From Streptomyces sp. TN58 (GTDB lineage Bacteria > Actinomycetota > Actinomycetes > Streptomycetales > Streptomycetaceae): a DNA stretch of 64,000 nt. Location: assembly GCF_001941845.1 (NCBI RefSeq), contig NZ_CP018870.1:4904001-4968000 (forward strand), in the 5' to 3' direction. The notes below the pieces were generated by a model. The model saw only the letters and a program-made list of their open reading frames with translations. It ran no database searches and had not been told where the DNA came from. Both the position numbers and the translations under genes were made by a program. How positions within the stretch are numbered: the first letter of the stretch is position 1; the number at the start of each line of letters is the position of its first letter. Shown here piece after piece: positions 1-64,000 of the stretch.

Positions 1-37
1 CCCGCCAAACGTGCGAAAACCGGCCTACCGTGTAGGT

Positions 38-244
38 ATGGCCGGTGAGCAGCAGCACGAACACGAGCGGGTGGCCCCGCAGGCCGGGCACGAACAGCAG
101 ACGTGCCCGGCCTGCGGGCTCCGCGTCGACACGGTGGTCAGGCGGCGCAAGTCCCTCGGGGTCTTCATCCCGGTGTGGAGCCGGGGTCCCTGCCGGAACC
201 CCGACTGCACGGCATACGCGGGCGCGGAGCACGAGGAGCGGTGA
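38..244 (+). CDS. Small protein with two cysteine pairs (zinc-ribbon-like)
   Basis: This 68-residue polar protein is not one I recognise by name. It carries a Cys-Pro-Ala-Cys-Gly motif near residue 24 and a second pair, C-R-N-P-D-C, about 30 residues later, a spacing that could hold one zinc ion. The body between is basic. I chose the ATG at 38; a GTG nine codons upstream at 11 is possible but adds nothing recognisable. The stop lies one base from the stop of the convergent snapalysin gene. Function unknown; metal binding is inferred only from cysteine spacing. Confidence 0.6.
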   Translation: MAGEQQHEHERVAPQAGHEQQTCPACGLRVDTVVRRRKSLGVFIPVWSRGPCRNPDCTAYAGAEHEER

Positions 245-245
245 C

Positions 246-914
246 TCAGCCGGTGGGCGCGAGCTCCTTCGCGCCCAGGCCGGAGGCGAAGCCGTTGGCC
301 CAGAGCTGGTTGACGCGTGCCCGCTCGGCGGAGTTCGGGGTGGCGTTCTGGCACGAGGTGCCCGGGCCGCCGCCCGACATCAGCTCGCTGCACGGGCCCG
401 AGTAGTGGTCCGGCAGGCCCAGCACGTGGCCGGTCTCGTGCGAGGTCACCCGGGTGGAGTTGTACTGCTGGTTCTGCCGGTAGTCGAGGAAGATGTAGCC
501 CCGGCCGTGCCCGTCGGTGCTCGCGTACGAGCCCCGTGAGTCGTTGCCCTCGCGGTAGGAGAAGTTCCCGCCGGAAGACACCTCCTGCAGCCTCACGTTG
601 CTCACCGAGCTGTTCCAGATGCGGGTGGAGGCGGCTATCTGGGAGCGGAAGCTCGGCGCGTTGCGGGTGTTGTACGTGACGGTGACGGCGAGGGCGCCCG
701 GGTTCGCGGCACGCTGTTCGGCGACCGAGCGCTGCACGGCCTCGAAGAAGGCGCGGTTGGCGGCCGCGTTCTCCGGCGAGCGCTCGTACGCCGCGAAGCT
801 CGCGGCATTGCCGACGGGGGCGGGAGCGGCGGCGGCGGTGGGGACGGCGCCGAGCGCGGCGGCGAGACCGATGCCGACGGCGGTCGACAGAACGGCCTTA
901 CGGGAGTGGCGCAT
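246..914 (-). CDS. snpA: Snapalysin, secreted small neutral metalloprotease (M7)
   Basis: This 222-residue preproprotein degrades extracellular protein, especially milk casein in classical assays. It has a basic start, a hydrophobic signal peptide ending in alanines near residue 30, a short propeptide, and a catalytic domain with [13 protein letters not shown]. That is the HExxHxxGxxD signature of the snapalysin family, where two His and the Asp bind zinc. Two cysteines close to the site (GPC and TSC) fit the family's single disulfide. It is transcribed divergently from a LysR regulator, the arrangement known for snpA and snpR (mprR), so activation by that neighbour is expected. Length is typical for the family. 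Confidence 0.93.
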
Positions 915-1008
915 GTGGGGGAGCTCCTACTCATCCGGTGCGGTGGGGGGTGGGTCTTTCGGTACCGGAGTCTGCGGGAGCGGAACTGGCCGGCGGATGA
1001 TGTCACTG

Positions 1009-1085
1009 CCCGATAGCGCCGGCCTATCGGGAAGATTTCGACAGCCCAACTAGCGTGAGAATGGCGGGATTCGGGGGGCTATCGG
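1009..1085. promoter_or_regulatory. LysR-type operator in the snpA/snpR divergent promoter
   Basis: A perfect 8-bp inverted repeat, CCCGATAG (1009-1016) and CTATCGGG (1024-1031), is separated by 7 bp. A third half-site, CTATCGG, lies at 1079-1085, 40 bp before the regulator's ATG. The inner ATAG-N7-CTAT has the dyad form of LysR-type sites. It lies between snpA and its LysR gene, so it is the probable binding site for activation of snpA and autocontrol. No footprint evidence is available here. Confidence 0.7.
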
Positions 1086-1124
1086 TGGCTGGTGCGGTCC
1101 CCGGGCCCGGCCTACCCTCGGGGC

Positions 1125-2060
1125 ATGGAGCTTGAGGTCAGGCACCTGCGCGCGCTGTGCGCCATCGCCGACGCCGGAAGTCTGCACAAGGCTGCCCGGC
1201 AACTCGGCGTGAGCCAGCCCTCGTTGACCACGCAGTTACGCCGCATCGAACGCGCCCTGGACGGCGAGCTGTTCCTGCGCGAACGGACCGGCTGCCGGCC
1301 CACCCCTTTCGGCCGCACCGTCCTGGGCCGGGCCCGGCCCTTGCTCGCCGACATGGCCGCCCTGGTGGCGGAGGCCCGCGCACAGGCCCACGGCCCGCGG
1401 CTGCGCATCGGATCGACGGCCAGCCGGGCACTGCCGGGATGGCTGCGCCGGCTCCACCGGCGGCTCCCGGACACCGAGACCTCCCTCCTGGTGGACGTCT
1501 CCGCGAACGCGCTGCTCAGGATGGTGGCGGCGGGGCAGCTGGACGTGGCGTTCGTGCACGAGGTGGAGGGCAGCCCGCTGCGGGTGCCCGAGGGGCTTCA
1601 GACGCACGTGCTGATGGAACGTGAGCCGCAGTTCGTCTCGATGCCGAGGGACCATCCCGCGGCGGGGCAGGAGATCGTCTCCTTACGGGATCTGGCGGCC
1701 GACCGCTGGGCGGTGGACCCCTCCGTCGACGGTGAATGGGACGGCCTGCGGCGGGTCTTCGCCGGGGCCGGGCTCGACCCGCCGGTGCTGCACACGGACT
1801 ACCACACGGCGACCTCGCTGATCATCTCCGGCGAGGCGGTCGCCCCCTGCCAGCCCACCTCCGGGCCGCGCGAGGACATGGCCATCCGGCCGCTGTGCGG
1901 GGACCCCCTCGCCGTGCGGCTGCTGCTGGCGACCCGCCCCGGCGCACACGCCGAGGTCTACGAGGACCTGCGCGACGCCTACCGCGAGGCCGCCCTGCGC
2001 ACACCCCCGTACCGGGCGTGGCTGCACCACCACGCGAGCCCCCTGCTGGAGGCGGCCTGA
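1125..2060 (+). CDS. snpR: LysR-family transcriptional activator of snapalysin
   Basis: This 311-residue LysR regulator begins with the standard winged-HTH (LEVRHLRALCAIADAGSLHKAARQLGVSQPSLTTQLRRIE) and continues into a two-lobed LysR substrate domain. The ATG at 1125 is preferred over the GTG at 1092 because the HTH starts directly after it. It is divergent from snpA, matching the snpR/mprR arrangement. Two leucines are encoded by TTA: codon 38 (base 1236) within the HTH and codon 187 (base 1683). TTA is very rare in Streptomyces and requires the bldA tRNA, so production of this activator, and indirectly snapalysin, is probably tied to development. Confidence 0.9.
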   Translation: MELEVRHLRALCAIADAGSLHKAARQLGVSQPSLTTQLRRIERALDGELFLRERTGCRPTPFGRTVLGRARPLLADMAALVAEARAQAHGPRLRIGSTASRALPGWLRRLHRRLPDTETSLLVDVSANALLRMVAAGQLDVAFVHEVEGSPLRVPEGLQTHVLMEREPQFVSMPRDHPAAGQEIVSLRDLAADRWAVDPSVDGEWDGLRRVFAGAGLDPPVLHTDYHTATSLIISGEAVAPCQPTSGPREDMAIRPLCGDPLAVRLLLATRPGAHAEVYEDLRDAYREAALRTPPYRAWLHHHASPLLEAA

Positions 2061-2099
2061 CCCCGGCCGATCCCGGTCGGGGGCGGGGAGTGACGGTGG

Positions 2100-2915
2100 T
2101 CAATCCCGGGCGCGGGCCCGGTCGTAGGCCAGTGAGAGGGCCCCCTGGGCCAGCAGGAGCGCGCCCGCCGCGGCCCATCCGGGGCTTCGCCGCCGGGCCG
2201 CCCACAGCAGCAGCGGGGCCGCCGCCGCGACCTGCGCCGCGCCGAGCCGGCGGGCCTTCGGGCCGCGGAGCCAGGGGCCCAGCGGGCCCGCCTCCACCGC
2301 GTCGAGCTCGGCCCGTACGGCGTCGGGCCAGCCCGACCACTCCACCGTCTCGACCCCCGGAGCCACCCGGGCCGCCCCCCGCAGCCGGTCGGCCGGTTCG
2401 CCCGGCGCCAGGCCGGGCGGCAGGGCCAGTCCGGCGCGCGTCAGCAGGGCGACCAGCCCGCGCAGCCGCGCCCCGCCGTCCACGCCCGGCTCGGTGTCGG
2501 GGCGGGTGAGCCGTTCCAGCTCCTCCAGGTCGAGTACGGGATCCAGCCCGAGCCGCGCCGCCAGGGTCCGCATCGCGTCGGCTTCCCCCGCCGGCCCGCC
2601 GGCCGCGTCCCATTCCTGGGCGACGGTCCGCCGCAGGCCCCCGGCCAGCGAGAAGCCGGCGCGGCCGCCCTCCCACCACAGTGCCAGCACGGGCCAGCTG
2701 GTACCGGCGGAGATCGCCGAGGCCCAGGCGGAGAAGGCCTCGGACACGCTCACCCCGCCGTCCAGCCACGGCTTGGCCTCGGGAACGAGCACGGTCCAGG
2801 TGCCCGCCGGGGCGAGCAGCAGGCGCACGCGCAGCAGGTGCGCGGGGGAGCGGGCGGCGAGGGGTTCGGTGCGGCAGAGCAGCATCCCGCCGGTCGGGGT
2901 CCTGGAAATTGACAT
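2100..2915 (-). CDS. Conserved hypothetical protein with C-terminal hydrophobic segments
   Basis: This protein of about 271 residues has no motif I recognise. The first half is soluble and mixed, with a Trp-rich patch (WPVLALWWEGGRAGFSL). The last 60 residues hold two alanine-rich hydrophobic stretches (LGAAQVAAAAPLLLWAA and WAAAGALLLAQGALSLAY), so the C terminus probably sits in the membrane. I use the ATG at 2915; a GTG at 2921 two codons earlier is equally possible and neither has a strong ribosome site. It is divergent from the DUF4097-PadR operon and shares a 147-bp promoter region with it. Confidence 0.65.
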   Translation of the reverse strand: MSISRTPTGGMLLCRTEPLAARSPAHLLRVRLLLAPAGTWTVLVPEAKPWLDGGVSVSEAFSAWASAISAGTSWPVLALWWEGGRAGFSLAGGLRRTVAQEWDAAGGPAGEADAMRTLAARLGLDPVLDLEELERLTRPDTEPGVDGGARLRGLVALLTRAGLALPPGLAPGEPADRLRGAARVAPGVETVEWSGWPDAVRAELDAVEAGPLGPWLRGPKARRLGAAQVAAAAPLLLWAARRRSPGWAAAGALLLAQGALSLAYDRARARD

Positions 2916-2966
2916 GCTCACACGCTAAGGCAAAACGCCCCCAAATGGCGGATTTCGGCACCACTC

Positions 2967-3014
2967 TTGACTTCCCGAGACCGCGATATATCGTGTCTGG
3001 AGAAGACGCGATAT
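2967..3014 (+). promoter_or_regulatory. Promoter with overlapping PadR-type palindromic operator
   Basis: A -35-like TTGACT lies at 2967-2972. About 16 bp downstream, TATCGT at 2989-2994 could serve as the -10 and falls inside a perfect 10-bp palindrome CGATATATCG (2984-2993). The half-motif CGCGATAT occurs at 2982-2989 and again at 3007-3014, a 25-bp offset. AT-rich dyads like this stand out in such GC-rich DNA. Because the operon ends with a PadR repressor, occupancy here would block its own transcription. Confidence 0.65.
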
Positions 3015-3062
3015 GTTGCGTGCGTCGAGCCCGGTCCGTGAACGCACGAGAGGATCAGCACC

Positions 3063-4022
3063 ATGGCAGAGCAGCCGTCACAGGCGCCCCAGGCATCCCA
3101 GCCGTCGCGGTCGACGTGGCACCTCGCCGAACCGCGCAAGCTCACCTTCGACGAGCCGGTGACCGAGCTCCGCGTCCGCGTCGTCAGCGGCACGGTGAAC
3201 GTCGTCGCCACCGAGGAGGGCCCCGCCCGCCTGGAGGTCACCGAGGTCGACGGACCGCCGCTGTACGTCGTACAGGAGGACGGCATCCTCACCGTCTCCT
3301 ACGAGGACCTGCCCTGGAACGGCACGCACGGCCTCAAGCAGTGGTTCGAGGACAAGCCCTGGAAGTCCTGGTCCGCTTCCTCGTCCGGCCGCAAGGTGTG
3401 GGAGCGCCGCGCGGTGGTCACCCTCACCGTGCCCGCCGCCACCCGCGTCCACGTGGCCACGGTCGACGCGGGCGCCTTCGTCTCCGGCATCCGCGCCGCC
3501 ACCGACGTCAAGGGGGTCTCCGGCGACGCCACGCTCGTCGGGCTGTCCGGCCGGGTCAAGGCGCACACCGTCTCCGGCAGCGTCGAGGCCCAGTCCGTCA
3601 CCGGCGACCTCGGCTTCCACTCCGTCTCCGGCGGCCTGACCGTCGTCGACGGCGCGGGGGCGAGCGTACGGGCCGACTCGGTCAGCGGCGACATGCTGAT
3701 CGACCTCGACCCCGGCCAGGACGCCGCACGCCCCGTGGACATCGCCCTGAACTCCGTCTCCGGCGAGGTGGCGATCCGCCTCCCGCACCCCGCGGACGCC
3801 CGCGTGGAGGCCAACACCGCCACCGGCGGCGTCTCCAACGCCTTCGAGGACCTGCGGGTCTCCGGCCAGCTCGGCGCCAAGCGGATCACCGGCACCCTCG
3901 GTTCCGGCGCCGGCACCCTGCGGGCCACCACGGTCTCCGGCGCCATCGCGCTGCTGCGCCGCCCGCCGGCCGACGCCGCCGCCCCCGCCGCTCCGCTCGC
4001 GCTCGACAAGAAGGTGCTCTGA
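3063..4022 (+). CDS. DUF4097 family beta-strand repeat protein
   Basis: This 319-residue protein has no signal peptide. After about 110 residues it becomes a series of short repeats of the type V-S-G-x-V/L, for example VKGVSGDATLVGLSGRVKAHTVSG split over successive strands. This is the right-handed beta-helix pattern of the DUF4097 (adhesin-like) family. An ATG with GAGAGGA upstream gives the start. The gene for a PadR regulator starts one base after its stop, a common actinobacterial pair. Its role is unknown; in the family it is often linked to envelope stress or membrane-protein control. A second, lipoprotein-type DUF4097 gene lies at 44564. Confidence 0.88.
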   Translation: MAEQPSQAPQASQPSRSTWHLAEPRKLTFDEPVTELRVRVVSGTVNVVATEEGPARLEVTEVDGPPLYVVQEDGILTVSYEDLPWNGTHGLKQWFEDKPWKSWSASSSGRKVWERRAVVTLTVPAATRVHVATVDAGAFVSGIRAATDVKGVSGDATLVGLSGRVKAHTVSGSVEAQSVTGDLGFHSVSGGLTVVDGAGASVRADSVSGDMLIDLDPGQDAARPVDIALNSVSGEVAIRLPHPADARVEANTATGGVSNAFEDLRVSGQLGAKRITGTLGSGAGTLRATTVSGAIALLRRPPADAAAPAAPLALDKKVL

Positions 4023-4023
4023 C

Positions 4024-4959
4024 ATGCCGCCCGTCTTCGCCCACGGCCGCCTCCGCCTCTACCTCCTCAAGCTGCTGGACGAGGCGCCGCGCCACGGGTA
4101 CGAGGTGATCCGGCTGCTGGAGGAGCGCTTCCAGGGCCTCTACGCCCCCTCCGCGGGCACGGTCTACCCGCGCCTGGCCAAGCTGGAGGCGGAGGGTCTG
4201 GTCACCCACGCCACCGAGGGCGGGCGCAAGGTGTACTCCATCACCGAGGCGGGCCGCGCCGAGCTGGCGGACCGCAGCGGCGAACTGGCCGACCTGGAGC
4301 TGGAGATCCGCGACTCGGTCACCGAACTGGCCGCCGAGATCCGCAGCGACGTCCGCGGCGCCGCGGGGGACCTGCGGCGCGAGATGCGGGCGGCGGCCTC
4401 GGCGTCGGCGACCCGGGTGGGCGAGGACGACTCCTGGCAGGCGGCCAAGGAGGAGCTGCGCAAGGCCAGGCAGGAGTGGAAGGAGCAGGCCCGTCGGGCG
4501 AAGGACGAGAGCCGCCGGGCCCGCGAGGAGGCGCAGACGGCCCGCCGCCAGGCCAAGGAGGCCCAGGACCGGGCCCGCGAGGAGGTCCAGCGCATCGCGG
4601 CCCAGCTCCAGGAGCAGTTCGCCAAGTCCGGCGGTGTGCTGGGCAGTCTCGCCGGAGCCTGGCTCGGCGGCACGCACGGACCGGGCGCGGCAGGCAAGGC
4701 CGGCGCGGCGCCGGGCGAGGACCGGCCCTCGGACCGGGCCGGCGACCGGGCTCCGGACCGGGCCGCGGACTGGGCCGCCGACCTGGCGCCCACCGGTGAC
4801 CCGGCCCGCGACCTCGACCGGCTGCTGGACCGCTTCCGCGACGAGGTGCGGGACGCCGCGCGGGACCACGGGGTGACCGCGGCCCGGGTGGCCGAGGCCC
4901 GCGACCACCTCGCGGCCGCCGCCGCCCGTCTGGGTACGACCTTCGGCTCCCGCCCGTAG
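4024..4959 (+). CDS. PadR-family transcriptional regulator with long C-terminal extension
   Basis: Residues 1-85 form a PadR winged helix (LRLYLLKLLDEAPRHGYEVIRLLEERF, then YAPSAGTVYPRLAKLEAEGLV). Canonical PadR proteins are 100-180 residues; this one is 311. The extra part is a charged Glu/Arg/Lys coiled coil (about residues 90-200), a Gly/Ala-rich segment, an Asp/Arg-repeat stretch (DRAGDRAPDRAADW), and a final helical hairpin. It is co-transcribed with the DUF4097 gene and probably represses its own operon through the palindrome at 2984. The ligand is not evident. Confidence 0.9.
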   Translation: MPPVFAHGRLRLYLLKLLDEAPRHGYEVIRLLEERFQGLYAPSAGTVYPRLAKLEAEGLVTHATEGGRKVYSITEAGRAELADRSGELADLELEIRDSVTELAAEIRSDVRGAAGDLRREMRAAASASATRVGEDDSWQAAKEELRKARQEWKEQARRAKDESRRAREEAQTARRQAKEAQDRAREEVQRIAAQLQEQFAKSGGVLGSLAGAWLGGTHGPGAAGKAGAAPGEDRPSDRAGDRAPDRAADWAADLAPTGDPARDLDRLLDRFRDEVRDAARDHGVTAARVAEARDHLAAAAARLGTTFGSRP

Positions 4960-4978
4960 CTCCGGGGCGGCGGGCCGG

Positions 4979-5551
4979 TCAGGCCGCCAGGGTCGCTTCC
5001 GCTGCCTCGTAGGTGATGCCGTGGTCCGTCAGGACCTCGGAGGGCGCGCCGGGGCGGGAGAGCAGGGCCAGGAGGAGGTGCAGGGTGCCGATGTGGCCGT
5101 CCTTGCGGCCCAGGGCGATGCGCAGGGACTGTTCCAGGACCTTCTTCGAGCCCTCGGTGAAGGGGAGGTGGCGGCTGCCGCCCCGGCCGCCCGGCTCCGT
5201 ACGCCCCAGGGCCGAGCGGATCGAGGAGCCCAGGGTGCGGCGCCTCGGCGCGGGGGCCGCGAGGGCGCCCTCGCCGTGGGCCTCCTCGATCCGCGAGACG
5301 ATCTCGGTGAGGTCGATGCCCAGTCCGGCCAGTGCCTCCTCGTCCGCCCGGGACATGCCGCCGCGGCGGCGGGCCGCCGCGAGGTCGGCGGCCACCACCT
5401 CCCGGTCCACGCCGAGGGGCTCCAGAACGCCCAGGGCCAGCAGGGACAGCAGCAGGTGTTCCTCGGTGACCGTGGCCGCCCCGGCCTGCCGGGCCTCGGC
5501 CACCGCCCCGGTAACGGTCGACCGGGCGTCCCGGGTGAAGCGTTCGAACAT
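4979..5551 (-). CDS. Clp amino-terminal (Clp_N) domain protein
   Basis: This 190-residue protein holds two Clp_N-type repeats, beginning MFERFTRDARSTVTGAVAEARQAG and again LPFTEGSKKVLEQSLRIALGRKDGHIG, with the characteristic VTEEHLLLSLLAL and LHLLLALLSRPG motifs. No AAA+ ATPase domain follows, so it is a stand-alone adaptor-like version of the ClpA/ClpC N-domain. The start at 5551 overlaps the stop of the upstream HTH gene (ATGA), which is why I reject the longer frame from 5626. Substrate delivery to, or competition for, a Clp machine is the natural inference. Confidence 0.88.
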   Translation of the reverse strand: MFERFTRDARSTVTGAVAEARQAGAATVTEEHLLLSLLALGVLEPLGVDREVVAADLAAARRRGGMSRADEEALAGLGIDLTEIVSRIEEAHGEGALAAPAPRRRTLGSSIRSALGRTEPGGRGGSRHLPFTEGSKKVLEQSLRIALGRKDGHIGTLHLLLALLSRPGAPSEVLTDHGITYEAAEATLAA

Positions 5552-5760
5552 CAGAGCCTCCCGTACTTCTTGTGCACGGCCTGCCGGCTCACGCCCAGCT
5601 CGGCCGCGATCTCCTGCCAGGACCACCCCTGCGCGCGGGCGCTGCGTACCTGTACGGCCTCCAGCTGCTCCAGCAGCCTGCGGAGGGCGGCCACGGCACG
5701 CAGGCCCACGCGGGGGTCCCGGTCACCTGCCCGTTCGGCGAGATCGGTCGCTTCCGTCAT
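5551..5760 (-). CDS. Small helix-turn-helix protein partnered with Clp_N protein
   Basis: This 69-residue protein ends with a clear HTH (GWSWQEIAAELGVSRQAVHKKYGRL). The N-terminal part is helical and probably dimerises. The ATG at 5760 is used; a TTG at 5769 is less likely. Its stop overlaps the Clp_N start by one base of ATGA, so the two are translationally coupled. A 17-bp inverted repeat lies immediately upstream and is the probable autoregulatory site. A -10-like TACATT only about 8 bp before the ATG suggests a leaderless or nearly leaderless message. Confidence 0.85.
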   Translation of the reverse strand: MTEATDLAERAGDRDPRVGLRAVAALRRLLEQLEAVQVRSARAQGWSWQEIAAELGVSRQAVHKKYGRL

Positions 5761-5763
5761 GCA

Positions 5764-5809
5764 TGTCAATGTAGGTTGACGCGGGAGGTGTCGTCAACCC
5801 TGATTGACA
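5764..5809. promoter_or_regulatory. Inverted-repeat operator upstream of the HTH/Clp_N operon
   Basis: TGTCAATGTAGGTTGAC (5764-5780) and GTCAACCCTGATTGACA (5793-5809) are inverted repeats matching at 14 of 17 positions, 12 bp apart. On the minus strand, TTGACG within the distal arm and TACATT in the proximal arm are 18 bp apart and make a plausible promoter, so a bound regulator would cover both elements. The adjacent HTH protein is the obvious candidate. Confidence 0.7.
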
Positions 5810-5841
5810 TGCGGGGTCGCGGCGGGCGGGTTGGGCAGGTG

Positions 5842-6804
5842 TCAGGGCTTGAGGACGATCTTGCCGAAGAGGTCGCCCGACGCGAGCTTCTCGAATCCCT
5901 CCCTCGCCCGGTCCAGCGGCAGCACCTCGTCGATCACCGGTCGCAGGCCGGTCGTGGCGCAGAAGGCGAGGAGGTCCTCCAGCTCGTCCTTGGAGCCCAT
6001 GGTCGAGCCGACCACCTTGAGCTCCAGGAAGAAGATCCGGGTCAGCTCGGCGTGCGCCGGCCGGTCGCCGCTCGTGGCGCCCGAGATCACCAGGGTGCCG
6101 CCGGGGCGCAGGGACTTCACCGAGTGGGACCAGGTGGCCGCACCCACGGTCTCGATCACCGCGTCCACCCGCTGCGGCAGCCGCGCGCCCGGCTCGAAGG
6201 CCTCCACCGCGCCCAGCTCCACGGCCCGCTTGCGCTTGGCCTCGTCCCGGCTGGTGGCGAAGACCCGCAGGCCCGCCGCCTTGCCGAGGGCGATCGCGGC
6301 GGTCGCGACACCCCCGCCGGCGCCCTGTACCAGGACGGAGTCCCCGGGGCGTACCCCGGCGTTGGTGAAGAGCATCCGGTAGGCGGTCAGCCAGGCCGTC
6401 GGCAGGCAGGCGGCCTCCTCGAAGGACAGCTCGGCGGGCTTGCGCAGGACGTTCCAGGCGGGGACGGTCACCTGTTCGGCGAAGGTCCCCTGGTAGCGCT
6501 CGGTCAGGATCGAGCGGGGCTCGTCCGGGCCGACCCCGTGGCCGCTCTGGCCGATCACGGAGTGCAGGACGACCTCGTTGCCGTCCTGGTCGGTCCCGGC
6601 CGCGTCACAGCCGAGGATCATCGGGAGGCTTTCCTCGCCGAGACCCACCCCGCGCAGCGACCACAGGTCGTGGTGGTTGAGGGAGGCGGCCTTGACGTTC
6701 ACGGTCACCCAGCCGGGGCGGGCCTGCGGCGCGGGGCGGTCGCCCAGCACAAGGCCGTTCAGCGGCTGGTCACGGTCGATTCGGGCGGCATAGGCAGCGA
6801 ACAT
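5842..6804 (-). CDS. MDR-family zinc-type alcohol dehydrogenase/quinone oxidoreductase
   Basis: This 320-residue medium-chain dehydrogenase/reductase has the GroES-like N domain (VNVKAASLNHHDLWSLRG, then MILGCDAAGT) and a Rossmann fold with the nucleotide loop VLVQGAGGGVATAAIALGKAAG. The Cys-rich structural zinc lobe of classical alcohol dehydrogenases is absent. It therefore resembles NADPH-dependent quinone reductases or zinc-binding dehydrogenase homologues. The substrate cannot be told from sequence. It is a single gene whose start faces the terminator of the malic enzyme gene. Confidence 0.85.
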   Translation of the reverse strand: MFAAYAARIDRDQPLNGLVLGDRPAPQARPGWVTVNVKAASLNHHDLWSLRGVGLGEESLPMILGCDAAGTDQDGNEVVLHSVIGQSGHGVGPDEPRSILTERYQGTFAEQVTVPAWNVLRKPAELSFEEAACLPTAWLTAYRMLFTNAGVRPGDSVLVQGAGGGVATAAIALGKAAGLRVFATSRDEAKRKRAVELGAVEAFEPGARLPQRVDAVIETVGAATWSHSVKSLRPGGTLVISGATSGDRPAHAELTRIFFLELKVVGSTMGSKDELEDLLAFCATTGLRPVIDEVLPLDRAREGFEKLASGDLFGKIVLKP

Positions 6805-6916
6805 GCCGTGACGCTACCGCTCGGTAGGGCCCGGTTCCAGACCTCCCGCGACCGTGCGGGTGAGGCCTTCGTCGCACCCCGCACCCCACACCCGCACCCG
6901 CGGCGCCCGGAAGACG

Positions 6917-6950
6917 AGAGGCCCGGCCGGAAGGATCCGGTCGGGCCTCT
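6917..6950 (-). terminator. Hairpin terminator of the malic enzyme gene
   Basis: A GC-rich inverted repeat, GAGGCCCGGCCGG (6918-6930) and CCGGTCGGGCCTC (6937-6949), with a 6-base loop and one G-T mismatch, sits just past the malic enzyme stop on the minus strand. Confidence 0.7.
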
Positions 6951-6972
6951 TCGCGCACCTGCTCGGTACCGG

Positions 6973-8175
6973 TCAGGCCAGGCGGGCCACGCCGTCCGCC
7001 TTCGCGGCGGCGGCGACCGCCGCGGCCACGGCCGTCGCGACGCGCTCGTCGAACGGCGAGGGGATCACGTAGTCGGCGGCCAGCTCGTCACCCACGACAC
7101 CGGCGATGGCGTCGGCGGCGGCGATCTTCATGCCCTCGGTGATCCGGGTGGCACGCACCTTGAAGGCGCCCGCGAAGATGCCCGGGAACGCCAGCACGTT
7201 GTTGATCTGGTTCGGGAAGTCCGAACGGCCCGTGGCCACGACCGCCGCGTACTTGTGCGCGACGTCCGGGTGGACCTCCGGGTTCGGGTTGGCCATGGCG
7301 AAGACGAACGCGTCCTTCGCCATCGTCGCCACCGCCTCCTCGGCGACGGAGCCGCCGGAGACACCGATGAACACGTCCGCGCCGGCCAGGGCCTGCTCCA
7401 GCGAGCCGGTCCGGCCCGTCTTGTTGGTCAGGCCCGCGATCTCCGCCTTGACGTCCGTCAGGTCGGAGCGGTCCGCCGACACGACGCCCTTGCGGTCGGT
7501 GACGCAGACGTCGCCGATGCCCGCGTCCACCAGGATCTTGGCGATGGCGATGCCCGCCGCGCCCGAGCCCGAGATCACGGCACGCAGGTCGCCGAGGGTG
7601 CGACCGGTCAGCTTGGCGGCGTTGCGCAGCGCGGCCAGCGTCACGATGGCCGTGCCGTGCTGGTCGTCGTGGAAGATCGGGATGTCCAGCGCCTCCTGGA
7701 GGCGCCGCTCGATCTCGAAGCAGCGGGGCGCGGAGATGTCCTCCAGGTTCACCCCGCCGAAGGACGGCGCCAGACGGATGACCGTCTCGACGATCTCGTC
7801 CGTGTCCTTGGTGGCGAGCGCGATCGGGACCGCGTCCACACCACCGAACTGCTTGAAGAGGATGGCCTTGCCCTCCATCACGGGGAGGGAGGCTTCCGGG
7901 CCGATGTCACCGAGGCCGAGCACGGCCGTACCGTCGGTGACGACGGCGACCACGTTCGACTTCCAGGTGTACTCGTTCACCAGCTCCGGCTGCTCGGCGA
8001 TGGCGGTGCACACCTTCGCCACGCCCGGGGTGTACGCCAGGGACAGGTCGTCCTTGTCGTTGACCGGAACCGTGGCCTGGATGGCCATCTTGCCGCCCCG
8101 GTGCAGTGCGAACACCGCGTCGGGGTTGTTGTCCGTCGCACTGTCGCTGCGAGGGTTGACGATCTCCGCTGCCAC
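6973..8175 (-). CDS. Malic enzyme (malate oxidoreductase, decarboxylating)
   Basis: The 400-residue enzyme converts malate to pyruvate and CO2 with NAD(P) reduction. It is the short bacterial type. Visible family segments are the N-terminal SLAYTPGVAKVC, the metal/substrate site FHDDQHGTAIVTLAAL, the dinucleotide loop VISGSGAAGIAIAKILVDAG, and FAMANPNPEVHPD. I chose the GTG at 8175 because AAGGGG lies nine bases upstream; the frame stays open to 8262 but that extension has no family match. Cofactor preference is not readable. I recall Streptomyces having both NAD- and NADP-dependent paralogues. It feeds pyruvate and NADPH supply on C4 substrates. Confidence 0.93.
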   Translation of the reverse strand: MAAEIVNPRSDSATDNNPDAVFALHRGGKMAIQATVPVNDKDDLSLAYTPGVAKVCTAIAEQPELVNEYTWKSNVVAVVTDGTAVLGLGDIGPEASLPVMEGKAILFKQFGGVDAVPIALATKDTDEIVETVIRLAPSFGGVNLEDISAPRCFEIERRLQEALDIPIFHDDQHGTAIVTLAALRNAAKLTGRTLGDLRAVISGSGAAGIAIAKILVDAGIGDVCVTDRKGVVSADRSDLTDVKAEIAGLTNKTGRTGSLEQALAGADVFIGVSGGSVAEEAVATMAKDAFVFAMANPNPEVHPDVAHKYAAVVATGRSDFPNQINNVLAFPGIFAGAFKVRATRITEGMKIAAADAIAGVVGDELAADYVIPSPFDERVATAVAAAVAAAAKADGVARLA

Positions 8176-8701
8176 TTCGTGTGACCCCTTAATTCCTTTT
8201 GTTCGTTGAGGGTGGCCACTCCTGGTTAAGGGGTGGGCGGGCACCGCGTCCGTACTCCGCATCGACGGTTGGCCCGTCTCCGCGAAGGGGAGGTTCGTAC
8301 GCGCGGGCGCGCCGCACGCGCGCCCTGAGCCCCGGATGAGGGGTGTAAGGATCTGTTCTACCCGAAGAACGCCCGCTCAGACGAGTCGATTCCGGCTCAA
8401 CCGTAGGTCACTTGCCCGCCTTTTGGTGAAAAGTCCAAACCTTGCCGTCCGGTGGGCGAGACGCCCCGGAGAAACTGCGCCCAAAAGGCCTGGTCACGGC
8501 AGTATCTGCGGCCACGACCCCCCTTGCCCGCAGTCCTGTTGGCCTACCCCGGGCGCCCGTTATGCGATTTTGACCTATCGGGCAGCCTGAATGTCTCAGT
8601 CCGAATGGCAAGATGCCGTAATCACACAAGGTCGCGACACTCGATGGTGCGTGTCCGACCGTTTTTCGATGCTTTTCCACCCCTGCCGGAGGAACGAAGC
8701 C
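8176..8701. other. Intergenic divergent promoter region
   Basis: This 526-bp stretch separates the malic enzyme start from the ABC-importer operon. It must hold promoters for both. A possible -35, TTGACC, occurs near 8573 in a locally AT-richer patch, and GGAGGA precedes the ATG at 8702. I see no riboswitch signature, no long repeat and no convincing gene; the frames here lack coding bias. Confidence 0.5.
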
Positions 8702-9664
8702 ATGACCGCAAGCACCACCCGTCGTACGACCGCCGCCCGGTCCCGGATCGCCGCGGTCGGCGCGATCGCGGTCGCCGGCGCCCTGATCCTCACCGGCTGT
8801 GGCGACCAGACCGACAAGGCGACCTCGACCCCGTCGGGTGCGGCGAACAACAGCAGCGCGCCGCTCTTCTCGAAGCTCCCGAAGAAGATCCAGGACGCCG
8901 GTGTGATCAAGGTCGGCACCGACGCGACCTACGCGCCGATGGAGTTCACCGAGGGCGGCAAGATCGTCGGCGTCGACCCCGACATCGCGGCGGCCCTGAG
9001 CAAGCAGCTCGGCGTCCAGTTCAAGTTCGAGTCGGGCACCTTCGACACGCTGATCGGCAGCATGCAGACCGGCCGCAGCGACCTGGTCATGTCCTCCCTG
9101 ACCGACACCAAGGCCCGTCAGGAGGGCCTGGACGACAAGGGCGCCAAGACCGGTGCCGGTGTCGACTTCGTCGACTACTTCTCCGCCTCGACCGGCATCC
9201 TGGTCAAGAAGGGCAACCCGCAGGGCATCAAGACCCTCGACGACCTGTGCGGCAAGACGGTCGCCGTGCAGCGCGGCACCACGTACGAGGAGTCCGCGAA
9301 GACCCAGGCCGAGAAGTGCAAGACGGACGGCAAGGGCGAGCTGAAGATCGAGTCCTTCCCGACCGACGCCGAGGCCCAGACCCGCGTGAAGGCCGGCGGC
9401 GCCGCCGCTGACCTGAACGACTCCCCGGTCGCCGCCTACATCGCGCAGACCGCCGGCGGCGGCAACGACTTCGAGGCCATCGCCAACCCGACCGACGCCG
9501 GCCTCTTCGGCATCGCGGTGGACAAGAAGAACACCGAGCTGCGTGACGCGCTCAAGGAAGCCCTCGACGCGATCATCAAGGACGGCACCTACAAGGCCGC
9601 CCTGGACAAGTGGAACGCCGGTTCCGGCGCCGTGACCGAGGCCAAGATCAACGCAGGTTCCTGA
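8702..9664 (+). CDS. Amino-acid ABC transporter substrate-binding lipoprotein
   Basis: This 320-residue precursor begins with an Arg-rich N region, a hydrophobic segment and the lipobox LILTGC, so Cys is lipidated after signal peptidase II cleavage. The mature part is a polar amino-acid binding protein: GVIKVGTDATYAPMEFTEGGKIVGVDPDIAAAL at the ligand lobe, then FDTLIGSMQTGRSDLVMSS. The ATG at 8702 with GGAGGA upstream is right; the longer frame from 8591 would bury the signal peptide. It opens a three-gene operon with a permease and an ATPase. The ligand is likely glutamate, glutamine or a similar polar amino acid. Confidence 0.92.
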   Translation: MTASTTRRTTAARSRIAAVGAIAVAGALILTGCGDQTDKATSTPSGAANNSSAPLFSKLPKKIQDAGVIKVGTDATYAPMEFTEGGKIVGVDPDIAAALSKQLGVQFKFESGTFDTLIGSMQTGRSDLVMSSLTDTKARQEGLDDKGAKTGAGVDFVDYFSASTGILVKKGNPQGIKTLDDLCGKTVAVQRGTTYEESAKTQAEKCKTDGKGELKIESFPTDAEAQTRVKAGGAAADLNDSPVAAYIAQTAGGGNDFEAIANPTDAGLFGIAVDKKNTELRDALKEALDAIIKDGTYKAALDKWNAGSGAVTEAKINAGS

Positions 9665-9703
9665 CCTCCGCGTACCACCGCAGCACACTGAAGGGCAGTC
9701 ACT

Positions 9704-10645
9704 GTGACTGACAAGCTCGACAAGGACCCGGGTCCGGCGGACACCCCGCCGGCCGGGTCCGTCCCCCCCGAGGCGATCCGCGCCATCCCGGTCCGCCACT
9801 ACGGCCGCTGGATCAGTGCCGTGGTCGTCATCGGCCTGGTCGCCGCGCTCATCGTCGCCTTCTCCCAGGGCAACGTGCGCTGGGCGACCGTGCCGGAGAA
9901 GCTGTTCGACCCCAGCATCCTGCGCGGTGTCCTCAACACGATCTGGATCAGCGTCACCGCCATGGCCCTGGGCCTGGCGCTGGGCGTCCTCTTCGCCGTG
10001 ATGAGGCTCTCGAAGAACCCGGTGACCAGCACCATCGCCTGGTTCTACATCTGGCTCTTCCGCGGCACCCCGGTGTACGTGCAGCTCCTCATCTGGTTCA
10101 ACCTCGCCCTGATCTTCCCGATCCTGAACCTCGGGTTCTACAAGGACGAGATGACCCAGGTCATGACGCCGTTCCTGGCCGCCCTGCTGGGCCTCGGCCT
10201 CAACGAGGGCGCGTACATGGCGGAGATCGTCCGAGCCGGCATCCAGTCGGTCGACGAGGGCCAGACCGAGGCCTCGCACGCCCTGGGTATGACCCGGACG
10301 CAGACCATGCGCCGCGTCGTCCTGCCCCAGGCCATGCGGGTGATCGTGCCGCCGACGGGCAACGAGTTCATCAACATGCTCAAGACGTCGTCGCTCGTCG
10401 TCGCCGTGCAGTACTTCGACCTGCTGCGCGCGGCCCAGGACATCGCCTCCACCTCGTTCGCGGTGATGGAGATGTTCTTCGTCGCCTCGATCTGGTACCT
10501 CGCCCTGACCAGTGTGTTCAGCGTCGGCCAGTACTACCTGGAGCGCCGCTACGCACGTGGCGCGCTCCGCACCCTGCCGCCCACGCCGCTGCAGAAGATC
10601 AAGGCGAAGCTGTCCAGCTTCTCGAACAGCAAGGCGGTGGCCTGA
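9704..10645 (+). CDS. Amino-acid ABC transporter permease
   Basis: This 313-residue integral membrane protein of the HisM/GlnP type has a cytoplasmic proline-rich start and about five to six membrane helices. It carries the EAA loop seen as [25 protein letters not shown] followed by [12 protein letters not shown], which docks on the ATPase. Only one permease gene is present, so the transporter probably uses a homodimer. Start is the GTG at 9704. Its stop overlaps the ATPase ATG (TGATG), indicating coupled translation. Confidence 0.92.
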
Positions 10646-11406
10646 TGACTGCCATGGTGAAGGCCGAGGGCGTCCACAAGTCCTACGGTGCGGCGCACAT
10701 CCTCAAGGGCATCGACCTGGAGGTCGCCCCGCGTGAGGTCTTCTGCCTCGTCGGCCCGTCCGGCTCCGGCAAGTCGACCTTCCTGCGGTGCATCAACCAC
10801 CTGGAGCAGATCAACGCCGGCCGGCTGTACGTCGACGGGGACCTCGTCGGCTACCGCCAGAAGGGCGACAAGCTCTACGAGCTGAAGGACAGCGAGGTCG
10901 CGGCGCAGCGCCGGGACATCGGCATGGTCTTCCAGCGCTTCAACCTGTTCCCGCACATGACGGCCATAGAGAACGTCATGGAAGCGCCCGTCATGGTGAA
11001 GGGCGAGTCCAAGGCGGTGGCGCGCGAGCGCGCCATCCGCCTCCTGGACCGGGTGGGCCTCGGCGAGAAGGGCGGGAACTACCCCTCCCAGCTCTCCGGC
11101 GGCCAGCAGCAGCGCGTGGCGATCGCCCGCGCGCTCGCCATGGAGCCGAAGCTGATGCTCTTCGACGAGCCCACCTCGGCCCTCGACCCGGAGCTGGTCG
11201 GTGACGTCCTGGACGTCATGCGGGACCTCGCCGAGTCGGGCATGACCATGATCGTGGTCACCCACGAGATGGGCTTCGCCCGCGAGGTCGGCGACAACCT
11301 CGTCTTCATGGACGGCGGCGTCGTCGTCGAGTCGGGCCACCCGCGCGACGTACTGGGCAACCCCCAGCACGACCGGACGAAGGCGTTCCTTTCCAAGGTG
11401 CTGTAG
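10645..11406 (+). CDS. Amino-acid ABC transporter ATP-binding protein
   Basis: This 253-residue ATPase energises the importer. It has the Walker A loop [10 protein letters not shown]-loop [14 protein letters not shown] signature LSGGQQQR, Walker [13 protein letters not shown] and H-loop VTHEMGFA, all intact and at normal spacing. It ends the operon; a strong terminator follows. Similarity of the Q-loop region to GlnQ/ArtP proteins supports a polar amino-acid substrate. Confidence 0.95.
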
Positions 11407-11437
11407 TCGGCGGCGCCGGGCGCCGCACGTGGACCCG

Positions 11438-11473
11438 CCGAGGGGCGGTACGGACTTCCGTACCGCCCCTCGG
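11438..11473 (+). terminator. Terminator after the amino-acid ABC operon
   Basis: A perfect 17-base inverted repeat, CCGAGGGGCGGTACGGA (11438-11454) with its complement at 11457-11473, closes the operon. With only two central bases the innermost pairs open to a small loop. It lies 32 bases after the ATPase stop and would also act on the convergent methyltransferase gene. Confidence 0.85.
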
Positions 11474-11513
11474 CCGTGCCGCCCGGCGCTTTCCGTCCGG
11501 GTCTGCGGATTCC

Positions 11514-12308
11514 CTACTTCAGACCTAGGACCAGCGCGTCCGAGGGCGAGCACCAGACCGTACGGGCCTCGGCGAAGCCCGCCGCGCGCAGCGTCTCGGC
11601 GTGCCAGGCCGCGGAGGGGGTGTCGCCGTCCGCGTGCTCCCCGTAGATCTCGAAGCGGCGGGCGGTGGGCTCGGCGAGCGCCGGCTCGGCGGCGGCCAGG
11701 GCCCACCACTCGCGCCAGTCCACCGCCCCGGCCGCCCTGGCCCGGTCCATGCCCGCGTGCCGGTGGGCGTGTTCGGCGGCGTTGAGGCGCGGGGTGGCCG
11801 GGTCGGGCATGTGGTCGGCGTTCATGAACACCCCGCCGGGGGCCAGCAGCGGCGCGAGCTGCGTGTACAGCACGGCCAGGTGCTCGCTGCGCAGCCAGTG
11901 CAGGGCGGTGGCGGTCAGCACCGCGTCGTAGGAGCCGTGGGGGAGGGCCGCACGCCAGTCGGGGTCCTTGAGGTCGGCGGTCACGAAGGTGACCCGCTCG
12001 TCGCCGGCGAAGTGGCCCCGGGCGATGGTCAACAGCGCGGGGTCGAGATCGACGCCCGTACTGGTGGCTCCCGGGAACCGCTTGAGGACGCGGTCCGTAA
12101 TACTTCCCGTACCGCATGCGAGATCCAGCACCCGGGGGGTGGGTCCCACCAGTGCCTCGACCATGTCCAGCATCACCCGGAACCGCTCCTCGCGGTCGGG
12201 CATGTACCACTCCTGCTGCCGGTCCCAGCTGTCCTGCCAGGCCTGCCAGTCGGTACCGGCCCGTCCCGCCGCGTCGGTCGTGTCCGCCGTGCCCGTCGCA
12301 TCAGCCAT
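11514..12308 (-). CDS. Class I SAM-dependent methyltransferase
   Basis: This 264-residue protein has the SAM-binding motif I VLDLACGTGSITDRVL, the acidic post-I STGVDLDPALL, and TADLKDP followed by YDAVLTATALHWL (motif IV), as in trans-aconitate and UbiE-like methyltransferases. The acceptor is unknown. The ATG at 12308 is chosen; an upstream GTG frame to 12365 would run into the divergent promoter. It shares an 82-bp promoter region with the CGNR gene. Confidence 0.88.
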   Translation of the reverse strand: MADATGTADTTDAAGRAGTDWQAWQDSWDRQQEWYMPDREERFRVMLDMVEALVGPTPRVLDLACGTGSITDRVLKRFPGATSTGVDLDPALLTIARGHFAGDERVTFVTADLKDPDWRAALPHGSYDAVLTATALHWLRSEHLAVLYTQLAPLLAPGGVFMNADHMPDPATPRLNAAEHAHRHAGMDRARAAGAVDWREWWALAAAEPALAEPTARRFEIYGEHADGDTPSAAWHAETLRAAGFAEARTVWCSPSDALVLGLK

Positions 12309-12390
12309 CCCGAACCCCTCCCTACGTAATACCCTCGAAGACGTCTCAGCTGTTACGAGAGACATTAATCCGCAGCCGTAAGGACTACAA

Positions 12391-13020
12391 GTGGAACTGG
12401 CCCATTACTCGGACTTCGCCGTGCGCCTGGTCAACACCGAGGAGCCGGCCCGCAACAAGGACGCGCTCACCTCGGTCGACGCCGTCCGCGCCCTGTTCGG
12501 CGCCAGCCAGCAGATGGCCCGCCGCGTCACCGACGGTGACGTCACCCGCTTCCGCAACGTCCGCGGCCGGCTGCGGGCCGTCTTCGAGGCCGCCGACGGC
12601 GGCGACCACGTCCTCGCCGTCGACCTGTTGAACTCCCTGCTCATGGAGTTCCCCGTCAGCCCCCAGGTCTCCGGCCACGAGACCCTCGACGACGACGGCC
12701 GCCCCGACTGGCACATCCACCTCGCCGAACACCCCTCGAACGCCTCGGCCGGCTACGCCGCCATGGCCGCCATGGGCCTGGCCTTCGCCCTCACCGAGCA
12801 CGGCCCCGACCGCCTCGGCCTGTGCCAGGCCGCGCCCTGCCGCAACGCCTACCTCGACACCTCCACCAACCGCTCCCGGCGCTACTGCTCCGACCGCTGC
12901 GCCACCCGCGCGAACGTCGCCGCCTACCGCGCCCGCAAGCGGCTGGAGGCCGAGGCGTCGGCCCGCAGCACGCGCAGCGACGAGGCCGCCCAGGACAACC
13001 GGGCCCTCAGCGAACGCTGA
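12391..13020 (+). CDS. CGNR zinc-finger (ABATE) transcription-factor-like protein
   Basis: This 209-residue protein begins with an ABATE-type domain (HYSDFAVRLVNTEEPARNKDALTSVDAVRALFG). It ends in a CGNR-type zinc finger: Cys-x5-Cys-x13-Cys-x3-Cys in LCQAAPCRNAYLDTS then RRYCSDRCATRANVAAYRARK. The signature CRNAYLD replaces the usual CGNRF-type residues. Such proteins are presumed DNA-binding regulators. The GTG at 12391 starts it. Its last 97 bases overlap the 3' end of the convergent sodX gene. Between it and the methyltransferase lies an AT-richer region with GTCTC/GAGAC halves at 12343-12363. Confidence 0.88.
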   Translation: MELAHYSDFAVRLVNTEEPARNKDALTSVDAVRALFGASQQMARRVTDGDVTRFRNVRGRLRAVFEAADGGDHVLAVDLLNSLLMEFPVSPQVSGHETLDDDGRPDWHIHLAEHPSNASAGYAAMAAMGLAFALTEHGPDRLGLCQAAPCRNAYLDTSTNRSRRYCSDRCATRANVAAYRARKRLEAEASARSTRSDEAAQDNRALSER

Positions 13021-13346
13021 CCCTCCTCACGGGGCCGGAACCGCAGCACCGCCGTCGCCAGCACCAGCTCCCCGGGCACCGGCCCGTAGTCGGTGCTGTC
13101 GCCGGTCTCGTTGTACGGGTTGTCACCGAGCACCCACCACGCGCCGCCGGGCCGGCGCTCCACCGCACGCTTGACCACCAGCAGGTCCTGCTGGAAGGGA
13201 TGGCGCAGCACCACGACGTCACCCGGCCGGACGGCGGCCCCGTACCGGACCACCAGCCGGTCCCCGTCCAGCAGCGTGGGCACCATCGACGGTCCCGTCA
13301 CCTCCACCACCTCGAACCGCCTGCGCGGGCGCGCGCTCTCCACCAT
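12924..13346 (-). CDS. sodX: SodX, nickel-superoxide dismutase maturation protease
   Basis: This 140-residue S26-family peptidase removes the SodN propeptide so its new N-terminal His can bind nickel. The nucleophile motif is TGPSMVPTLLDGDRLVV (Ser), the general-base Lys is in LLVVKRAVERR, and the S26 box GDNPYNETGDSTDYGPV follows. No membrane anchor is seen, as expected for a cytoplasmic SodX. The ATG at 13346 is used; the frame is open far upstream but non-family. It diverges from sodN, the standard pairing. The C-terminal 30 residues are read antisense to the CGNR gene. Confidence 0.93.
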   Translation of the reverse strand: MVESARPRRRFEVVEVTGPSMVPTLLDGDRLVVRYGAAVRPGDVVVLRHPFQQDLLVVKRAVERRPGGAWWVLGDNPYNETGDSTDYGPVPGELVLATAVLRFRPREEGQRSLRARLSWAASSLRVLRADASASSRLRAR

Positions 13347-13517
13347 GGGTGTCCTCCTCGTCACTCCCGCATGCTGCCGCACGGCCCCGTACATTCGCTC
13401 ACCGGTCCGGCCGCGACCCTGGACTTTTGTCCTAAGCCCATGGGGCCGCCCGCGAAATCCGGTTCTCCAGCGAGTAATGTCCCCCCTTGAGAAGACGATC
13501 ACGAGGAGGACAACTCC

Positions 13518-13913
13518 ATGCTTTCCCGCCTCTTCGCCCCCAAGGCGAAGGTCTCCGCCCACTGCGACCTGCCGTGCGGCGTGTACGACCCTGCCCAGGC
13601 CCGCATCGAGGCCGAGTCCGTCAAGGCCGTTCAGGAGAAGTACCAGGCCAACGACGACGCCGACTTCCGCGCGCGCGCCATCACCATCAAGGAGCAGCGC
13701 GCCGAGCTCGCCAAGCACCACGTCTCGGTGCTGTGGAGCGACTACTTCAAGCCGCCGCACTTTGAGAAGTACCCGCAGCTGCACACCCTGGTCAACGACA
13801 CCCTGAAGGCCCTCTCGGCCGCCAAGGCGTCGAACGACCCGGCGACCGGCCAGAAGGCCCTCGACCTCATCGCCGAGATCGACCGCATCTTCTGGGAGAC
13901 CAAGGCCGCCTGA
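13518..13913 (+). CDS. sodN: Nickel-containing superoxide dismutase
   Basis: This 131-residue enzyme dismutates superoxide in the cytoplasm. It has the family's 14-residue propeptide MLSRLFAPKAKVSA followed by the nickel hook HCDLPCGVYDPAQ. After cleavage His1, Cys2 and Cys6 bind nickel. The rest is the four-helix bundle, with length exactly that of characterised Streptomyces SodN. GAGGAGG precedes the ATG. In S. coelicolor sodN is controlled by nickel through Nur and by an antisense RNA from sodF pairing near the ribosome site; whether that applies here needs the sodF locus, which is not in this window. Confidence 0.97.
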   Translation: MLSRLFAPKAKVSAHCDLPCGVYDPAQARIEAESVKAVQEKYQANDDADFRARAITIKEQRAELAKHHVSVLWSDYFKPPHFEKYPQLHTLVNDTLKALSAAKASNDPATGQKALDLIAEIDRIFWETKAA

Positions 13914-13927
13914 GCCTTTCCTCCACG

Positions 13928-13969
13928 CGCAGAGGGGCCCGTCCGCGGTTGCGGACGGGCCCCTCTGCG
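13928..13969 (+). terminator. Strong terminator after sodN
   Basis: A perfect 19-bp stem, CGCAGAGGGGCCCGTCCGC (13928-13946) with its complement at 13951-13969, closes on a GGTT loop 14 bases after the sodN stop. It faces the convergent DUF6104 gene and may serve both directions. Confidence 0.9.
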
Positions 13970-14016
13970 TACCGGACCGGCCACCACCCCCGGGCCGGTC
14001 ACCAGGCCGGCTCGGC

Positions 14017-14202
14017 CTACTCGTCCTCGTCGTCCTCGTCGTCCAGCCGGGCCAGCCAGGTGGCCAGGCGTTCCACCGGAACCTCGAAGTCCGGGTTCAG
14101 GTCGACGAAGGTGCGCAGCTGCTCGGCGAGCCACTCGAAGGTGACCTCCTCCTCGCCGCGCCGCTTCTCCAGCTCCTCGATGCCGCGATCGGTGAAGTAC
14201 AA
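14017..14202 (-). CDS. DUF6104 family small acidic protein
   Basis: This 61-residue protein starts MYFTDRGIEELEKRRGEEEV and ends in the acidic tail RLDDEDDEDE. It is a small conserved streptomycete protein I associate with DUF6104. The middle (FEWLAEQLRTFVDLNPDFEVPVE) looks helical. Function unknown. It lies downstream of sodN in convergent orientation and is divergent from the conflict island. Confidence 0.85.
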   Translation of the reverse strand: MYFTDRGIEELEKRRGEEEVTFEWLAEQLRTFVDLNPDFEVPVERLATWLARLDDEDDEDE

Positions 14203-14336
14203 GTCGGGCTCCGTGCCGTGATGTGGATGTGCGGGGAATGTTTCCCGCCAGGATAATCCGCGGCGCCCGCGAGACCTCCCGTCCCCGGCACCGCCGACGC
14301 TAGCCTGGACCTCTCACCAGCGGGCGGGGGGCGCGG

Positions 14337-16514
14337 ATGACCGACGGGCGCACGAGCGGGACGGCGCGCGCCTTCGAGCTCCTCGAACCCCTCGTCCAGG
14401 CGGCGACGGTACGCGTCCACGCCCCGCCGGGCGGGTATGACAACCCCGGCAGCCATCGGACCGGTCCCACCTGGGGGAGCGGTTTCTTCATCGCCCCCGG
14501 CTGGGTCCTGACGTGCGCGCACGTGGTCGGCGAAGGGGGTGCCGCCGTGCGTCTGACCGGTCGCGAGGTCGGCATCACCTTCCACTCCGGCAGACCCCGC
14601 CCCGGCGCCCCCGGCGCACCGGGCGCCGTCACCGGAACCGTCACCGGGCGCGTGGAGTGCGTCCTGCCCGAACGCCTGGAGGAGCGGCGGCCCGGCCGGC
14701 ACGCCCTGTGGGACCTGCCCGACCTGGCACTGATCAGGGTCCTGGCCCCCGTCTCGCACACCTGCGTCTGGCTGACCGACCGCTCCCGGCCCCGCTTCGA
14801 CGAGGTCGCCTACTTCGGCTGCACCGAAGACCTCGGCACCCCCGAGATCACCGGCCGCACCACCCGGCTGCGCGGCACCGCCGGCAACGGCGCCGCCATC
14901 CGGCTCGCCGACGACGACGAGATCGACCCCGGCATGTCCGGCGGGCCCGTCGTGGACCTGGCCCGCGGCGAGGTCGTCGGCGTCGTCAAGGCCCGCCGGC
15001 ACACCGGAGGCGGCGGCCTCGCCGTGTCCGTCGTACAGCTGCGCACCCTGCCGACGGCCGTGCGCGGCCAGGTCGGGCTCTACCGCCGGATCACGCAGGC
15101 CCACGACCTGTACCACTACGACCAGCACCTCAGCGACCTCGACAACCGCCGCACCTGGACCGACGTCCACGGCGAACTCCCGCCGCGCGAACGCGACCCG
15201 TACGGCGGCCGCGGCCGGCTCACCCCCGGCGAACGCACCACCCTGTGCGGCCTCCTGGCCGAACTGCCCCCGCCGAGCTCCTCCGAGGCCGTACGCGCCC
15301 TCGTCGAGGCGGTCCGCGGCGAGGAACCGGACCCCCAGCCGCCGGCCCCCCTGAGCTGGCGCGACGGGCTGGGCCTGCTCTACGACCCGCCCGGCGGGAC
15401 CGGCGAGGCAGCGGCCATGCTCCGCTACGCCACCGACGTCAGCGTCGCCGACTACCGCGAGCCCCCGCCGCCGGGCGCCGACGAGGAACTGTGGGACTGG
15501 GTACGGGCCACCGCCGAGCGGCTGTGGCGCCCCCTGCGGCGCGAACTCGGCGAACGCCACGAGCGCGGCCTCGCGGAGCGGGAGCGCCGCCGCCGGGCCT
15601 CGGCCGGGCGGGCGGCCGGCGGCCCCCCGCGACGGGACGGCGGACTGCCGCCCGGGGCGTCGGTCCTGCTGGAGGTGTGGGCGCACGGCTGGGAGCACCT
15701 CTACGACTGGCGGGTCTCCGTGCTGGCCGGCCCGGCCCACCCCGGGCGGCTGACCCCCGTCGACTCGGGCGTACGCGCCACCGTGGCGGGCCTGCCGCAG
15801 CGGTTACGGGCCCCGCTCGCCGAGGCCTTCCGCCGCTGCGACACCCACGTCGCGGCGGCCCTGCTCGAAGTGGCCGTGGCCCCCGAGCTGTTCGGACTGG
15901 CGGTGGAGGACTGGGTGGTGGCCGGCGGAGTACCCCTGGGCGTGCAGCGGCCGGTCGTGCTGCGCCACCCCGGAGGCCGGGGCTGCGGCCACGGCCCGGG
16001 CGGCCACCCCGGCGGTCCGGACGCCCACCCGCAAAGCCCGCAGGCACACCCGGCGGACCACGAGGCCGGCCGCGCCGCCGCCCGGTGGGCCCGCGTCCAG
16101 GCGGGGCCGCTCCAGGACGAACGGGCCGACTGCGCGGGCGGCCGGCCGCGCGCCCCCTCCGCCGAATGGCTGTCGGGCCTGCCGGACACCACCGTCCCCG
16201 TGCACTGCCGGGCCGCCGACCAGGAGCCCACGCTCGGATCGCTGCACGCCGTACGGGACGCCGGCTACGGCGTCGCCGTGACCCGCAGGCCGCCGCCGGA
16301 CCCCGGAGTGTCGTGCGCGCCGTTCCACCGCGGGCTGCGGGAGGAACTGGCCGACGCGGGACGGGCGGAGGTGCTGCCGCTACGGCTGCAGACGCTGCGC
16401 GGCCGGGCGTACGCGGCGGACCCCGACGCGTACTGGGCGGCTGGGGCGGGGCTCGTGTGGGAGGACCCGGCACGGCCGCTGCCGGACGTCGAGCCGCTCC
16501 ACGGCGACCTGTGA
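14337..16514 (+). CDS. Trypsin-like protease fused to VMAP (vWA-MoxR-associated) region
   Basis: This 725-residue protein opens the conflict island. Residues about 20-220 are a trypsin-fold protease with an intact triad: His62 (LTCAHVVG), Asp129 (PDLALIRV) and Ser201 (PGMSGGPVV). There is no signal peptide, so it is cytoplasmic. The middle and C-terminal parts (from about 300) fit the VMAP proteins that accompany MoxR and vWA partners, with a conserved core around SVLLEVWAHGWEHLYDWRVSVL and YPWKR-like elements lacking. Start GTG/ATG choice: ATG at 14337. Codon 490 (base 15804) is TTA, implying bldA dependence. The role inferred is an effector protease released or activated by the partner ATPase. 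Confidence 0.85.
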   Translation: MTDGRTSGTARAFELLEPLVQAATVRVHAPPGGYDNPGSHRTGPTWGSGFFIAPGWVLTCAHVVGEGGAAVRLTGREVGITFHSGRPRPGAPGAPGAVTGTVTGRVECVLPERLEERRPGRHALWDLPDLALIRVLAPVSHTCVWLTDRSRPRFDEVAYFGCTEDLGTPEITGRTTRLRGTAGNGAAIRLADDDEIDPGMSGGPVVDLARGEVVGVVKARRHTGGGGLAVSVVQLRTLPTAVRGQVGLYRRITQAHDLYHYDQHLSDLDNRRTWTDVHGELPPRERDPYGGRGRLTPGERTTLCGLLAELPPPSSSEAVRALVEAVRGEEPDPQPPAPLSWRDGLGLLYDPPGGTGEAAAMLRYATDVSVADYREPPPPGADEELWDWVRATAERLWRPLRRELGERHERGLAERERRRRASAGRAAGGPPRRDGGLPPGASVLLEVWAHGWEHLYDWRVSVLAGPAHPGRLTPVDSGVRATVAGLPQRLRAPLAEAFRRCDTHVAAALLEVAVAPELFGLAVEDWVVAGGVPLGVQRPVVLRHPGGRGCGHGPGGHPGGPDAHPQSPQAHPADHEAGRAAARWARVQAGPLQDERADCAGGRPRAPSAEWLSGLPDTTVPVHCRAADQEPTLGSLHAVRDAGYGVAVTRRPPPDPGVSCAPFHRGLREELADAGRAEVLPLRLQTLRGRAYAADPDAYWAAGAGLVWEDPARPLPDVEPLHGDL

Positions 16515-16554
16515 CGGCGCCCGGCCCGGCGGATTCGAGGGAGGGACACGCACC

Positions 16555-17643
16555 ATGAACGACGAGTGGCTCATCTACCGCGGGGTCGGCGAGCCCCACG
16601 ACGGGATCGACGCCCTGCCCGACCCGCCGCCCTGGCGGGACTTCGACGGCGGGCCCGTCGTGGACCCGGGCCGCGCGGCCGCGGCCGCCGAGGGCAACGT
16701 CGCCCGGCGGCTCGGGGCGCACCGGCAGGCCGCCGAACTGCACCGGCCGGAACCGGAGGAACTGGAAGCCATCAACGCGGCGCTGTACCTGCGGCGCCCG
16801 CTGCTCGTCACCGGCTTTCCCGGAACCGGCAAGTCCACCCTCGCGCACTCCGTCGCCCACGAGCTGAAGCTGGGACGGGTGCTGCGCTGGCCGGTGGTGT
16901 CGCGGACCGTGCTGCAGGACGGGCTCTACCGCTACGACGCCCTCGCCCGGCTCCAGGACGTGCAACTCGCCGCCGGCGGCGCGGCGGCGGCCGCGAGGAA
17001 CACGGGTGCGCCGGCCGCGGGCGCGGGTCCGGATGCGGCGGGGAACGAGGCCCCCGAAGGAACGGCCGCCACCGTCCCCGGCATCGGGAAGTACATCCGC
17101 CTCGGCCCCCTCGGCACCGCCTTGCTGCCCACGGCCCGGCCCCGCGTGCTCCTGATCGACGAACTCGACAAGAGCGACATCGACCTGCCCAACGACCTCC
17201 TGAACGTCCTGGAGGAAGGCGAGTTCGCCCTGCCCGAGCTGGAGCGGGTCGCCGACACCGAACCCGAGGTCGAGGTGCTCACCGACGACGGGACCAAGGT
17301 GACCGTACGCGGCGGCCGGATCCGCTGCCGCGCCTTTCCCTTCATCATCCTGACCAGCAACGGGGAACGGGACTTCCCCGCCGCCCTGCTGCGCCGCTGC
17401 ATCCAGCTGGGGCTGGGCCAGCCCGGCGAGAGGCGGCTCGCCACCATGGTCCGCGCCCACCTCGGAGAGGAGGCCGCCCGGCTCGGCGGCGACCTCATCC
17501 GCGAGTTCCTGGGCCGCTCCCAGTCCGAGCTGGTCGCCGCCGACCAGCTCCTCAACGCCGTCTACCTCACGCACTATGCCTCCCCGGCCACCCGGGAGGA
17601 CCTGGCGGACCTGCTCATCCAGCGCCTCGACCGCCCGAGGTGA
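16555..17643 (+). CDS. MoxR-type AAA+ ATPase of the conflict island
   Basis: This 362-residue ATPase has Walker A GFPGTGKST with Lys93, and Walker B LLIDELDK with Asp202-Glu203. Sensor 1 is FIILTSNGERDFPAALLRRC, whose two arginines are in the finger position. An Ala/Gly-rich insertion lies at about residues 140-175. MoxR proteins act as chaperone-like remodelers paired with a vWA protein, here encoded 6 bases downstream. It follows the protease gene by 40 bases in the same operon. Confidence 0.92.
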   Translation: MNDEWLIYRGVGEPHDGIDALPDPPPWRDFDGGPVVDPGRAAAAAEGNVARRLGAHRQAAELHRPEPEELEAINAALYLRRPLLVTGFPGTGKSTLAHSVAHELKLGRVLRWPVVSRTVLQDGLYRYDALARLQDVQLAAGGAAAAARNTGAPAAGAGPDAAGNEAPEGTAATVPGIGKYIRLGPLGTALLPTARPRVLLIDELDKSDIDLPNDLLNVLEEGEFALPELERVADTEPEVEVLTDDGTKVTVRGGRIRCRAFPFIILTSNGERDFPAALLRRCIQLGLGQPGERRLATMVRAHLGEEAARLGGDLIREFLGRSQSELVAADQLLNAVYLTHYASPATREDLADLLIQRLDRPR

Positions 17644-17649
17644 CGGACC

Positions 17650-20600
17650 GTGCCCGATCCCGCCGCCCCCGACCCGGCAGCCCCCGACCCGGCAGCCCCC
17701 GACCCGGCAGCCCCTGAACCGTCAGTGGCCGAACCGGCAGTGGGCGAGCCGGCCGCCACCGCCCCCGCCGCGCCCGGTGTCCGGGAACTCGCCGCGCTCC
17801 TGCGCACCGCCGGACTCGACCCGTCCGCCGAGGAGCTCGCCGACGCCCTGTGGCTCGCCGGGCACATCCGCGGCCCCCGGCCGGCCCCGCCCGGCAACCG
17901 GCGACCGGGCACCGAGCCGCCCGGCCCCGAAGACCCGGCCGCGGAACCAGCTGAACCCGTACGGGCCGACACGGACACCGAGGACCCCGTACGGCTCTAC
18001 GCCCCCGGGGCACACCACCCCGGCGAAACCGAGGGCGGAACCGCGGAAGAGGCGCCCGAGGATTACGGGATACCCGTACGCGTACCCGGCGCCGCCGCCC
18101 TGCCCCGCATCCTCGACGTCCAACGGGCCCTGCGCGCCCTCCAGCGGCACCGCCCGCCCGCCCCGCCCACCCGGCTGGTCATCGACGAGGGCGCCACCGC
18201 CGACGCCAGCGCCCGCGCCCTCGGGCTGCTCATCCCGGTGCTCCGGCCGGAGAGCCGGCGCGAGGCGACCGTACGGCTCGTGATGGACGCCTCGCCCTCC
18301 ATGGCCGTGTGGCAGGACATGTTCGAGGAACTACGGTCCGTCTGCGAACGGTTGGGAGCCTTCCGGGACGTCCAGGTCCACTACCTGCACCGCCGCCCGG
18401 ACGGCACGGCGGCGCTCGGCCGCGGCCCCCTGCCGGGCACGGGGCTGCGCTCCGGGGAGCAGCTGCGGGACCCGACCGGCCGCGCCCTGACCATGATGGT
18501 CTCCGACTGCGCCGGACCGCTGTGGCGCGAAGGGGCGGCGCAACGGCTGCTGTACCGCTGGGCCGAGTGCACACCGTGCATGGTGGTCCAGCCCCTGCCG
18601 CAGCGGCTGTGGGGACGCAGCTGGCTGCCGACCGAGCGCGGCACCCTCGCCCGCCTGGAAGGCGCCGGGCAGAAGCTGCGCTTCCGGCCCGACCGCCCCT
18701 CGATGCCCGGGCGGCCCACAGGCGGACTCGCCGTTCCGGTGCTGCCGCCGAGCCCGACCGCCCTCGGGGCGTGGGCCCGGCTCGTAGCCGGCCTCGGCAC
18801 CGGCCCCGTGGCCGCCGAGGTGGGCCGCGTACTGGCCGACCACCCGGCGGCCCCCGTGCCGCCGCCGCCCGCCGTCCGCCCGCCCCGCGAACTCGTCGCG
18901 CGGTTCCGCTCCTCGGCCGCGCCCCGCGCCGTACAACTGGCCGTGTACCTGTCGGCGGCCCCGCTGACCCTGCCCGTGATGCGGCTGGTGCAGCGCACCA
19001 TGCTGCCCGACTCCGAACCCTCCGACCTGGCCGAGGTGCTGCTCAGCGGACTGCTGAGGCGCAGCGGACCGGGACCGGGGCACTGGTACGAATTCGTTCC
19101 CGGAGTACAGGACGTGCTGCTGGGGCCGCTGGGGCGGGACGAGGCGGCGCTCGTGCTCAAACACTGCTCGGAGTACGTACGCACCCACTTCGGCTCGGGC
19201 GTACGCAACTTCCCCGCGCTCGCGGTCGCCCAGCTGACGGGCGTGGCACCCGCCGCGACGGCCCAGGGCCCCACGGCCGACGAGGAGGAACGCGACCCGG
19301 AGGGCCGGCTCCCGCAGGCCTTCGCACAGGTTTCGGCCAAAGTCGTACGGCGCTACCTGCCCGGGATGCCGCAGGACGGGCAGACAGTACGGGATACCCG
19401 GACGGCGCCGCTGATCGCACGCGCCGGGGCGGTACGCGCCGCCCGCGACCGGCTCGCCGACGCGGACGCCGACGGCGACGCGGGAGCCCGGGCCCTGCAC
19501 GAGGCCGTGGCGGTCCTGCGGCGGGCCGTGACGGCCCCCGCAGGGCCCGCCGACCCACCGGAGGAGGCCGAAACCGAACTGGCCGGAGCACTGCTCCGGC
19601 TGTGGGCGGCCGAGCGGGACCCCGAACTCCTCACCGAGGCGGAGCGCGCCCTGGCCGGGCTGCGGACGCCCGCCGCATGGGCGGTGCGCGGGCGGGTGCT
19701 GTACGAGCGGGCGCTGGCCGCCGGCCCGGACCCCGAACTGCTCGCGGCGGCGGACCGCGAGTTCGCGGCGGCGGCCGCGGCCACGGCCGAACCGGAGCTG
19801 CGGCGCGACTGCGCGGTCCGGCGCGCCGAGACCCTGATCCGGCTCGGAGTCCTGCACGACGACCCGGGCGCGCTCCGGGAGGCCCGCGCCGCCCTCGAAC
19901 CCCTGGCCGGGCCCCTGCCCGGAGGCGACCCCGACCCGGAGGCGGATCCGGCGGACACCGCCGCGCCGTACCCCGAACTGCACCTGGCCCTCGGCCGCGT
20001 CCTGCTGGCCCTCCTGCCCCGCACCCCCGACCCGGCCGAGCGCACAACCCTGGCCGAACAGGCCGCGGCCCGCCTCACCGCCACCCTGGACGCCACCCCA
20101 CCGGGCAGCCCGCAGGTACGCGTGGAACTGGCCGACGCGCTCCGCCACCTGCCCGCCCGGCTGGATGACGCCGCCGCCCAACTGGCCGCCGCCCTGGACG
20201 ACACGGGCGGCGAACCGGAGCTGCGGGTGGCCGCCCTGCTCTGCCTGGCCCGCGTGCACCGCGAACGGTACGCGCGGGACGCCGACCCGGCGGCCCTGGA
20301 GGACGCGGCCGAGGCGTACGGCCGCGCCCGGCGGCTCGTACCCCGCGACGGGGAGGCCTTCGGGGAACTCCTGCCCGAGTGGGGCGACGTACTCCTGGAC
20401 CGCGCCCGCAGCGCCGGCGGACGCCGCTTCACCGGCGCGGCCGTGCGCGTCCTGCGCGAGAGCCGGGCGGCGGTCCCGCAGTCCGACCCCGGAGCCGCGC
20501 ACCGGCTGATGCGGCTGGCCACCGGGCTGCGCCTGCGGCACACCTACGAGAACGACGCGGTGGACCTGCGAGAGGCGGAGTACCTGCTGGAACAGGCCGT

Positions 20601-21006
20601 CCGCAACAGCCGCGGCCCGCTGGAACGCGCCCGGGCCTGGCGTGACCACGGCGACGTGCAGCAGGAGATCCACGCCCACTCACGGGCCGCGGACCGCCTC
20701 GACCGGGCCGCCGAGTCCTACCGGCTGTCCTGGCGCGCCGCCCTGGAGGCCGACCGTGAGGGCCGCGACGACCACGAGGGCCGCGAGGAGCACCGCGGCC
20801 ACCCCGGCCGGGAGCACACCGCCCTGCGCCTGGCCGCGCACGTACAGGAGGCCCGGGGGGAGGTGCTGGAACGGCTCGCACGGCCCCGGGCCGCCCTGGA
20901 GGAGTACCGCGCGGCACTCCAGCTCTGGAAGCGGATCGGCACCGACCCCGACGGGCGCTGCGAGGGGCTGCGCGCGCGGGTACGGGCCCTGGAGACGGGA
21001 CGGTGA
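17650..21006 (+). CDS. SAV_2336-type vWA-like protein with TPR-like C-terminal region
   Basis: This 1118-residue protein completes the VMAP-MoxR-vWA trio. After a low-complexity N terminus (PDPAA repeated four times), residues about 200-400 form a vWA-like domain with the metal-site motif DASPS (Asp213, Ser215, Ser217). The SAV_2336 N-terminal type features LPRILDVQRALRAL sit just before it. The segment from about 620 to the end is alanine-rich helical repeats resembling TPRs (ALEDAAEAYGRARRLVPRDGEAFGELLPEWGDVLL). It starts at GTG 17650 right after moxR. Likely scaffold or sensor of the system. Confidence 0.88.
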   Translation: MPDPAAPDPAAPDPAAPDPAAPEPSVAEPAVGEPAATAPAAPGVRELAALLRTAGLDPSAEELADALWLAGHIRGPRPAPPGNRRPGTEPPGPEDPAAEPAEPVRADTDTEDPVRLYAPGAHHPGETEGGTAEEAPEDYGIPVRVPGAAALPRILDVQRALRALQRHRPPAPPTRLVIDEGATADASARALGLLIPVLRPESRREATVRLVMDASPSMAVWQDMFEELRSVCERLGAFRDVQVHYLHRRPDGTAALGRGPLPGTGLRSGEQLRDPTGRALTMMVSDCAGPLWREGAAQRLLYRWAECTPCMVVQPLPQRLWGRSWLPTERGTLARLEGAGQKLRFRPDRPSMPGRPTGGLAVPVLPPSPTALGAWARLVAGLGTGPVAAEVGRVLADHPAAPVPPPPAVRPPRELVARFRSSAAPRAVQLAVYLSAAPLTLPVMRLVQRTMLPDSEPSDLAEVLLSGLLRRSGPGPGHWYEFVPGVQDVLLGPLGRDEAALVLKHCSEYVRTHFGSGVRNFPALAVAQLTGVAPAATAQGPTADEEERDPEGRLPQAFAQVSAKVVRRYLPGMPQDGQTVRDTRTAPLIARAGAVRAARDRLADADADGDAGARALHEAVAVLRRAVTAPAGPADPPEEAETELAGALLRLWAAERDPELLTEAERALAGLRTPAAWAVRGRVLYERALAAGPDPELLAAADREFAAAAAATAEPELRRDCAVRRAETLIRLGVLHDDPGALREARAALEPLAGPLPGGDPDPEADPADTAAPYPELHLALGRVLLALLPRTPDPAERTTLAEQAAARLTATLDATPPGSPQVRVELADALRHLPARLDDAAAQLAAALDDTGGEPELRVAALLCLARVHRERYARDADPAALEDAAEAYGRARRLVPRDGEAFGELLPEWGDVLLDRARSAGGRRFTGAAVRVLRESRAAVPQSDPGAAHRLMRLATGLRLRHTYENDAVDLREAEYLLEQAVRNSRGPLERARAWRDHGDVQQEIHAHSRAADRLDRAAESYRLSWRAALEADREGRDDHEGREEHRGHPGREHTALRLAAHVQEARGEVLERLARPRAALEEYRAALQLWKRIGTDPDGRCEGLRARVRALETGR

Positions 21007-21097
21007 CCGCGGCACCGCGGCTGTTTCCGCCGGCCGGGAGGAGGGCAAAGGGCAGGGGACCGTCCGGAATCCGACACGACAGGGGGAACGGCGGCAC

Positions 21098-21295
21098 ATG
21101 GTGACGAAACGTCGGGACACGGCCCCGGCCACCGCCCCGGGATGCCCCGGCCGGCTCCCGGACCTCTCCGGCCTCGATCTGGCCGCCCTGCGCGGGATCG
21201 ACCACCCCGTACTGGCCCAGGTGATCGAGGGCCTCGTCGAACGCGTGACCCACCCGGCGGAGATCCTGAACGCCTTCGACTCCAGCGCGACCTGA
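21098..21295 (+). CDS. fxsA: FxSxx-type RiPP precursor peptide (FxsA)
   Basis: This 65-residue peptide ends in AEILNAFDSSAT. The family (FxSxx-COOH cyclophane RiPPs) has a C-terminal Phe-x-Ser motif in which a radical SAM enzyme links the Phe ring to Ser across three residues. Here the Phe-Asp-Ser is present, but three residues rather than two follow the Ser, so the tail is one longer than the canonical pattern. The leader holds LSGLDLAALRGIDHPVLAQVIEGLVER, cited here only as a helix with LxxLRxIDHPVL character. ATG at 21098 is chosen; the frame upstream belongs to the vWA gene's shadow. The maturase gene is 890 bp downstream, beyond repeats. Confidence 0.88.
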   Translation: MVTKRRDTAPATAPGCPGRLPDLSGLDLAALRGIDHPVLAQVIEGLVERVTHPAEILNAFDSSAT

Positions 21296-21349
21296 CCCCC
21301 GGGGGGCTGCCGCCGCTTCTCCTGGGGCTCTGCCCGTGTGCGGGCCGGT

Positions 21350-22090
21350 GTCCTGGGGCTCTGCCCCAGACCCCGCGCCTCAATCGCCGGCGGGGCTTGG
21401 GTGGTGTGGGGCGGTGCCCCGCCGGAATGTCTCCTCGGCTCGCGCGGTACCCAGGATTGCGGAGGCGGGCCGGTGGTGCGCGCTCGTCCTGCGGGGACAC
21501 TCCACCGTGTCCCCACCCCACGGTGTGGCTCCGCCAGTACTCGGTAGCCGCCGAGGGGGCTTTGGGGACACCCCCTCGTCGCGGTTGGAGCGGGGACGGG
21601 GAGGGGTGTCCCCGCAGGACGAGGCGTCACCGCCGGGCACCGTGGTGATCGCTCGCGCTCGCCGAGCCGAGGAGACACCCCTGCCCGGCCCCGCGACCGC
21701 CCGCACCACACCAGCCCCGCCGGCGCTTGAGGCGCGGGGCCTGGGGCAGAGCCCCAGCACCACCGGCCCGGGGGCCACCCCGAAACCGCCACCCCCGCGG
21801 AAGCGAAAGGGCGCGGGCCCTGGGGCAGAGCCCCAGCACACGGCCCGGGGGCCACCCCCAAACCGCCACCCCCGCGGGAGCGGAAGGGCGCGGGGCCTGG
21901 GGCAGCGCCCCAGCACACCGGCCCGGGGGCCACCCCCAAACCGCCACCCGCCGCGGGAGCGGAAGGGCCCCGCGACCGCCCGCCCCCCACCAGCCCCACC
22001 GGCGGCAGCCGAGACGCGGGCCCTGGGGCGGAGGTCCAGCACCACCGGCCCGGGCCGGCGCCCGAACCGCCACCCGCCGCGGGAGCGGAG
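21350..22090. repeat. Repeat-rich spacer: imperfect giant inverted repeat plus about 75-bp tandem units
   Basis: The 893 bases between fxsA and the maturase gene hold no supported gene. The region 21350-21530 is an imperfect inverted copy of about 21575-21765; both contain the palindrome CTGGGGCTCTGCCCCAG or close variants and the string GCGCCTCAA. From about 21738 to 22090 a unit of roughly 75 bp beginning CCTGGGGCAGAGCCCCAG recurs about four times, each ending near GCGGGAGCGGAAGGGC. These look like streptomycete intergenic palindromic repeats. They may structure or attenuate the mRNA between precursor and maturase. Confidence 0.75.
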
Positions 22091-22188
22091 GGGTTGACCA
22101 CTTTCCGCCGTTAGCCGGCACCGGCAAAAGGGCAGGGATGGACCGTCCGCCGGGGCGCCCCGGCGGTGGGGCGGGGAGGAGTGCGGCG

Positions 22189-23466
22189 ATGCGGCGTGCG
22201 ATCACAAGCGGCCCCCCGCTGCCCACCGCGCACGCGGCCCGCCACGCCCGCCACGCCCCCTGGCCGTACACCCGGCTCGATGTCGCCGCCGCGCGGGCCG
22301 CAGGCCATCCGCCCCATCCCATCCGGCAGTTCGTGCTCAAGACCCGCAGTCGCTGCAACCTCGCCTGCACCTACTGCTACGTCTACGAGATGGCCGACCA
22401 GGGCTGGCGCGACCAGCCCGTCGCCATGGCCCCCGCCACCGCCGCCCGCGCCGCCGAGCGGATCGCCGAGCACGCCGCCGCCCACGACCTGCCCCGCGTC
22501 GACCTGGTCCTGCACGGCGGCGAGCCCCTTCTCACCGCCCCCGCCGCCTTGGCCGCGCCCGTCGAAGCCGTACGGGCCGCCCTCGCCGCCACCGCCCCCC
22601 GCACCAGGATCACCGCCACCGTCCAGACCAACGGCACGCTGATCACCCGCGGCCGCCTCGCGGCCCTGGCCGCCGCCGGGATCCGCGTCGGCGTCAGCCT
22701 GGACGGAGGGCTGCCCGCGCACAACACCCGCCGCGTGGACCACGCCGGACGCCCCGGATTCGGCGCCGCCGCCCGCGGCCTGCGCCTGCTGGCACGGCAC
22801 CCGGACAGCTACGCCGGGGTGCTGTGCGTCGTCGACCTCGAACACGACCCGGTGGAGACCTACGAGTCCCTGCTCGCCTTCGCCCCGCCCACCGTCGGTC
22901 TCCTGCTGCCGCTCGCCAACTGGACCGCACCGCCGCCCCCCGGCCCGCGCCGCCGCCCCGGTGGAACCCCGTACGCCGACTGGCTGCTCGCCGTGTTCGA
23001 GCGCTGGTGGCACGACGGGACGCACCGCACCCGCATCCGGCTCTTCGAGGAGATCATCGCCCTGCTGCTCGGCCTGCCCGCCACCACCGAGACCCTCGGG
23101 CTCGCGCCCGCCGCCACCGCCGTCATCGAGACCGACGGCTCCATCGAACAGGCCGATTCGCTGAAATCCGCGTACGAGGGGGCCGCCGCCACCGGCATGG
23201 CCCTCGACACCCACAGCTTCGACCAGCTCCTCGACCACCCCGGCTTCGCCGCCCGCCAGCTCGGACGTGACGCGCTCGCCGCCGGATGCCGCGCCTGCGA
23301 ACTGGTCGGGGTGTGCGGCGGCGGACACTACCCCCACCGCTACCGGGCGGGCGAGGGCTTCCGGCAGCCGTCCGTCTACTGCGCCGACCTCCAGGTCCTC
23401 ATCCGGCACATCGCCACCGCCGTACAGCACGCCGCCACCGCCCGCCCGCCGGCGGCCGCCTCATGA
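22189..23466 (+). CDS. fxsB: FxsB-type cyclophane-forming radical SAM/SPASM peptide maturase
   Basis: This 425-residue enzyme would crosslink the fxsA peptide. The radical SAM cluster motif is CNLACTYCY, giving Cys56, Cys60 and Cys63. SAM-binding features follow: LVLHGGEPLL, VQTNGTLIT and GVSLDGGLPAHN. The C-terminal SPASM-like region has cysteines in CRACELVGVCGGGHYPHRY and VYCADL for auxiliary clusters. I chose the ATG at 22189 because GGAGGA sits 9 bases upstream; ATG 22138 is an alternative. Its stop overlaps the HExxH gene start (ATGA). Family knowledge assigns Phe-to-Ser three-residue cyclophane formation. Confidence 0.92.
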   Translation: MRRAITSGPPLPTAHAARHARHAPWPYTRLDVAAARAAGHPPHPIRQFVLKTRSRCNLACTYCYVYEMADQGWRDQPVAMAPATAARAAERIAEHAAAHDLPRVDLVLHGGEPLLTAPAALAAPVEAVRAALAATAPRTRITATVQTNGTLITRGRLAALAAAGIRVGVSLDGGLPAHNTRRVDHAGRPGFGAAARGLRLLARHPDSYAGVLCVVDLEHDPVETYESLLAFAPPTVGLLLPLANWTAPPPPGPRRRPGGTPYADWLLAVFERWWHDGTHRTRIRLFEEIIALLLGLPATTETLGLAPAATAVIETDGSIEQADSLKSAYEGAAATGMALDTHSFDQLLDHPGFAARQLGRDALAAGCRACELVGVCGGGHYPHRYRAGEGFRQPSVYCADLQVLIRHIATAVQHAATARPPAAAS

Positions 23467-24719
23467 CCGCCGCACTCACCGCCTTCTCCGTGTCGTCCCA
23501 CACCCTGCGCGCCCTCGCCTCCACCGAGCCCTCCCCGGAGGGCACCCGCCTGGTCCGCGACGTACGCCGCTCCAAGCGCCTGGTCCTGCTCCGCGCCGTC
23601 CTCGACGCCGCGCCCTGCGGCCGGTCCGGGCAGACCGCCGACCACTGGGCCCTGCTGGAGGAGGCCGAACGCCACGACCCGGCCGCCGTACGCGACGTAC
23701 TGCACTACCCGGCCACCGGCGTGTGGGCCGAGGAAACCCTGCGCCGACTGCACGACCCCGACGGTCCGCCGCCGGACCTCGCTCACCTCGGCGCCCTCGC
23801 CGCGGCCGCGGCCCTGCGCTCCGGAATCTCCTTCACGCACACTCTGAGGCCCGTGCACGGCCGCCTCGTCCTGCCCACCCTCGGCCTGCTGCGCCCGGCC
23901 CGCCCCGGCCCGCTCGTCCTCACCGAACGCTCATGGGATCCCGACGACCCCGCGACGCTGCCCCTGCACGCACTGCCCGCGGGCCGTACCGCCCTCGACG
24001 ACCTCGACCCCTACCGGGCCCCCGGCCCCGCACACCCGGCCCCGCTGCGCCCCGCCCGCCGGCTCACCCCCAAGGGCCACAAACGCTGGGACACCCAGTG
24101 GTCCGGCGCCCTCACGCTGCTCCAGCGCTACGACACCGTCCGCGCGGAGGAGACCGTACAGCTGCTGCGCTCCCTCGTACCGCTCGCCGGCGGCTCCCGC
24201 TCCAGCGGCGCCACCCTCCCCGCGGCCGCGGGCTCCGTACTGGCCCGCGCGCAGGCCCCGCCCGCGCTCGCCGCGACCCTCGTCCACGAGGTCCAGCACG
24301 GCAAACTCACCGCGCTCGCCGACGTCCTGACCCTGCACACCGCCGACGCGACGCCCCGCCACTGGGCCCCCTGGCGCAGCGACCCGCGTCCGCTGGAAGG
24401 GCTCCTGCACGGCGTCTACGCCCACCTGGCCCTCGCCGGGTACTGGCAGCGCGCCGCCCTGTACGGCGCCCGCGGCGCCTGGGCGCAGCACGCCCGGATC
24501 CGGGCGCAGGTCTCCGCCGTACTGCCCGTCCTGCGTGCGCACGAGCAGCTGACCAACGCGGGGCGGGAGTTCACGGACGCGATGGCCGCCGCGGAACGGG
24601 CCATGGACGACCTGCCGCCGCCCGGCGACCAGCATGCGGCGGCCCGCCGGGCCGTCGACCGCGAACGCCGAGCCTGGTGCGAGGCGCACCCCGGACTCGC
24701 CCCGTTCGCGCAGGTCTGA
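23463..24719 (+). CDS. HExxH-motif peptide-modification protein (putative aKG-HExxH-type hydroxylase)
   Basis: This 418-residue protein starts inside the fxsB stop (ATGA). It has the HEVQH motif at residues 275-279 (ATLVHEVQHGKLTAL), the single hallmark of the HExxH-type RiPP modification proteins often encoded with FxsB. Once thought peptidases, members are now described as alpha-ketoglutarate-dependent peptide beta-hydroxylases. A later His (LLHGVYAHLALAGYW) could be the third metal ligand. The rest is helical and poor in motifs. Its tight coupling to fxsB predicts action on the same FxsA peptide. Confidence 0.85.
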   Translation: MTAALTAFSVSSHTLRALASTEPSPEGTRLVRDVRRSKRLVLLRAVLDAAPCGRSGQTADHWALLEEAERHDPAAVRDVLHYPATGVWAEETLRRLHDPDGPPPDLAHLGALAAAAALRSGISFTHTLRPVHGRLVLPTLGLLRPARPGPLVLTERSWDPDDPATLPLHALPAGRTALDDLDPYRAPGPAHPAPLRPARRLTPKGHKRWDTQWSGALTLLQRYDTVRAEETVQLLRSLVPLAGGSRSSGATLPAAAGSVLARAQAPPALAATLVHEVQHGKLTALADVLTLHTADATPRHWAPWRSDPRPLEGLLHGVYAHLALAGYWQRAALYGARGAWAQHARIRAQVSAVLPVLRAHEQLTNAGREFTDAMAAAERAMDDLPPPGDQHAAARRAVDRERRAWCEAHPGLAPFAQV

Positions 24720-24783
24720 CGGGCCGTCCGCTGCGGTACCTTTTCAGTCCCGTCCACTGCCCGCAGCCCAGGGAGACGGCCGC

Positions 24784-27700
24784 ATGACCACCGGTAGCCG
24801 GCAGGACCGCGAACGTGAATCGGCGCAACAGCCCCCACTGGCGCCCCAGCAGCCGCAGCGTTTCGTCATCAGCTTCGCGGGCTTCAACCGGCCCTGGGCC
24901 GTGTGGATCGCCCACCGCCTGGAGGAACACGGCCACCGCGTGACCCTCCAGCGCTGGGACCCGCAGAACAGCCCCGGCATCACACAGGCCCTCGACGACC
25001 TCGCCCGCTCCGGCAGCCGCGTCCTCCTCGTCCTCAGCGAACGCTACTTCTCCGCCGGCACCCACACCGACCAGGAGTGGAACACCGCCCTGCGTGCCGT
25101 CACCGACGACCACCCCGACCGGTTCGCCGCCGTCTGCCTCACCGACGCCCCCCTGCCCAGCGCCGTCGCCGTCCTGGAGAAGACCGACCTGTGGGGCCTG
25201 GACGCGTACGAGGCCGAATACCGCGTGCTGCGCCGCCTCGAACTGCCCACCGACCGCATCGGCACCGAAACCGGCCGCCGCGGACCCCGCTTCCCCAACG
25301 ACCCGCCCGAGATCTGGGGCCGCGTACCGCGCCGCAACCCCCGCTTCACCGGCCGCAACGACGTCATCGGCACCCTGCGCCAAGCCCTCGCCGAAGCCCC
25401 GCCCGGCGCATCCACCGTCACCCTCCTCGGCCTCTCCGGCGTCGGCAAGACACAGGTCGCCACCGAGTACGCCTACCGCTTCGCCTCCGAGTACGACGTC
25501 GTCTGGTGGGTCCCCGCCGAGGACCGGCCCACCCTGCGCGAACGCCTCGCCGACCTGGCCCCCGCCCTCGGCCTCCCTCGCGGCGCCGGCAGCTACGGCG
25601 AGCAGATCCGGGCCGTCCTCGAAGCGCTGCGCCGCGGAACCCCGTACGGGCGCTGGCTGATGGTCTTCGACGGCTGCGACAACCCCGACGACCTCATCGA
25701 CCTGCTGCCCTCCGGCGGCGGCGACGTCATCATCACCTCCCGCAACCGCGAATGGGCCGCCCGGCACACCAGCCTCGTCGAGGTCCCCCTCTACGCCCGC
25801 CCCGAGTCGATCACCTTCATCCGCCGCCGCGCCCTGCGCCTGACCGCCGACGAGGCCGACCAGCTCGCCGAGGCCCTGGAGGACTACCCCCTCGCCCTCG
25901 ACCAGACCGCCGGCTGGCTCGCCGACTCACCGCTGCCCGTAGGCGACTACCTCGCCCTCCTCCAGCGCCGTATGGACTCCCGCGAGGCCGTCACGCTCTC
26001 CGAGGACTACCCGCTGCCCTTCCCCACGGCCCTCGCCATACTCCTCAACAACGTCCGGGAGAACTTCCCCGACGCCCTCGCCCTCCTGCGGCTCTTCGTC
26101 TTCTTCGCCCCCGGCCCCGTCCCGCTGCGCCTGCTGCGCGAGTTCCCCGCCGACGACGTACCGGAACAGCTCGCCGGACTCATCAACGACCAGATCCGCT
26201 GGAACGCCGCCCTCAACAAGCTCGTCCAGTTCTCCGTCGTACGGCTGGAGTACTCCGACCTGCCCGTGGAGGAGGGCGGCGGCGGCCTGGAGACCGTGCA
26301 ACTGCACCGCATGGTCCACGGCATCGTCCGCGAGGACCTCTCCGAGGACGAGGCCGAACCTCTCGCCCGGGCCGTCCGCCAGGTCCTCGCCGCCGCCGAC
26401 CCCGGCCGGCCCTCCGACTCCCGGCTCTGGCCCCGCTACGCCGAACTCGTCCCCCACCTCACCCCCTCCGGGGTGATCACCAGCAGCAATCCGCGCATCC
26501 AGAACTTCCTGCTGCACTGCCTGCGCTACCTGATCCTGGCGGGGGAGTACCGCACCTGCCTGCGCCTGTGCGAGGAGACCGACCAGATCTGGCGGGCCCG
26601 GCTCGGCGACGACCACCCCAAGGTCCGCGAGCTCAGCTACCAGTACGGCAACTCGCTGCGCAACCTCGGCCTGTTCCGCCGCGCCGAGATCCTCACCAGG
26701 ACGGTCGCCGACCGCCTCACCGGCGAACGCGGCGACCAGGACCTGGAGAGCCTGCGCGCCACCAGCGCCTACGGCGGCGTGCTGCTGTGCATCGCCAAGT
26801 TCGAACCGGCCCGCGAGATCTTCGAGCACTGCCTGGCCACCTACCGCGAACTCCTCGGCGAGGACGACTCCATCACCCTCGACGCCCAGAACAACCTGGC
26901 CGCCACCTACCGGCTGCTCGGCCGCTACCAGGACGCCTACGACCTCGACCTGGACACCCTTCGGCGCCGCGAACGCGTCCTGATGCCCCTGCACATCTCC
27001 ACCCTCGCCTCCGGCATCGCCTGCGCCATGGGGCTACGCCTCATGGGCCGCTACCGCGAGGCCCAGACCCGGCAGGAGCAGGGCGTCAAGCTCAACACCC
27101 AGGTCCTCGGACTCGGCCACCCCCAGACCCTGCGCGCCGAGCACAACCTCGGCCTGTGCCTGCGCCGCTCCGGCGACATCCCCGGCGCCGGCCTGCGGCT
27201 GCGGACCGTCTGGGAGCGGGCGACGCGCGTCTTCGGCGTGGACTACCCCTGGACGCTGATGGTCGCCTCCGACTACGCCACGTACCTCAGGGAGTACGGG
27301 GACATCGGCGAGGCCCGCCGCATCTCCGAGGACGTCGTACGCGGCTACCAGTCGCAGCTCGGCCTCGCCCACCCGTACAGCATCGGCACCGTCGGCAACC
27401 TCGGCCTGGTCCTGCGCGCCCAGGGCGAACGGGCGGAGGGCCTGTCCCTCGCGGAACAGGCCCTCGTCGGCATGCGGGGCGCCCTCGGCGGCCGGCACCC
27501 CTGGACCCTGGGCTGCGCCCTCAACGCCACCGGCCACCGCAACATCACCGGCCGGCTGGAGGACGCGCTGGACCTGAGCCGCGAGACACTGCGCACGGCC
27601 GAGCAGGTCCTGGGACCGGACCACCCGATGACTCTGAGCGCCCAGATCGCCCTGGCGGCGGACCTTCGCTCGGTACGGGAGGACACGGAGGCGGGCAAGC

Positions 27701-27813
27701 ACGAGGAGGCGGGCATCAAGGGCCTGACCCGCACCCTGGGCCCGCAACACGTCCACACGGTCTCGGCGAAACAGCGGGCGAGGCCGTACTGGGACTTCGA
27801 ACCCCAGCCGTAG
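24784..27813 (+). CDS. TIR-NB-ARC-TPR protein of the FxSxx system
   Basis: This 1009-residue STAND protein starts with a TIR domain (about 25-150; RFVISFAGFNRPWAVWIAHRL). Its Glu98 in TDQEWN is placed where TIR NADases have the catalytic Glu. An NB-ARC ATPase follows: Walker A LLGLSGVGKTQ with Lys222, Walker B WLMVFDGCDN, ITSRNREWA, and the GxP-like YPLALDQTAGWLA. From about 600 to the end are TPRs of the 42-residue type (ARLGDDHPKVRELSYQYGNSL and similar). Such architecture is typical of a sensor with a suicidal or signalling TIR effector. It ends the operon. Confidence 0.92.
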   Translation: MTTGSRQDRERESAQQPPLAPQQPQRFVISFAGFNRPWAVWIAHRLEEHGHRVTLQRWDPQNSPGITQALDDLARSGSRVLLVLSERYFSAGTHTDQEWNTALRAVTDDHPDRFAAVCLTDAPLPSAVAVLEKTDLWGLDAYEAEYRVLRRLELPTDRIGTETGRRGPRFPNDPPEIWGRVPRRNPRFTGRNDVIGTLRQALAEAPPGASTVTLLGLSGVGKTQVATEYAYRFASEYDVVWWVPAEDRPTLRERLADLAPALGLPRGAGSYGEQIRAVLEALRRGTPYGRWLMVFDGCDNPDDLIDLLPSGGGDVIITSRNREWAARHTSLVEVPLYARPESITFIRRRALRLTADEADQLAEALEDYPLALDQTAGWLADSPLPVGDYLALLQRRMDSREAVTLSEDYPLPFPTALAILLNNVRENFPDALALLRLFVFFAPGPVPLRLLREFPADDVPEQLAGLINDQIRWNAALNKLVQFSVVRLEYSDLPVEEGGGGLETVQLHRMVHGIVREDLSEDEAEPLARAVRQVLAAADPGRPSDSRLWPRYAELVPHLTPSGVITSSNPRIQNFLLHCLRYLILAGEYRTCLRLCEETDQIWRARLGDDHPKVRELSYQYGNSLRNLGLFRRAEILTRTVADRLTGERGDQDLESLRATSAYGGVLLCIAKFEPAREIFEHCLATYRELLGEDDSITLDAQNNLAATYRLLGRYQDAYDLDLDTLRRRERVLMPLHISTLASGIACAMGLRLMGRYREAQTRQEQGVKLNTQVLGLGHPQTLRAEHNLGLCLRRSGDIPGAGLRLRTVWERATRVFGVDYPWTLMVASDYATYLREYGDIGEARRISEDVVRGYQSQLGLAHPYSIGTVGNLGLVLRAQGERAEGLSLAEQALVGMRGALGGRHPWTLGCALNATGHRNITGRLEDALDLSRETLRTAEQVLGPDHPMTLSAQIALAADLRSVREDTEAGKHEEAGIKGLTRTLGPQHVHTVSAKQRARPYWDFEPQP

Positions 27814-27817
27814 GGGG

Positions 27818-28030
27818 TCAGTGGCCCCAGGTGACGTCGGTGGGGTCCTGGTTGTCGCCCTGGGGGCCCAGCGGAACGGTCACCGAGCCGAAGTCGATGG
27901 CGGAGGCGGTGACGGAGGAGTGGGGGGACTGCGGCGGCTCCGCCGGGGTGAAGGCGTGCGCCGCGCCCAGCGCGCCGGCGAGGACAGCCGCGGCCGCGGT
28001 CTTGGCGATGCGAGTGGCGAGCGTGGACAT
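27818..28030 (-). CDS. Small secreted peptide, function unknown
   Basis: This 70-residue precursor has a clear signal peptide (LATRIAKTAAAAVLAGALGAAHA), leaving a mature peptide of about 45 residues, Pro/Ser-rich and ending DPTDVTWGH. No cysteines are present. GGGGGAAACC precedes the ATG. Its stop is five bases from the TIR gene's stop in convergent orientation. I do not recognise a family. Confidence 0.75.
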   Translation of the reverse strand: MSTLATRIAKTAAAAVLAGALGAAHAFTPAEPPQSPHSSVTASAIDFGSVTVPLGPQGDNQDPTDVTWGH

Positions 28031-28136
28031 CGGTTTCCCCCTGGGAGCGCAATTTCTTCTGTGGAGTGCCCGGGCACCTTCCCGGTTCCCGGTTCCGGCC
28101 GGTTCCCCCTGCCGATGCCCCTACTCTGCGGTCCCG

Positions 28137-28502
28137 TCAGAACGGGTGGAAGAGGTTCCTGGTGGACGGATCCTGCATCTGCATATCCCGTCCATCGGAC
28201 TGCAGGAGGGCGTTCCAGTGCTGGGGGACCAGCGCCGCCCCGAAGGACACCACGGTCCACGCGGCGAACGCGGCGTGCGCGAGGAGCGTGCGGTGGCAGA
28301 GCGCCGACGCGGCCCGCTCCGCGAGGGCGAGCGAGGGCGCGGTCAGATAGAAGCCGACGACCGGACCGCCCGCCGCGTCGCCGTGCGCACTGACGTGTTC
28401 CAGGCCCTCCCCGTCGAGGGCGCACCCCAGGAACAGCTGTGCCGCGTCCGGGGGGAGTGAGGTCTGATCCGGGGCTCGAAGTCGGACATGCACGAGATAC
28501 AT
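28137..28502 (-). CDS. Hypothetical protein with an unusual C-terminal tail
   Basis: This 121-residue protein begins MYLVHVRLRAPDQTSLPPDAAQLF and has no motif I can name; the pattern suggests a small alpha/beta domain. AGGA before the ATG at 28502 supports that start. The last residues, GRDMQMQDPSTRNLF then HPF, closely resemble a short reading frame at 29754-29804 (GRVMPVQNPSTGKDF). At DNA level this is one of two related palindromes around the next regulator gene. Confidence 0.7.
   Translation of the reverse strand: MYLVHVRLRAPDQTSLPPDAAQLFLGCALDGEGLEHVSAHGDAAGGPVVGFYLTAPSLALAERAASALCHRTLLAHAAFAAWTVVSFGAALVPQHWNALLQSDGRDMQMQDPSTRNLFHPF
28161..28196. promoter_or_regulatory. Palindromic element A (related to the element at 29751)
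   Basis: GGTGGACGGATCCTGC (28161-28176) and GCATATCCCGTCCATC (28181-28196) form an imperfect dyad matching at 11 of 16 positions. The 36 bp match the reverse complement of element B at 30 of 36 positions. It lies within the 3' end of a coding gene, 450 bp before the regulator, so either an operator or a conserved peptide-coding tail is possible. Confidence 0.4.
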
Positions 28503-28648
28503 ACGGCCATCCTGGGCAGCGCCCGCGCCCGCAGTACAGACCGGCACAGGGGACTGTTTATGCCAAAACAGGAAGTGACCAGGGAGCACTTGGCGTCTTC
28601 TTATGGTTCCCTACTGGCGCACGTGTACTAATATCCGGGGGTATCGCC

Positions 28649-29647
28649 ATGCTTGAACTGCTCGGGCTCGACGCCGAGGCCGAACGCGTCTACCGGGCAC
28701 TGCTCGCCCACCCCAAGGACGGGGTGACGGCGCTCGCCCAGCGGCTGGCGCTTCCCGAGAGCGACCTGCGCGCCTGCCTCGACCGGCTCAGCCGTCTCGC
28801 CCTGGTCCAGCCCTCCTCCCGAGAGGGCGTCGGGTTCCGTGCGCTGAATCCCGAAGACGCCATGGAACTGCTGCTGGCCCGCCAGCAGGCCGAACTGGCC
28901 GCCCACCAGCAGAAGGTGGAGGCGTCCCGGGCCGCCGCCGCGCAGCTCATCGCCGAATGCTCGGCGATGCGTCCGCCGGGCGCCACCGCCGGCGCCGAGA
29001 GCCTGCAAGGGCCGGAGGAGATACGCGACCGCCTCGCACGGCTGGCCGCCAACACCCGCCACGAGATCATGACGTTCGCGCCCGGCGGGGCCCACAGCGC
29101 CGCCGACCTCGAAGCCAGCCGCGGTCCCAACGCCGCGCTCCTGGACCGGGGGATCACCATGCGCACCGTCTACCTCGACAGCGTCCGCAACCACCAGCCC
29201 ACGCTCGATCACGTGGACTGGCTGCACCGCCACGGTGGACAGGTCCGCACCGCTCCCACCCTGCCGGTGCGGATGATCATCTCGGATCGACGCGAGGTCG
29301 TCCTCCCTCTCGACACGAACGACGCCCAGACCGGCGCGGTCGTCCTGACCTACGACGGGACCATCGCCGCGCTGTGTGCCCTGTTCGAGAGCGTCTGGCA
29401 GAGCGCCAACCCGCTGGGCACCGCCGTCGAACGCAACATGGACGGGCTGACCCGCCAGCACCGGGAGTCCCTCCACCTGCTCCTCCAGGGCCTCACGGAC
29501 GAGGCCATCGCCAAACGCCTCGGGGTCTCCCCGCGCACCGCCCGCCGCATCGCCGCCGAACTCATGGAAGCCCTGGAGGCCCGCAGCCGCTTCCAGGCCG
29601 GCGCGCACGCCGTCCAGAACGGCTGGCTCCCCGCCACGCGCGTCTGA
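28649..29647 (+). CDS. TrmB/LuxR-type helix-turn-helix regulator of the methanobactin-like locus
   Basis: This 332-residue protein has an N-terminal TrmB-like winged helix (LELLGLDAEAERVYRALLAHPKDGVTALAQRL), a coiled segment, a PLD-like middle domain, and a C-terminal LuxR HTH (LTDEAIAKRLGVSPRTARRIAAELMEAL). This two-HTH layout is common beside streptomycete secondary-metabolite genes. The ATG at 28649 after GGGGG is used. A terminator follows the gene, so the peptide genes have their own promoter. It is the likely cluster-specific regulator acting on the flanking palindromes. Confidence 0.85.
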   Translation: MLELLGLDAEAERVYRALLAHPKDGVTALAQRLALPESDLRACLDRLSRLALVQPSSREGVGFRALNPEDAMELLLARQQAELAAHQQKVEASRAAAAQLIAECSAMRPPGATAGAESLQGPEEIRDRLARLAANTRHEIMTFAPGGAHSAADLEASRGPNAALLDRGITMRTVYLDSVRNHQPTLDHVDWLHRHGGQVRTAPTLPVRMIISDRREVVLPLDTNDAQTGAVVLTYDGTIAALCALFESVWQSANPLGTAVERNMDGLTRQHRESLHLLLQGLTDEAIAKRLGVSPRTARRIAAELMEALEARSRFQAGAHAVQNGWLPATRV

Positions 29648-29678
29648 GGCCCGCCCGGCCCCCCTTCCACCCTCTATG

Positions 29679-29707
29679 AAAGCCGCGTCCTGCCGGGACG
29701 CGGCTTT
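29679..29707 (+). terminator. Intrinsic terminator after the regulator gene
   Basis: AAAGCCGCGTCC (29679-29690) pairs perfectly with 29696-29707 around a TGCCG loop and runs into a T tract (TTTT). This classical factor-independent form is uncommon in Streptomyces and separates the regulator from the peptide genes. Confidence 0.9.
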
Positions 29708-29750
29708 TCGTCGTTCAGCGGCCCGTTCTTCCCTTGCCGTGGCAGGTGGA

Positions 29751-29786
29751 GGTGGACGGGTTATGCCAGTGCAGAATCCGTCCACC
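29751..29786. promoter_or_regulatory. Palindromic element B upstream of the peptide genes
   Basis: GGTGGACGGGTTATGC (29751-29766) and GCAGAATCCGTCCACC (29771-29786) match as inverted repeats at 14 of 16 positions with a CAGT centre. It lies 150 bp before the first peptide ATG, beyond the regulator's terminator. It is a strong candidate operator for the TrmB/LuxR regulator. The same DNA can encode a 13-residue peptide from ATG 29763, so a coding origin cannot be excluded. Confidence 0.6.
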
Positions 29787-29936
29787 GGAAAGGACTTCCA
29801 GTGATCGCCGGGGACCGGCACAGTAGAGACATCGGCAGGGAGAACCGGCCGAGGACGGTGAAGTCGGGAATTCCTTCACGGGAATCCGGAAAACTTCGCT
29901 CCGTCATATGTCATATGCGGCAAGGAGGTGAAAGAA

Positions 29937-30005
29937 ATGATCGACATCCAGGACATCGAGGTCGTGGCCGAGGCGCTGACCTGCGGCAGCTACAACAGGG
30001 TCTGA
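29937..30005 (+). CDS. mbnA: Methanobactin-like precursor peptide, copy 1 (22 aa)
   Basis: The peptide is 22 residues: leader-like MIDIQDIEVVAEAL followed by core-like TCGSYNRV. AAGGAGGTGA sits 6 bases before the ATG, an excellent ribosome site. It is too short for routine gene callers. The Cys-Gly-Ser motif echoes the Cys-Gly-Ser at the first oxazolone/thioamide site of methanobactin precursors, and an MbnB/MbnC-like pair is encoded downstream. Unlike known precursors there is only one Cys. An identical second copy starts 141 bp downstream. A small hairpin (GCAGGG/CCCTGC) follows the stop. Confidence 0.85.
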   Translation: MIDIQDIEVVAEALTCGSYNRV

Positions 30006-30077
30006 GCCTGCGCAGGGTGATCCCTGCCCGGTGCGTGTGCGGCTGACACAACGAACAAAGGCGAGGAGGTGAAGGAA

Positions 30078-30146
30078 ATGATCGACATCCAGGACATCGA
30101 GGTCGTGGCCGAGGCGCTGACCTGCGGCAGCTACAACAGGGTCTGA
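30078..30146 (+). CDS. mbnA: Methanobactin-like precursor peptide, copy 2 (22 aa)
   Basis: This gene is identical to copy 1 at all 69 bases, including the stop, while the spacer between the two is unrelated apart from the ribosome-site region (GAGGAGGTGAAGGAA against AAGGAGGTGAAAGAA). Such perfect identity points to recent duplication or gene conversion and to selection for peptide dose. A 12-bp hairpin follows the stop, before the first enzyme gene. Confidence 0.85.
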   Translation: MIDIQDIEVVAEALTCGSYNRV

Positions 30147-30156
30147 GTCATCGTGA

Positions 30157-30184
30157 GGGCGCGCTCCGGATACGGAGCGCGCCC
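30157..30184 (+). terminator. Hairpin between peptide and enzyme genes (partial terminator/stabiliser)
   Basis: GGGCGCGCTCCG (30157-30168) pairs perfectly with 30173-30184 around a GATA loop, 11 bases after the second peptide stop and 36 bases before the first MNIO gene. There is no T run. In RiPP operons such hairpins commonly reduce read-through into the enzyme genes and protect the precursor message; that role is inferred. Confidence 0.7.
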
Positions 30185-30220
30185 CCGCCGTACGGGGAAT
30201 CCGGGGGGAGAGGAAGAGAA

Positions 30221-31375
30221 ATGCAAGCGACGGTTCAGCCGGTTCACGACGACTTCCTGCGCGTGGGTGGGGCGTTCACTCCGGGGTTTCTCGACCCCGA
30301 CCCGGACAGGAGGCTCGCCCTCGTCGGCGAAAGCCCCTTCCTGGAGTTCGGATTCAACGAATGGCGGAAATGGGAAAGCCTTGAGGAAGTGCCGAACATC
30401 CCGGAATTCTCCCTCCACCTGGGGCGTACGGCGATCTGCGAGGGCCCGCGCGAACAGGCCCGCTACATCGACTACGTGATGGACCAGTCGGCCACCCGCC
30501 GCAACAAGCCGACCTCCATCGGAGTGCACGTCACCGGAGAAAGGGCCCTGGGCGGCGGCTCCTTCGGACTCCACTCGTACTTCACCGGCACCAAGGAGGA
30601 AGAGCAACGCGCCGTCCGCTTCCTCACCGACCTCCACAAGGCCTCCGGCCTGCCCGTCTGGGTGGAGAACGCCAACTGCTACTCCGCCTCCGCCCGGGGC
30701 ATCCTGGACGCCTGGCAGGCGGTGACGCGCATCTGCGAGAACACCGGGTCCGGCCTCATCGTCGACCTCGCCCACCTCTACATCGACGCCGTCAACTGCG
30801 GTGTCCCCGTAGAGGTGCTCCTCGGCGCGGTCCCCTGGTCCCAGGTGGTCGAACTGCACCTGTCGGGCGTCCGCACGGGACGGGACGGAACGCTCCACGA
30901 CGGCCACTCCGAGGCGGTCCACGAAGGCGTGTGGTCGCTGCTGGACACCGTGGTGAGCCAGCGGCTGATCACCGAAACGGAGCCCATCACCGTGATCGTC
31001 GAACACGCGGACCTCACCTGGACGGACCGCGCGGAGCAGTACTACGCCGACTTCGCCCGAGCGGCGTCGTTCCAGGAACGGCACCGCCAGGCGGCCCTCG
31101 CGGGAGCCACGGACGCCCAGCCGCACGACTACGGCGTCCCCTACTGCCGCGCCTACCTCCGCCAGCTCTGCAAGGGCTGGATCCCGGGCCTCGCGGAGGC
31201 CTCCGAACAGCGCGGCCTGCCGTACGCCGACCTGTTCGACCAGTGGGTGGACGACGTCCGCGCCCGTGGCAAGCGCATCGTCCTCAACCTCGACGAGATC
31301 CCCCCGGCCGAACGGCCCGGAGCGGTCAGCGCCCCCCAGGACCTGCTGGCCTACGCCAAGGAGAAGCTGCGCTGA
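30221..31375 (+). CDS. DUF692-family (MNIO) protein, divergent accessory copy
   Basis: This 384-residue protein is a TIM-barrel DUF692-type enzyme. Signature sites are visible: PVWVENANCYS (Glu), GLIVDLAHLYIDAVNCG (equivalent of DxNNxxVNxxNHG, with Asn replaced by His), VVELHLSGV (His), LHDGHSEAVHEGVW (Asp-x-His) and VIVEHADLTW (Glu). So most iron ligands are kept with substitutions. It is about 110 residues longer than the next gene's product, with an extra C-terminal helical region. Its stop overlaps the MbnB-like start (TGATG). Canonical methanobactin operons have one MbnB, so this second MNIO may install another modification. Confidence 0.82.
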   Translation: MQATVQPVHDDFLRVGGAFTPGFLDPDPDRRLALVGESPFLEFGFNEWRKWESLEEVPNIPEFSLHLGRTAICEGPREQARYIDYVMDQSATRRNKPTSIGVHVTGERALGGGSFGLHSYFTGTKEEEQRAVRFLTDLHKASGLPVWVENANCYSASARGILDAWQAVTRICENTGSGLIVDLAHLYIDAVNCGVPVEVLLGAVPWSQVVELHLSGVRTGRDGTLHDGHSEAVHEGVWSLLDTVVSQRLITETEPITVIVEHADLTWTDRAEQYYADFARAASFQERHRQAALAGATDAQPHDYGVPYCRAYLRQLCKGWIPGLAEASEQRGLPYADLFDQWVDDVRARGKRIVLNLDEIPPAERPGAVSAPQDLLAYAKEKLR

Positions 31376-32193
31376 TGCTGATCGGTGTCAATGTGACCTC
31401 GCCGGACACCCTGGAGATGGCGTGCCGGCTGCGCGACTCGGGACACGTCGACTTCGTCGAGGTCCTGATCGACGGCTTCGCGCACCTCGACCCGCAGGAG
31501 TTCCGCCGCACGGTCGGTGACCTCCCGGTCGGCTGCCACATCATGCTCTCCCGGTTCCTGGATCCGGACCGGGCACGCCTCGACCACTACCTGGGCCTGG
31601 TGAACCAGTGGCAGGCGGACTGCGGCCTGCTCTACGTCAGCGACCACATCGCCCACTTCTCCCACAACGGCCAGCCGCTGCCCGTCGCCCTGGAGGTCGA
31701 CTACACCGACTGGCAGCCGGTGATCGACTCCGTGCGCGCCTGGCAGGACCAGCTCGGCACCATCCTCGCCGTGGAAAACTTCCCGTCGCAGCGGGCGAGC
31801 GACATTCCTCAGGCCCGCGCCTATGCCGAGCTCACCGCGGCGACCGGATGCGAAGTCCTCATGGACGTGTCCAACGCCATGGTCGCCCAGCTCAACACCG
31901 GGCAACCCGCCGCCGCATGGACCGAGGTCCCGGGCGTGGGCCGCAGGTTCCACCTGGCAGGCTACAGCCCCTCCCCGGCGGCCCCCTCCCTCATCGTCGA
32001 CAGCCACGACGCTCCGGTCAGCGACGACACCCTCGACCTGGTGGCCCTGTTCGCCGGCCGCGCCGCACCGGACGCCACGCTCGTCGTCGAACGCGACGCC
32101 AACCACGACCTGGACGAATGGAGAACGGACCTTGACCGCACGCGCGCCGCAGTCGTCGCGGCTCAACGCCTGCATCAGCCCCACCGCCCGTGA
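31375..32193 (+). CDS. mbnB: MbnB-like multinuclear non-heme iron oxidase
   Basis: This 272-residue protein closely resembles MbnB, which with MbnC converts Cys to an oxazolone plus thioamide. Features that match my knowledge of the family are IGVNVT at the start, VDFVEVLIDGFAHL, CHIMLSRFLDPDRA, YVSDHIAHFSHNG, VENFPS, DVSNAMVAQLNTG, FHLAGY and VERD. The metal-ligand set looks complete: His55, His91, Glu134, Asn167, His193, Asp209, His211 and Glu239. Start is the ATG at 31375 overlapping the previous stop. The partner gene begins inside its 3' end, consistent with a heterodimer. Confidence 0.9.
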   Translation: MLIGVNVTSPDTLEMACRLRDSGHVDFVEVLIDGFAHLDPQEFRRTVGDLPVGCHIMLSRFLDPDRARLDHYLGLVNQWQADCGLLYVSDHIAHFSHNGQPLPVALEVDYTDWQPVIDSVRAWQDQLGTILAVENFPSQRASDIPQARAYAELTAATGCEVLMDVSNAMVAQLNTGQPAAAWTEVPGVGRRFHLAGYSPSPAAPSLIVDSHDAPVSDDTLDLVALFAGRAAPDATLVVERDANHDLDEWRTDLDRTRAAVVAAQRLHQPHRP

Positions 32194-32674
32194 CGTGCTC
32201 ACCCCGGGCTCCCGGGACCGGCTGATCGCCCAGGAATCGCTCCGCATCCGCTGGCACCAGCTCTTCGACCGCATCCCGCAGCTGGCCGAACGCCTGCCGG
32301 ACACCACCGACCTCTACGAGGCCTTCCTGGAATGGGCCCTGGCCGCGGGCAGGCGGCTCGACTGGCGCATGCACCTGCACTTCCTCGAATTCCTGGACGC
32401 CGAAGGCATCGCCCTTCAGCCGCAGGACCACATCGAACTGCTCGCCGCCTCGGCCGCACGCTGGTTCGCCTCACCCGACCACCGGCAACGGGGCATGGCC
32501 CTCACCACCGCAGCCACCGCCCCCCGCGTCGTCGTGGCACTGAAGGGGCAATCGCCCTTGGAACGCGGCCGCGTGAAGCTCGCCGCTGTGCCGGGCCTGG
32601 AGCCGGAACCGGGCATCCGGTGGTCGCTCTCCCGTTCCGGCGACTTCGCCACCCTCGCCTGGAGCCCGCTGTGA
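32132..32674 (+). CDS. mbnC: MbnC-like partner protein of the MNIO enzyme
   Basis: This 180-residue protein has no catalytic motif. It resembles MbnC in size, in its place after mbnB, and in the stretch ESLRIRWHQLFDRIPQLAE followed by FLEWALAAGRRLDWRMHLHFLEFL, as far as I recall the family pattern. MbnC-type partners bind the precursor leader and complete the active site. I choose TTG at 32132 because GGAGAA lies 6 bases upstream; GTG at 32195, just past the mbnB stop, would remove 21 residues. Its stop overlaps the exporter GTG (GTGA). Confidence 0.8.
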   Translation: MTARAPQSSRLNACISPTARDVLTPGSRDRLIAQESLRIRWHQLFDRIPQLAERLPDTTDLYEAFLEWALAAGRRLDWRMHLHFLEFLDAEGIALQPQDHIELLAASAARWFASPDHRQRGMALTTAATAPRVVVALKGQSPLERGRVKLAAVPGLEPEPGIRWSLSRSGDFATLAWSPL

Positions 32675-34005
32675 CCGCCGCGACCAAGGCCGCCCCCGAC
32701 ACCACCGCCACCCCCTCGCTGGGCCGACGGGTCCTCGCCCTGATGGGCCCCATGATGGTGGCGTCCGTCATGGGCCAGGCCATCGCCCAGACCGATCTGT
32801 GGGTGATCAGCACGCTGGGCGAGGAGGCGGTGGCCGCCGCCGCGGTGCCGCAGCGCCTGCTCCTCCTCGACGCGATCACCGCCATGGCCATGGGACCTGT
32901 CGTCGGGCTGTCCGTGGCCGGGGCCGTGTCCGCCCACGCCCGGCGGCGCGCCGTCCAGGGCGGGCTGATCGGTGCCACGGCCGCCGGGCTGCTCATCGCG
33001 GCACTCGGCCTGGCCGTGCTGCCGTACCTCGTGGACGCCCTGGTCGCCGCACCGGCCATCCGCGACAACACGCAGTCGGCCCTGGTGTGGCTGTTGATCG
33101 CCACCCCGGTCCGCCTCGCGCAGTTCGTCGGCGCCATGGCCCTCTTCGCACTCCGGCGCTCCCGCCCCCTCCTCGTCCTGTACGCCGTCGCCGTCCTGGC
33201 CAACGCTGCGCTCGACCTGCTCCTCGTACACGGAGCCGGAATGGGCTTCGCCGGCGCCTACGCCGCCACGTCTGTCATCGCCGCCATCGAATGCGCCGTC
33301 ACCGTATGGCTGTTGCGTGATCACCTCCGCGTCCCCCTCCGGATACGCGACAGCGCGCGCTGGCTGCGCCAGGTGGCGCGCAGCATGCTCACCGAGTGGG
33401 GCCACATGCTCTCCGTGATCGGCTTCGAACTGCTCCTGGTCCTCACCCTGACCCTGCACGCCTCCTGGGCGGACCGGCTCGCCGCGTTCTCCGCAGGCGC
33501 CGTGCTCACGGCGACGCTGCACATCCCGATCACGGCGCTGGTCAACGCGACCGGCATGGTCCACAAGGGCGCGGCCCCCTCCCCCCGGGAGTGGCGTCAC
33601 CTGCGCCGATGGGTCCTGGGCGTGTCCGCGGGCGTCGGCGTCCTCGTCACGATCACCGCCTGGACGGTGCTGCCCGGGCTCTACGGCCTGCACGGCCCGG
33701 CGGCGACCTGGTTCACCTGGCTGATGGCCGGACAGGCCGCCGCCTTCCCCTTCCGGCTCCTGGCCGCCACCGCCGAGGGCCGGCACAAGGCCGCCGACCG
33801 CTTCGGCGTGGTGCTGCGCCTGCGTCTGCTCCAGGAGTTCGCCATATCCCTGCCGGTCTTCCTCGTGGGCCTGCTGACGGACAACGCGCCGCTCGCCTGG
33901 TCGGGCATCGCACTGGGCTGCGCGGTCAACTACTGGCTGCTGCACACAGCCGACCCGCACCGCGTCAGCCGCTCCCGGAGCCTTCCTGCTCCGGGCTCGC
34001 CCTGA
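32671..34005 (+). CDS. MATE-family exporter (MbnM-like)
   Basis: This 444-residue membrane protein has about twelve hydrophobic segments in two halves, the MATE fold. The first half starts LGRRVLALMGPMMVASVMGQAIAQTDLWVISTLG with the usual conserved Pro/Gln/Asp positions. It would export the finished peptide in exchange for protons or sodium; methanobactin operons carry a MATE exporter called MbnM. Start is the GTG at 32671 overlapping the partner's stop. It closes the cluster; no importer (MbnT-type TonB receptor) would be expected in a Gram-positive. Confidence 0.88.
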   Translation: MTAATKAAPDTTATPSLGRRVLALMGPMMVASVMGQAIAQTDLWVISTLGEEAVAAAAVPQRLLLLDAITAMAMGPVVGLSVAGAVSAHARRRAVQGGLIGATAAGLLIAALGLAVLPYLVDALVAAPAIRDNTQSALVWLLIATPVRLAQFVGAMALFALRRSRPLLVLYAVAVLANAALDLLLVHGAGMGFAGAYAATSVIAAIECAVTVWLLRDHLRVPLRIRDSARWLRQVARSMLTEWGHMLSVIGFELLLVLTLTLHASWADRLAAFSAGAVLTATLHIPITALVNATGMVHKGAAPSPREWRHLRRWVLGVSAGVGVLVTITAWTVLPGLYGLHGPAATWFTWLMAGQAAAFPFRLLAATAEGRHKAADRFGVVLRLRLLQEFAISLPVFLVGLLTDNAPLAWSGIALGCAVNYWLLHTADPHRVSRSRSLPAPGSP

Positions 34006-34178
34006 CCGGGCTCTCCTCTTCCGCCGTCCTGTGCGGCACCTGATCCCGCCCGCCCGTCCGGTACGTACAGCCGCCCGCTCCGCCCCACCGCGCCTCCCCC
34101 GCTGGGGGTGTCGGCCATGCCGAGAGCCTGCCCGCGCACGCCGACGGAAACTCCCGCGGGGCCGCGTCCCCGCGCCGG

Positions 34179-34505
34179 CTACGCGGGGGCGCTCTCCGCG
34201 GCGACCCACGCCAGGTAGGCGTCCGAGCCGCCGTCCACCGCCACCACGATCCACTCGGGCACCTCGTAGCCGTGCACCCGCTCGATCCAGGCGCCGAGGG
34301 CGGGCAGCCGGTCCCGTGTCGTCTTGTAGGAGACGCGCCACTCGGTGGCCGTCTCCACGGTCCCCTGCCAGCGGTAGACGGCGGTGACGGGCCCCTCGAC
34401 GTGCGCGCAGGCCGCCAGGCGGCCCTCCACCGCGCCCCGGGCCAGCTCCCTCGCCCGGTCTTCGCCGTCGACGGTGGTCTGCGCGATCACGATGCCGTTC
34501 GCCAT
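34179..34505 (-). CDS. cutA: CutA1-family divalent-cation tolerance protein
   Basis: This 108-residue protein has the trimeric CutA fold: VIAQTTVDGEDRARELARGAVEGRLAACAHV, then VYRWQGTVETATEWRVSYKTT and HGYEVPEWIVVAVDGGSDAYLAWV. Family members bind copper and other divalent ions, but the physiological role is unclear. Its position beside a methanobactin-like cluster is notable but it is more likely part of the conserved core next to sucA. Length is typical. Confidence 0.93.
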   Translation of the reverse strand: MANGIVIAQTTVDGEDRARELARGAVEGRLAACAHVEGPVTAVYRWQGTVETATEWRVSYKTTRDRLPALGAWIERVHGYEVPEWIVVAVDGGSDAYLAWVAAESAPA

Positions 34506-34555
34506 GGCGGTCCTCCCGCAGTGTCGGATTCCGCGAGGACACTACCCGGACCACG

Positions 34556-34595
34556 CCGGAAGGCCCGGCCCCCATGTGGGGGCCGGGCCTTCCGG
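34556..34595 (-). terminator. Strong terminator after sucA/kgd
   Basis: A perfect 18-bp stem, CCGGAAGGCCCGGCCCCC (34556-34573) with its complement at 34578-34595, has an ATGT loop. It sits 18 bases past the sucA stop on the minus strand. Confidence 0.9.
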
Positions 34596-34612
34596 CTTGG
34601 TGCTCGGGGCGG

Positions 34613-37600
34613 TTACGCCTCGAAGACCTCGTTGATCAGCTGCTGCTGCTCCGCCTGGTGGCGCTTCGCGGAGCCCACCGCCGGGGACGAGCCGTGCGGG
34701 CGCGAGATGCGCCGCAGGCGCTCGCCCGCCGGGACCTCCGCGCCGACCGCCAGGTCGAGGTGGTCGATCAGGTTCAGCGCGATGAACGGCCACGCGCCCT
34801 GGTTCGCCGGCTCCTCCTGCGCCCAGATGTACTTCGCCGCGTTCGGGAACTTGGCGATCTCGGCCTGGAGCTCCGCACCCGGGAGCGGGTACAGGCGCTC
34901 GATGCGGATGATCGCGGTGTCCGTGATGCCGCGCTTCTCGCGCTCGGCCTCCAGGTCGTAGTAGACCTTGCCGGCGCAGAAGACGACCTTGCGGACCGCG
35001 TTCGGGTCCACCGTGCTGTCGCCGATGACCGGACGGAACGAACCGCTCGTGAACTCCTCCGCCTTCGACGCCGCGGCCTTCAGACGCAGCATCGACTTCG
35101 GGGTGAAGACGATGAGCGGCTTGTGGTGCGGGTTGTGGACCTGCCAGCGCAGCAGGTGGAAGTAGTTCGACGGCAGGGTCGGCATCGCGACCGTCATGTT
35201 GTCCTGCGCGCACATCTGGAGGAAGCGCTCCGGGCGGGCGGACGAGTGGTCCGGGCCCTGGCCCTCGTAGCCGTGCGGCAGCAGCAGCGTGACGCCGGAG
35301 GTCTGGCCCCACTTCTGCTCGGCCGAGGAGATGAACTCGTCGACGACGGTCTGGGCGCCGTTGACGAAGTCACCGAACTGCGCCTCCCACAGCACCAGCG
35401 CGTCCGGACGGGCCAGCGAGTAGCCGTACTCGAAGCCCATCGCCGCGTACTCCGAGAGCAGCGAGTCGTAGACGTTGTAGCGGGCCTGGTCGTCCGACAG
35501 GTAGAGCAGCGGGGTGTAGTCCTCGCCGGTCTCCCGGTCGATGAGGACCGCGTGGCGCTGGCCGAAGGTGCCGCGGCGGGAGTCCTGGCCGGACAGCCGG
35601 ACCGGGGTGCCCTCCATCAGCAGCGAACCGAAGGCCAGGGTCTCGCCCATGCCCCAGTCGATGGTGCCCTCGTCGATCATCGCCGCGCGGCGCTGCAGCT
35701 GCGGCAGCAGACGCGGGTGGACGGTGACGCCCTCGGGGATGGAGACCTGGGACTCGGCGATCCGCTTGACGACGTCCTGGGAGATCGCGGTGTTCACGGC
35801 GACCGGGAAGACGGCGGACGTGCCGGGGGCGGCCGGCGAGGCGGCCGCGGGCTGCGTGGCGGCCTCGCGGACCTCCGCGAAGACCTTCTCCAGCTGGCCC
35901 TGGAAGTCCTGGAGCGCCTGCTCGGCCTCTTCCAGCGTGATGTCGCCGCGACCGATGAGGGACTCGGTGTACAGCTTGCGCACCGAGCGCTTCTTGTCGA
36001 TCAGGTCGTACATCAGCGGCTGCGTGAAGGCCGGGTTGTCGGACTCGTTGTGGCCGCGGCGGCGGTAGCAGATGAGGTCGATGACCACGTCCTTGTTGAA
36101 CGCCTGGCGGAACTCGAAGGCCAGCCGCGCGACGCGGACGACGGCCTCGGGGTCGTCGCCGTTCACGTGGAAGATCGGCGCCTCGATCATGCGGGCCACG
36201 TCGGTGGCGTACATGGAGGAGCGCGAGGACTCCGGGGCGGCGGTGAAGCCGACCTGGTTGTTGATGACCACGTGCACGGTGCCGCCGGTGCGGTAGCCGC
36301 GCAGCTGCGACATGTTCAGCGTCTCGGCGACGACGCCCTGGCCGGCGAAGGCCGCGTCGCCGTGCAGGGCGACGGGCAGGACGGTGAAGTCCGTGCCGCC
36401 CTTGTTGATGATGTCCTGCTTGGCGCGGGCCACACCCTCCAGGACCGGGTCGACGGCCTCCAGGTGGGAGGGGTTCGCGACGAGCGAGACCTTGATCTGC
36501 TCGCCGTCCAGGCCGGTGAAGGTGCCCTCGGCGCCCAGGTGGTACTTGACGTCGCCGGAGCCGTGCATGGACTTCGGGTCGAGGTTGCCCTCGAACTCGC
36601 GGAAGATCTGCGCGTACGACTTGCCGACGATGTTCGCGAGGACGTTCAGGCGGCCGCGGTGGGCCATGCCGATGACGACCTCTTCGAGGCGGGCCTCGGC
36701 GGCCGAGTCGATGACGGCGTCGAGCAGCGGGATGACGGACTCGCCGCCCTCCAGGGAGAAGCGCTTCTGGCCGACGTACTTCGTCTGCAGGAAGGTCTCG
36801 AAGGCCTCGGCGGCGTTCAGGCGGCGCAGGATGCGCAGCTGCTCCTCGCGCTCCGGCTTGGTGTGCGGGCGCTCGATGCGGTCCTGGATCCAGCGGCGCT
36901 GCTTGGGGTCCTGGATGTGCATGAACTCGACGCCGGTGGTGCGGCAGTACGAGTCGCGCAGCACGCCGAGGATGTCGCGCAGCTTCATCATGGACTTGCC
37001 GGAGAAGCCGCCGACGGCGAACTCGCGCTCCAGGTCCCACAGGGTGAGGCCGTGCTCGGTGATGTCGAGGTCGGGGTGCTTGCGCTGCTTGTACTCCAGC
37101 GGGTCGGTGTCGGCCATGACGTGGCCGCGGACCCGGTAGGAGTGGATCAGCTCGAAGACGCGGGCGGCCTTGGTGACGTCGTCGTCGTGGCTGGCGTCGA
37201 TGTCGCGGTTCCAGCGGACCGGCTCGTACGGGATGCGCAGCGACTCGAAGACGGCGTCGTAGAAGCCCTCCTCGCCGAGGAGCAGGTTCGCGACGATGCG
37301 CAGGAACTCGCCGGAGGCCGCGCCCTGGATGACCCGGTGGTCGTAGGTCGAGGTCAGGGTCATGACCTTGGAGATGCCCAGCTTGTTCAGGGTGTCCTGC
37401 GAGGTGCCCTGGAACTCGGCGGGGTAGTCCATGGAGCCGACGCCCATGATGACCGACTGTCCGGGCATCAGGCGGGGCACGGAGTGGACGGTGCCCAGGC
37501 CGCCGGGGTTGGTGAGGGAGCAGGTCACGCCGGTGAAGTCGTCCATCGTCAGCTTGCCGACGCGGGCGCGGCGGACGATGTCCTCGTAGGCCTGCCAGAA

Positions 37601-38482
37601 CTCGAAGAAGTTGAGGGTCTCGGCCTTCTTGATGCCGGCGACGACGAGCTGGCGGTCGCCGTTGGGCTTCACGAGGTCGATGGCGAGGCCGAAGTTGACG
37701 TGGTCGGGCTTGACCAGGGTCGGCTTGCCGTCCTTCTCCGCGAAGGAGTGGTTCATCGAGGGCATGGCCTTGATGGCCTGCACCATCGCGTAGCCGATGA
37801 GGTGCGTGAAGGAGATCTTCCCGCCCCGGGCCCGCTTGAGGTGGTTGTTGATGACGATGCGGTTGTCGAACAGCAGCTTCACCGGGACGGCGCGGACGGA
37901 CGTGGCCGTCGGGACGTCGAGGGAGGCGTTCATGTTCTTGGCCACGGCAGCCGCCGGGCCGCGGAGCGTCACCAGCTCGGGGCCCGCGGGGGCCTCAGCG
38001 GTGGGCGCGGCCTTCTGCGGGGCTACGGAGGCGGGGGCGGGCGCGGCCGGTGCGGCGGCCGGAGCCTGGGAGGTGACAGTCACAGCAGGGGCACCAGAGG
38101 GGATGGCAGGAGCAGGGGCAGGAGCTGACACAGGCGGAGGAGTCGGCGTCGCGGAGGGCGCGGGCGCGGCGTCCGCCGCCCCCGTGGCGGCGTCGGCGGC
38201 CTGCGGGGTCCCGGCGGCGGCGGTGGCGGCCTGTGCGGAGGCGCCGTCCGTCGGCGTGGACTTCTCGGGACCGGCCGACGTCACCGGAGCGGCAGCGCCC
38301 CCCGGCTTGTAGTCGGCGAAGAAGTCCCACCAGGCGCGGTCGACCGACTGCGGGTCCTGGAGGTACTGCTGATAGATCTCGTCGACGAGCCACTCATTCG
38401 CGCCGAAGCCTGAGGCAGGGTTCTTCCCGCCCTCTGCTGCGTCGGTCGTGGTGCTCGAATTACTGGGGGACTGTGGCGACAC
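34613..38482 (-). CDS. sucA: Multifunctional 2-oxoglutarate dehydrogenase E1/E2 (Kgd type)
   Basis: This 1289-residue protein is the actinobacterial fusion. An E1o N segment ([30 protein letters not shown]) is followed by an Ala/Pro linker of about 110 residues, an E2 acyltransferase domain without lipoyl domain (active-site region [16 protein letters not shown]), and a full thiamine-dependent E1 ([24 protein letters not shown]). It acts in the citric acid cycle on 2-oxoglutarate and needs separate lipoylated E2 and E3. I use the GTG at 38482 giving [10 protein letters not shown]; the frame opens to 38557. An FHA regulator such as GarA/OdhI would bind the E1 part. Confidence 0.95.
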
Positions 38483-38753
38483 GGCGGCAACCGCCCTCTT
38501 CCGCTTCACAAGGTATGGACAGCGGGAATAAAGGCTACGCCTCCTCGGCCGCTGCATGCAGGCCGGGCGGGACTTACGTCGCGTAGGTCACATCGAACGG
38601 CGGGTTTCGGGACGTGGAATGGCGGGAAACCAGCCTGGTTCGGGTAGGGGGCACCGAGGTTGCGGCCCCCTTGGCTTCGCACCCCTGACGGACCCCGGGT
38701 ACGTGTGGCCGAGATCATGTCCTTCCCAGTCGAACCCTACGTCAACACGGCAC

Positions 38754-39845
38754 CTACGAGCTGCCCGGAAGCGTGACGAGGATGCGGCAGCCACGTGACG
38801 ATTCGGCCACCCCGATCCGGCCGCCGTGCAGCTCCACGGCCCAGCGCGCGATCGCCAGGCCCAGTCCGGTGCCTCCGTCGCCGCCGCGGGCGCTGCCCCG
38901 GTTGAACCGCTCGAAGACCCGGTGGCGCTCCGCCTCCGGGATCCCGGGGCCCTCGTCGCGGACCTCCAGCACCAGGCTGCCGGGCACCTCGCCGGCCCGC
39001 GCCCGGACCGTGACCCGGCCGTGCGGGGGGCTGTGCTTGACCGCGTTGTCGATCAGATTGGCCACCACCTGGTGCAGGCGTTCGGCGTCGGCGTAGGCGC
39101 ACAGTTCCGGCGGGAACACGTCCAGGTGCAGGTGCACGTCGTTGCGGGTGTGCCCGCCGGAGCCGGAGAGCAGCCCCGGCCGGCCCGCGGCGGCCAGCCC
39201 CGACTCCTTCAGCACCCCGGACAGGTACGGCCACACCTCGAAGCGGCGGGCCCTCAGCGGCACCACGCCGTTGTCCACCCGGGACAGGTCCAGCAGGGTC
39301 TCCACGAGCCGGCCGAGGCGCTCGGTCTGCTTCAGCATGGTGCGCATGGTCTCGGGGTCGGCGGCCGAGACGCCGTCGACGACGTTCTCCAGTACCGCCC
39401 GCAGCGCGGCGATCGGTGTGCGCAGCTCGTGCGACACGTTGGCGACGAGCTCCTTGCGGTGCCGGTCCACGGCCTCCAGGTCGTCCGCCATGAGGTTGAT
39501 CGTGGAGGCCAGGTCGCCCAGCTCGTCGCGGCGTCCGGCGCCCCGCACCCGACGCGTGAAGTCGCCGTGGGAGATCGCCCGGGCCACCGTGGTCATGTCG
39601 TCCAGCGGGGCCGTCAGGCTGTGCGCCACGAACTGGGTGATCAGCATCGAGGCGATCACCGAGAAGACGGTGATGAAGCGCAGCTCGGTGTCGGTGCGCA
39701 GGGCCACCAGCAGCAGGCCGGTGGTGATGAAGACCGAGACGACCACGAGGGTGCCGAGCTTGGTCTTGATCGAGAACGGTGAGAAGGGCCGCAGCCCTCC
39801 GGTGGGCCGGTGGCGCGGGTGCGGGCCCTCCGCCCGGCCGTTCAC
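38754..39845 (-). CDS. Sensor histidine kinase
   Basis: This 363-residue kinase has two membrane helices (LGTLVVVSVFITTGLLLVAL and FITVFSVIASMLITQFVA) with almost no external loop, a HAMP domain, the H-box VANVSHELRTPIAAL, the N-box LIDNAVKHS, and G boxes DEGPGIP and GTGLGLAIARW. The tiny extracytoplasmic part suggests sensing in the membrane. Its GTG start overlaps the response regulator stop (GTGA). The pair lies directly upstream of sucA/kgd. Confidence 0.93.
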   Translation of the reverse strand: MNGRAEGPHPRHRPTGGLRPFSPFSIKTKLGTLVVVSVFITTGLLLVALRTDTELRFITVFSVIASMLITQFVAHSLTAPLDDMTTVARAISHGDFTRRVRGAGRRDELGDLASTINLMADDLEAVDRHRKELVANVSHELRTPIAALRAVLENVVDGVSAADPETMRTMLKQTERLGRLVETLLDLSRVDNGVVPLRARRFEVWPYLSGVLKESGLAAAGRPGLLSGSGGHTRNDVHLHLDVFPPELCAYADAERLHQVVANLIDNAVKHSPPHGRVTVRARAGEVPGSLVLEVRDEGPGIPEAERHRVFERFNRGSARGGDGGTGLGLAIARWAVELHGGRIGVAESSRGCRILVTLPGSS

Positions 39846-40582
39846 GGCTGGGCCGGGGTCTCCAGGGCGTACCCGACGCCGTGGACCGTGCGGATCCGCT
39901 CGGCGCCGATCTTGCGCCGCAGGGCCTTGATGTGGCTGTCGACCGTACGGGTCCCGGACGCGTCGGCCCAGTCCCAGACCTCGGCGAGCAGCTGCTCCCG
40001 GGAGAGCACCGCCCGCGGGGTCCCGGCCAGGCACACCAGCAGGTCGAACTCGGTCGGGGTCAGGTGGACGTCCTCGGTCTGCACCCGGACCCGGCGCTGC
40101 GCGTGGTCGATCTCCAGGTCGCCCAGGCGCAGCGTGGCGCCGCGCGGGGTGTGCGCGGCGATGGTGGCCCGCTCCACCCGCCGCAGCAGTACGTGGACGC
40201 GTGCGGCCAGCTCGCGCATGGAGAACGGCTTGGTCATGTAGTCGTCGGCGCCGACGCCCAGCCCGACCAGCATGTCCGTCTCGTCGTCCCGGGCGGTGAG
40301 CATCAGCACCGGGACCGGGCGCTGCGCCTGGACCCGGCGGCAGACCTCCAGCCCGTCGAAGCCGGGCAGCATGACGTCGAGGACCAGCAGCTCGGGCAGC
40401 CAGCTCTCGGCCGCGGCGACGGCCGCGGGACCGTCGGTGGCCGTCTGCACCTGGAAGCCCTCGGCGCGCAGCCGGGCCGCGATGGCCTCGGCGATGGTGC
40501 GGTCGTCCTCGACGACGAGCACACGCCGCTGGGCGCCGGGCGTTGCCGCGGCGCCGGTGTGGGTGGTGTGTGTCTGTTCCAT
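39842..40582 (-). CDS. OmpR-family response regulator
   Basis: This 246-residue protein has a receiver domain (VLVVEDDRTIAEAIAARL, phospho-Asp in LLVLDVMLPGFDG, Lys in DDYMTKPF) and an OmpR winged helix (VHLTPTEFDLLVCLAGTPRAVLSREQLLAEVW, then SGTRTVDSHIKALRRKIG). The ATG at 40582 is used; the open frame up to 40759 is non-conserved. It is translationally coupled to the kinase. Targets are unknown. Confidence 0.93.
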   Translation of the reverse strand: MEQTHTTHTGAAATPGAQRRVLVVEDDRTIAEAIAARLRAEGFQVQTATDGPAAVAAAESWLPELLVLDVMLPGFDGLEVCRRVQAQRPVPVLMLTARDDETDMLVGLGVGADDYMTKPFSMRELAARVHVLLRRVERATIAAHTPRGATLRLGDLEIDHAQRRVRVQTEDVHLTPTEFDLLVCLAGTPRAVLSREQLLAEVWDWADASGTRTVDSHIKALRRKIGAERIRTVHGVGYALETPAQP

Positions 40583-40930
40583 GTCCGCCCCTGAAGATCC
40601 CGCTGAATGGGGTGCAGCGTAGAGGAGGCTCGGGCCTGCGGCTACGTGGGGTTCGGACACGGCATATGCGCTGGACCTGAGCAAATGGAATGGGATGTAC
40701 CGGGTGTCGGACCCCTCGCGGGGCCGGTGTCCGGCGGGCGCGGCGGTCAGCTGCCCCACCGGCTGCGACCTCGTCGGATCCCTCTTGGAGGGGACCTACA
40801 AGGCCGGTCCGCGGCCGGGCGGGAAGACCGGGGTGTGAGTGTCGTTCGGCACATCCGGCCGCGCGTACGGCGATCTCCGCCCGTGCCGGGCCGGCAGGCC
40901 GGCCGCTCCCGGACCGGCCGGCAAGGGGGC
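40583..40930. other. Intergenic region upstream of the response regulator
   Basis: These 348 bases between the two-component genes and the lipoprotein gene hold the promoter of the regulator. I see no convincing gene, repeat or structured RNA; the frame 40607-40990 on the plus strand is poor coding sequence and lies across the lipoprotein's 3' end. Confidence 0.5.
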
Positions 40931-41503
40931 TCAGCGCTCCGTGAACGGCGGCAGAGCGCTCGCCACCCGCTCCAGGGCCGGCGGCAGTGATCCCTGCTCG
41001 CCGGCGACCTCGTACCCGCCGTGCGTGAAGGTGTAGACGAAGCCGTCGTAGATCTTGGGGCCGCCCGTCGCCACCTTGGGCAGACGGGCGAAGTCCGCCT
41101 CCCGGAGCGCCGTGCGCAGGGCCGCCAGCTCCTGCTCGGACAGCTTTCCGGTGCCCTCCGGCCGCGCCTTCCCGTCCAGCCGGGACCACGAGCCGTCGCC
41201 CTTCACGACGAGGGTGTGGGTCTCGCCGGCGAAGCCCCCGCTGCGGGTGACCCGGACCAGGGTCTCGCCGGGGGCGGGGACCGGGCTCGCGCCGGTGCCC
41301 GTGCCGGGAGTGCTGCCGCCGGGGCTCGGGCTCGCCGCGGGGCCGGCGCCCGTGCCCGGGTCCGTACTCGCACTCGTGCTCGTGGCCGGTTCCGCGGAGC
41401 CCTTCGGCGGCGCGTCGCCACCACCGCCGGAACCGGACGATCCGCATCCGGTCAGGAGCGTCGCGCTCAGAACCACCGCCGCCACCGCCCGGAACGCGCG
41501 CAC
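40931..41503 (-). CDS. Putative lipoprotein
   Basis: This 190-residue precursor has a short basic start, a hydrophobic segment and the lipobox LLTGC. A Gly/Ser/Pro/Thr-rich linker of about 60 residues follows, then a compact domain (ETLVRVTRSGGFAGETHTLVVKGDG, with KIYDGFVYTFTHGGYEV). I chose GTG at 41503 because GGAGG lies 7 bases upstream, inside the longer frame from 41521. It belongs to a group of streptomycete lipoproteins of unknown role. Nearby two-component genes read in the same direction. Confidence 0.8.
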   Translation of the reverse strand: MRAFRAVAAVVLSATLLTGCGSSGSGGGGDAPPKGSAEPATSTSASTDPGTGAGPAASPSPGGSTPGTGTGASPVPAPGETLVRVTRSGGFAGETHTLVVKGDGSWSRLDGKARPEGTGKLSEQELAALRTALREADFARLPKVATGGPKIYDGFVYTFTHGGYEVAGEQGSLPPALERVASALPPFTER

Positions 41504-41596
41504 ACCCACCTCCGCGGACACTCACTCGGGTCCACCCCCGAGTATGGAGTCCGCACGCCCGATCCGACAGCTCCACGACAGCTTCAGGAGGCCGCC

Positions 41597-42943
41597 ATCC
41601 GCCGCATCGCGCCATGGCGCCCGCTCCCGCCGCTGCTCGCCGCCGTCCTCGGCCTCTGGGGACTGGAGCGCGGCGGCAGCATGTGGCGCGACGAGTCCGT
41701 CACCTGGCAGGTGGCGCACCGGTCGCTCGGCGGGATACGGGACCTCCTCGGACAGGTCGACGCCGTGCACGGCCTCTACTACCTCCTCATGCACGGTGTG
41801 TTCCAGGCCTGGGACGGCGGCCTGTGGGCGCTGCGGCTGCCCTCCGTCGCCGCCACCGCCCTCGCCGCCGCCGGGGTGGCCGCCGTCGCGCACCGGCTCG
41901 TGGGGGAGCGGGCCGCGCTCGTCGCCGGCTGCGTGTACGCCGTGCTGCCCCCCGTCCAGATGTACGCCCAGGAGGGCCGCTCGTACGCGCTGGTCGCGGC
42001 CGCCGTGGTGTGGGCGACGTATTTCATGCTGTGCGAGCGGTGGGCCGCCTACACCGTCGTGCTCCTGATCGGCTGCTGGCTGCACGAGTTCGCCGCGCTC
42101 GCCCTGCTCGCCCACGCCTTCACCGCCCGGCACACCCGCGGCTGGCGGGCCGGCGCCGCGACCGTCGTCGCCCTGCTGCTGCCGCTCGCCGTGGTGAGCG
42201 CGCGCCAGGCGCACCAGCAGCTCGGCTGGCTGGGCCGGCCCAGCTGGCAGGACTGGACCGCGTACGCGGTGGTCGGCGGCGCCTCCCTGCTGCTCGCGCG
42301 CGGCGCCCCGCGGGACCTCGTACGGGTGGCGCTGCCGCTGGTGCTGCTGCCGCCCGGCCTGCTGATGGCGATCTCGCTGGTCAACCCCTGGTACGTCGAC
42401 CGGTACGTGCTCTACGCCCTCGCCGGACCCGCCCTGCTGGCCGGCGCACGGGCGGCCGCCGCCCGCGGATGGCGCCCGTGGGCCGCGGCGGTCGCCCTCC
42501 TCATGCCGCTCGGCCTGTGGTCGGCGTGGCTGCGCACCCCGGAGAGCCGCAAGGACGACGTGGTCGCGGTGGCCTCCGCGGTACGGGAGCGGGCCCGCCC
42601 GGGGGACGCGGTCGTGTTCATGCCCTCCCGCAGGCGTGAGTGGCTGCTGTCTGCGCCGGACGTCTACGACGGGCTGCGGGACACCGCCCTGGCGGCCTCC
42701 CCGGCCGCTTCCCACAGCCTCCAGGGCACCGAGCTGCCCCCGGAGCGGATCCGCGCGGCCCTGCTCACCTCACCCCGGGTGATCGCCCTGCTGGACCCGG
42801 CGGACCAGCCGCTGGACCCCTACCGGCACGAGGAGGTCAAGCGCGAGGTGCTGGCGGGCGCGTTCGACCTCTGCTCGGTCACCGCGGTACGAGGCGCCCG
42901 GATCGCCGTCTACGCCCGCCCCGGCGGCTGCCCCGCCGGCTGA
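41597..42943 (+). CDS. GT39/ArnT-like polytopic glycosyltransferase-family membrane protein
   Basis: This protein of about 448 residues has some ten membrane helices and, after the first, the MWRDESVTW motif; an Asp-Glu in that place is catalytic in PMT/ArnT-type (GT-C) transferases using lipid-linked sugars. A soluble domain of about 130 residues ends it. The start is a puzzle: no ATG, GTG or TTG lies in frame between the upstream antisense gene and helix 1. AGGAGG (41586-41591) precedes an ATC at 41597, suggesting a non-canonical start. The next ATG (41680) would delete helix 1 and is next to the catalytic motif. Confidence 0.75.
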   Translation: MRRIAPWRPLPPLLAAVLGLWGLERGGSMWRDESVTWQVAHRSLGGIRDLLGQVDAVHGLYYLLMHGVFQAWDGGLWALRLPSVAATALAAAGVAAVAHRLVGERAALVAGCVYAVLPPVQMYAQEGRSYALVAAAVVWATYFMLCERWAAYTVVLLIGCWLHEFAALALLAHAFTARHTRGWRAGAATVVALLLPLAVVSARQAHQQLGWLGRPSWQDWTAYAVVGGASLLLARGAPRDLVRVALPLVLLPPGLLMAISLVNPWYVDRYVLYALAGPALLAGARAAAARGWRPWAAAVALLMPLGLWSAWLRTPESRKDDVVAVASAVRERARPGDAVVFMPSRRREWLLSAPDVYDGLRDTALAASPAASHSLQGTELPPERIRAALLTSPRVIALLDPADQPLDPYRHEEVKREVLAGAFDLCSVTAVRGARIAVYARPGGCPAG

Positions 42944-43111
42944 CGGGCGCTCGCGGCGACCACGGCGACCACGGGTGAACCGGCCCCACGGCAGGGGCGG
43001 TTGCCGGCCCGCGCGGGTCGCGCCGGAGGATGGGGACGACCGCTTCGTACAGCCGGCGGGCCGCGCCGCACAGTGGAAGGGACGCGGCACGCCGATCCCA
43101 GGAGGTGCCGC

Positions 43112-44035
43112 ATGCCCGTCTCCGACCACCCCGCGTCCCGAGAGCCCGGGCCCGCCGTCCCCGGACCGCTGGTCGGGGCCGACTGGCTGGCCGCCCGGCT
43201 GGACACCCCCGGACTGGTCGTCCTCGACGCCTCCGTCGGCGCCCACCGCGCCGCGGGCCACCGCATCCCCGGCGCCCGCCCCTTCGACCTCGACGGAGCC
43301 CTCTCCGACCACACGGCGCCCGCCCCGCACACCATGCCCGGGCCCGCCGAGTTCACCGCGGCGCTGCGGTCCCTAGGCGTCGACGACACCGACACCGTCG
43401 TCGTCTACGACGGCGCCGGCGTCTACTCCAGCGCCCGCGCCTGGTGGATGCTCCGCGCCATGGGCTTCGACCGGGCCGCCGTCCTCGACGGGGGACTGCC
43501 CGCCTGGACGGCCGCCGCCCTCCCCGTCGAGGCCGCCGCCCCGGAGTACGGGGGCCCGCGCGGCACCTTCACCGCCCGGCCGCGCCCCGGACTGCTCGTC
43601 GACGCCGAGACCGTGGCCGCGGCCCTCTCCGACCCGGCCGCGGCCGTCCTCGACGCCCGTACCCGCGAACGCTTCGAAGGCACCGCCCCCGAACCCCGCC
43701 CGGGCCTGCGCGGCGGCCACATGCCGGGCGCGGTCAGCCTGCCCTTCGGCGAACTCCAGCGCCCCGGCGGGCTGATGCGCCCGGCCGGGGAACTCCGCGC
43801 CGCCTTCGAGGCGGCGGCGGGCGGGCGTGAACGCCTCCGCTTCAGCTGCGGCTCCGGGGTGACCGCGTGCGTACTGGCACTGGGCGCCGAACTCGCCGGC
43901 TACCGGGACCTGGCGGTGTACGACGGCTCCTGGAGCGAGTGGGGCCTGCCCTCCGCGCAGCGCCCGGTCGCGACCGGGCCGGGCGCCGGCCTGCGGTCAG
44001 CCGAAGACGACCGACCGCACCTTCAGGCGCTCTGA
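43112..44035 (+). CDS. Sulfurtransferase (rhodanese/3-mercaptopyruvate type)
   Basis: This 307-residue protein has two rhodanese domains. The N-terminal one (VVLDASVGAHRAAGHRIPGARPFDL) is inactive. The C-terminal one has the active loop SCGSGVTACVLALG with the catalytic Cys; CGSGVTA is the 3-mercaptopyruvate-type loop, whereas thiosulfate enzymes usually have CRxGxS/T. ATG at 43112 follows AGGAGG. Its last 39 bases overlap the 3' end of the convergent secreted-protein gene. Confidence 0.92.
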   Translation: MPVSDHPASREPGPAVPGPLVGADWLAARLDTPGLVVLDASVGAHRAAGHRIPGARPFDLDGALSDHTAPAPHTMPGPAEFTAALRSLGVDDTDTVVVYDGAGVYSSARAWWMLRAMGFDRAAVLDGGLPAWTAAALPVEAAAPEYGGPRGTFTARPRPGLLVDAETVAAALSDPAAAVLDARTRERFEGTAPEPRPGLRGGHMPGAVSLPFGELQRPGGLMRPAGELRAAFEAAAGGRERLRFSCGSGVTACVLALGAELAGYRDLAVYDGSWSEWGLPSAQRPVATGPGAGLRSAEDDRPHLQAL

Positions 44036-44341
44036 CGCCCAGCCGGTGTGGGGCCGCAGCCGGAAGGCGGGCCCCTCGCAGTTCGTGTCGCCGAAGACCG
44101 TGGCCCATGCGTCCGTGCGGTTCCTCGGCGAGTGGCCCGGCTCGGGGTTCTCCTGGCCCACACCGGGGAGGTTGAAGCACTCGCCGTCCCACGGGTCGGT
44201 CAGGAAGCCGGAGGCCTCGTAGCCCTCGACGGTCAGGTACGTGTAGCTGAACCGGCCCGAGGCGGCGGAGGCGGAGGCCGGGACGGTGACGAGGAGCAGG
44301 GCGGCGCCGAGAACGGCGGTGAAGGCGGAGCGGAGACGCAT
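43997..44341 (-). CDS. Small secreted beta/gamma-crystallin-like protein
   Basis: This 114-residue precursor has a signal peptide (MRLRSAFTAVLGAALLLVT, then PASASAASG). The mature part has two cysteines (GECFNLPG and DTNCEGPAF) and the pattern NRTDAWATVFGDTNCEGPAFRLRP seen in small secreted streptomycete proteins with crystallin-like folds. ATG 44341 is used rather than TTG 44344. Function unknown; an extracellular inhibitor or matrix protein is possible. Confidence 0.75.
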   Translation of the reverse strand: MRLRSAFTAVLGAALLLVTVPASASAASGRFSYTYLTVEGYEASGFLTDPWDGECFNLPGVGQENPEPGHSPRNRTDAWATVFGDTNCEGPAFRLRPHTGWASERLKVRSVVFG

Positions 44342-44563
44342 CAACTGGTCTTTCTACGGGTGGGAACACTGCCGCAGCCACCCCTGCCCGGCCGGGGGGC
44401 CCGCATCCGCCCGTCACGCGTACGGATGAGGAGGAAACGACCCTGCTCGGGCCGAACGGCCGAAGCCCGCCCGCCACCCGGACCCGGCCCGGGGGATAAC
44501 CCCCCACCGGATCCGGGTACCGGCACCATCGGCCGCGCGGGGCGGGCGCCGCAGGATCGGGGT

Positions 44564-45328
44564 ATGACTTCCCACACCACGGCGGCGGCCCGGGCCGCCC
44601 GCGCCTCGGCCGCCGCCCTCGCGGCCGGCCTCGTCCTGGCGGCCTGCTCCTTCGTCGACGGCCCGCGCACGACGGTGAGCGCCGACACCACGGTCACCGA
44701 GGCGGTCACCGCCGTCGAGCTGACCGGCACCCGGGCCGGGTCGATCGAGGTCACCCCGGGGGCCGGGCCCGGAGTCACGGTCCGCCGTACCGTCCGCTAC
44801 CACGGCGACACCGCCCCCACGCCCGGCCAGCGGGTCAGCGGGGGCGTCCTCACCTTCACCGCCGACGGCTGCCCGAGCAGCTGCCGCATCGACTACCGGC
44901 TGGAGGTCCCGGCATCCGCGAAGGTCACCCTGGAGAGCGGCAGCGGCGACATCACCGTCGCGGGCGTGGCCGCCGCCGAGGTGGAGGCCGGGTCCGGCGA
45001 CGTCCGGGCCCGGGACATCGCCGGCCCGCTGAAGATCCGTACGACCTCCGGCGAGATCACCGGCACAGGGCTGGCCGGCCCGGACACGTCGGTGCGCTCC
45101 GAGTCGGGCGACGCGCGCCTGGACTTCGCGAAGGCCCCCGCCTCCGTGCTCGCCGAGACGACTTCCGGCGACGTCAGCCTGGGGGTGCCCGCGGCCCGCT
45201 ACCGGCTCGCCGTGTCCACCACCTCGGGCGACCGCGACGTCTCCCTGTCCGACGACGCCTCGGCCTCCTCCCACCTCACGGCGAAGACCACCTCCGGCGA
45301 CGTCCGCGTCGCCACCCTGACCGGCTGA
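44564..45328 (+). CDS. DUF4097 family lipoprotein
   Basis: This 254-residue precursor has an Ala-rich signal peptide with lipobox LVLAAC. The mature region is a run of beta-helix repeats with S/T-G-D-V spacing (LESGSGDITV, VEAGSGDVRA, RTTSGEITG, ETTSGDVSL, STTSGDRDV, KTTSGDVRV), the DUF4097 fold. It is a surface-anchored paralogue of the cytoplasmic protein at 3063. ATG at 44564. It lies upstream of lon with a separate promoter between. Confidence 0.85.
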   Translation: MTSHTTAAARAARASAAALAAGLVLAACSFVDGPRTTVSADTTVTEAVTAVELTGTRAGSIEVTPGAGPGVTVRRTVRYHGDTAPTPGQRVSGGVLTFTADGCPSSCRIDYRLEVPASAKVTLESGSGDITVAGVAAAEVEAGSGDVRARDIAGPLKIRTTSGEITGTGLAGPDTSVRSESGDARLDFAKAPASVLAETTSGDVSLGVPAARYRLAVSTTSGDRDVSLSDDASASSHLTAKTTSGDVRVATLTG

Positions 45329-45410
45329 CACCCCCCGGCCGGGGAGCACACCGGGGAGCGTGTTCGCCGCCGGCGAACGGAGGTTGGGGAACACCGGGAG
45401 GCGCAGATGC

Positions 45411-45431
45411 ATTGAGTCCCTGTAGCTCAAC
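45411..45431 (+). promoter_or_regulatory. HAIR-like HspR operator upstream of lon
   Basis: ATTGAGT (45411-45417), seven bases, then GCTCAAC (45425-45431) match the HAIR consensus CTTGAGT-N7-ACTCAAG at 11 of 14 positions. lon of Streptomyces is an HspR target, so heat-shock derepression is expected. The site is 22 bp before the ATG and would overlap the start of transcription or the leader. Confidence 0.85.
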
Positions 45432-45452
45432 TTCACTGCCGGAGGGAAGATC

Positions 45453-47849
45453 ATGGCTTCGACGTCCGTAACGCTCACCCTGCCCGTGCTGCCTCTCGAC
45501 GACGAGGTCGTGCTGCCCGGAATGGTCGTTCCGCTGGACCTGTCCGACGCCGAGGTACGCGGGGCCGTCGAGGCCGCCCAAGCCGCCGCCGGCACCGGGA
45601 AGCCCCGCGTGCTGCTCGTACCGCGGATCGACGGCACGTACGCCGCGACCGGTGTGCTCGGAACCGTCGAGCAGGTCGGCCGGCTCTCCGGCGGCGATCC
45701 GGGCGCACTCATCCGCGGCCTCGGCCGCGTCCGCATCGGCGCCGGCACCACCGGGCCCGGGGCGGCGCTCTGGGTCGAGGGCGAGATCGTGGACGAGACG
45801 GTCCCCGATCCGCTGCCGGGCGCCGTCGCCGAACTCGTCAAGGAGTACAAGGCCCTCGCCACCAGCTGGCTCAAGAAGCGCGGGGCCTGGCAGGTCGTGG
45901 ACCGCGTCCAGCAGATCGAAGGGGTCTCCGCCCTCGCCGACAACTCCGGGTACTCGCCCTTCCTGACAATCGAGCAGAAGGTCGAACTGCTGGAGACGGC
46001 CGACCCCGTCGCCCGCCTCAAGCTCGCCGTCAAGGCGCTCAGCGACCACCTCGCCGAACAGGACGTCGCCGAGTCCATCGCCAAGGACGTCCAGGACGGC
46101 GTCGACAAGCAGCAGCGCGAGTTCCTGCTGCGCCGCCAGCTGGAGGCCGTACGCAAGGAACTGCGCGAGCTCAACGGTGAGAAGGAGGGCGAGGAGTCCG
46201 ACGACTACCGCGCCCGCGTCGAGGCCGCCGACCTCCCCGAGAAGGTCCGCGAGGCCGCCCTCAAGGAGGTCGACAAGCTGGAGCGGTCCAGCGACCAGAG
46301 CCCCGAGGGCTCCTGGATCCGCACCTGGCTCGACACCGTCCTCGAACTGCCCTGGAACGAGCGCACGGAGGACCGGTACGACATCCAGGGCGCCCGCGCC
46401 GTACTCGACGCCGAACACGCGGGCCTCAGCGACGTCAAGGACCGCATCACCGAATACCTGGCCGTGCGCAAGCGCCGCAGCGAGCGCGGCATGGGCGTCG
46501 TCGGAGGCCGCCGCGGCGGCGCCGTCCTCGCCCTCGTCGGCCCGCCCGGCGTCGGAAAGACCTCGCTGGGCGAGAGCGTCGCCCACGCCATGGGCCGCAA
46601 GTTCGTCCGCGTCGCCCTCGGCGGCGTACGGGACGAGGCCGAGGTGCGCGGCCACCGCCGCACCTACGTCGGCGCCCTGCCCGGCCGCATCGTACGGGCC
46701 GTCAAGGAAGCCGGATCGATGAACCCGGTCGTGCTCCTCGACGAGATCGACAAGGTCGGCTCCGACTTCCGCGGCGACCCCGCGGCCGCCCTCCTGGAAG
46801 TCCTCGACCCCGCCCAGAACCACACCTTCCGCGACCACTACCTGGAAGTCGAACTCGACCTCAGCGACGTCGTCTTCCTCGCCACCGCCAACGTCCTGGA
46901 AGCCATCCCCGAAGCCCTCGCCGACCGCATGGAACTCGTCCGCCTCGACGGCTACACCGAGGACGAGAAGGTCGTCATCGCCCGCGACCACCTGCTGCCC
47001 CGCCAGCTGGAGCGCGCCGGACTCGGCGCCGACGAGGTGGTCCTGGAGGAGGACGCCCTGCGCAAGCTGGCCGGCGAGTACACCCGCGAGGCGGGCGTAC
47101 GCACCCTGGAGCGGGCCATCGCCCGCCTGCTGCGCAAGGTCGCCGCCCAGCACGAACTCGGCGAGCGGGAACTGCCCTTCCACATCGGCGCCGACGGGCT
47201 GCGGGCCCTGATCGGGCGCCCGCACCACGTGCCGGAATCCGCCCAGGACCCGGCCGAGCGGCGCACCGCCGTCCCCGGCGTGGCCACCGGCCTCGCCGTC
47301 ACCGGGGCGGGCGGCGACGTGCTGTTCGTGGAGGCCTCACTGGCCGACCCGGAGACGGGCGCGGCCGGACTGACCCTCACCGGCCAGCTCGGCGACGTCA
47401 TGAAGGAGTCGGCGCAGATCGCGCTGAGCTTCCTGCGCTCCCACGGAGCCGAACTGGAACTCCCCGTCGCCGACCTCAAGGACCGGGGCGTGCACATCCA
47501 CTTCCCGGCCGGCGCGGTACCCAAGGACGGCCCGAGCGCGGGCATCACCATGACCACCGCCCTCGCCTCGCTGCTCTCCGGGCGGCAGGTGCGCACCGAC
47601 GTGGCCATGACCGGCGAGGTCTCGCTGACCGGGCGGGTCCTGCCGATCGGCGGGGTCAAGCAGAAGCTGCTCGCCGCCCACCGGGCGGGCCTGACCACCG
47701 TCATCATCCCCAAGCGCAACGAGGCCGACCTGGACGACGTCCCGGCCGAGGTGCTGGAGGGGCTGGAGGTGCACCCGGTGACCGATGTGCGCCAGGTCCT
47801 GGAGCTCGCCCTGGAAGACGCGCAGGTGCAGGTCCCGGCCGCCGCCTGA
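45453..47849 (+). CDS. lon: ATP-dependent protease Lon
   Basis: This 798-residue protease has the LON N domain (LPVLPLDDEVVLPGMVVPL), the AAA+ module with Walker A GPPGVGKTS (Lys369) and Walker B VVLLDEIDK, and the proteolytic domain with Ser695 in PKDGPSAGI and Lys738 in GGVKQKLLA. It removes damaged proteins. GGAGGGAAG precedes the ATG. Control by HspR through the HAIR-like element is likely. Length and dyad are typical for the family. Confidence 0.97.
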   Translation: MASTSVTLTLPVLPLDDEVVLPGMVVPLDLSDAEVRGAVEAAQAAAGTGKPRVLLVPRIDGTYAATGVLGTVEQVGRLSGGDPGALIRGLGRVRIGAGTTGPGAALWVEGEIVDETVPDPLPGAVAELVKEYKALATSWLKKRGAWQVVDRVQQIEGVSALADNSGYSPFLTIEQKVELLETADPVARLKLAVKALSDHLAEQDVAESIAKDVQDGVDKQQREFLLRRQLEAVRKELRELNGEKEGEESDDYRARVEAADLPEKVREAALKEVDKLERSSDQSPEGSWIRTWLDTVLELPWNERTEDRYDIQGARAVLDAEHAGLSDVKDRITEYLAVRKRRSERGMGVVGGRRGGAVLALVGPPGVGKTSLGESVAHAMGRKFVRVALGGVRDEAEVRGHRRTYVGALPGRIVRAVKEAGSMNPVVLLDEIDKVGSDFRGDPAAALLEVLDPAQNHTFRDHYLEVELDLSDVVFLATANVLEAIPEALADRMELVRLDGYTEDEKVVIARDHLLPRQLERAGLGADEVVLEEDALRKLAGEYTREAGVRTLERAIARLLRKVAAQHELGERELPFHIGADGLRALIGRPHHVPESAQDPAERRTAVPGVATGLAVTGAGGDVLFVEASLADPETGAAGLTLTGQLGDVMKESAQIALSFLRSHGAELELPVADLKDRGVHIHFPAGAVPKDGPSAGITMTTALASLLSGRQVRTDVAMTGEVSLTGRVLPIGGVKQKLLAAHRAGLTTVIIPKRNEADLDDVPAEVLEGLEVHPVTDVRQVLELALEDAQVQVPAAA

Positions 47850-48048
47850 CCTCGGACCGGGGGCCTACGCCCGCACCCGGACGGCCCGGTTCCCCGCTCC
47901 GGCGGGGCCCCGGGCCGACCGCGCGCCCGCTGCGAAATACTGGCCCCCACCCCCCGGGGCTGCCGGGACCCACCGGGACCTGTGGGGACCCACCGGGGCG
48001 CCACACATCGCGGCATCGCGCATCGCGGCATCGAAGAAGGAGCAGGAC

Positions 48049-48489
48049 GTGCACGGGAGTGAAGACCAGGAGTTCCTTGCCCTGGAGCGGGAGCTGTCCG
48101 TCTTCCTCCGGCGGGCCCGCGCCTCCTCCGGGGAGATGGCCCGCGCCCTCCACCCCGAACTGGAGCCGGCCGCCTACGGGCTGCTCGTACGCCTGGAGGC
48201 CGCCGGCCGGCAGCGGGCCACCGACCTCGCCGCCTACTTCGGCGTCGGCAAGGCCACCATGAGCCGGCAGCTGCGGGCCCTGGAGGTCCTGGGCCTGGTG
48301 GCCCGCGAGCCCGACCCCGCCGACGGGCGGGCCTTCCTCGTCGGGCTCACCGAGGAGGGCCGCGAGCGGTTCCTGCGGGTACGCGGCGCACGGCGCGAGC
48401 AGTACATGCGCAAGCTCGCCGGATGGGACCGCGGCGAGGTCGCGGAACTGGCCCGCCTGCTCCACCAGTTGAACACGGGCGCCGAGTAG
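48049..48489 (+). CDS. MarR-family transcriptional regulator
   Basis: This 146-residue protein has the MarR winged helix: YGLLVRLEAAGRQRATDLAAYFGVGKATMSRQLRALEVLGLVAREPDPADGRAFLVGLTEEG, cited in its DNA-binding part, with the DGR wing motif. Start is GTG 48049 after AAGGAG. The 199-bp upstream spacer contains two copies of GGGACCCACCGGG and repeats of CATCGCGG. The target is unknown. Confidence 0.9.
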   Translation: MHGSEDQEFLALERELSVFLRRARASSGEMARALHPELEPAAYGLLVRLEAAGRQRATDLAAYFGVGKATMSRQLRALEVLGLVAREPDPADGRAFLVGLTEEGRERFLRVRGARREQYMRKLAGWDRGEVAELARLLHQLNTGAE

Positions 48490-48521
48490 CGGACCGCCTC
48501 AGCCCCCCCGCAGGCCGCGCC

Positions 48522-49295
48522 TCAGAGTTCCGCGTAGACCGCCGACGCGTCGTCGTGCCGCTTGTGCCGGCCCCGCGGGACGGCCGGGCCGACCTCGACG
48601 GCGCGGACCCGGCCGATCAGCCCCTCCGCACCCTCCTTCCGGAGCACCGCCAGGCACTCGGCCCAGTCGCCCTCCCCGAACGTGTCCGTCCAACGGCTCG
48701 CCCCGTCCGTCAGCGCGGCCACCGCCCGCACCCGGCCGCGCGGGGTGCGCCCCGTGATCGCCCGGGACGCCACCGACGGGTCCGCGGCCGCCGTGAAGAA
48801 GCCGCCCTCGGCATTGCGCAGGGCGTCCGTCGCCGCCACCGAGCGCAGCACCTCCCGCGGCACCCGCTCCAGCCGGTCGTCGAGCACCGCCGCCACCTCG
48901 CCCCCGGGTGCCTGCAGGAGCAGTACGGAGTCCGAGAGCACGAGGTGTTCCACATACGCCTCGTCCCAGCGGACGACGACGACCGTCGCCTGCGGGGTCC
49001 GTATGTGAGAAAGGTCACACGTGTCGCGGTGGGCCTCGGCCGTGGCGCGAACTGCCTCGGCCAGGATCCGGTCCAGCGGCATGTCCCGTCGCGATCCGGA
49101 CAGTTCGGTCAATCGGCCGCCGAGCCGGGCCGTGAACCACGGCACGCCGTGCACGCACCCGTCCCCGCCCGCCGGCGGGGTGACCCCGTCGAGCACCACC
49201 AGGACCCCGCCCCCCGAAGCGGGCACCGACGCCGACACCCAGTCCTCATTGGGGCGTTCCTGACTGCCGGGGGCCGTGGCGAGGTCGATGCGCAT
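48522..49295 (-). CDS. PP2C-like serine/threonine phosphatase family protein
   Basis: This 257-residue protein has the PP2C metal-site pattern: ERPNEDW (Asp), VVLDGVTPP (Asp-Gly), ALTDGASRW (Asp) and KRHDDASAVY (Asp-Asp). So a Mg/Mn phosphatase is expected, although the VLDGV segment is followed by an unusual Pro-rich loop. The ATG at 49295 gives the normal start; the frame to 49691 is non-coding. It is divergent from the conservon and may act on neighbouring signalling. Confidence 0.85.
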   Translation of the reverse strand: MRIDLATAPGSQERPNEDWVSASVPASGGGVLVVLDGVTPPAGGDGCVHGVPWFTARLGGRLTELSGSRRDMPLDRILAEAVRATAEAHRDTCDLSHIRTPQATVVVVRWDEAYVEHLVLSDSVLLLQAPGGEVAAVLDDRLERVPREVLRSVAATDALRNAEGGFFTAAADPSVASRAITGRTPRGRVRAVAALTDGASRWTDTFGEGDWAECLAVLRKEGAEGLIGRVRAVEVGPAVPRGRHKRHDDASAVYAEL

Positions 49296-49693
49296 ACGGA
49301 CATTCTGCCCGGGCGACGTCTGTGGGCCCGGGAAGGTACGGACCAGGGCAGGCGTGGTGGGCGGCCCGCACACGCGCGGTGCCCGGCCCGGCCCGGACGG
49401 GCTCCGGCACAGGGCCGGCGATGTGGGCGGGGCATACTGCCAAAGGCCGCATCGATCTTTCAACCACCTGTCCACGGAGCCGGTCTGTGACCGGGTCCCC
49501 GAGTTGGTCGCCAACTCATCCGTGATGTTCACTCGTTCGAGTGGCCGGGTGGGCGATGTGCGGCTCTCTCCCCAACACGCTGCAAAGGTCTGAGGCGGTA
49601 CGAGGGGGCAGGGGGCGTTTACTTGTTGACCGGCCGTTACCTCGGCCACACGAGTAGACGAGCAAAAGCACACGTACAGGATTGCGAGCACCG
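49296..49693. other. Divergent promoter region between PP2C gene and conservon
   Basis: This 398-bp gap contains promoters for both directions. A possible -35 TTGACC lies near 49626, followed by the small dyad GGCCGTTACCTCGGCC. The part at 49480-49560 is locally AT-richer. No gene or long repeat is supported. Confidence 0.5.
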
Positions 49694-52675
49694 GTGCAGA
49701 AGAAGCGGTCTCGGAAGAACGGCACCGCCGCCGAAGGCCCGGCCCCCGCAGGACGCCGCGTCCGCGTGCGCAGCCGGCTGGTCGTCGGCGTCGCCGTCGC
49801 AGGACTCGCCGTCCTCACGGCCGGCACCCCCGCCGTCGTCACCGCCGCGAGGGAGCTGAACGACTCCCAGCGGCTGGTCACCCTCGCCGAGCAGACCGGC
49901 CAGATCCTCACCCTCACGCACGTCCTCGCCGACGAGCGCGACGCCGTGGTCGAGTACGCCGCCAAGGGCCGCCCGAGCGCCGCCAAGGCCGGCCTCCAGG
50001 ACCGCGTCCAGCGCACCGACCGGCAGATCACCGAGGCCGCGACCGAAGTCGACGAACCCCTCGCCCTGGCCCTCGCCCGCGTCGAGTCCGTCCGTACCGA
50101 GGCCATCGACGGCAAGGGCACCGCCCTCGCCGCCCACCAGGCCTACACCGGCCTCATCACCGAACTCCTCGCCCCGGGCGCCCGGCTCGTCGAGCTGACG
50201 CCGCCGCGCGCCGAGTCCGCCCTCGTCACCACCCGCCCGCTGGCCCCCCTGGGCCAGGCCGTGGAACAGGCCTCCGCCACCCGCGGACTGCTGCTCGGGG
50301 CACTGGCCGTACCCCGTGGCGACCAGCCCTCCGGCTCGGCCGCGGTCGACGAACTCACCGCCGCAGCCCAGCGCACACGCGTACGGGAACAGGCCGCCCT
50401 GGACGACTTCGCGCGGGTCGCCCGGCCCGACGTACGCCAGACCCTCACCGCCACCGTCACCGGCCCCGAGGTCAAGGCGGCCGACGACTACCTCAAGCGG
50501 CTCACCGACCGGCCCACCCTGACCGGCTCTGACCGCAAGACCGACGGCGCCGCCGTCGGCGCCGCGCTCACCGCCCGCATCGACCGTATGCGCACCGTGG
50601 AGGCCACCCTCGCCGGGCAGCGCGCCTCCGCCCTCGCCACCCTGCGCGACGACGACGTGACCCGGCTGGAGATCCTGGTCGCCCTGCTGGGCCTGCTGTT
50701 CCTCGGCACCGTCGGCTTCTCCACCGCCGTCGCCCGCTCGCTCACCCGCCCGCTGTCGGTCCTGCGGCGCGGCGCGGAAAGGCTCGCCACCCCCGAGGGC
50801 TCGGTGGAACCGGTGCGGTTCACCGGCCGCAACGACGAGTTCGCCGAGGTCGTCCGGCACCTGAACGCCGTACGGGACCAGACGGTCTCGTTGCACACCC
50901 GGATCGCCGGCCTCGACGCCGACCGGCGCCGCATCATCGGCCGCAACGAAGCGCTCGCCTCCGGCCGGGAAGCACTCGAAGAGGAACTGACGCAGCTGCG
51001 CGCGGGGCTGGAAGAGCACCGCCGCAACATGTCGACGACCTCCGTCTCCCTGTCGCTGCGCACCCTGGGCCTGGTGGAACGCCAGCTCGCCGTCATCGAG
51101 GAACTGGAGTCCAGGGAACAGGACCCCGACCGGCTCGCGACCCTCTTCAAGCTCGACCACCTGGCGACAGTGATGCGCCGCCACAACGAGAACCTGCTCG
51201 TCCTCGCCGGGCAGGAGCACGGCCACGGGCAGGGACTCCCGGTCGCGCTGGTCGACGTGATGCGGGCCGCCGTCAGCGAGATCGAGCGCTACGAACGCGT
51301 CGACCTCGCGGCGCTGCCCTCGTACACGCAGGTCGCCGGACACGCCGCCGACGACATCTCCCACGTACTGGCCGAACTGCTGGAAAACGCGACGACGTTC
51401 TCGCCGCCGGACGTCAAGGTGAAGGTGTCGGGCTGGACCCTGGACTCCGGCGACGTGGTGCTGTCCGTCGTCGACGAGGGCATCGGCGTCACCGACGACC
51501 GCCTCGCAGCACTCAACGCCCGGCTGTCCACGCCCGAGGCGTACGACGAGGAGCCCGAGGAGGAGCACGGCCTGGGCCTGGGCCTGTACGTGGCCGGGCG
51601 GCTCGCGGCACGCCACGGGGTCACCGCGGAGCTGCGCGGCGCCCGGCACGGCGGCACCGAAGCCCTGGTCGTCATCCCCGCGACGCTGCTGCCGACCACC
51701 CCGCCGGCCTCGCCCGTCCACACCCTGGCCGCACCGGGCGCGCTCTCGCTGCACCTCCCGGGCGTGATAGCGGAGGCGAACGAGAACACCCTCCCCGCCC
51801 GCCCGCGCGGCGCCCACGCAGCCCCCGAAGCCGACGCCGAAGCCGACCTGGATCCGGCCCCGGCCCCGGACGCCGTCCCGGCGGAGCCGGTCATCCTGGC
51901 CGAGGGTGTCGACCTGGCTCCGGGCCCGGACGCCGTTCCGGTGGAGCCGGTCACCCCGGTCACCCTGGCCGAGGCCCTGGCGCCGCCCGCCGAGACCGAG
52001 GCCGCCGAAGCCGACGCCGACGCCAGCACCGGCCTGGACCGGGTTCCGGCCTTCGACGCCGTCCCGGCGGACCAGGTGTTCACCGCCGAGCCCCCCGCAG
52101 GGGAGCAGCTCCTCGCACGCATCGCGCACGACACGGACCCGGCGGACTTCGAGCTGCCGGAACCCGCCCAGGCCGACCCCGCCGAGCCCCCCGCCGGGGA
52201 CCCGGCGGGGGACCCGGCCGGCGAGGTCTTCATCCCGGCCCCGGCCGCCGACGCCCCGCCCGCGGAGCAGACCTTCACCGCCGAGCCCCCCGCGGGGAGC
52301 CCGGCAGGGGACCCGGCCGGGGACCACACCCACGCCCCCGCCGAGGCCGACTGGCTCCCCCGCCAGGGCAGCCACCCCGCCGACCCGTCCGACGGCGGCG
52401 CCGCCGTCACCGACAAGGGCCTGCCGAAGCGCACCCCGCGCACCGTCGCCGCCCCGCGGGCGGAGGCCGTACGGCCGCAGCCGCCGCGCCGGGTCGACGC
52501 CGAAGAACTGCGGCGCCGGCTCGGGGGCTTCTACCAGGGAGCCCAGGACGGCCGCCGGGTCGCCGCCGCCGAGATCGCTCGGGACCAGGAGTCGGCCTCC
52601 GGGCCGGCGCAGGGGCAGGGGCCGGGGCAGAGCAAAACCGACCAGGGGGACAGCGCACAGGAGGCACGCACATGA
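49694..52675 (+). CDS. cvnA: CvnA: conservon sensor kinase-like protein
   Basis: This protein of about 993 residues starts with a basic segment and a membrane helix (RSRLVVGVAVAGLAVLTAG). A nitrate-sensor-like extracytoplasmic helical domain to about residue 320, a second helix (LEILVALLGLLFLGTVGFS), HAMP, and a kinase-type ATP domain (LAELLENATTFSPP, DEGIGV, HGLGLGLYVAGRLA) follow. The H-box histidine is not evident, as is usual for CvnA. A 300-residue Pro/Ala/Glu tail ends the protein. I prefer GTG 49694 (VQKKRSRKNG) to TTG 49682. First gene of a four-gene conservon. Confidence 0.92.
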   Translation: MQKKRSRKNGTAAEGPAPAGRRVRVRSRLVVGVAVAGLAVLTAGTPAVVTAARELNDSQRLVTLAEQTGQILTLTHVLADERDAVVEYAAKGRPSAAKAGLQDRVQRTDRQITEAATEVDEPLALALARVESVRTEAIDGKGTALAAHQAYTGLITELLAPGARLVELTPPRAESALVTTRPLAPLGQAVEQASATRGLLLGALAVPRGDQPSGSAAVDELTAAAQRTRVREQAALDDFARVARPDVRQTLTATVTGPEVKAADDYLKRLTDRPTLTGSDRKTDGAAVGAALTARIDRMRTVEATLAGQRASALATLRDDDVTRLEILVALLGLLFLGTVGFSTAVARSLTRPLSVLRRGAERLATPEGSVEPVRFTGRNDEFAEVVRHLNAVRDQTVSLHTRIAGLDADRRRIIGRNEALASGREALEEELTQLRAGLEEHRRNMSTTSVSLSLRTLGLVERQLAVIEELESREQDPDRLATLFKLDHLATVMRRHNENLLVLAGQEHGHGQGLPVALVDVMRAAVSEIERYERVDLAALPSYTQVAGHAADDISHVLAELLENATTFSPPDVKVKVSGWTLDSGDVVLSVVDEGIGVTDDRLAALNARLSTPEAYDEEPEEEHGLGLGLYVAGRLAARHGVTAELRGARHGGTEALVVIPATLLPTTPPASPVHTLAAPGALSLHLPGVIAEANENTLPARPRGAHAAPEADAEADLDPAPAPDAVPAEPVILAEGVDLAPGPDAVPVEPVTPVTLAEALAPPAETEAAEADADASTGLDRVPAFDAVPADQVFTAEPPAGEQLLARIAHDTDPADFELPEPAQADPAEPPAGDPAGDPAGEVFIPAPAADAPPAEQTFTAEPPAGSPAGDPAGDHTHAPAEADWLPRQGSHPADPSDGGAAVTDKGLPKRTPRTVAAPRAEAVRPQPPRRVDAEELRRRLGGFYQGAQDGRRVAAAEIARDQESASGPAQGQGPGQSKTDQGDSAQEART

Positions 52676-53178
52676 CCGCGCCCAGTACGTACGGACTGAG
52701 CACCCAGGCCCGCAACCTGCAATGGCTGCTGACCGACCTGGTCGAGGAGGTGCCCGGCGTCAACTCCGTCGCCGTCGTCTCCTCGGACGGGCTGCTGCTC
52801 CTGTCCTCCGACCCCGGAGCGGGCGGCGCGGGCGAGACGGGCGGCACGGGCGAACCACAGGCGGCGCCGCGGCCCAAGGGCCCACGGGGGGCGTCCGCCG
52901 ACCTCGCCACCATCGTCTCCGGCCTCGGCAGCCTCACCACCGGGGCGGCCGCCCTGATGGAGCTCGGCGCCGTCAAGCAGACCATGGTGGCGATGGAGCA
53001 CGGCTCCGTCTTCGTCATGGCCGTCAGCGACGGCTCGCTGCTGGGTGTGCACGCCGCGCCCGACTGCGACATGAGCGTCGTCGCCTACCACATGGCCCTG
53101 TTCGTCGGCCGCGCCGGCCACGTCCTGACCCCCGAAGTCCGCAGTGAGCTGCGCCAGTCGATGGAGAACACCCCGTGA
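52672..53178 (+). CDS. cvnB: CvnB: roadblock/LC7 domain protein
   Basis: This 168-residue roadblock protein (LQWLLTDLVEEVPGVNSVAVVSSDGLLLLSS) acts like a GTPase-activating or scaffold partner of CvnD. A Gly/Pro-rich insertion of about 30 residues interrupts the domain after strand 2. The ATG overlaps the cvnA stop (ATGA). Confidence 0.95.
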   Translation: MTAPSTYGLSTQARNLQWLLTDLVEEVPGVNSVAVVSSDGLLLLSSDPGAGGAGETGGTGEPQAAPRPKGPRGASADLATIVSGLGSLTTGAAALMELGAVKQTMVAMEHGSVFVMAVSDGSLLGVHAAPDCDMSVVAYHMALFVGRAGHVLTPEVRSELRQSMENTP

Positions 53179-53564
53179 GGAGACCGGCAACCGACCGACT
53201 CCCGATACGCGGAGCCGACCGCCGGCCCGCCCGCGTCCGCCCGTACTCCCTGACGGGCGGACGGACACGGTTCACCCAGGTCCTGCACGTCGAGACCTTC
53301 GTCGCCGCCCTGGACGCCAAGGCGTCCGAGCCGCAGAAGCCCGACCGCATGCCCGAGATGCCCGCGATCGTCGAGGTGTGCCGCCGCATGCGCACGATCG
53401 CCGAGATCGCCGCACTGCTGAAGCTGCCGCTCGGTGTGGTCCGCGTCCTCGTCAGCGACCTCGCCGACCAGGGCAGGCTCCGTGTCTACACGACGGGCCA
53501 CGGCACCGGCCGGCCCGAACGCGCGCTGCTGGAAAGGGTGCTCGGTGGTCTTCGCCGTCTCTGA
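53175..53564 (+). CDS. cvnC: CvnC: DUF742 protein
   Basis: This 129-residue DUF742 protein has RPYSLTGGRTR near the start and a winged-HTH-like C-terminal part (MRTIAEIAALLKLPLGVVRVLVSDLADQGRLRV). It bridges CvnB and CvnD in conservons. GTG start overlaps the cvnB stop (GTGA). Confidence 0.95.
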   Translation: MRRPATDRLPIRGADRRPARVRPYSLTGGRTRFTQVLHVETFVAALDAKASEPQKPDRMPEMPAIVEVCRRMRTIAEIAALLKLPLGVVRVLVSDLADQGRLRVYTTGHGTGRPERALLERVLGGLRRL

Positions 53565-54174
53565 CAAGCCCGTGGTCGACGACGAACCGGCACAGCCCTG
53601 GCAGTACGACCGCTCCCGCGCGCCCGTCGCCGTCAAGGTGCTGGTCGCGGGCGGCTTCGGCGTCGGCAAGACCACCTTCGTCTCCTCCGTATCCGAGATC
53701 ACCCCGCTGCGTACCGAAGCGGTGATGACCCAGGCCGGCGTCTCCACCGACGACCTGTCCGGCACCCCGGACAAGCACACCACCACCGTCGCCATGGACT
53801 TCGGCCGCGTCACCCTCGACGACGACCTCGTCCTCTACGTGTACGGAACCCCGGGCCAGGAACGCTTCTGGTTCATGTGGGACGACCTGGTGCGCGGAGC
53901 CATCGGCGGCCTCGTCATGGCCGACACCCGCCGCCTGCGCGACTGCTTCCCCGCGCTCGACTACTTCGAGAGCTCCGGGCTGCCGTACGCCGTCGCCGTC
54001 AACCACTTCGAGGGCTCGCAGTCCTACGAGCCCGAGGACGTGCGCGAGGCCCTCAGCGTCCCGCCGCACGTACCCGTCGTCATCATGGACGCGCGAGAGC
54101 GGCGGACGGTCGTCGAATCCCTGCTGGCGCTGGTGGGCCACGCCCTCGACAGCACTCCCGAAGAGAGGACTTGA
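53545..54174 (+). CDS. cvnD: CvnD: conservon small GTPase
   Basis: This 209-residue Ras-like GTPase has the P-loop VAGGFGVGKTTF, a G2 Thr in DKHTTTVAMDFG, and G3 YGTPGQERFWFMWDD. NHFE is the G4-like element in place of NKxD. It switches downstream signalling in the conservon. The GTG at 53545 overlaps cvnC by 20 bases, with GGAAAGG upstream as the ribosome site. Confidence 0.95.
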   Translation: MVFAVSDKPVVDDEPAQPWQYDRSRAPVAVKVLVAGGFGVGKTTFVSSVSEITPLRTEAVMTQAGVSTDDLSGTPDKHTTTVAMDFGRVTLDDDLVLYVYGTPGQERFWFMWDDLVRGAIGGLVMADTRRLRDCFPALDYFESSGLPYAVAVNHFEGSQSYEPEDVREALSVPPHVPVVIMDARERRTVVESLLALVGHALDSTPEERT

Positions 54175-54177
54175 GAG

Positions 54178-55482
54178 ATGCGCAGGATACTTGTCGTCGG
54201 AGCCGGGCAGTCCGGTCTCCAGCTCGCCCTCGGACTCCAGGCCAAGGGGTACGAGGTGACCCTCATGTCCAACCGGACCGCGGACGAGATCCGCACCGGG
54301 CGGGTCATGTCCACTCAGTGCATGTTCGACACCGCCCTCCAGCACGAGCGCGACCTCGGGATCAACTTCTGGGAGCGGCAGGCCCCGAAGATCGAGGGCC
54401 TCGGAGTCTCGGTGGCCGCCCCCGACGGCAGCCGCGCCGTCGACTGGCTCGGCCGGCTCAAGGGCTACGCGCAGTCCGTGGACCAGCGGGTGAAGATGTC
54501 CGGTTGGCTGGACACCTTCACGCAGCGCGGCGGGCAGCTCGTCATCCACGGCGCGTCCGTCGCCGACCTCGACTACTTCTCCCGCACCTACGACCTGGTG
54601 CTGGTGGCCGCCGGCAAGGGCGAGCTGGTGTCGATGTTCGAGCGGGATGCGGCACGCTCCCCCTACGACACCCCGCAGCGCGCGCTGGCCGTGTCGTACG
54701 TACACGGGCTCGGTCCGCGCCCCGAGCACCCGGAGACGGACGCGGTCCGCTGCAACCTCGTCCCGGGCGTCGGCGAGCTGTTCGTCATGCCGACCCTGAC
54801 GACCTCGGGGCGGGCGGACATCCTCTTCTGGGAGGGCCTGCCCGGCGGTCCGCTGGACGTCTTCAAGGGCGTCAACGACCCGGCCGAGCACCTCGCGCTC
54901 ACCCTGGGGCTGATGGAGAAGTACACGCCGTGGGAGTACGCCCGGGCGACGAAGGTGGAGCTCACGGACGCGGGCGGCACGCTTGCCGGCCGGTACGCGC
55001 CGGTCGTCCGGAACCCGATCGGGCGCCTCCCCGGCGGCGGGCTCGTCCTCGGCGTGGCCGACGTGGTCGTCGCCAACGACCCGATCACCGGGCAGGGCTC
55101 GAACTCCGCGGCCAAGTGCGCGGCCTCGTACCTCTCCTCGATCCTCATGCACGGGGACAACCCGTTCGACGAGGCGTGGATGAAGGCGACCTTCGACAAG
55201 TTCTGGTTCACCACGGGCAAGCCCGTGACCCAGTGGACGAACGCGATGCTGGGCGTGCCGCCGGAGCACGTGCTCAACCTGATCGGCGCGGCCGGGCAGC
55301 TCCAGCCGGTGGCGAATCGATTCGCCAATGGCTTCGACAACCCGGCCGACTTCGACGCGTACTTCTACGACCCCGAGGACGCGGCCGACTACCTCGCCGA
55401 GGTCGCCTCGACCGCCGGTGCCCCGGCCGCCGGCGCCCCCGCCGCCGACGCCTCGGCCTCGGGCGCCTCCTCGGAGGAGTAG
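54178..55482 (+). CDS. Styrene/indole monooxygenase-family FAD protein
   Basis: This 434-residue flavoprotein has the N-terminal FAD Rossmann motif RRILVVGAGQSGLQLALGL and the later GQGSNSAAKCAASY FAD-phosphate region characteristic of StyA-type monooxygenases. These epoxidise styrene or indole using FADH2 from a separate reductase, which is not encoded nearby. It follows cvnD by three bases, so the conservon may regulate or act with it. The last 60 residues are an Ala/Pro/Ser-rich tail whose coding DNA overlaps the convergent NlpC/P60 gene by 94 bp. Confidence 0.9.
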   Translation: MRRILVVGAGQSGLQLALGLQAKGYEVTLMSNRTADEIRTGRVMSTQCMFDTALQHERDLGINFWERQAPKIEGLGVSVAAPDGSRAVDWLGRLKGYAQSVDQRVKMSGWLDTFTQRGGQLVIHGASVADLDYFSRTYDLVLVAAGKGELVSMFERDAARSPYDTPQRALAVSYVHGLGPRPEHPETDAVRCNLVPGVGELFVMPTLTTSGRADILFWEGLPGGPLDVFKGVNDPAEHLALTLGLMEKYTPWEYARATKVELTDAGGTLAGRYAPVVRNPIGRLPGGGLVLGVADVVVANDPITGQGSNSAAKCAASYLSSILMHGDNPFDEAWMKATFDKFWFTTGKPVTQWTNAMLGVPPEHVLNLIGAAGQLQPVANRFANGFDNPADFDAYFYDPEDAADYLAEVASTAGAPAAGAPAADASASGASSEE

Positions 55483-56594
55483 CCGGCATCGTCCCCCGCC
55501 GCCGCGCCGCCCGAGGGCTCGGGCAGCGGCGGCGGGGCGAACTCCGCGAGCGGCTTCCCCTCCGGGTCCGGTCGCACCGCCCCGAGCAGCGGGTTCGCGG
55601 CGACCGGCGACACCTTCACCACCGATCCGGGCCGCGGCGCCTGGATGACCTTGCCGTCACCGACGTACAGGCCCACGTGTGTGGCCTTGGGGAAGTAGAC
55701 CACCAGATCCCCCGGCCGCAGCTGGTCCAGCGGCACCCTCGGCAGCCGCGCCCACTGCTCCTGACTGGTCCGCGGGATCGCCCGGCCCGCGTGCGCCCAG
55801 GCCTGCGAGGTGAGTCCGGAGCAGTCGAAGGACCCGGGCCCCTCCGCGCCCCACACGTACGGCTTGCCGATCTGCGCCGCCGCGTACCGGAGGGCCGCGC
55901 CCCCGGCGGCCGTCGGCGTGCCCGTGCGCGCGGGCAGGGCCCCGGAGGCCACCAGGTCCCGCTGCGCCGCCGCGGTCGTCTCGTCCTCGCGCGCCCCCAG
56001 CCGGGCGAGCTGGTCGGGGGTAAGGGAGGACAGCAGCCGCTCGACCTGCTTCAGCTGCGAGGCGACCGCCTCCTTCTGGGCCTTCTGCCGTTCGGCCAGC
56101 GTCTGCCGGGTGTCCAGGGCCTTGCGGGCCTGCATGGCGAGCGTGTCGGCCTCCTTCTCGCCCTTGGCGAGGCGGCTCAGCGCCGCGGCCCGGCGCGCGC
56201 CCTCGCGGGCGGCGAGCCGGCGCTGTTCCAGCGCCGCCTGCGGGTTCCCGGCCAGCAGCATCCGGGCGTAGGGGGAAAGGCCCTGGCTGCCTTGGTACTG
56301 CTCGCGGGCCAGGCGTCCGGCGAGGGCCCGCTCGGAGTCGAGGGCCGTACGCACCCTGCCGAGCGCGGCGGCCCGCTGCCGCTCCTCCCGCCGGCCCGCC
56401 TCCAGCGCGTCCTCCGTGGACTTGTACGCCTCGGAGGCCTCCTCGGCCTTCTGGTACAAGCCCTGTAGGCGGGTGAGCAGCGCCCCCACGTTCTCCCCTT
56501 CGGGCAGACCGGGCTCGGCGCCGGCGTCGTGGACCGGTCCGGCGACGAGAAGCGCTACGGCGACACAGGCAGCGCGGAGCCCCCGATATGACAT
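55389..56594 (-). CDS. Secreted NlpC/P60 peptidoglycan endopeptidase
   Basis: This 401-residue precursor has a signal peptide, a long coiled-coil region (about 35-220, rich in Ala, Arg, Glu and Gln), and an NlpC/P60 catalytic domain with the Cys in GSFDCSGLTSQAWAHAG, His in ATHVGLYVGDGKVI and a following polar residue. It cuts peptide stems of the cell wall, as RipA-like enzymes do. The ATG at 56594 has AGGAGG before it. The C-terminal 60 residues are low complexity and antisense to the monooxygenase gene's tail. Confidence 0.92.
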   Translation of the reverse strand: MSYRGLRAACVAVALLVAGPVHDAGAEPGLPEGENVGALLTRLQGLYQKAEEASEAYKSTEDALEAGRREERQRAAALGRVRTALDSERALAGRLAREQYQGSQGLSPYARMLLAGNPQAALEQRRLAAREGARRAAALSRLAKGEKEADTLAMQARKALDTRQTLAERQKAQKEAVASQLKQVERLLSSLTPDQLARLGAREDETTAAAQRDLVASGALPARTGTPTAAGGAALRYAAAQIGKPYVWGAEGPGSFDCSGLTSQAWAHAGRAIPRTSQEQWARLPRVPLDQLRPGDLVVYFPKATHVGLYVGDGKVIQAPRPGSVVKVSPVAANPLLGAVRPDPEGKPLAEFAPPPLPEPSGGAAAGDDAGYSSEEAPEAEASAAGAPAAGAPAVEATSAR

Positions 56595-56642
56595 GGGATC
56601 ACCTCCAAGACCGCCGATGCTGCCACGCCCGGTATGACAAAT

Positions 56643-56687
56643 CCCCCAACGGAGTCGGCCGGTCGCCTGGTGCCACCCGGTTGGGGG
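56643..56687 (-). promoter_or_regulatory. Possible structured leader upstream of the NlpC/P60 gene
   Basis: CCCCCAAC (56643-56650) pairs with GTTGGGGG (56680-56687) across a 29-base loop that itself contains GGTCGCC/GGTGCC-type pairing, 50-90 bases before the hydrolase ATG. Streptomycete hydrolases sometimes carry c-di-AMP riboswitches, but I cannot recognise the ydaO core here. Confidence 0.35.
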
Positions 56688-56907
56688 CGGGGGGCGGGCG
56701 GGGCGGGGGCTTCGGGGGCGGGATCCGCGCGGGCGGGGTCGGGTCGGGGCCCGGGGGGTACGGGTGGTCGGGCGGGTCGGGGAGCGCGGCTGTGGGGGCG
56801 GGGAGAGGGGTCTACTCAGGCGGGGTCGAACGGAGCCTGGGAGACGGGAGGCACATGGGCCGGGCGGCGCCGGGGACGTGGGGCGGCGTGGGTGGGCGGG
56901 AGCCACC

Positions 56908-58121
56908 CGGGCGGTGTCGGTGGGGTTCTGGGGGTTTCCCGTCAGTCCCATCGTCTCTCCGCGTCGGGCCGGTCCGTCAAGGGCGCTCCCGTTGGTCGCG
57001 TCACTTCGTGAGGGCCTTCGGCCCCCCTTGACTGCCCGTCCCGCCACGGAAATCCGAAAGACTGCCGGGAAGCCCCCAGAGGAACGGGCCGGCCATCGAG
57101 ACATCCCTCGGGGAGGTCGGCGCCGTGCGCCGGATCCCGGGGCGCCTCAAATCGCTACGCGCTTCTGCCCGATGGCGTTCCCCCGTCTCTTGGGCTGGTC
57201 ATAAGCCGCCACCAATCGCTACGCGCTCCTGCCAGAGGGCGTCAGCGAGTCTCTTGGGGTGGGCATAGGCCGCCAGCGATCGCGGTGCGCTTATCCACCA
57301 CGCGTCCGCGAGTCTCATGGGTTGGGCATAGGCCGCCAGCGATCGCAGTGCGCTTATCCATCACGCGTCCGCGAGTCTCATGGGTTGGGCGTAGGCCGCC
57401 AGTGGTGGCCGCGCGCTTCTCGATCACGCGTCTGCGGTTCGTCTGGGGCTGGGCGCAAGCCGCAGAAAGCTTTCCGCGCCCCTCTTGGACGACGTCCGGC
57501 CCCTGGGTGGGGTGGAAAAGCGTCAGATAACGGCTGGAGCGATGCCAATCCACGTCTGGGTGGGTGCCCGCATCCGAGAGGCTTCAATTCGCCCCAAATA
57601 CCCCTGTCTGTGCCGACGGGTGGGATCTCGTCGTGGTCTTGATGGGGGTTGAGTTCGGCTGAGCCGAGGAATGGCTTTCCTGGCCCTCGATTTCGCCCCT
57701 CCCGGCCCCGAACGAGGGGCGGACGCGGTCGTCGAGGAGCGCGTAGCGATTGGTGGCGGCTTATGCCCGACCCCAGATGCTCGCGGACGCGTGATGGAGA
57801 AGCGCGTAGCGATCTGGGGCGGCCTATGTCCAGCCACAGGGGTCCGCTGACGCCGTCCGGCAGGAGCGCGTAGCGATCTGGGGCGTACCCGGCTCCCGCT
57901 GCGCGGCGCCGACCTCCCCGAGGGATGTCTCGATGGCCGGCCCGTTCCTCTGGGGGCTTCCCGGCAGTCTTTCGGATTTCCGTGGCGGGACGGGCAGTCA
58001 AGGGGGGCCGAAGGCCCTCACGAAGTGACGCGACCGAAGGGAGCGCCCTTGACGGACCGGCCCGACGCGGAGAGACGATGGGACTGACGGGAAACCCCCA
58101 GAACCCCACCGACACCGCCCG
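56908..58121. repeat. 1.2-kb giant palindrome with 218-bp terminal arms and 63-bp tandem units
   Basis: The arm at 56908-57125 and the arm at 57904-58121 are inverted copies of 218 bp that differ at only two adjacent positions (near 56997 and its partner). Inside, 57150-57460 carries about five direct units of 63-64 bp around GGCATAGGCCGCC, AGCGATCGC and CGCGTCCGCGAGTCTC, with ends at 57261, 57324, 57387 and 57451. The right half (57740-57890) carries about three units of the same family inverted. No open frame looks real; those seen are repeats translated. Outside, at 58151-58249, two 49-50-bp direct repeats begin CGTTTCCGA. Confidence 0.85.
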
Positions 58122-58397
58122 AGTGGGTTCCGCCCGCTCGTACCCCCTCGCGTTTTCCGATCCTGCTGGGGTGGGGTCCCGCCCCTGATGTCACCCCTCC
58201 CGTTTCCGACCCTGCGGGGGTTGGGTCCTGCCCGCTGGTGCCACCCTCCCGTTTCCGCCCCCGCCCGGGCGGCTCCGCCCCCCCGGCGGTTCCCGCCCCC
58301 CGGGCGGCTCCGCCCCCCGGCGCTCCCCGCGCCCGTCCGATCCCGTCCCGGTGCCTGCCCCTCACCGAAGCCGCCGCCCCGCCCCGCCCCCCGACCC

Positions 58398-58838
58398 TCA
58401 GCCGTTCAGCAGGCGGGCCTTCGCCGTCGTGAACTCCTGGGGGGTCAGCAGGCCCTCGCGGGCCAGGTCGGCCAGTTGGCGTAGCTCCGCCGCCAGGCCC
58501 GCGGGGGGCGTCCGGCCGGGCTCGTGGGGGATGTCCGTGTCCCAGTGCAGGGCGTCGATCGGCTCCGGCTCGTCCATCTCCTCCGGCTCGTCGGTCGGCT
58601 CGAACCCGAACTCCGGCTCCGGCGGCTCGTCCAGCGGATCCCGTTCCGGCGGCTGGGCCGGCTGGACCGGCTGGGCGAACCGGGGCGGCAGGGGGCCGCG
58701 GGCGGGCTCGTCCGGGCGTACCGCGCCCGACGTGTCCTGGGCCGCCCCCGACGCGCGCGCCAGCAGGCCGCGGAGCAGCGGGGCTCCCGCCGGGCGGTTC
58801 GCGGCGTGGACCGTCACTCCCCTCGGGCGGATGAACAT
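58398..58838 (-). CDS. SHOCT-domain protein
   Basis: This 146-residue protein has a basic N terminus (FIRPRGVTVHAANRPAGAPLLRGLLARA), a Pro/Glu/Asp-rich middle, and a C-terminal SHOCT motif (LAAELRQLADLAREGLLTPQEFTTAKARLL). SHOCT segments are short oligomerisation or membrane-associated modules. The ATG at 58838 overlaps the stop of the DUF6325 gene, giving a two-gene operon. Confidence 0.88.
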   Translation of the reverse strand: MFIRPRGVTVHAANRPAGAPLLRGLLARASGAAQDTSGAVRPDEPARGPLPPRFAQPVQPAQPPERDPLDEPPEPEFGFEPTDEPEEMDEPEPIDALHWDTDIPHEPGRTPPAGLAAELRQLADLAREGLLTPQEFTTAKARLLNG

Positions 58839-59245
58839 CAGGCCGCCCCTGCCCGGGGGTCCGCCGGGACCCGGTCCGGCGGGATGCGGACCGAGCCCAC
58901 GATCCGGCCGCCCGCCGCCCGTACGGCGACCGCCGCGTCCTCGGCCCATACGTGCTCGACCACCAGGAGCAGCGCGCAGCTGCCGCGCTCCAGCAGGTCC
59001 GCCGCCTCGTGTACGTCCTCCGGTCCGATCAGCCGGGCCACGTCCCGCCCCGTCAGCAAGCCGTGCAGCTCCACGAACTCGTCGAACTCCGCGGCGAGGA
59101 CCTCGCCCGAGGCGGTCTTCGTGGCGACGAGGCCGTCGATCAGCCGGACCACCCCCGTCTTGCGCAGCCCCATCACGGCCTCGACGGCCGGCACCCGCAG
59201 CTGCTCCTCCGGGAAGGCGAGGACGATGAACTCCACAGGCCCCAT
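58838..59245 (-). CDS. DUF6325 family protein
   Basis: This 135-residue protein starts MGPVEFIVLAFPEEQLRVPAV and resembles DUF6325 (DUF1269-like) proteins that usually precede SHOCT proteins. The family function is unknown; it predicts an alpha/beta membrane-associated fold (VVRLIDGLVATKTASGEVLAAEF). Coupled by ATGA to the SHOCT gene. Confidence 0.85.
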   Translation of the reverse strand: MGPVEFIVLAFPEEQLRVPAVEAVMGLRKTGVVRLIDGLVATKTASGEVLAAEFDEFVELHGLLTGRDVARLIGPEDVHEAADLLERGSCALLLVVEHVWAEDAAVAVRAAGGRIVGSVRIPPDRVPADPRAGAA

Positions 59246-59351
59246 GCGCCTCGGCTCCTCACTTTCGATACTTTCGACCGTTTGTGACGACTCTTCGGCA
59301 CACTATGACATAAGCGGACATACCATCCGTCTGCTTGCTACGTTTCGGGGT

Positions 59352-60722
59352 ATGACCGCTCTGACGGCGAAGGTGGCGGAGCCGACCCCGCCCCCGCCAC
59401 CCGCAGCCGGCGCGCCCAGACGCCGGGGAGTCGAGCTGGCGCTCCTCACGGGTGCCGTCCTGATCTCCGTGCTCGGTCACCTCCTCGTCGGCCTCGCCAC
59501 CACCGGCCGCATCCCCGACCCCGCCGACCGCTACGCCGCCGGCCTCGCCGCGGCCGCGCTGCTCGCCCACCTCGCCGTACGGCTCGCGGCGCCGTACGCG
59601 GACCCCCTCGTGCTCCCCATCGCGGTCCTGCTCAACGGCCTCGGCCTGGTGTTCATCCAGCGCCTCGACGCGACCACCCCGGGACACCCCACCGCGGACG
59701 ACCAGCTCCTGTGGTCCGCCCTCGGCCTGGTGCTGTTCATCCTCGTCGTCGCGCTGCTCCGCGACCACCGGGTCCTCCAGCGCTACGCGTACCTGTCCGT
59801 CGCCACCGCCCTGGTGCTGATGCTGGTGCCCGTCTTCTTCCCGGCGGTCAACGGCGCCCACATCTGGATCCGCTTCGCCGGGCTGTCCTTCCAGCCAGGG
59901 GAGTTCGCCAAGATCCTGCTCGCGGTGTTCTTCGCCTCCTACCTCGCCGCGAACCGCACGGCCCTCGCCCTGACCGGCCGCCGGCTCTTCTGGAAGCTGC
60001 GCCTCCTGCCCGGCCGGGTGCTGGGCCCGATCCTCGCGATCTGGCTGCTGAGCGTCGGCCTGCTCGTCCTGGAACGGGACCTCGGCACCTCGCTGCTCTT
60101 CTTCGGCCTCTTCGTGATCATGCTGTTCACCGCCACCGGGCGGATCGGCTGGATCGCGATCGGCCTGCTCCTCGCGGCCCTCGGCGCGTACGCGGTCGGG
60201 ACCCTGGAGCCGCATGTGAACAGCCGCGTGGACGACTGGCTGAATCCTTTCGCCTCCATCGAGCGCGGCGAGGGCCCCGGCCAGCTCGCCCAGTCCCTCT
60301 TCTCCTTCGGCGCCGGCGGCCTCCTCGGGGCCGGCCTCGGCCACGGCCGGTCCTTCCTCATCGGGTTCGCCGCCAAGTCGGACTTCATCCTCGCCACCGC
60401 CGGCGAGGAGCTCGGCCTCGTCGGCCTCACCGCGATCCTGCTCCTCTACGGGCTCCTCGTCGCCCGCGGCTTCCGCGCCGGCCTCGCCCTGCGCGACCCC
60501 TTCGGCCGGCTGCTCGCCACCGGCCTCGCCTCGATCATCGCGCTGCAGGTGTTCGTCATCACGGGCGGTGTCACCGGCCTGATCCCGCTCACCGGCATGG
60601 CCATGCCCTTCCTCGCGCAGGGCGGCTCCTCCGTCGTCACCAACTGGATCATCGTCGCCCTGCTGGTCCGGCTCAGCGACAGCGCCCGCAGGCCCCGGCC
60701 CGCGCAGGAGGCGGACGAGTGA
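59352..60722 (+). CDS. FtsW/RodA/SpoVE-family SEDS protein
   Basis: This 456-residue membrane protein has ten or more helices and the SEDS hallmarks: FQPGEFAKILLAVFFASYLA, RDLGTSLLFFGLF and FILATAGEELGLVG. It polymerises glycan strands of peptidoglycan with its partner PBP encoded next. It is not in the division cluster, so a role in sporulation or a secondary growth mode is likely. The stop overlaps the PBP start (GTGA). Confidence 0.95.
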   Translation: MTALTAKVAEPTPPPPPAAGAPRRRGVELALLTGAVLISVLGHLLVGLATTGRIPDPADRYAAGLAAAALLAHLAVRLAAPYADPLVLPIAVLLNGLGLVFIQRLDATTPGHPTADDQLLWSALGLVLFILVVALLRDHRVLQRYAYLSVATALVLMLVPVFFPAVNGAHIWIRFAGLSFQPGEFAKILLAVFFASYLAANRTALALTGRRLFWKLRLLPGRVLGPILAIWLLSVGLLVLERDLGTSLLFFGLFVIMLFTATGRIGWIAIGLLLAALGAYAVGTLEPHVNSRVDDWLNPFASIERGEGPGQLAQSLFSFGAGGLLGAGLGHGRSFLIGFAAKSDFILATAGEELGLVGLTAILLLYGLLVARGFRAGLALRDPFGRLLATGLASIIALQVFVITGGVTGLIPLTGMAMPFLAQGGSSVVTNWIIVALLVRLSDSARRPRPAQEADE

Positions 60723-62188
60723 TCCGCTACATCCGCTGGTGCGCGTACTTCTGCGCGCTGCTGCTCCTGGCCCTGCTGGCCAACCTCGTCCGCGTGCAGG
60801 TCTGGGAGTCCGCCGCCTACGGCGCGAACCCGGCCAACAAGCGCACCGCCATCGAGCGCTACGCCGAGCCGCGCGGGGACATCCTCGTCGACGGACGGCC
60901 CGTCACCGGCTCCCGCGACAGCGGCCAACTGCTGCGCTATGAGCGGTCCTACACCAACGGCCCGCTCTACGCCCCCGTCACCGGCTTCTCCTCCCAGACG
61001 TACGGGACCAGCTTCGTCGAGCGCGCCGAGGACGCCGTCCTGTCGGGCACGGACCCGGGGCTGTCGGCGTTCCCGCTCTGGTACGAGCTGGCGCGCGGCC
61101 GCCCGGCCGGCGGGAACGCCGCGACCACCGTCCGCGCCGCCGTGCAGCAGGCCGCGTACACCGGACTCGGCGGCAAACGCGGCGCGGTGGCCGCCCTCGA
61201 ACCGGCCACCGGGAGGATCCTCGCGCTGGTCAGCAGCCCTTCCTACGACCCTGCCGTGCTGTCCGGTACGGGTACGAAGGTGAAGGCGGCCTGGTCGGCG
61301 CTGAACGCCGACCCCGCCAGGCCGATGCTGAACCGGGCGCTGCGCGAGACGTACCCGCCCGGCTCCACCTTCAAGATCGTGACGGCGGCGGCGGCCCTCG
61401 ACGCGGGCGTGGTCACCGACGTGGACGCGCCCACCCGGACCCCGGACCCCTACCCGCTGCCCGGGACCAGGACCCTGTTGCCGAACGCGGCGAAGGGCTG
61501 CGAGGACGCCTCCATGGCCGAGGCCGTGCAGTGGTCGTGCAACACGGTGATGGCGAAGATCGGCGTACAGGTCGGGCTGCGCGGGATGGTGGACGCGGCG
61601 CGCCGCTTCGGCTTCAACTCGGCGGGGCTGCGGGTTCCCTCGTGGGTGTCCCGGTCGAACTTCGACACCGACATGAGCCTGGACCAGCTGGCCCTCTCCT
61701 CGATCGGGCAGTTCAACACCACGGCGACACCGCTGCAGATGGCGATGGTGGCCGCGGCCGTCGCGAACGGCGGTGAGCTCGCCTCCCCGTACCTGGTGGA
61801 ACGGACCACCCAGGACGACGGTTCCCCGATCCGGCGCGGCGACCGGCGCAGCCTCGGGCGGGCGATGAGCCCGGCCACCGCGCTGCGGATGCAGGAGCTG
61901 ATGGTGAAGGTGGTGGAGGACGGCACCGGAAGGAACGCGGCGATCCCCGGCGCGGTGGTCGGCGGCAAGACCGGTACCGCCCAGCACGGCGTCGGCAACG
62001 CGGGGACCCCGTACGCGTGGTTCATCTCCTGGGCCCGCGCCGAGGGCGCGGGCCTGCCGGCGGTGGCCGTAGCGGTGGTCGTGGAGGACGCCGCCGCGGA
62101 CCGGGGCGGCATCAGCGGCAACGGCGCCGCCGCGCCGATCGCCCGGGCGGTGATGCAGGCCGCGCTGCGTGCGAAGCCCTCCGAGTAG
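60719..62188 (+). CDS. Class B penicillin-binding protein (transpeptidase)
   Basis: This 489-residue bitopic protein has one N-terminal helix and a transpeptidase with SxxK in PPGSTFKIV, SxN as WSCNTVMAK, and KTGTAQ. It crosslinks peptidoglycan and partners the SEDS gene upstream. Its short pedestal domain resembles the PbpA/PBP2 family of actinobacteria. GTG at 60719. Confidence 0.95.
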   Translation: MIRYIRWCAYFCALLLLALLANLVRVQVWESAAYGANPANKRTAIERYAEPRGDILVDGRPVTGSRDSGQLLRYERSYTNGPLYAPVTGFSSQTYGTSFVERAEDAVLSGTDPGLSAFPLWYELARGRPAGGNAATTVRAAVQQAAYTGLGGKRGAVAALEPATGRILALVSSPSYDPAVLSGTGTKVKAAWSALNADPARPMLNRALRETYPPGSTFKIVTAAAALDAGVVTDVDAPTRTPDPYPLPGTRTLLPNAAKGCEDASMAEAVQWSCNTVMAKIGVQVGLRGMVDAARRFGFNSAGLRVPSWVSRSNFDTDMSLDQLALSSIGQFNTTATPLQMAMVAAAVANGGELASPYLVERTTQDDGSPIRRGDRRSLGRAMSPATALRMQELMVKVVEDGTGRNAAIPGAVVGGKTGTAQHGVGNAGTPYAWFISWARAEGAGLPAVAVAVVVEDAAADRGGISGNGAAAPIARAVMQAALRAKPSE

Positions 62189-62195
62189 GCCGCGC

Positions 62196-62248
62196 GGTGG
62201 ACCGTCGGCAGACCGCCCGGTGGACCGTCGGCAGACCGCCCGGTGGAC
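62196..62248. repeat. Short tandem repeat downstream of the PBP gene
   Basis: A 23-bp unit beginning GGTGGACCGTCGGC occurs at 62196-62218 and 62219-62241, with a partial third copy to 62248. It sits between the convergent PBP and ferritin-like genes; a role in termination is possible. Confidence 0.7.
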
Positions 62249-62400
62249 ATTCCGCCGGGCGGCCCGGACCGGGCCGGGGGTCAGTACGAGCAGCCGCTGG
62301 TGGGCAGTGAGCCCGGCGACGGCGGGGTCACGCCGTCGTAGAGGGCGCGGAGCATGGCCGGCGTGACGGCGGCGTACGGCTGCCCGTACGGGTGGCCGGG

Positions 62401-63522
62401 TCAGCGCTCCGCCGGGTCCGGACCGCCGCCGTCGGCGATGGCGGCCTCGACCTCCGCCACGCGCGCCGACTCCTCGGCCGCGAAGCGCTCGCGGTCGAGG
62501 GCGTCGGCGATCTCCTCGTCCTGGCTCATCAGCAGGTCCAGGTTGGAGTCGCCCATGTGGAAGACGCCCAGGTCCACGTACGCCCGCTGCAGCCGTTCGC
62601 CCCACAGGCCGATGTCCTTCACGCAGGGCACGATCCGGCTGAACAGCAGTTTGCGGAACAGGTGCAGGAACTCCGACTGCTCGCTGAGCCGCTGCGCCTC
62701 CTTCGGCGGGATGCCGAAGTTCTCCAGAACCTCCACCCCGAGCAGCCGGTCCCGCATCAGGTGACAGCCCTCGATCACGAACTCCTCGCGCTCGCGCAGC
62801 TCGGCGTCGGTCAGCTGCCGGTAGTGGTCGCGCAGCGCCATCCGGCCGAAGGCCACGTGCCGGGCCTCGTCCTGCATCACGTACGCCAGGAGCTGCTTGG
62901 GCAGCGGCTTGGCGGTCGTGTCCCGGATGAGGCCGAAGGACGCCAGCGCCAGCCCTTCGATGAGCACCTGCATGCCCAGGTACGGCATGTCCCAGCGCGA
63001 GTCGCGCAGGGTGTCGCCGAGCAGGCCCTGGAGGCTGTCGTTGACCGGGTAGAGCATCCCGACCTTCTCGTGCAGGAAGCGCCCGAAGATCTCGGCGTGC
63101 CGGGCCTCGTCCATGGTCTGCGTGGCTGAGTAGAACTTCGCGTCGAGGTCCGGAACGGTCTCCACGATGCGTGCCGCGCACACCATCGCACCCTGCTCGC
63201 CGTGGAGGAACTGGCTGAAGTTCCAGGCGGTGTAGTGCCGGCGCAGGTCACCCCGGTCCTTCTCGGTGAGTTTGGACCAGTGCCGGGTCCCGTACAGCGG
63301 CAGGGCCTCGTCAGGGGTTCCCAACGGATCGTACGGATCCACCTCGACGTCCCAGTCGATGCGTCTGGCGCCGTCCCACTGCTTGTCCTTGCCCTTCTGG
63401 TAGAGGGCGAGGAGGCGTTCGCGGCCGTCGTCGTACTCCCAGCTGAAGCGGGCCGAGCCGGAGGCGGGGATCTGCCATACGGCCTCTCCCGGGTCCTCGG
63501 TGTAGAGCTCGTGCGTCGACAC
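62401..63522 (-). CDS. Ferritin-like (R2/diiron) domain protein
   Basis: This 373-residue helical protein has diiron-type ligand motifs, FLHGEQGAM (Glu), TMDEARHAEIF (Glu-x2-His), VLIEGLALAS (Glu) and MQDEARHVAFG (Glu-x2-His). That is the R2-like arrangement of diiron oxidases. The substrate is unknown. GTG at 63522 after GAGGGGG is used; the long frame to 63936 crosses the divergent promoter. It is divergent from a second diiron-type gene, so the two probably act together. Confidence 0.85.
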   Translation of the reverse strand: MSTHELYTEDPGEAVWQIPASGSARFSWEYDDGRERLLALYQKGKDKQWDGARRIDWDVEVDPYDPLGTPDEALPLYGTRHWSKLTEKDRGDLRRHYTAWNFSQFLHGEQGAMVCAARIVETVPDLDAKFYSATQTMDEARHAEIFGRFLHEKVGMLYPVNDSLQGLLGDTLRDSRWDMPYLGMQVLIEGLALASFGLIRDTTAKPLPKQLLAYVMQDEARHVAFGRMALRDHYRQLTDAELREREEFVIEGCHLMRDRLLGVEVLENFGIPPKEAQRLSEQSEFLHLFRKLLFSRIVPCVKDIGLWGERLQRAYVDLGVFHMGDSNLDLLMSQDEEIADALDRERFAAEESARVAEVEAAIADGGGPDPAER

Positions 63523-63690
63523 TGACGCCCCCTCGTCTCGCGTACTGCGGTGCAGGACCGGACAGTTGGCAGGGTCACACGTTGGTAGACGCGGGGTCAA
63601 CAAGTCGTGCGCGGGGGATTGACGACCTTGCTGACAGGCAGTCTCATAAGCAGTGACCGCCGGTAACTCGACGACGAGGTGTCCGAAGCC

Positions 63691-64000
63691 ATGACGACCG
63701 TGACCGAACGAGCCGCGCTCAGGGACGCCCTCGGCCTCCTCAAGGACCGGGAGCAGATAGCCGAGCGCCTGCTGGAATCCTCGGCCAAGCACTCCTTCGA
63801 CCCCGACCGGGAACTCGACTGGGACGCACCCATGGTCGAGGGGAAGTACTACTGGCCGCCCGAACTGCTCTCCCTCTACGACACCCCCCTCTGGAAGAAG
63901 ATGGGCGAGGAGCAGCGCATCGACCTCTCCCGCCACGAGGCGGCGGCGCTCGGCTCGCTCGGCATCTGGTTCGAGATCATCCTCATGCAGCTGATGGTCC
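63691..64000 (+). CDS. AurF-like diiron oxygenase family protein, 5' part
   Basis: The first 103 residues are in the window. The start MTTVTERAALRDALGLLKDREQIAERLLESSAKHSFDPD resembles p-aminobenzoate N-oxygenase (AurF)-type proteins, and LSRHEAAALGSLGIWFEIILM carries an expected Glu of the iron site. It is cut by the window end. It shares a 168-bp promoter region with the divergent ferritin-like gene. Confidence 0.7.
   Translation, partial: MTTVTERAALRDALGLLKDREQIAERLLESSAKHSFDPDRELDWDAPMVEGKYYWPPELLSLYDTPLWKKMGEEQRIDLSRHEAAALGSLGIWFEIILMQLMV

Follow-up and report, generated by a model that had tools for sequence, protein, structure and literature searches.

The locus studied here raises the question of whether a Gram-positive bacterium encodes a methanobactin operon and, if it does not, what its enzymes might make of their peptide. 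The initial annotation of the window (the whole stretch of 64,000 nucleotides of Streptomyces DNA that we analyzed) described peptide genes and, after them, two DUF692 (MNIO) proteins, their small partner, and an exporter of the MATE type, arranged as mbnA-mbnB-mbnC-MATE. The open reading frames and the profile searches bear out this gene content (Table 1). The kinds of genes in the proposed order are also present, but the order itself is different: two precursor genes, MNIO1, mbnB, mbnC, and the MATE gene. Since a second MNIO lies between the precursor and mbnB, this order departs from the one annotated for methanotrophs (loci L024 and L025). We regard it as likely that the cassette is a single-Cys, two-MNIO methanobactin-like RiPP system.

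Table 1. Features of the cassette and its upstream region, in coordinates of the window
Feature	Position	Strand	Remarks
Upstream region, homologous to S. katrae	29678..29936	+	blastn match to S. katrae locus (L027) starts at 29678; likely promoter region
Precursor peptide gene, copy 1, MIDIQDIEVVAEALTCGSYNRV	29937..30005	+	22 residues
Precursor peptide gene, copy 2, MIDIQDIEVVAEALTCGSYNRV	30078..30146	+	same as copy 1
GC-rich hairpin, between precursors and MNIO1	30153..30188	+	folding energy compared with shuffles
MNIO1, second MNIO	30221..31375	+	384 aa; PF05114; own clade
MNIO2, MbnB homologue	31375..32193	+	272 aa; TIGR04159, PDB MbnB match, tree
MbnC homologue (partner)	32132..32674	+	180 aa; TTG start within the 3' end of mbnB
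MATE exporter, MbnM-like	32671..34005	+	444 aa; NF045578, PF01554

Distribution and conservation of the cassette

The cassette was also found in Kitasatospora sp. MAP5-34 (L026), S. katrae (L027), and Streptomyces sp. SM10 (L028). Its conservation in these three relatives, together with dN values well below dS (0.26-0.33 and 0.89-0.93 between the window and SM10 for the four proteins), shows that it is more than a chance assembly of genes and that it is under purifying selection. The identities between the loci are discordant with a core gene, which points to horizontal transfer of the cassette. One could argue that it is decayed or silent and yields no product, given its sporadic occurrence: among 392 genomes of the same genus and 396 of the same phylum that were sampled, the genome of the window was the sole match at E 1e-25. 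However, every frame is open, the ligands are intact, dN is low as described above, and tandem precursors are retained in 3 of the 4 loci (the window, Kitasatospora, and S. katrae; SM10 has one copy), which makes decay very improbable. In the part of the literature that was covered, we found no report of a cassette of this kind in a Gram-positive bacterium.

The MNIO families were also searched for in other samples. The MbnB model identified eight matches at E 1e-20 in 369 genomes of the class to which the genome of locus L030 belongs, and only the centre genome was above the cut-off. Among 398 genomes from the phylum that includes the genome of locus L039, the MNIO1 profile had one match, partial and borderline (7.4e-21). 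MNIO1 was found in 0 of 37 pattern stretches of viral contigs.

The precursor peptides

The two precursor genes of the window are identical at 69 of 69 bases, and inspection of the peptide revealed no signal peptide. The core, TCGSYNRV, holds the sole cysteine (Cys16 of 22), and there is one cysteine per precursor in all four actinomycete loci. The initial annotation was correct in likening its Cys-Gly-Ser to classical methanobactin, as judged from the OB3b MbnA sequence given in PMC8888699 (partial text). The core also aligns with the TCGAFNK of VcMbnA, taken from the same partial text. A TCGx(F/Y)N(K/R) core is present in the window, Kitasatospora, and S. katrae, whereas SM10 differs (TCGDYIR): it has an Ile at the position of the Asn, although its MNIO1 is open with ligands intact. 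Hence, the Tyr is conserved in 4 of 4 loci and the Asn in 3 of 4. The MovA model NF050127 has a weak match to residues 14-21 of the window precursor (E 0.015), whose 15.2 bits do not reach the cut-off of 33.

The hairpin that follows the precursor genes has a folding energy of -33.4 kcal/mol (z -3.37, with 1 of 200 shuffles equally good). Its stem is recognizable in Kitasatospora and S. katrae and absent from SM10. We infer that it sets the ratio of precursor to enzyme. An Rfam match to CC2171 at 30053-30184 was discarded as due to chance (28.4 bits, for a gathering threshold of 75). The region 29678..29936 has no match to a sigma-70-like promoter. Further upstream, the LuxR-type regulator at 28439-29647 was set aside as a part of the cassette, since it has no homologue in the loci of the three relatives; this is a weak negative, as Kitasatospora and S. 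katrae offer little upstream sequence.

MNIO2 and its partner are homologues of MbnB and MbnC

MNIO2 matches PF05114 (88.9 bits), and among the NCBIfam models it scores highest with MbnB (TIGR04159, 229.1 bits), followed by BufB (79.4), HvfB (49.8), and ApyH (20). Six distinct MbnB sequences of the PDB were matched at E <=1.8e-39 (3.7e-49 for MbnB 7tcr), and TglH was not matched up to E 1. In a tree of 57 rows, MNIO2 is one of 26 rows that form an MbnB group (support 99/98), apart from a group of 13 rows that includes MNIO1 (100/100) and from a comparison group of 18 (93/96), where 7 of the 10 rows scanned are above the BufB or HvfB cut-off. This tree excludes six rows: the faulty L001, L006, L047, and L051, the gapped P0013, and the long-branched VcMbnB. 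The support for the MbnB group is 85/88 in the 63-row tree, which includes the four faulty rows. The profiles and the phylogeny thus agree with the proposed kinship of MNIO2 with MbnB.

The complete set of likely iron ligands that had been put forward as a further mark of MbnB is indeed there (10 of 10 positions). Yet all 18 comparison rows of BufB/HvfB type with a correct translation have the same ten active-site residues, and we therefore no longer count them as a sign of MbnB. They remain informative about activity. The iron ligands and the general base of VcMbnB, named in PMC8888699 (partial text), are all retained in MNIO2, which should therefore be an active MNIO.

The partner was said to resemble MbnC, and three lines of evidence identify it as a homologue: the NCBIfam MbnC model (TIGR04160, 64 bits), the PDB search (MbnC 7fc0_F, 1.1e-8), and 16 columns that are invariant across 16 sequences. 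The Pfam search of the partner gave no match, including to DUF2063. Its TTG start is also available in the three relatives. The exporter matches PF01554, and the model that fits it best is that of MbnM (NF045578, 154.6 bits).

These results bear on whether a bufferin- or oxazolin-type (BufB/HvfB) or a TglH-type system was misread as methanobactin-like. Such a misreading would fit with the active-site residues shared by MNIO2 and the BufB/HvfB-type proteins, and with MNIO1, which scores higher with BufB and ApyH than with MbnB and matches TglH in the PDB (1.8e-7). Against it, MNIO2 and the partner are MbnB- and MbnC-like by the profiles, and by the tree for MNIO2. Furthermore, the precursor has no signal peptide, the partner has no DUF2063, and the cysteine is internal instead of C-terminal. 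The 57-row tree, which has no TglH row, largely refutes this reading for MNIO2; with the NCBIfam scores and the PDB search, it led us to reject MNIO2 as a protein of BufB or TglH type. For the cassette as a whole, we give a misreading hardly any probability.

The cassette is not a classical methanobactin operon

Homology to the methanobactin proteins does not make this a classical methanobactin operon, as had been proposed: there is one cysteine in the core, a second MNIO of another clade, and the equivalog cut-offs are missed. The scores reach 229.1 of 325 bits for MbnB, 64 of 185 for MbnC, and 154.6 of 285 for MbnM. In the 63-row tree, MNIO2 falls outside the classical MbnB clade of 13 members, whose precursors all have at least two cysteines.

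The same evidence makes it improbable that the product is a chalkophore, i.e. a classical copper-acquisition methanobactin in a Gram-positive. The presence of MbnB-, MbnC-, and MbnM-like proteins within one operon, the Cys-Gly-Ser core, and the adjacent CutA1 gene would favor this possibility. However, a single cysteine makes a paired heterocycle/thioamide Cu(I) site impossible within one molecule, and at least two cysteines are the rule in 13 of 13 classical MbnB-clade loci. No importer adjoins the cassette among the genes scanned, which cover part of the window and of the genome; an amino-acid-type ABC permease is encoded at 9704-10645, 19 kb from the cassette. As for CutA1, its gene is within a 6.7 kb stretch that is absent at the same site in S. 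katrae. We ruled it out as a part of the cassette because cutA is present in one copy per genome, it is not in the available flanks of the Kitasatospora and SM10 loci, and in none of the three relatives does a MATE gene adjoin it (the contigs of S. katrae being short).

MNIO1 belongs to a distinct MNIO branch

MNIO1 matches PF05114 over residues 134-248 (71.1 bits). Its NCBIfam scores are 60.4 bits for BufB, 58.3 for ApyH, and 16.9 for MbnB, the best of them far below the MNIO cut-offs (60.4 of 310). It retains the metal ligands, but Asn168 is replaced by His and the catalytic Asp240 by Ala (VcMbnB numbering). These positions are altered in 14 of 14 rows of the MNIO1 family and in 0 of 18 sound comparison rows, as expected for a different reaction. 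MNIO1 also has a C-terminal extension of ca. 100 residues with no Pfam match. The match of this part to MbnC is weak (hhalign p 0.031, probability 1.6%; reversed controls 0.35 and 0.38). From its sequence, MNIO1 would be an iron enzyme of an unstudied MNIO branch, where we identified no characterized member.

Comparison with known systems

The known system closest to the cassette is the group V/mov system of Vibrio (MovA, MbnB/MovB, MbnC, MovX). According to partial sources, the system of Vibrio caribbenthicus combines MbnB, MbnC, and a second MNIO with a short precursor that has one Cys and the ending T-C-G-small-aromatic-Asn-basic; it also has an exporter and lacks a TonB importer. The available part of the work of Kenney & Rosenzweig (2013, PMC3621798) describes an unidentified protein by MbnA and another after MbnB in the Vibrio loci, along with the exporter and no TonB importer, an architecture that the cassette resembles; it doubts the copper binding of the single-Cys group V. 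MovX, the second MNIO of the mov system, acts on Asn and is reported to have an extra domain (PMC12452194, partial text), of the winged-helix kind. The C-terminal extension of MNIO1 recalls this addition, and MNIO1 may be a counterpart of MovX. The two systems also differ. They belong to different phyla, the window has two precursor copies, and its exporter is MbnM-like whereas that of Vibrio is called dissimilar in the available part of PMC3621798. Moreover, MNIO2 does not group specifically with VcMbnB, which is on a long and unresolved branch in the 63-row tree.

Classical methanobactin operons (Methylosinus, Methylocystis, Rugamonas, Azospirillum) share with the cassette a small precursor and homologues of MbnB, MbnC, and MbnM. 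They differ in having precursors with at least two cysteines and no MNIO1 in the loci compared, and TonB receptors are annotated in the methanotroph loci mentioned above. Bufferin/oxazolin systems have the MNIO fold, the ten active-site residues of MNIO2, and Cys chemistry, but also a Sec signal peptide (PMC12452194, partial text) and a DUF2063 partner, neither of which occurs in the cassette. In the TglH pearlin system the cysteine is at the C-terminus of a scaffold peptide, and not internal. The std cluster of Streptomyces thermodiastaticus is also an MNIO RiPP cluster in Streptomyces (MNIO StdE), although its architecture is different, with YcaO-TfuA, a carbamoyltransferase, and an SNKEWQE motif (PMC13174530, partial text).

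Proposed pathway and product

If the cassette is a single-Cys, two-MNIO system, roughly the first 14 residues of the precursor would serve as a leader to which the MbnC homologue binds. MNIO2 and MbnC probably oxidize the single cysteine of the 22-residue peptide as the methanobactin enzymes do. This four-electron oxidation of Cys16 would give an oxazolone-thioamide or the isomeric 5-thiooxazole; the latter may be the mov product, as argued from UV data in a 2026 paper (PMC13097082, partial text). By the criteria of that paper, UV absorption near 305 nm favors a thiooxazole, and absorption at about 340 and 390 nm an oxazolone-thioamide. MNIO1 would oxidatively modify the peptide a second time, within its C-terminal SYNRV. 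The likeliest such reaction would be N-C-alpha cleavage of the MovX type at residue 20, leaving the C-terminal amide TCGSY-NH2, but we propose such a cleavage tentatively and hold it somewhat short of an even chance. The resulting short peptide, which probably binds metal or is redox-active, would be exported by the MATE protein. Its metal binding and the reaction of MNIO1 are the least certain elements of this pathway.

Several observations weaken this explanation: the equivalog cut-offs of MbnB, MbnC, and MbnM and the cut-off of MovA are all missed, SM10 has an Ile instead of the needed Asn in spite of an open MNIO1 with intact ligands, VcMbnB is not specifically with the MbnB of the window, the C-terminal part of MNIO1 has a weak match to MbnC, and the MbnB group has lower support in the 63-row tree. 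The second of these makes it necessary to consider that the chemistry of MNIO1 is not a cleavage at the Asn, but a modification of, for example, the conserved Tyr or the neighboring Ser/Asp, resulting in a new doubly modified peptide. This is a serious possibility, if short of probable. It fits with the better conservation of the Tyr than of the Asn and with the position of MNIO1 in its own 100/100 clade, far below every NCBIfam MNIO cut-off. It also fits with the range of residues on which MNIOs act (Asp, Phe, Cys, and Asn, according to the partial text of PMC12452194). On the other hand, the precursors of Vibrio and of three of the loci (those of the window, Kitasatospora, and S. katrae) all have an Asn at Cys+4 with a basic residue after it. 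The most far-reaching version, where two MNIOs of different clades would modify one peptide in a Gram-positive, MbnBC on the Cys and MNIO1, with its built-in extra domain and lacking the usual catalytic Asp, on the Tyr region by an undescribed reaction, to give short, secreted, metal-active peptides of a new class, seems rather doubtful to us.

The single-Cys, two-MNIO cassette places MbnBC-type enzymes in genetically tractable Gram-positive producers, and it allows asking whether a peptide with a single oxidized cysteine has any role. MNIO1 stands for an MNIO clade (13 rows) with an altered active site, and the natural SM10 variant lacking the Asn provides a direct test case for the MovX-type hypothesis.

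Gene layout and precursors

The cassette opens with two precursor genes (69/69 bases identical), each with GGAGGTG on its 5' side and separated from MNIO1 by a strong hairpin. The four genes that follow abut or overlap, an operon-like arrangement. The genome, a single contig of 7,585,034 bases, has three PF05114 matches in total. The related loci of Kitasatospora sp. MAP5-34 and S. katrae NRRL ISP-5550 each carry two copies of the precursor MIDIQDIEVMAEALTCGSYNKG, and that of Streptomyces sp. SM10 a single copy of MIDIEEIEVVAEALTCGDYIR.

Features of the cassette and of the adjoining variable spot (window positions)
Feature	Position	Strand	Remarks
Variable spot	14201-34555		beside the 2-oxoglutarate dehydrogenase gene
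Radical SAM neighbour	17650-21006		no Pfam match
Radical SAM protein	21727-23466	+	579 aa
Radical SAM neighbour	23286-24719		no Pfam match
TIR and TPR protein	24634-27813	+	1059 aa; stretch common to S. katrae (86% DNA identity)
Precursor copy 1	29937-30005	+	22 residues, MIDIQDIEVVAEALTCGSYNRV
Precursor copy 2	30078-30146	+	22 residues, MIDIQDIEVVAEALTCGSYNRV, same as copy 1
MNIO1	30221-31375	+	
MNIO2	31375-32193	+	
MbnC-like partner	32132-32674	+	180 residues; TTG start within the 3' end of the MNIO2 gene
MATE protein	32671-34005	+	
CutA1	34179-34505	-	divalent-ion tolerance gene; convergent to the MATE gene; sole PF03091 match of the genome

MNIO2, its partner and the exporter

The initial annotation regarded MNIO2 as MbnB-like and proposed a profile search and a phylogeny; both were run and agree with it. 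MNIO2 scores 229.1 bits with the NCBIfam MbnB model (BufB 79.4, HvfB 49.8, ApyH 20). Its PDB matches are headed by six distinct MbnB sequences with E values no higher than 1.8e-39, followed among MNIOs by 3bww (E 0.26); TglH is absent from the matches up to E 1. A 57-row tree sets 26 MbnB rows, MNIO2 among them, on a branch with 99/98 support, apart from 18 grouped comparison rows (93/96); this tree omits VcMbnB of Vibrio caribbenthicus (long branch), P0013 (an MbnB-like protein) and four faulty comparison rows, and contains no TglH row. Ten of the comparison rows were scanned with NCBIfam, and five exceeded the BufB cut-off and two that of HvfB. A larger tree of 63 rows, with four comparison rows read on the wrong strand, groups 28 MbnB rows at 85/88. 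Judged by sequence, MNIO2 is thus a relative of MbnB, an assignment carried by the NCBIfam profile and the 57-row tree.

The complete set of iron ligands noted initially is present, but does not point to MbnB. Dou et al. 2022 (PMC8888699) give His55, His91, Glu135, Asp165, Asn168, His194, Asp209 and Glu238 as iron ligands of VcMbnB, along with His211 and, as general base, Asp240. All ten are kept in MNIO2, and they are complete in 27/28 MbnB-type rows, MNIO2 counted (P0013 is gapped at one). Since 18/18 correctly translated comparison rows carry the same ten, the set shows MNIO2 to be a predicted competent MNIO and not specifically an MbnB.

The likeness of the partner to MbnC was also borne out: it reaches 64 bits with the NCBIfam model, matches the solved MbnC 7fc0_F (E 1.1e-8) and aligns with homologues from 15/17 other loci over 16 invariant columns, and a profile built from this alignment recovers VcMbnC (7dz9_D, 1.5e-10). 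The MbnM model gives 154.6 bits for the MATE protein. None of the cassette proteins reaches the curated NCBIfam cut-offs for MbnB, MbnC and MbnM.

MNIO1

MNIO1 differs in kind from MNIO2. Its PF05114 match is limited to residues 134-248, its NCBIfam scores are 60.4 bits for BufB, 58.3 for ApyH, 43.6 for HvfB, 38.1 for ChrH and 16.9 for MbnB, and it matches TglH (8hci) in the PDB (E 1.8e-7). Thirteen MNIO1 rows form one group in the 57-row tree (100/100). The metal ligands are retained, save that His replaces Asn168 and Ala replaces Asp240 (VcMbnB numbering). All 14 MNIO1-family rows have this His and have lost Asp240 (Ala, Ser, Thr or Val), changes found in 0/18 sound comparison rows. The roughly 100 extra C-terminal residues have no Pfam match; a profile comparison of this part with MbnC gave a weak local match (p 0.031, probability 1.6%; reversed controls, p 0.35 and 0.38).

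Distribution and mobility

One pattern-based scan of an 84,980-species collection returned 47 stretches, and an MbnB relative was present in 15 loci. In the stretches examined, MNIO1 adjoins MbnB in three of the 15 (Kitasatospora, S. katrae and SM10) and in neither plasmid locus (L024 and L025, annotated methanotroph loci); the remaining MNIO1 matches at scanned loci coincide with MbnB itself. At E 1e-25 the genome was its own sole match among 392 same-genus and among 396 same-phylum genomes, and we therefore consider the cassette rare. At E 1e-3, 37/61 genomes matched (best besides its own, 2.8e-11), and these matches are general MNIOs. Close relatives are named "DUF692 family multinuclear iron-containing protein" at NCBI. 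In the 63-row tree, P0011, P0012, P0014 and P0015 form a sister MbnB lineage, Nonomuraea sp. NPDC050783 included.

Across 29936-33944 (4,009 aligned bp) the cassette DNA is 89.7% identical to that of Kitasatospora. No other long match joins the two, and the comparison tests the downstream side only, because the Kitasatospora locus starts at the first precursor. Identity is 85.5% over 3,397 bp with S. katrae and 69.7% over 3,737 bp with SM10. The neighbouring core gene, 2-oxoglutarate dehydrogenase, gives 84%, 95% and 89%, respectively. Because these orders disagree, the cassette would most simply have moved between lineages.

The matches of S. katrae to 23958-27813 and 34555-40659 lie only 92 bp apart, so that 6.7 kb including the cassette is absent there; the S. 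katrae cassette is on a different contig. The match skips from 14.2 kb to around 34.6 kb in both SM10 and Kitasatospora. These missing stretches place the cassette in a variable spot, about 20 kb of which is absent in the latter two genomes. The spot carries trypsin-VMAP-C, radical SAM and TIR-TPR genes, and some of its genes look like conflict systems. The CutA1 gene adjoining the cassette lies within the 6.7 kb missing from S. katrae, and this linkage was not found in the other loci compared.

Proposed chemistry and class

In the solved complexes, MbnC binds the leader and the Cys meets the MbnB iron centre and is oxidised (PMC8888699). By analogy, Cys16 of the precursor would be the substrate of MNIO2 with the MbnC homologue, and the cassette probably acts methanobactin-like at this residue. 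The product would be either an oxazolone-thioamide or a 5-thiooxazole, a choice that PMC13097082 leaves unsettled for Vibrio as well. MovX, the second Vibrio MNIO, is reported in PMC12452194 to act on a C-terminal Asn, leaving an amide, with no need of a partner. The Asn-to-Cys spacing is the same in the window core (TCGSYN-RV) and the Vibrio core (TCGAFN-K). A strict Asn requirement of MNIO1 is disfavoured, because SM10 has Ile at this position with an open MNIO1 of matching active site; MNIO1 may either cleave after Tyr whatever residue follows, or carry out another reaction. Copper binding by the product is hypothetical. One Cys makes one ligand pair per molecule. We speculate that two peptide molecules might share one Cu. 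Kenney & Rosenzweig 2013 (PMC3621798) express a like caution on copper binding for group V.

The initial reading as a classical methanobactin operon was not supported. Precursors, hand-picked from ORF lists, have at least two Cys in 13 of 18 loci (the window and L024-L040, the comparison loci), and these 13 are exactly the classical MbnB clade (100/99, 63-row tree). The five single-Cys loci, the window among them, all fall outside it, and the MbnB, MbnC and MbnM homologues stay below the curated cut-offs. One of these five, in an Elusimicrobia MAG (L033, 7843-9328), pairs MbnB and MbnC with a single-Cys precursor ending in HCGSDLA and may represent an additional methanobactin-like lineage beyond the Pseudomonadota.

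The partly covered literature, including the available portions of PMC12452194, PMC13174530, PMC3621798, PMC8888699, PMC7558416 and PMC13097082, reports no mbnB-mbnC cassette for Streptomyces or other Gram-positives, and an earlier mention is possible. The cassette is real, conserved and intact, and by the tests made lies outside the classical methanobactins. It shares with the Vibrio mov system a second MNIO beside MbnB and a similar core, and is a likely candidate member of the mov kind.
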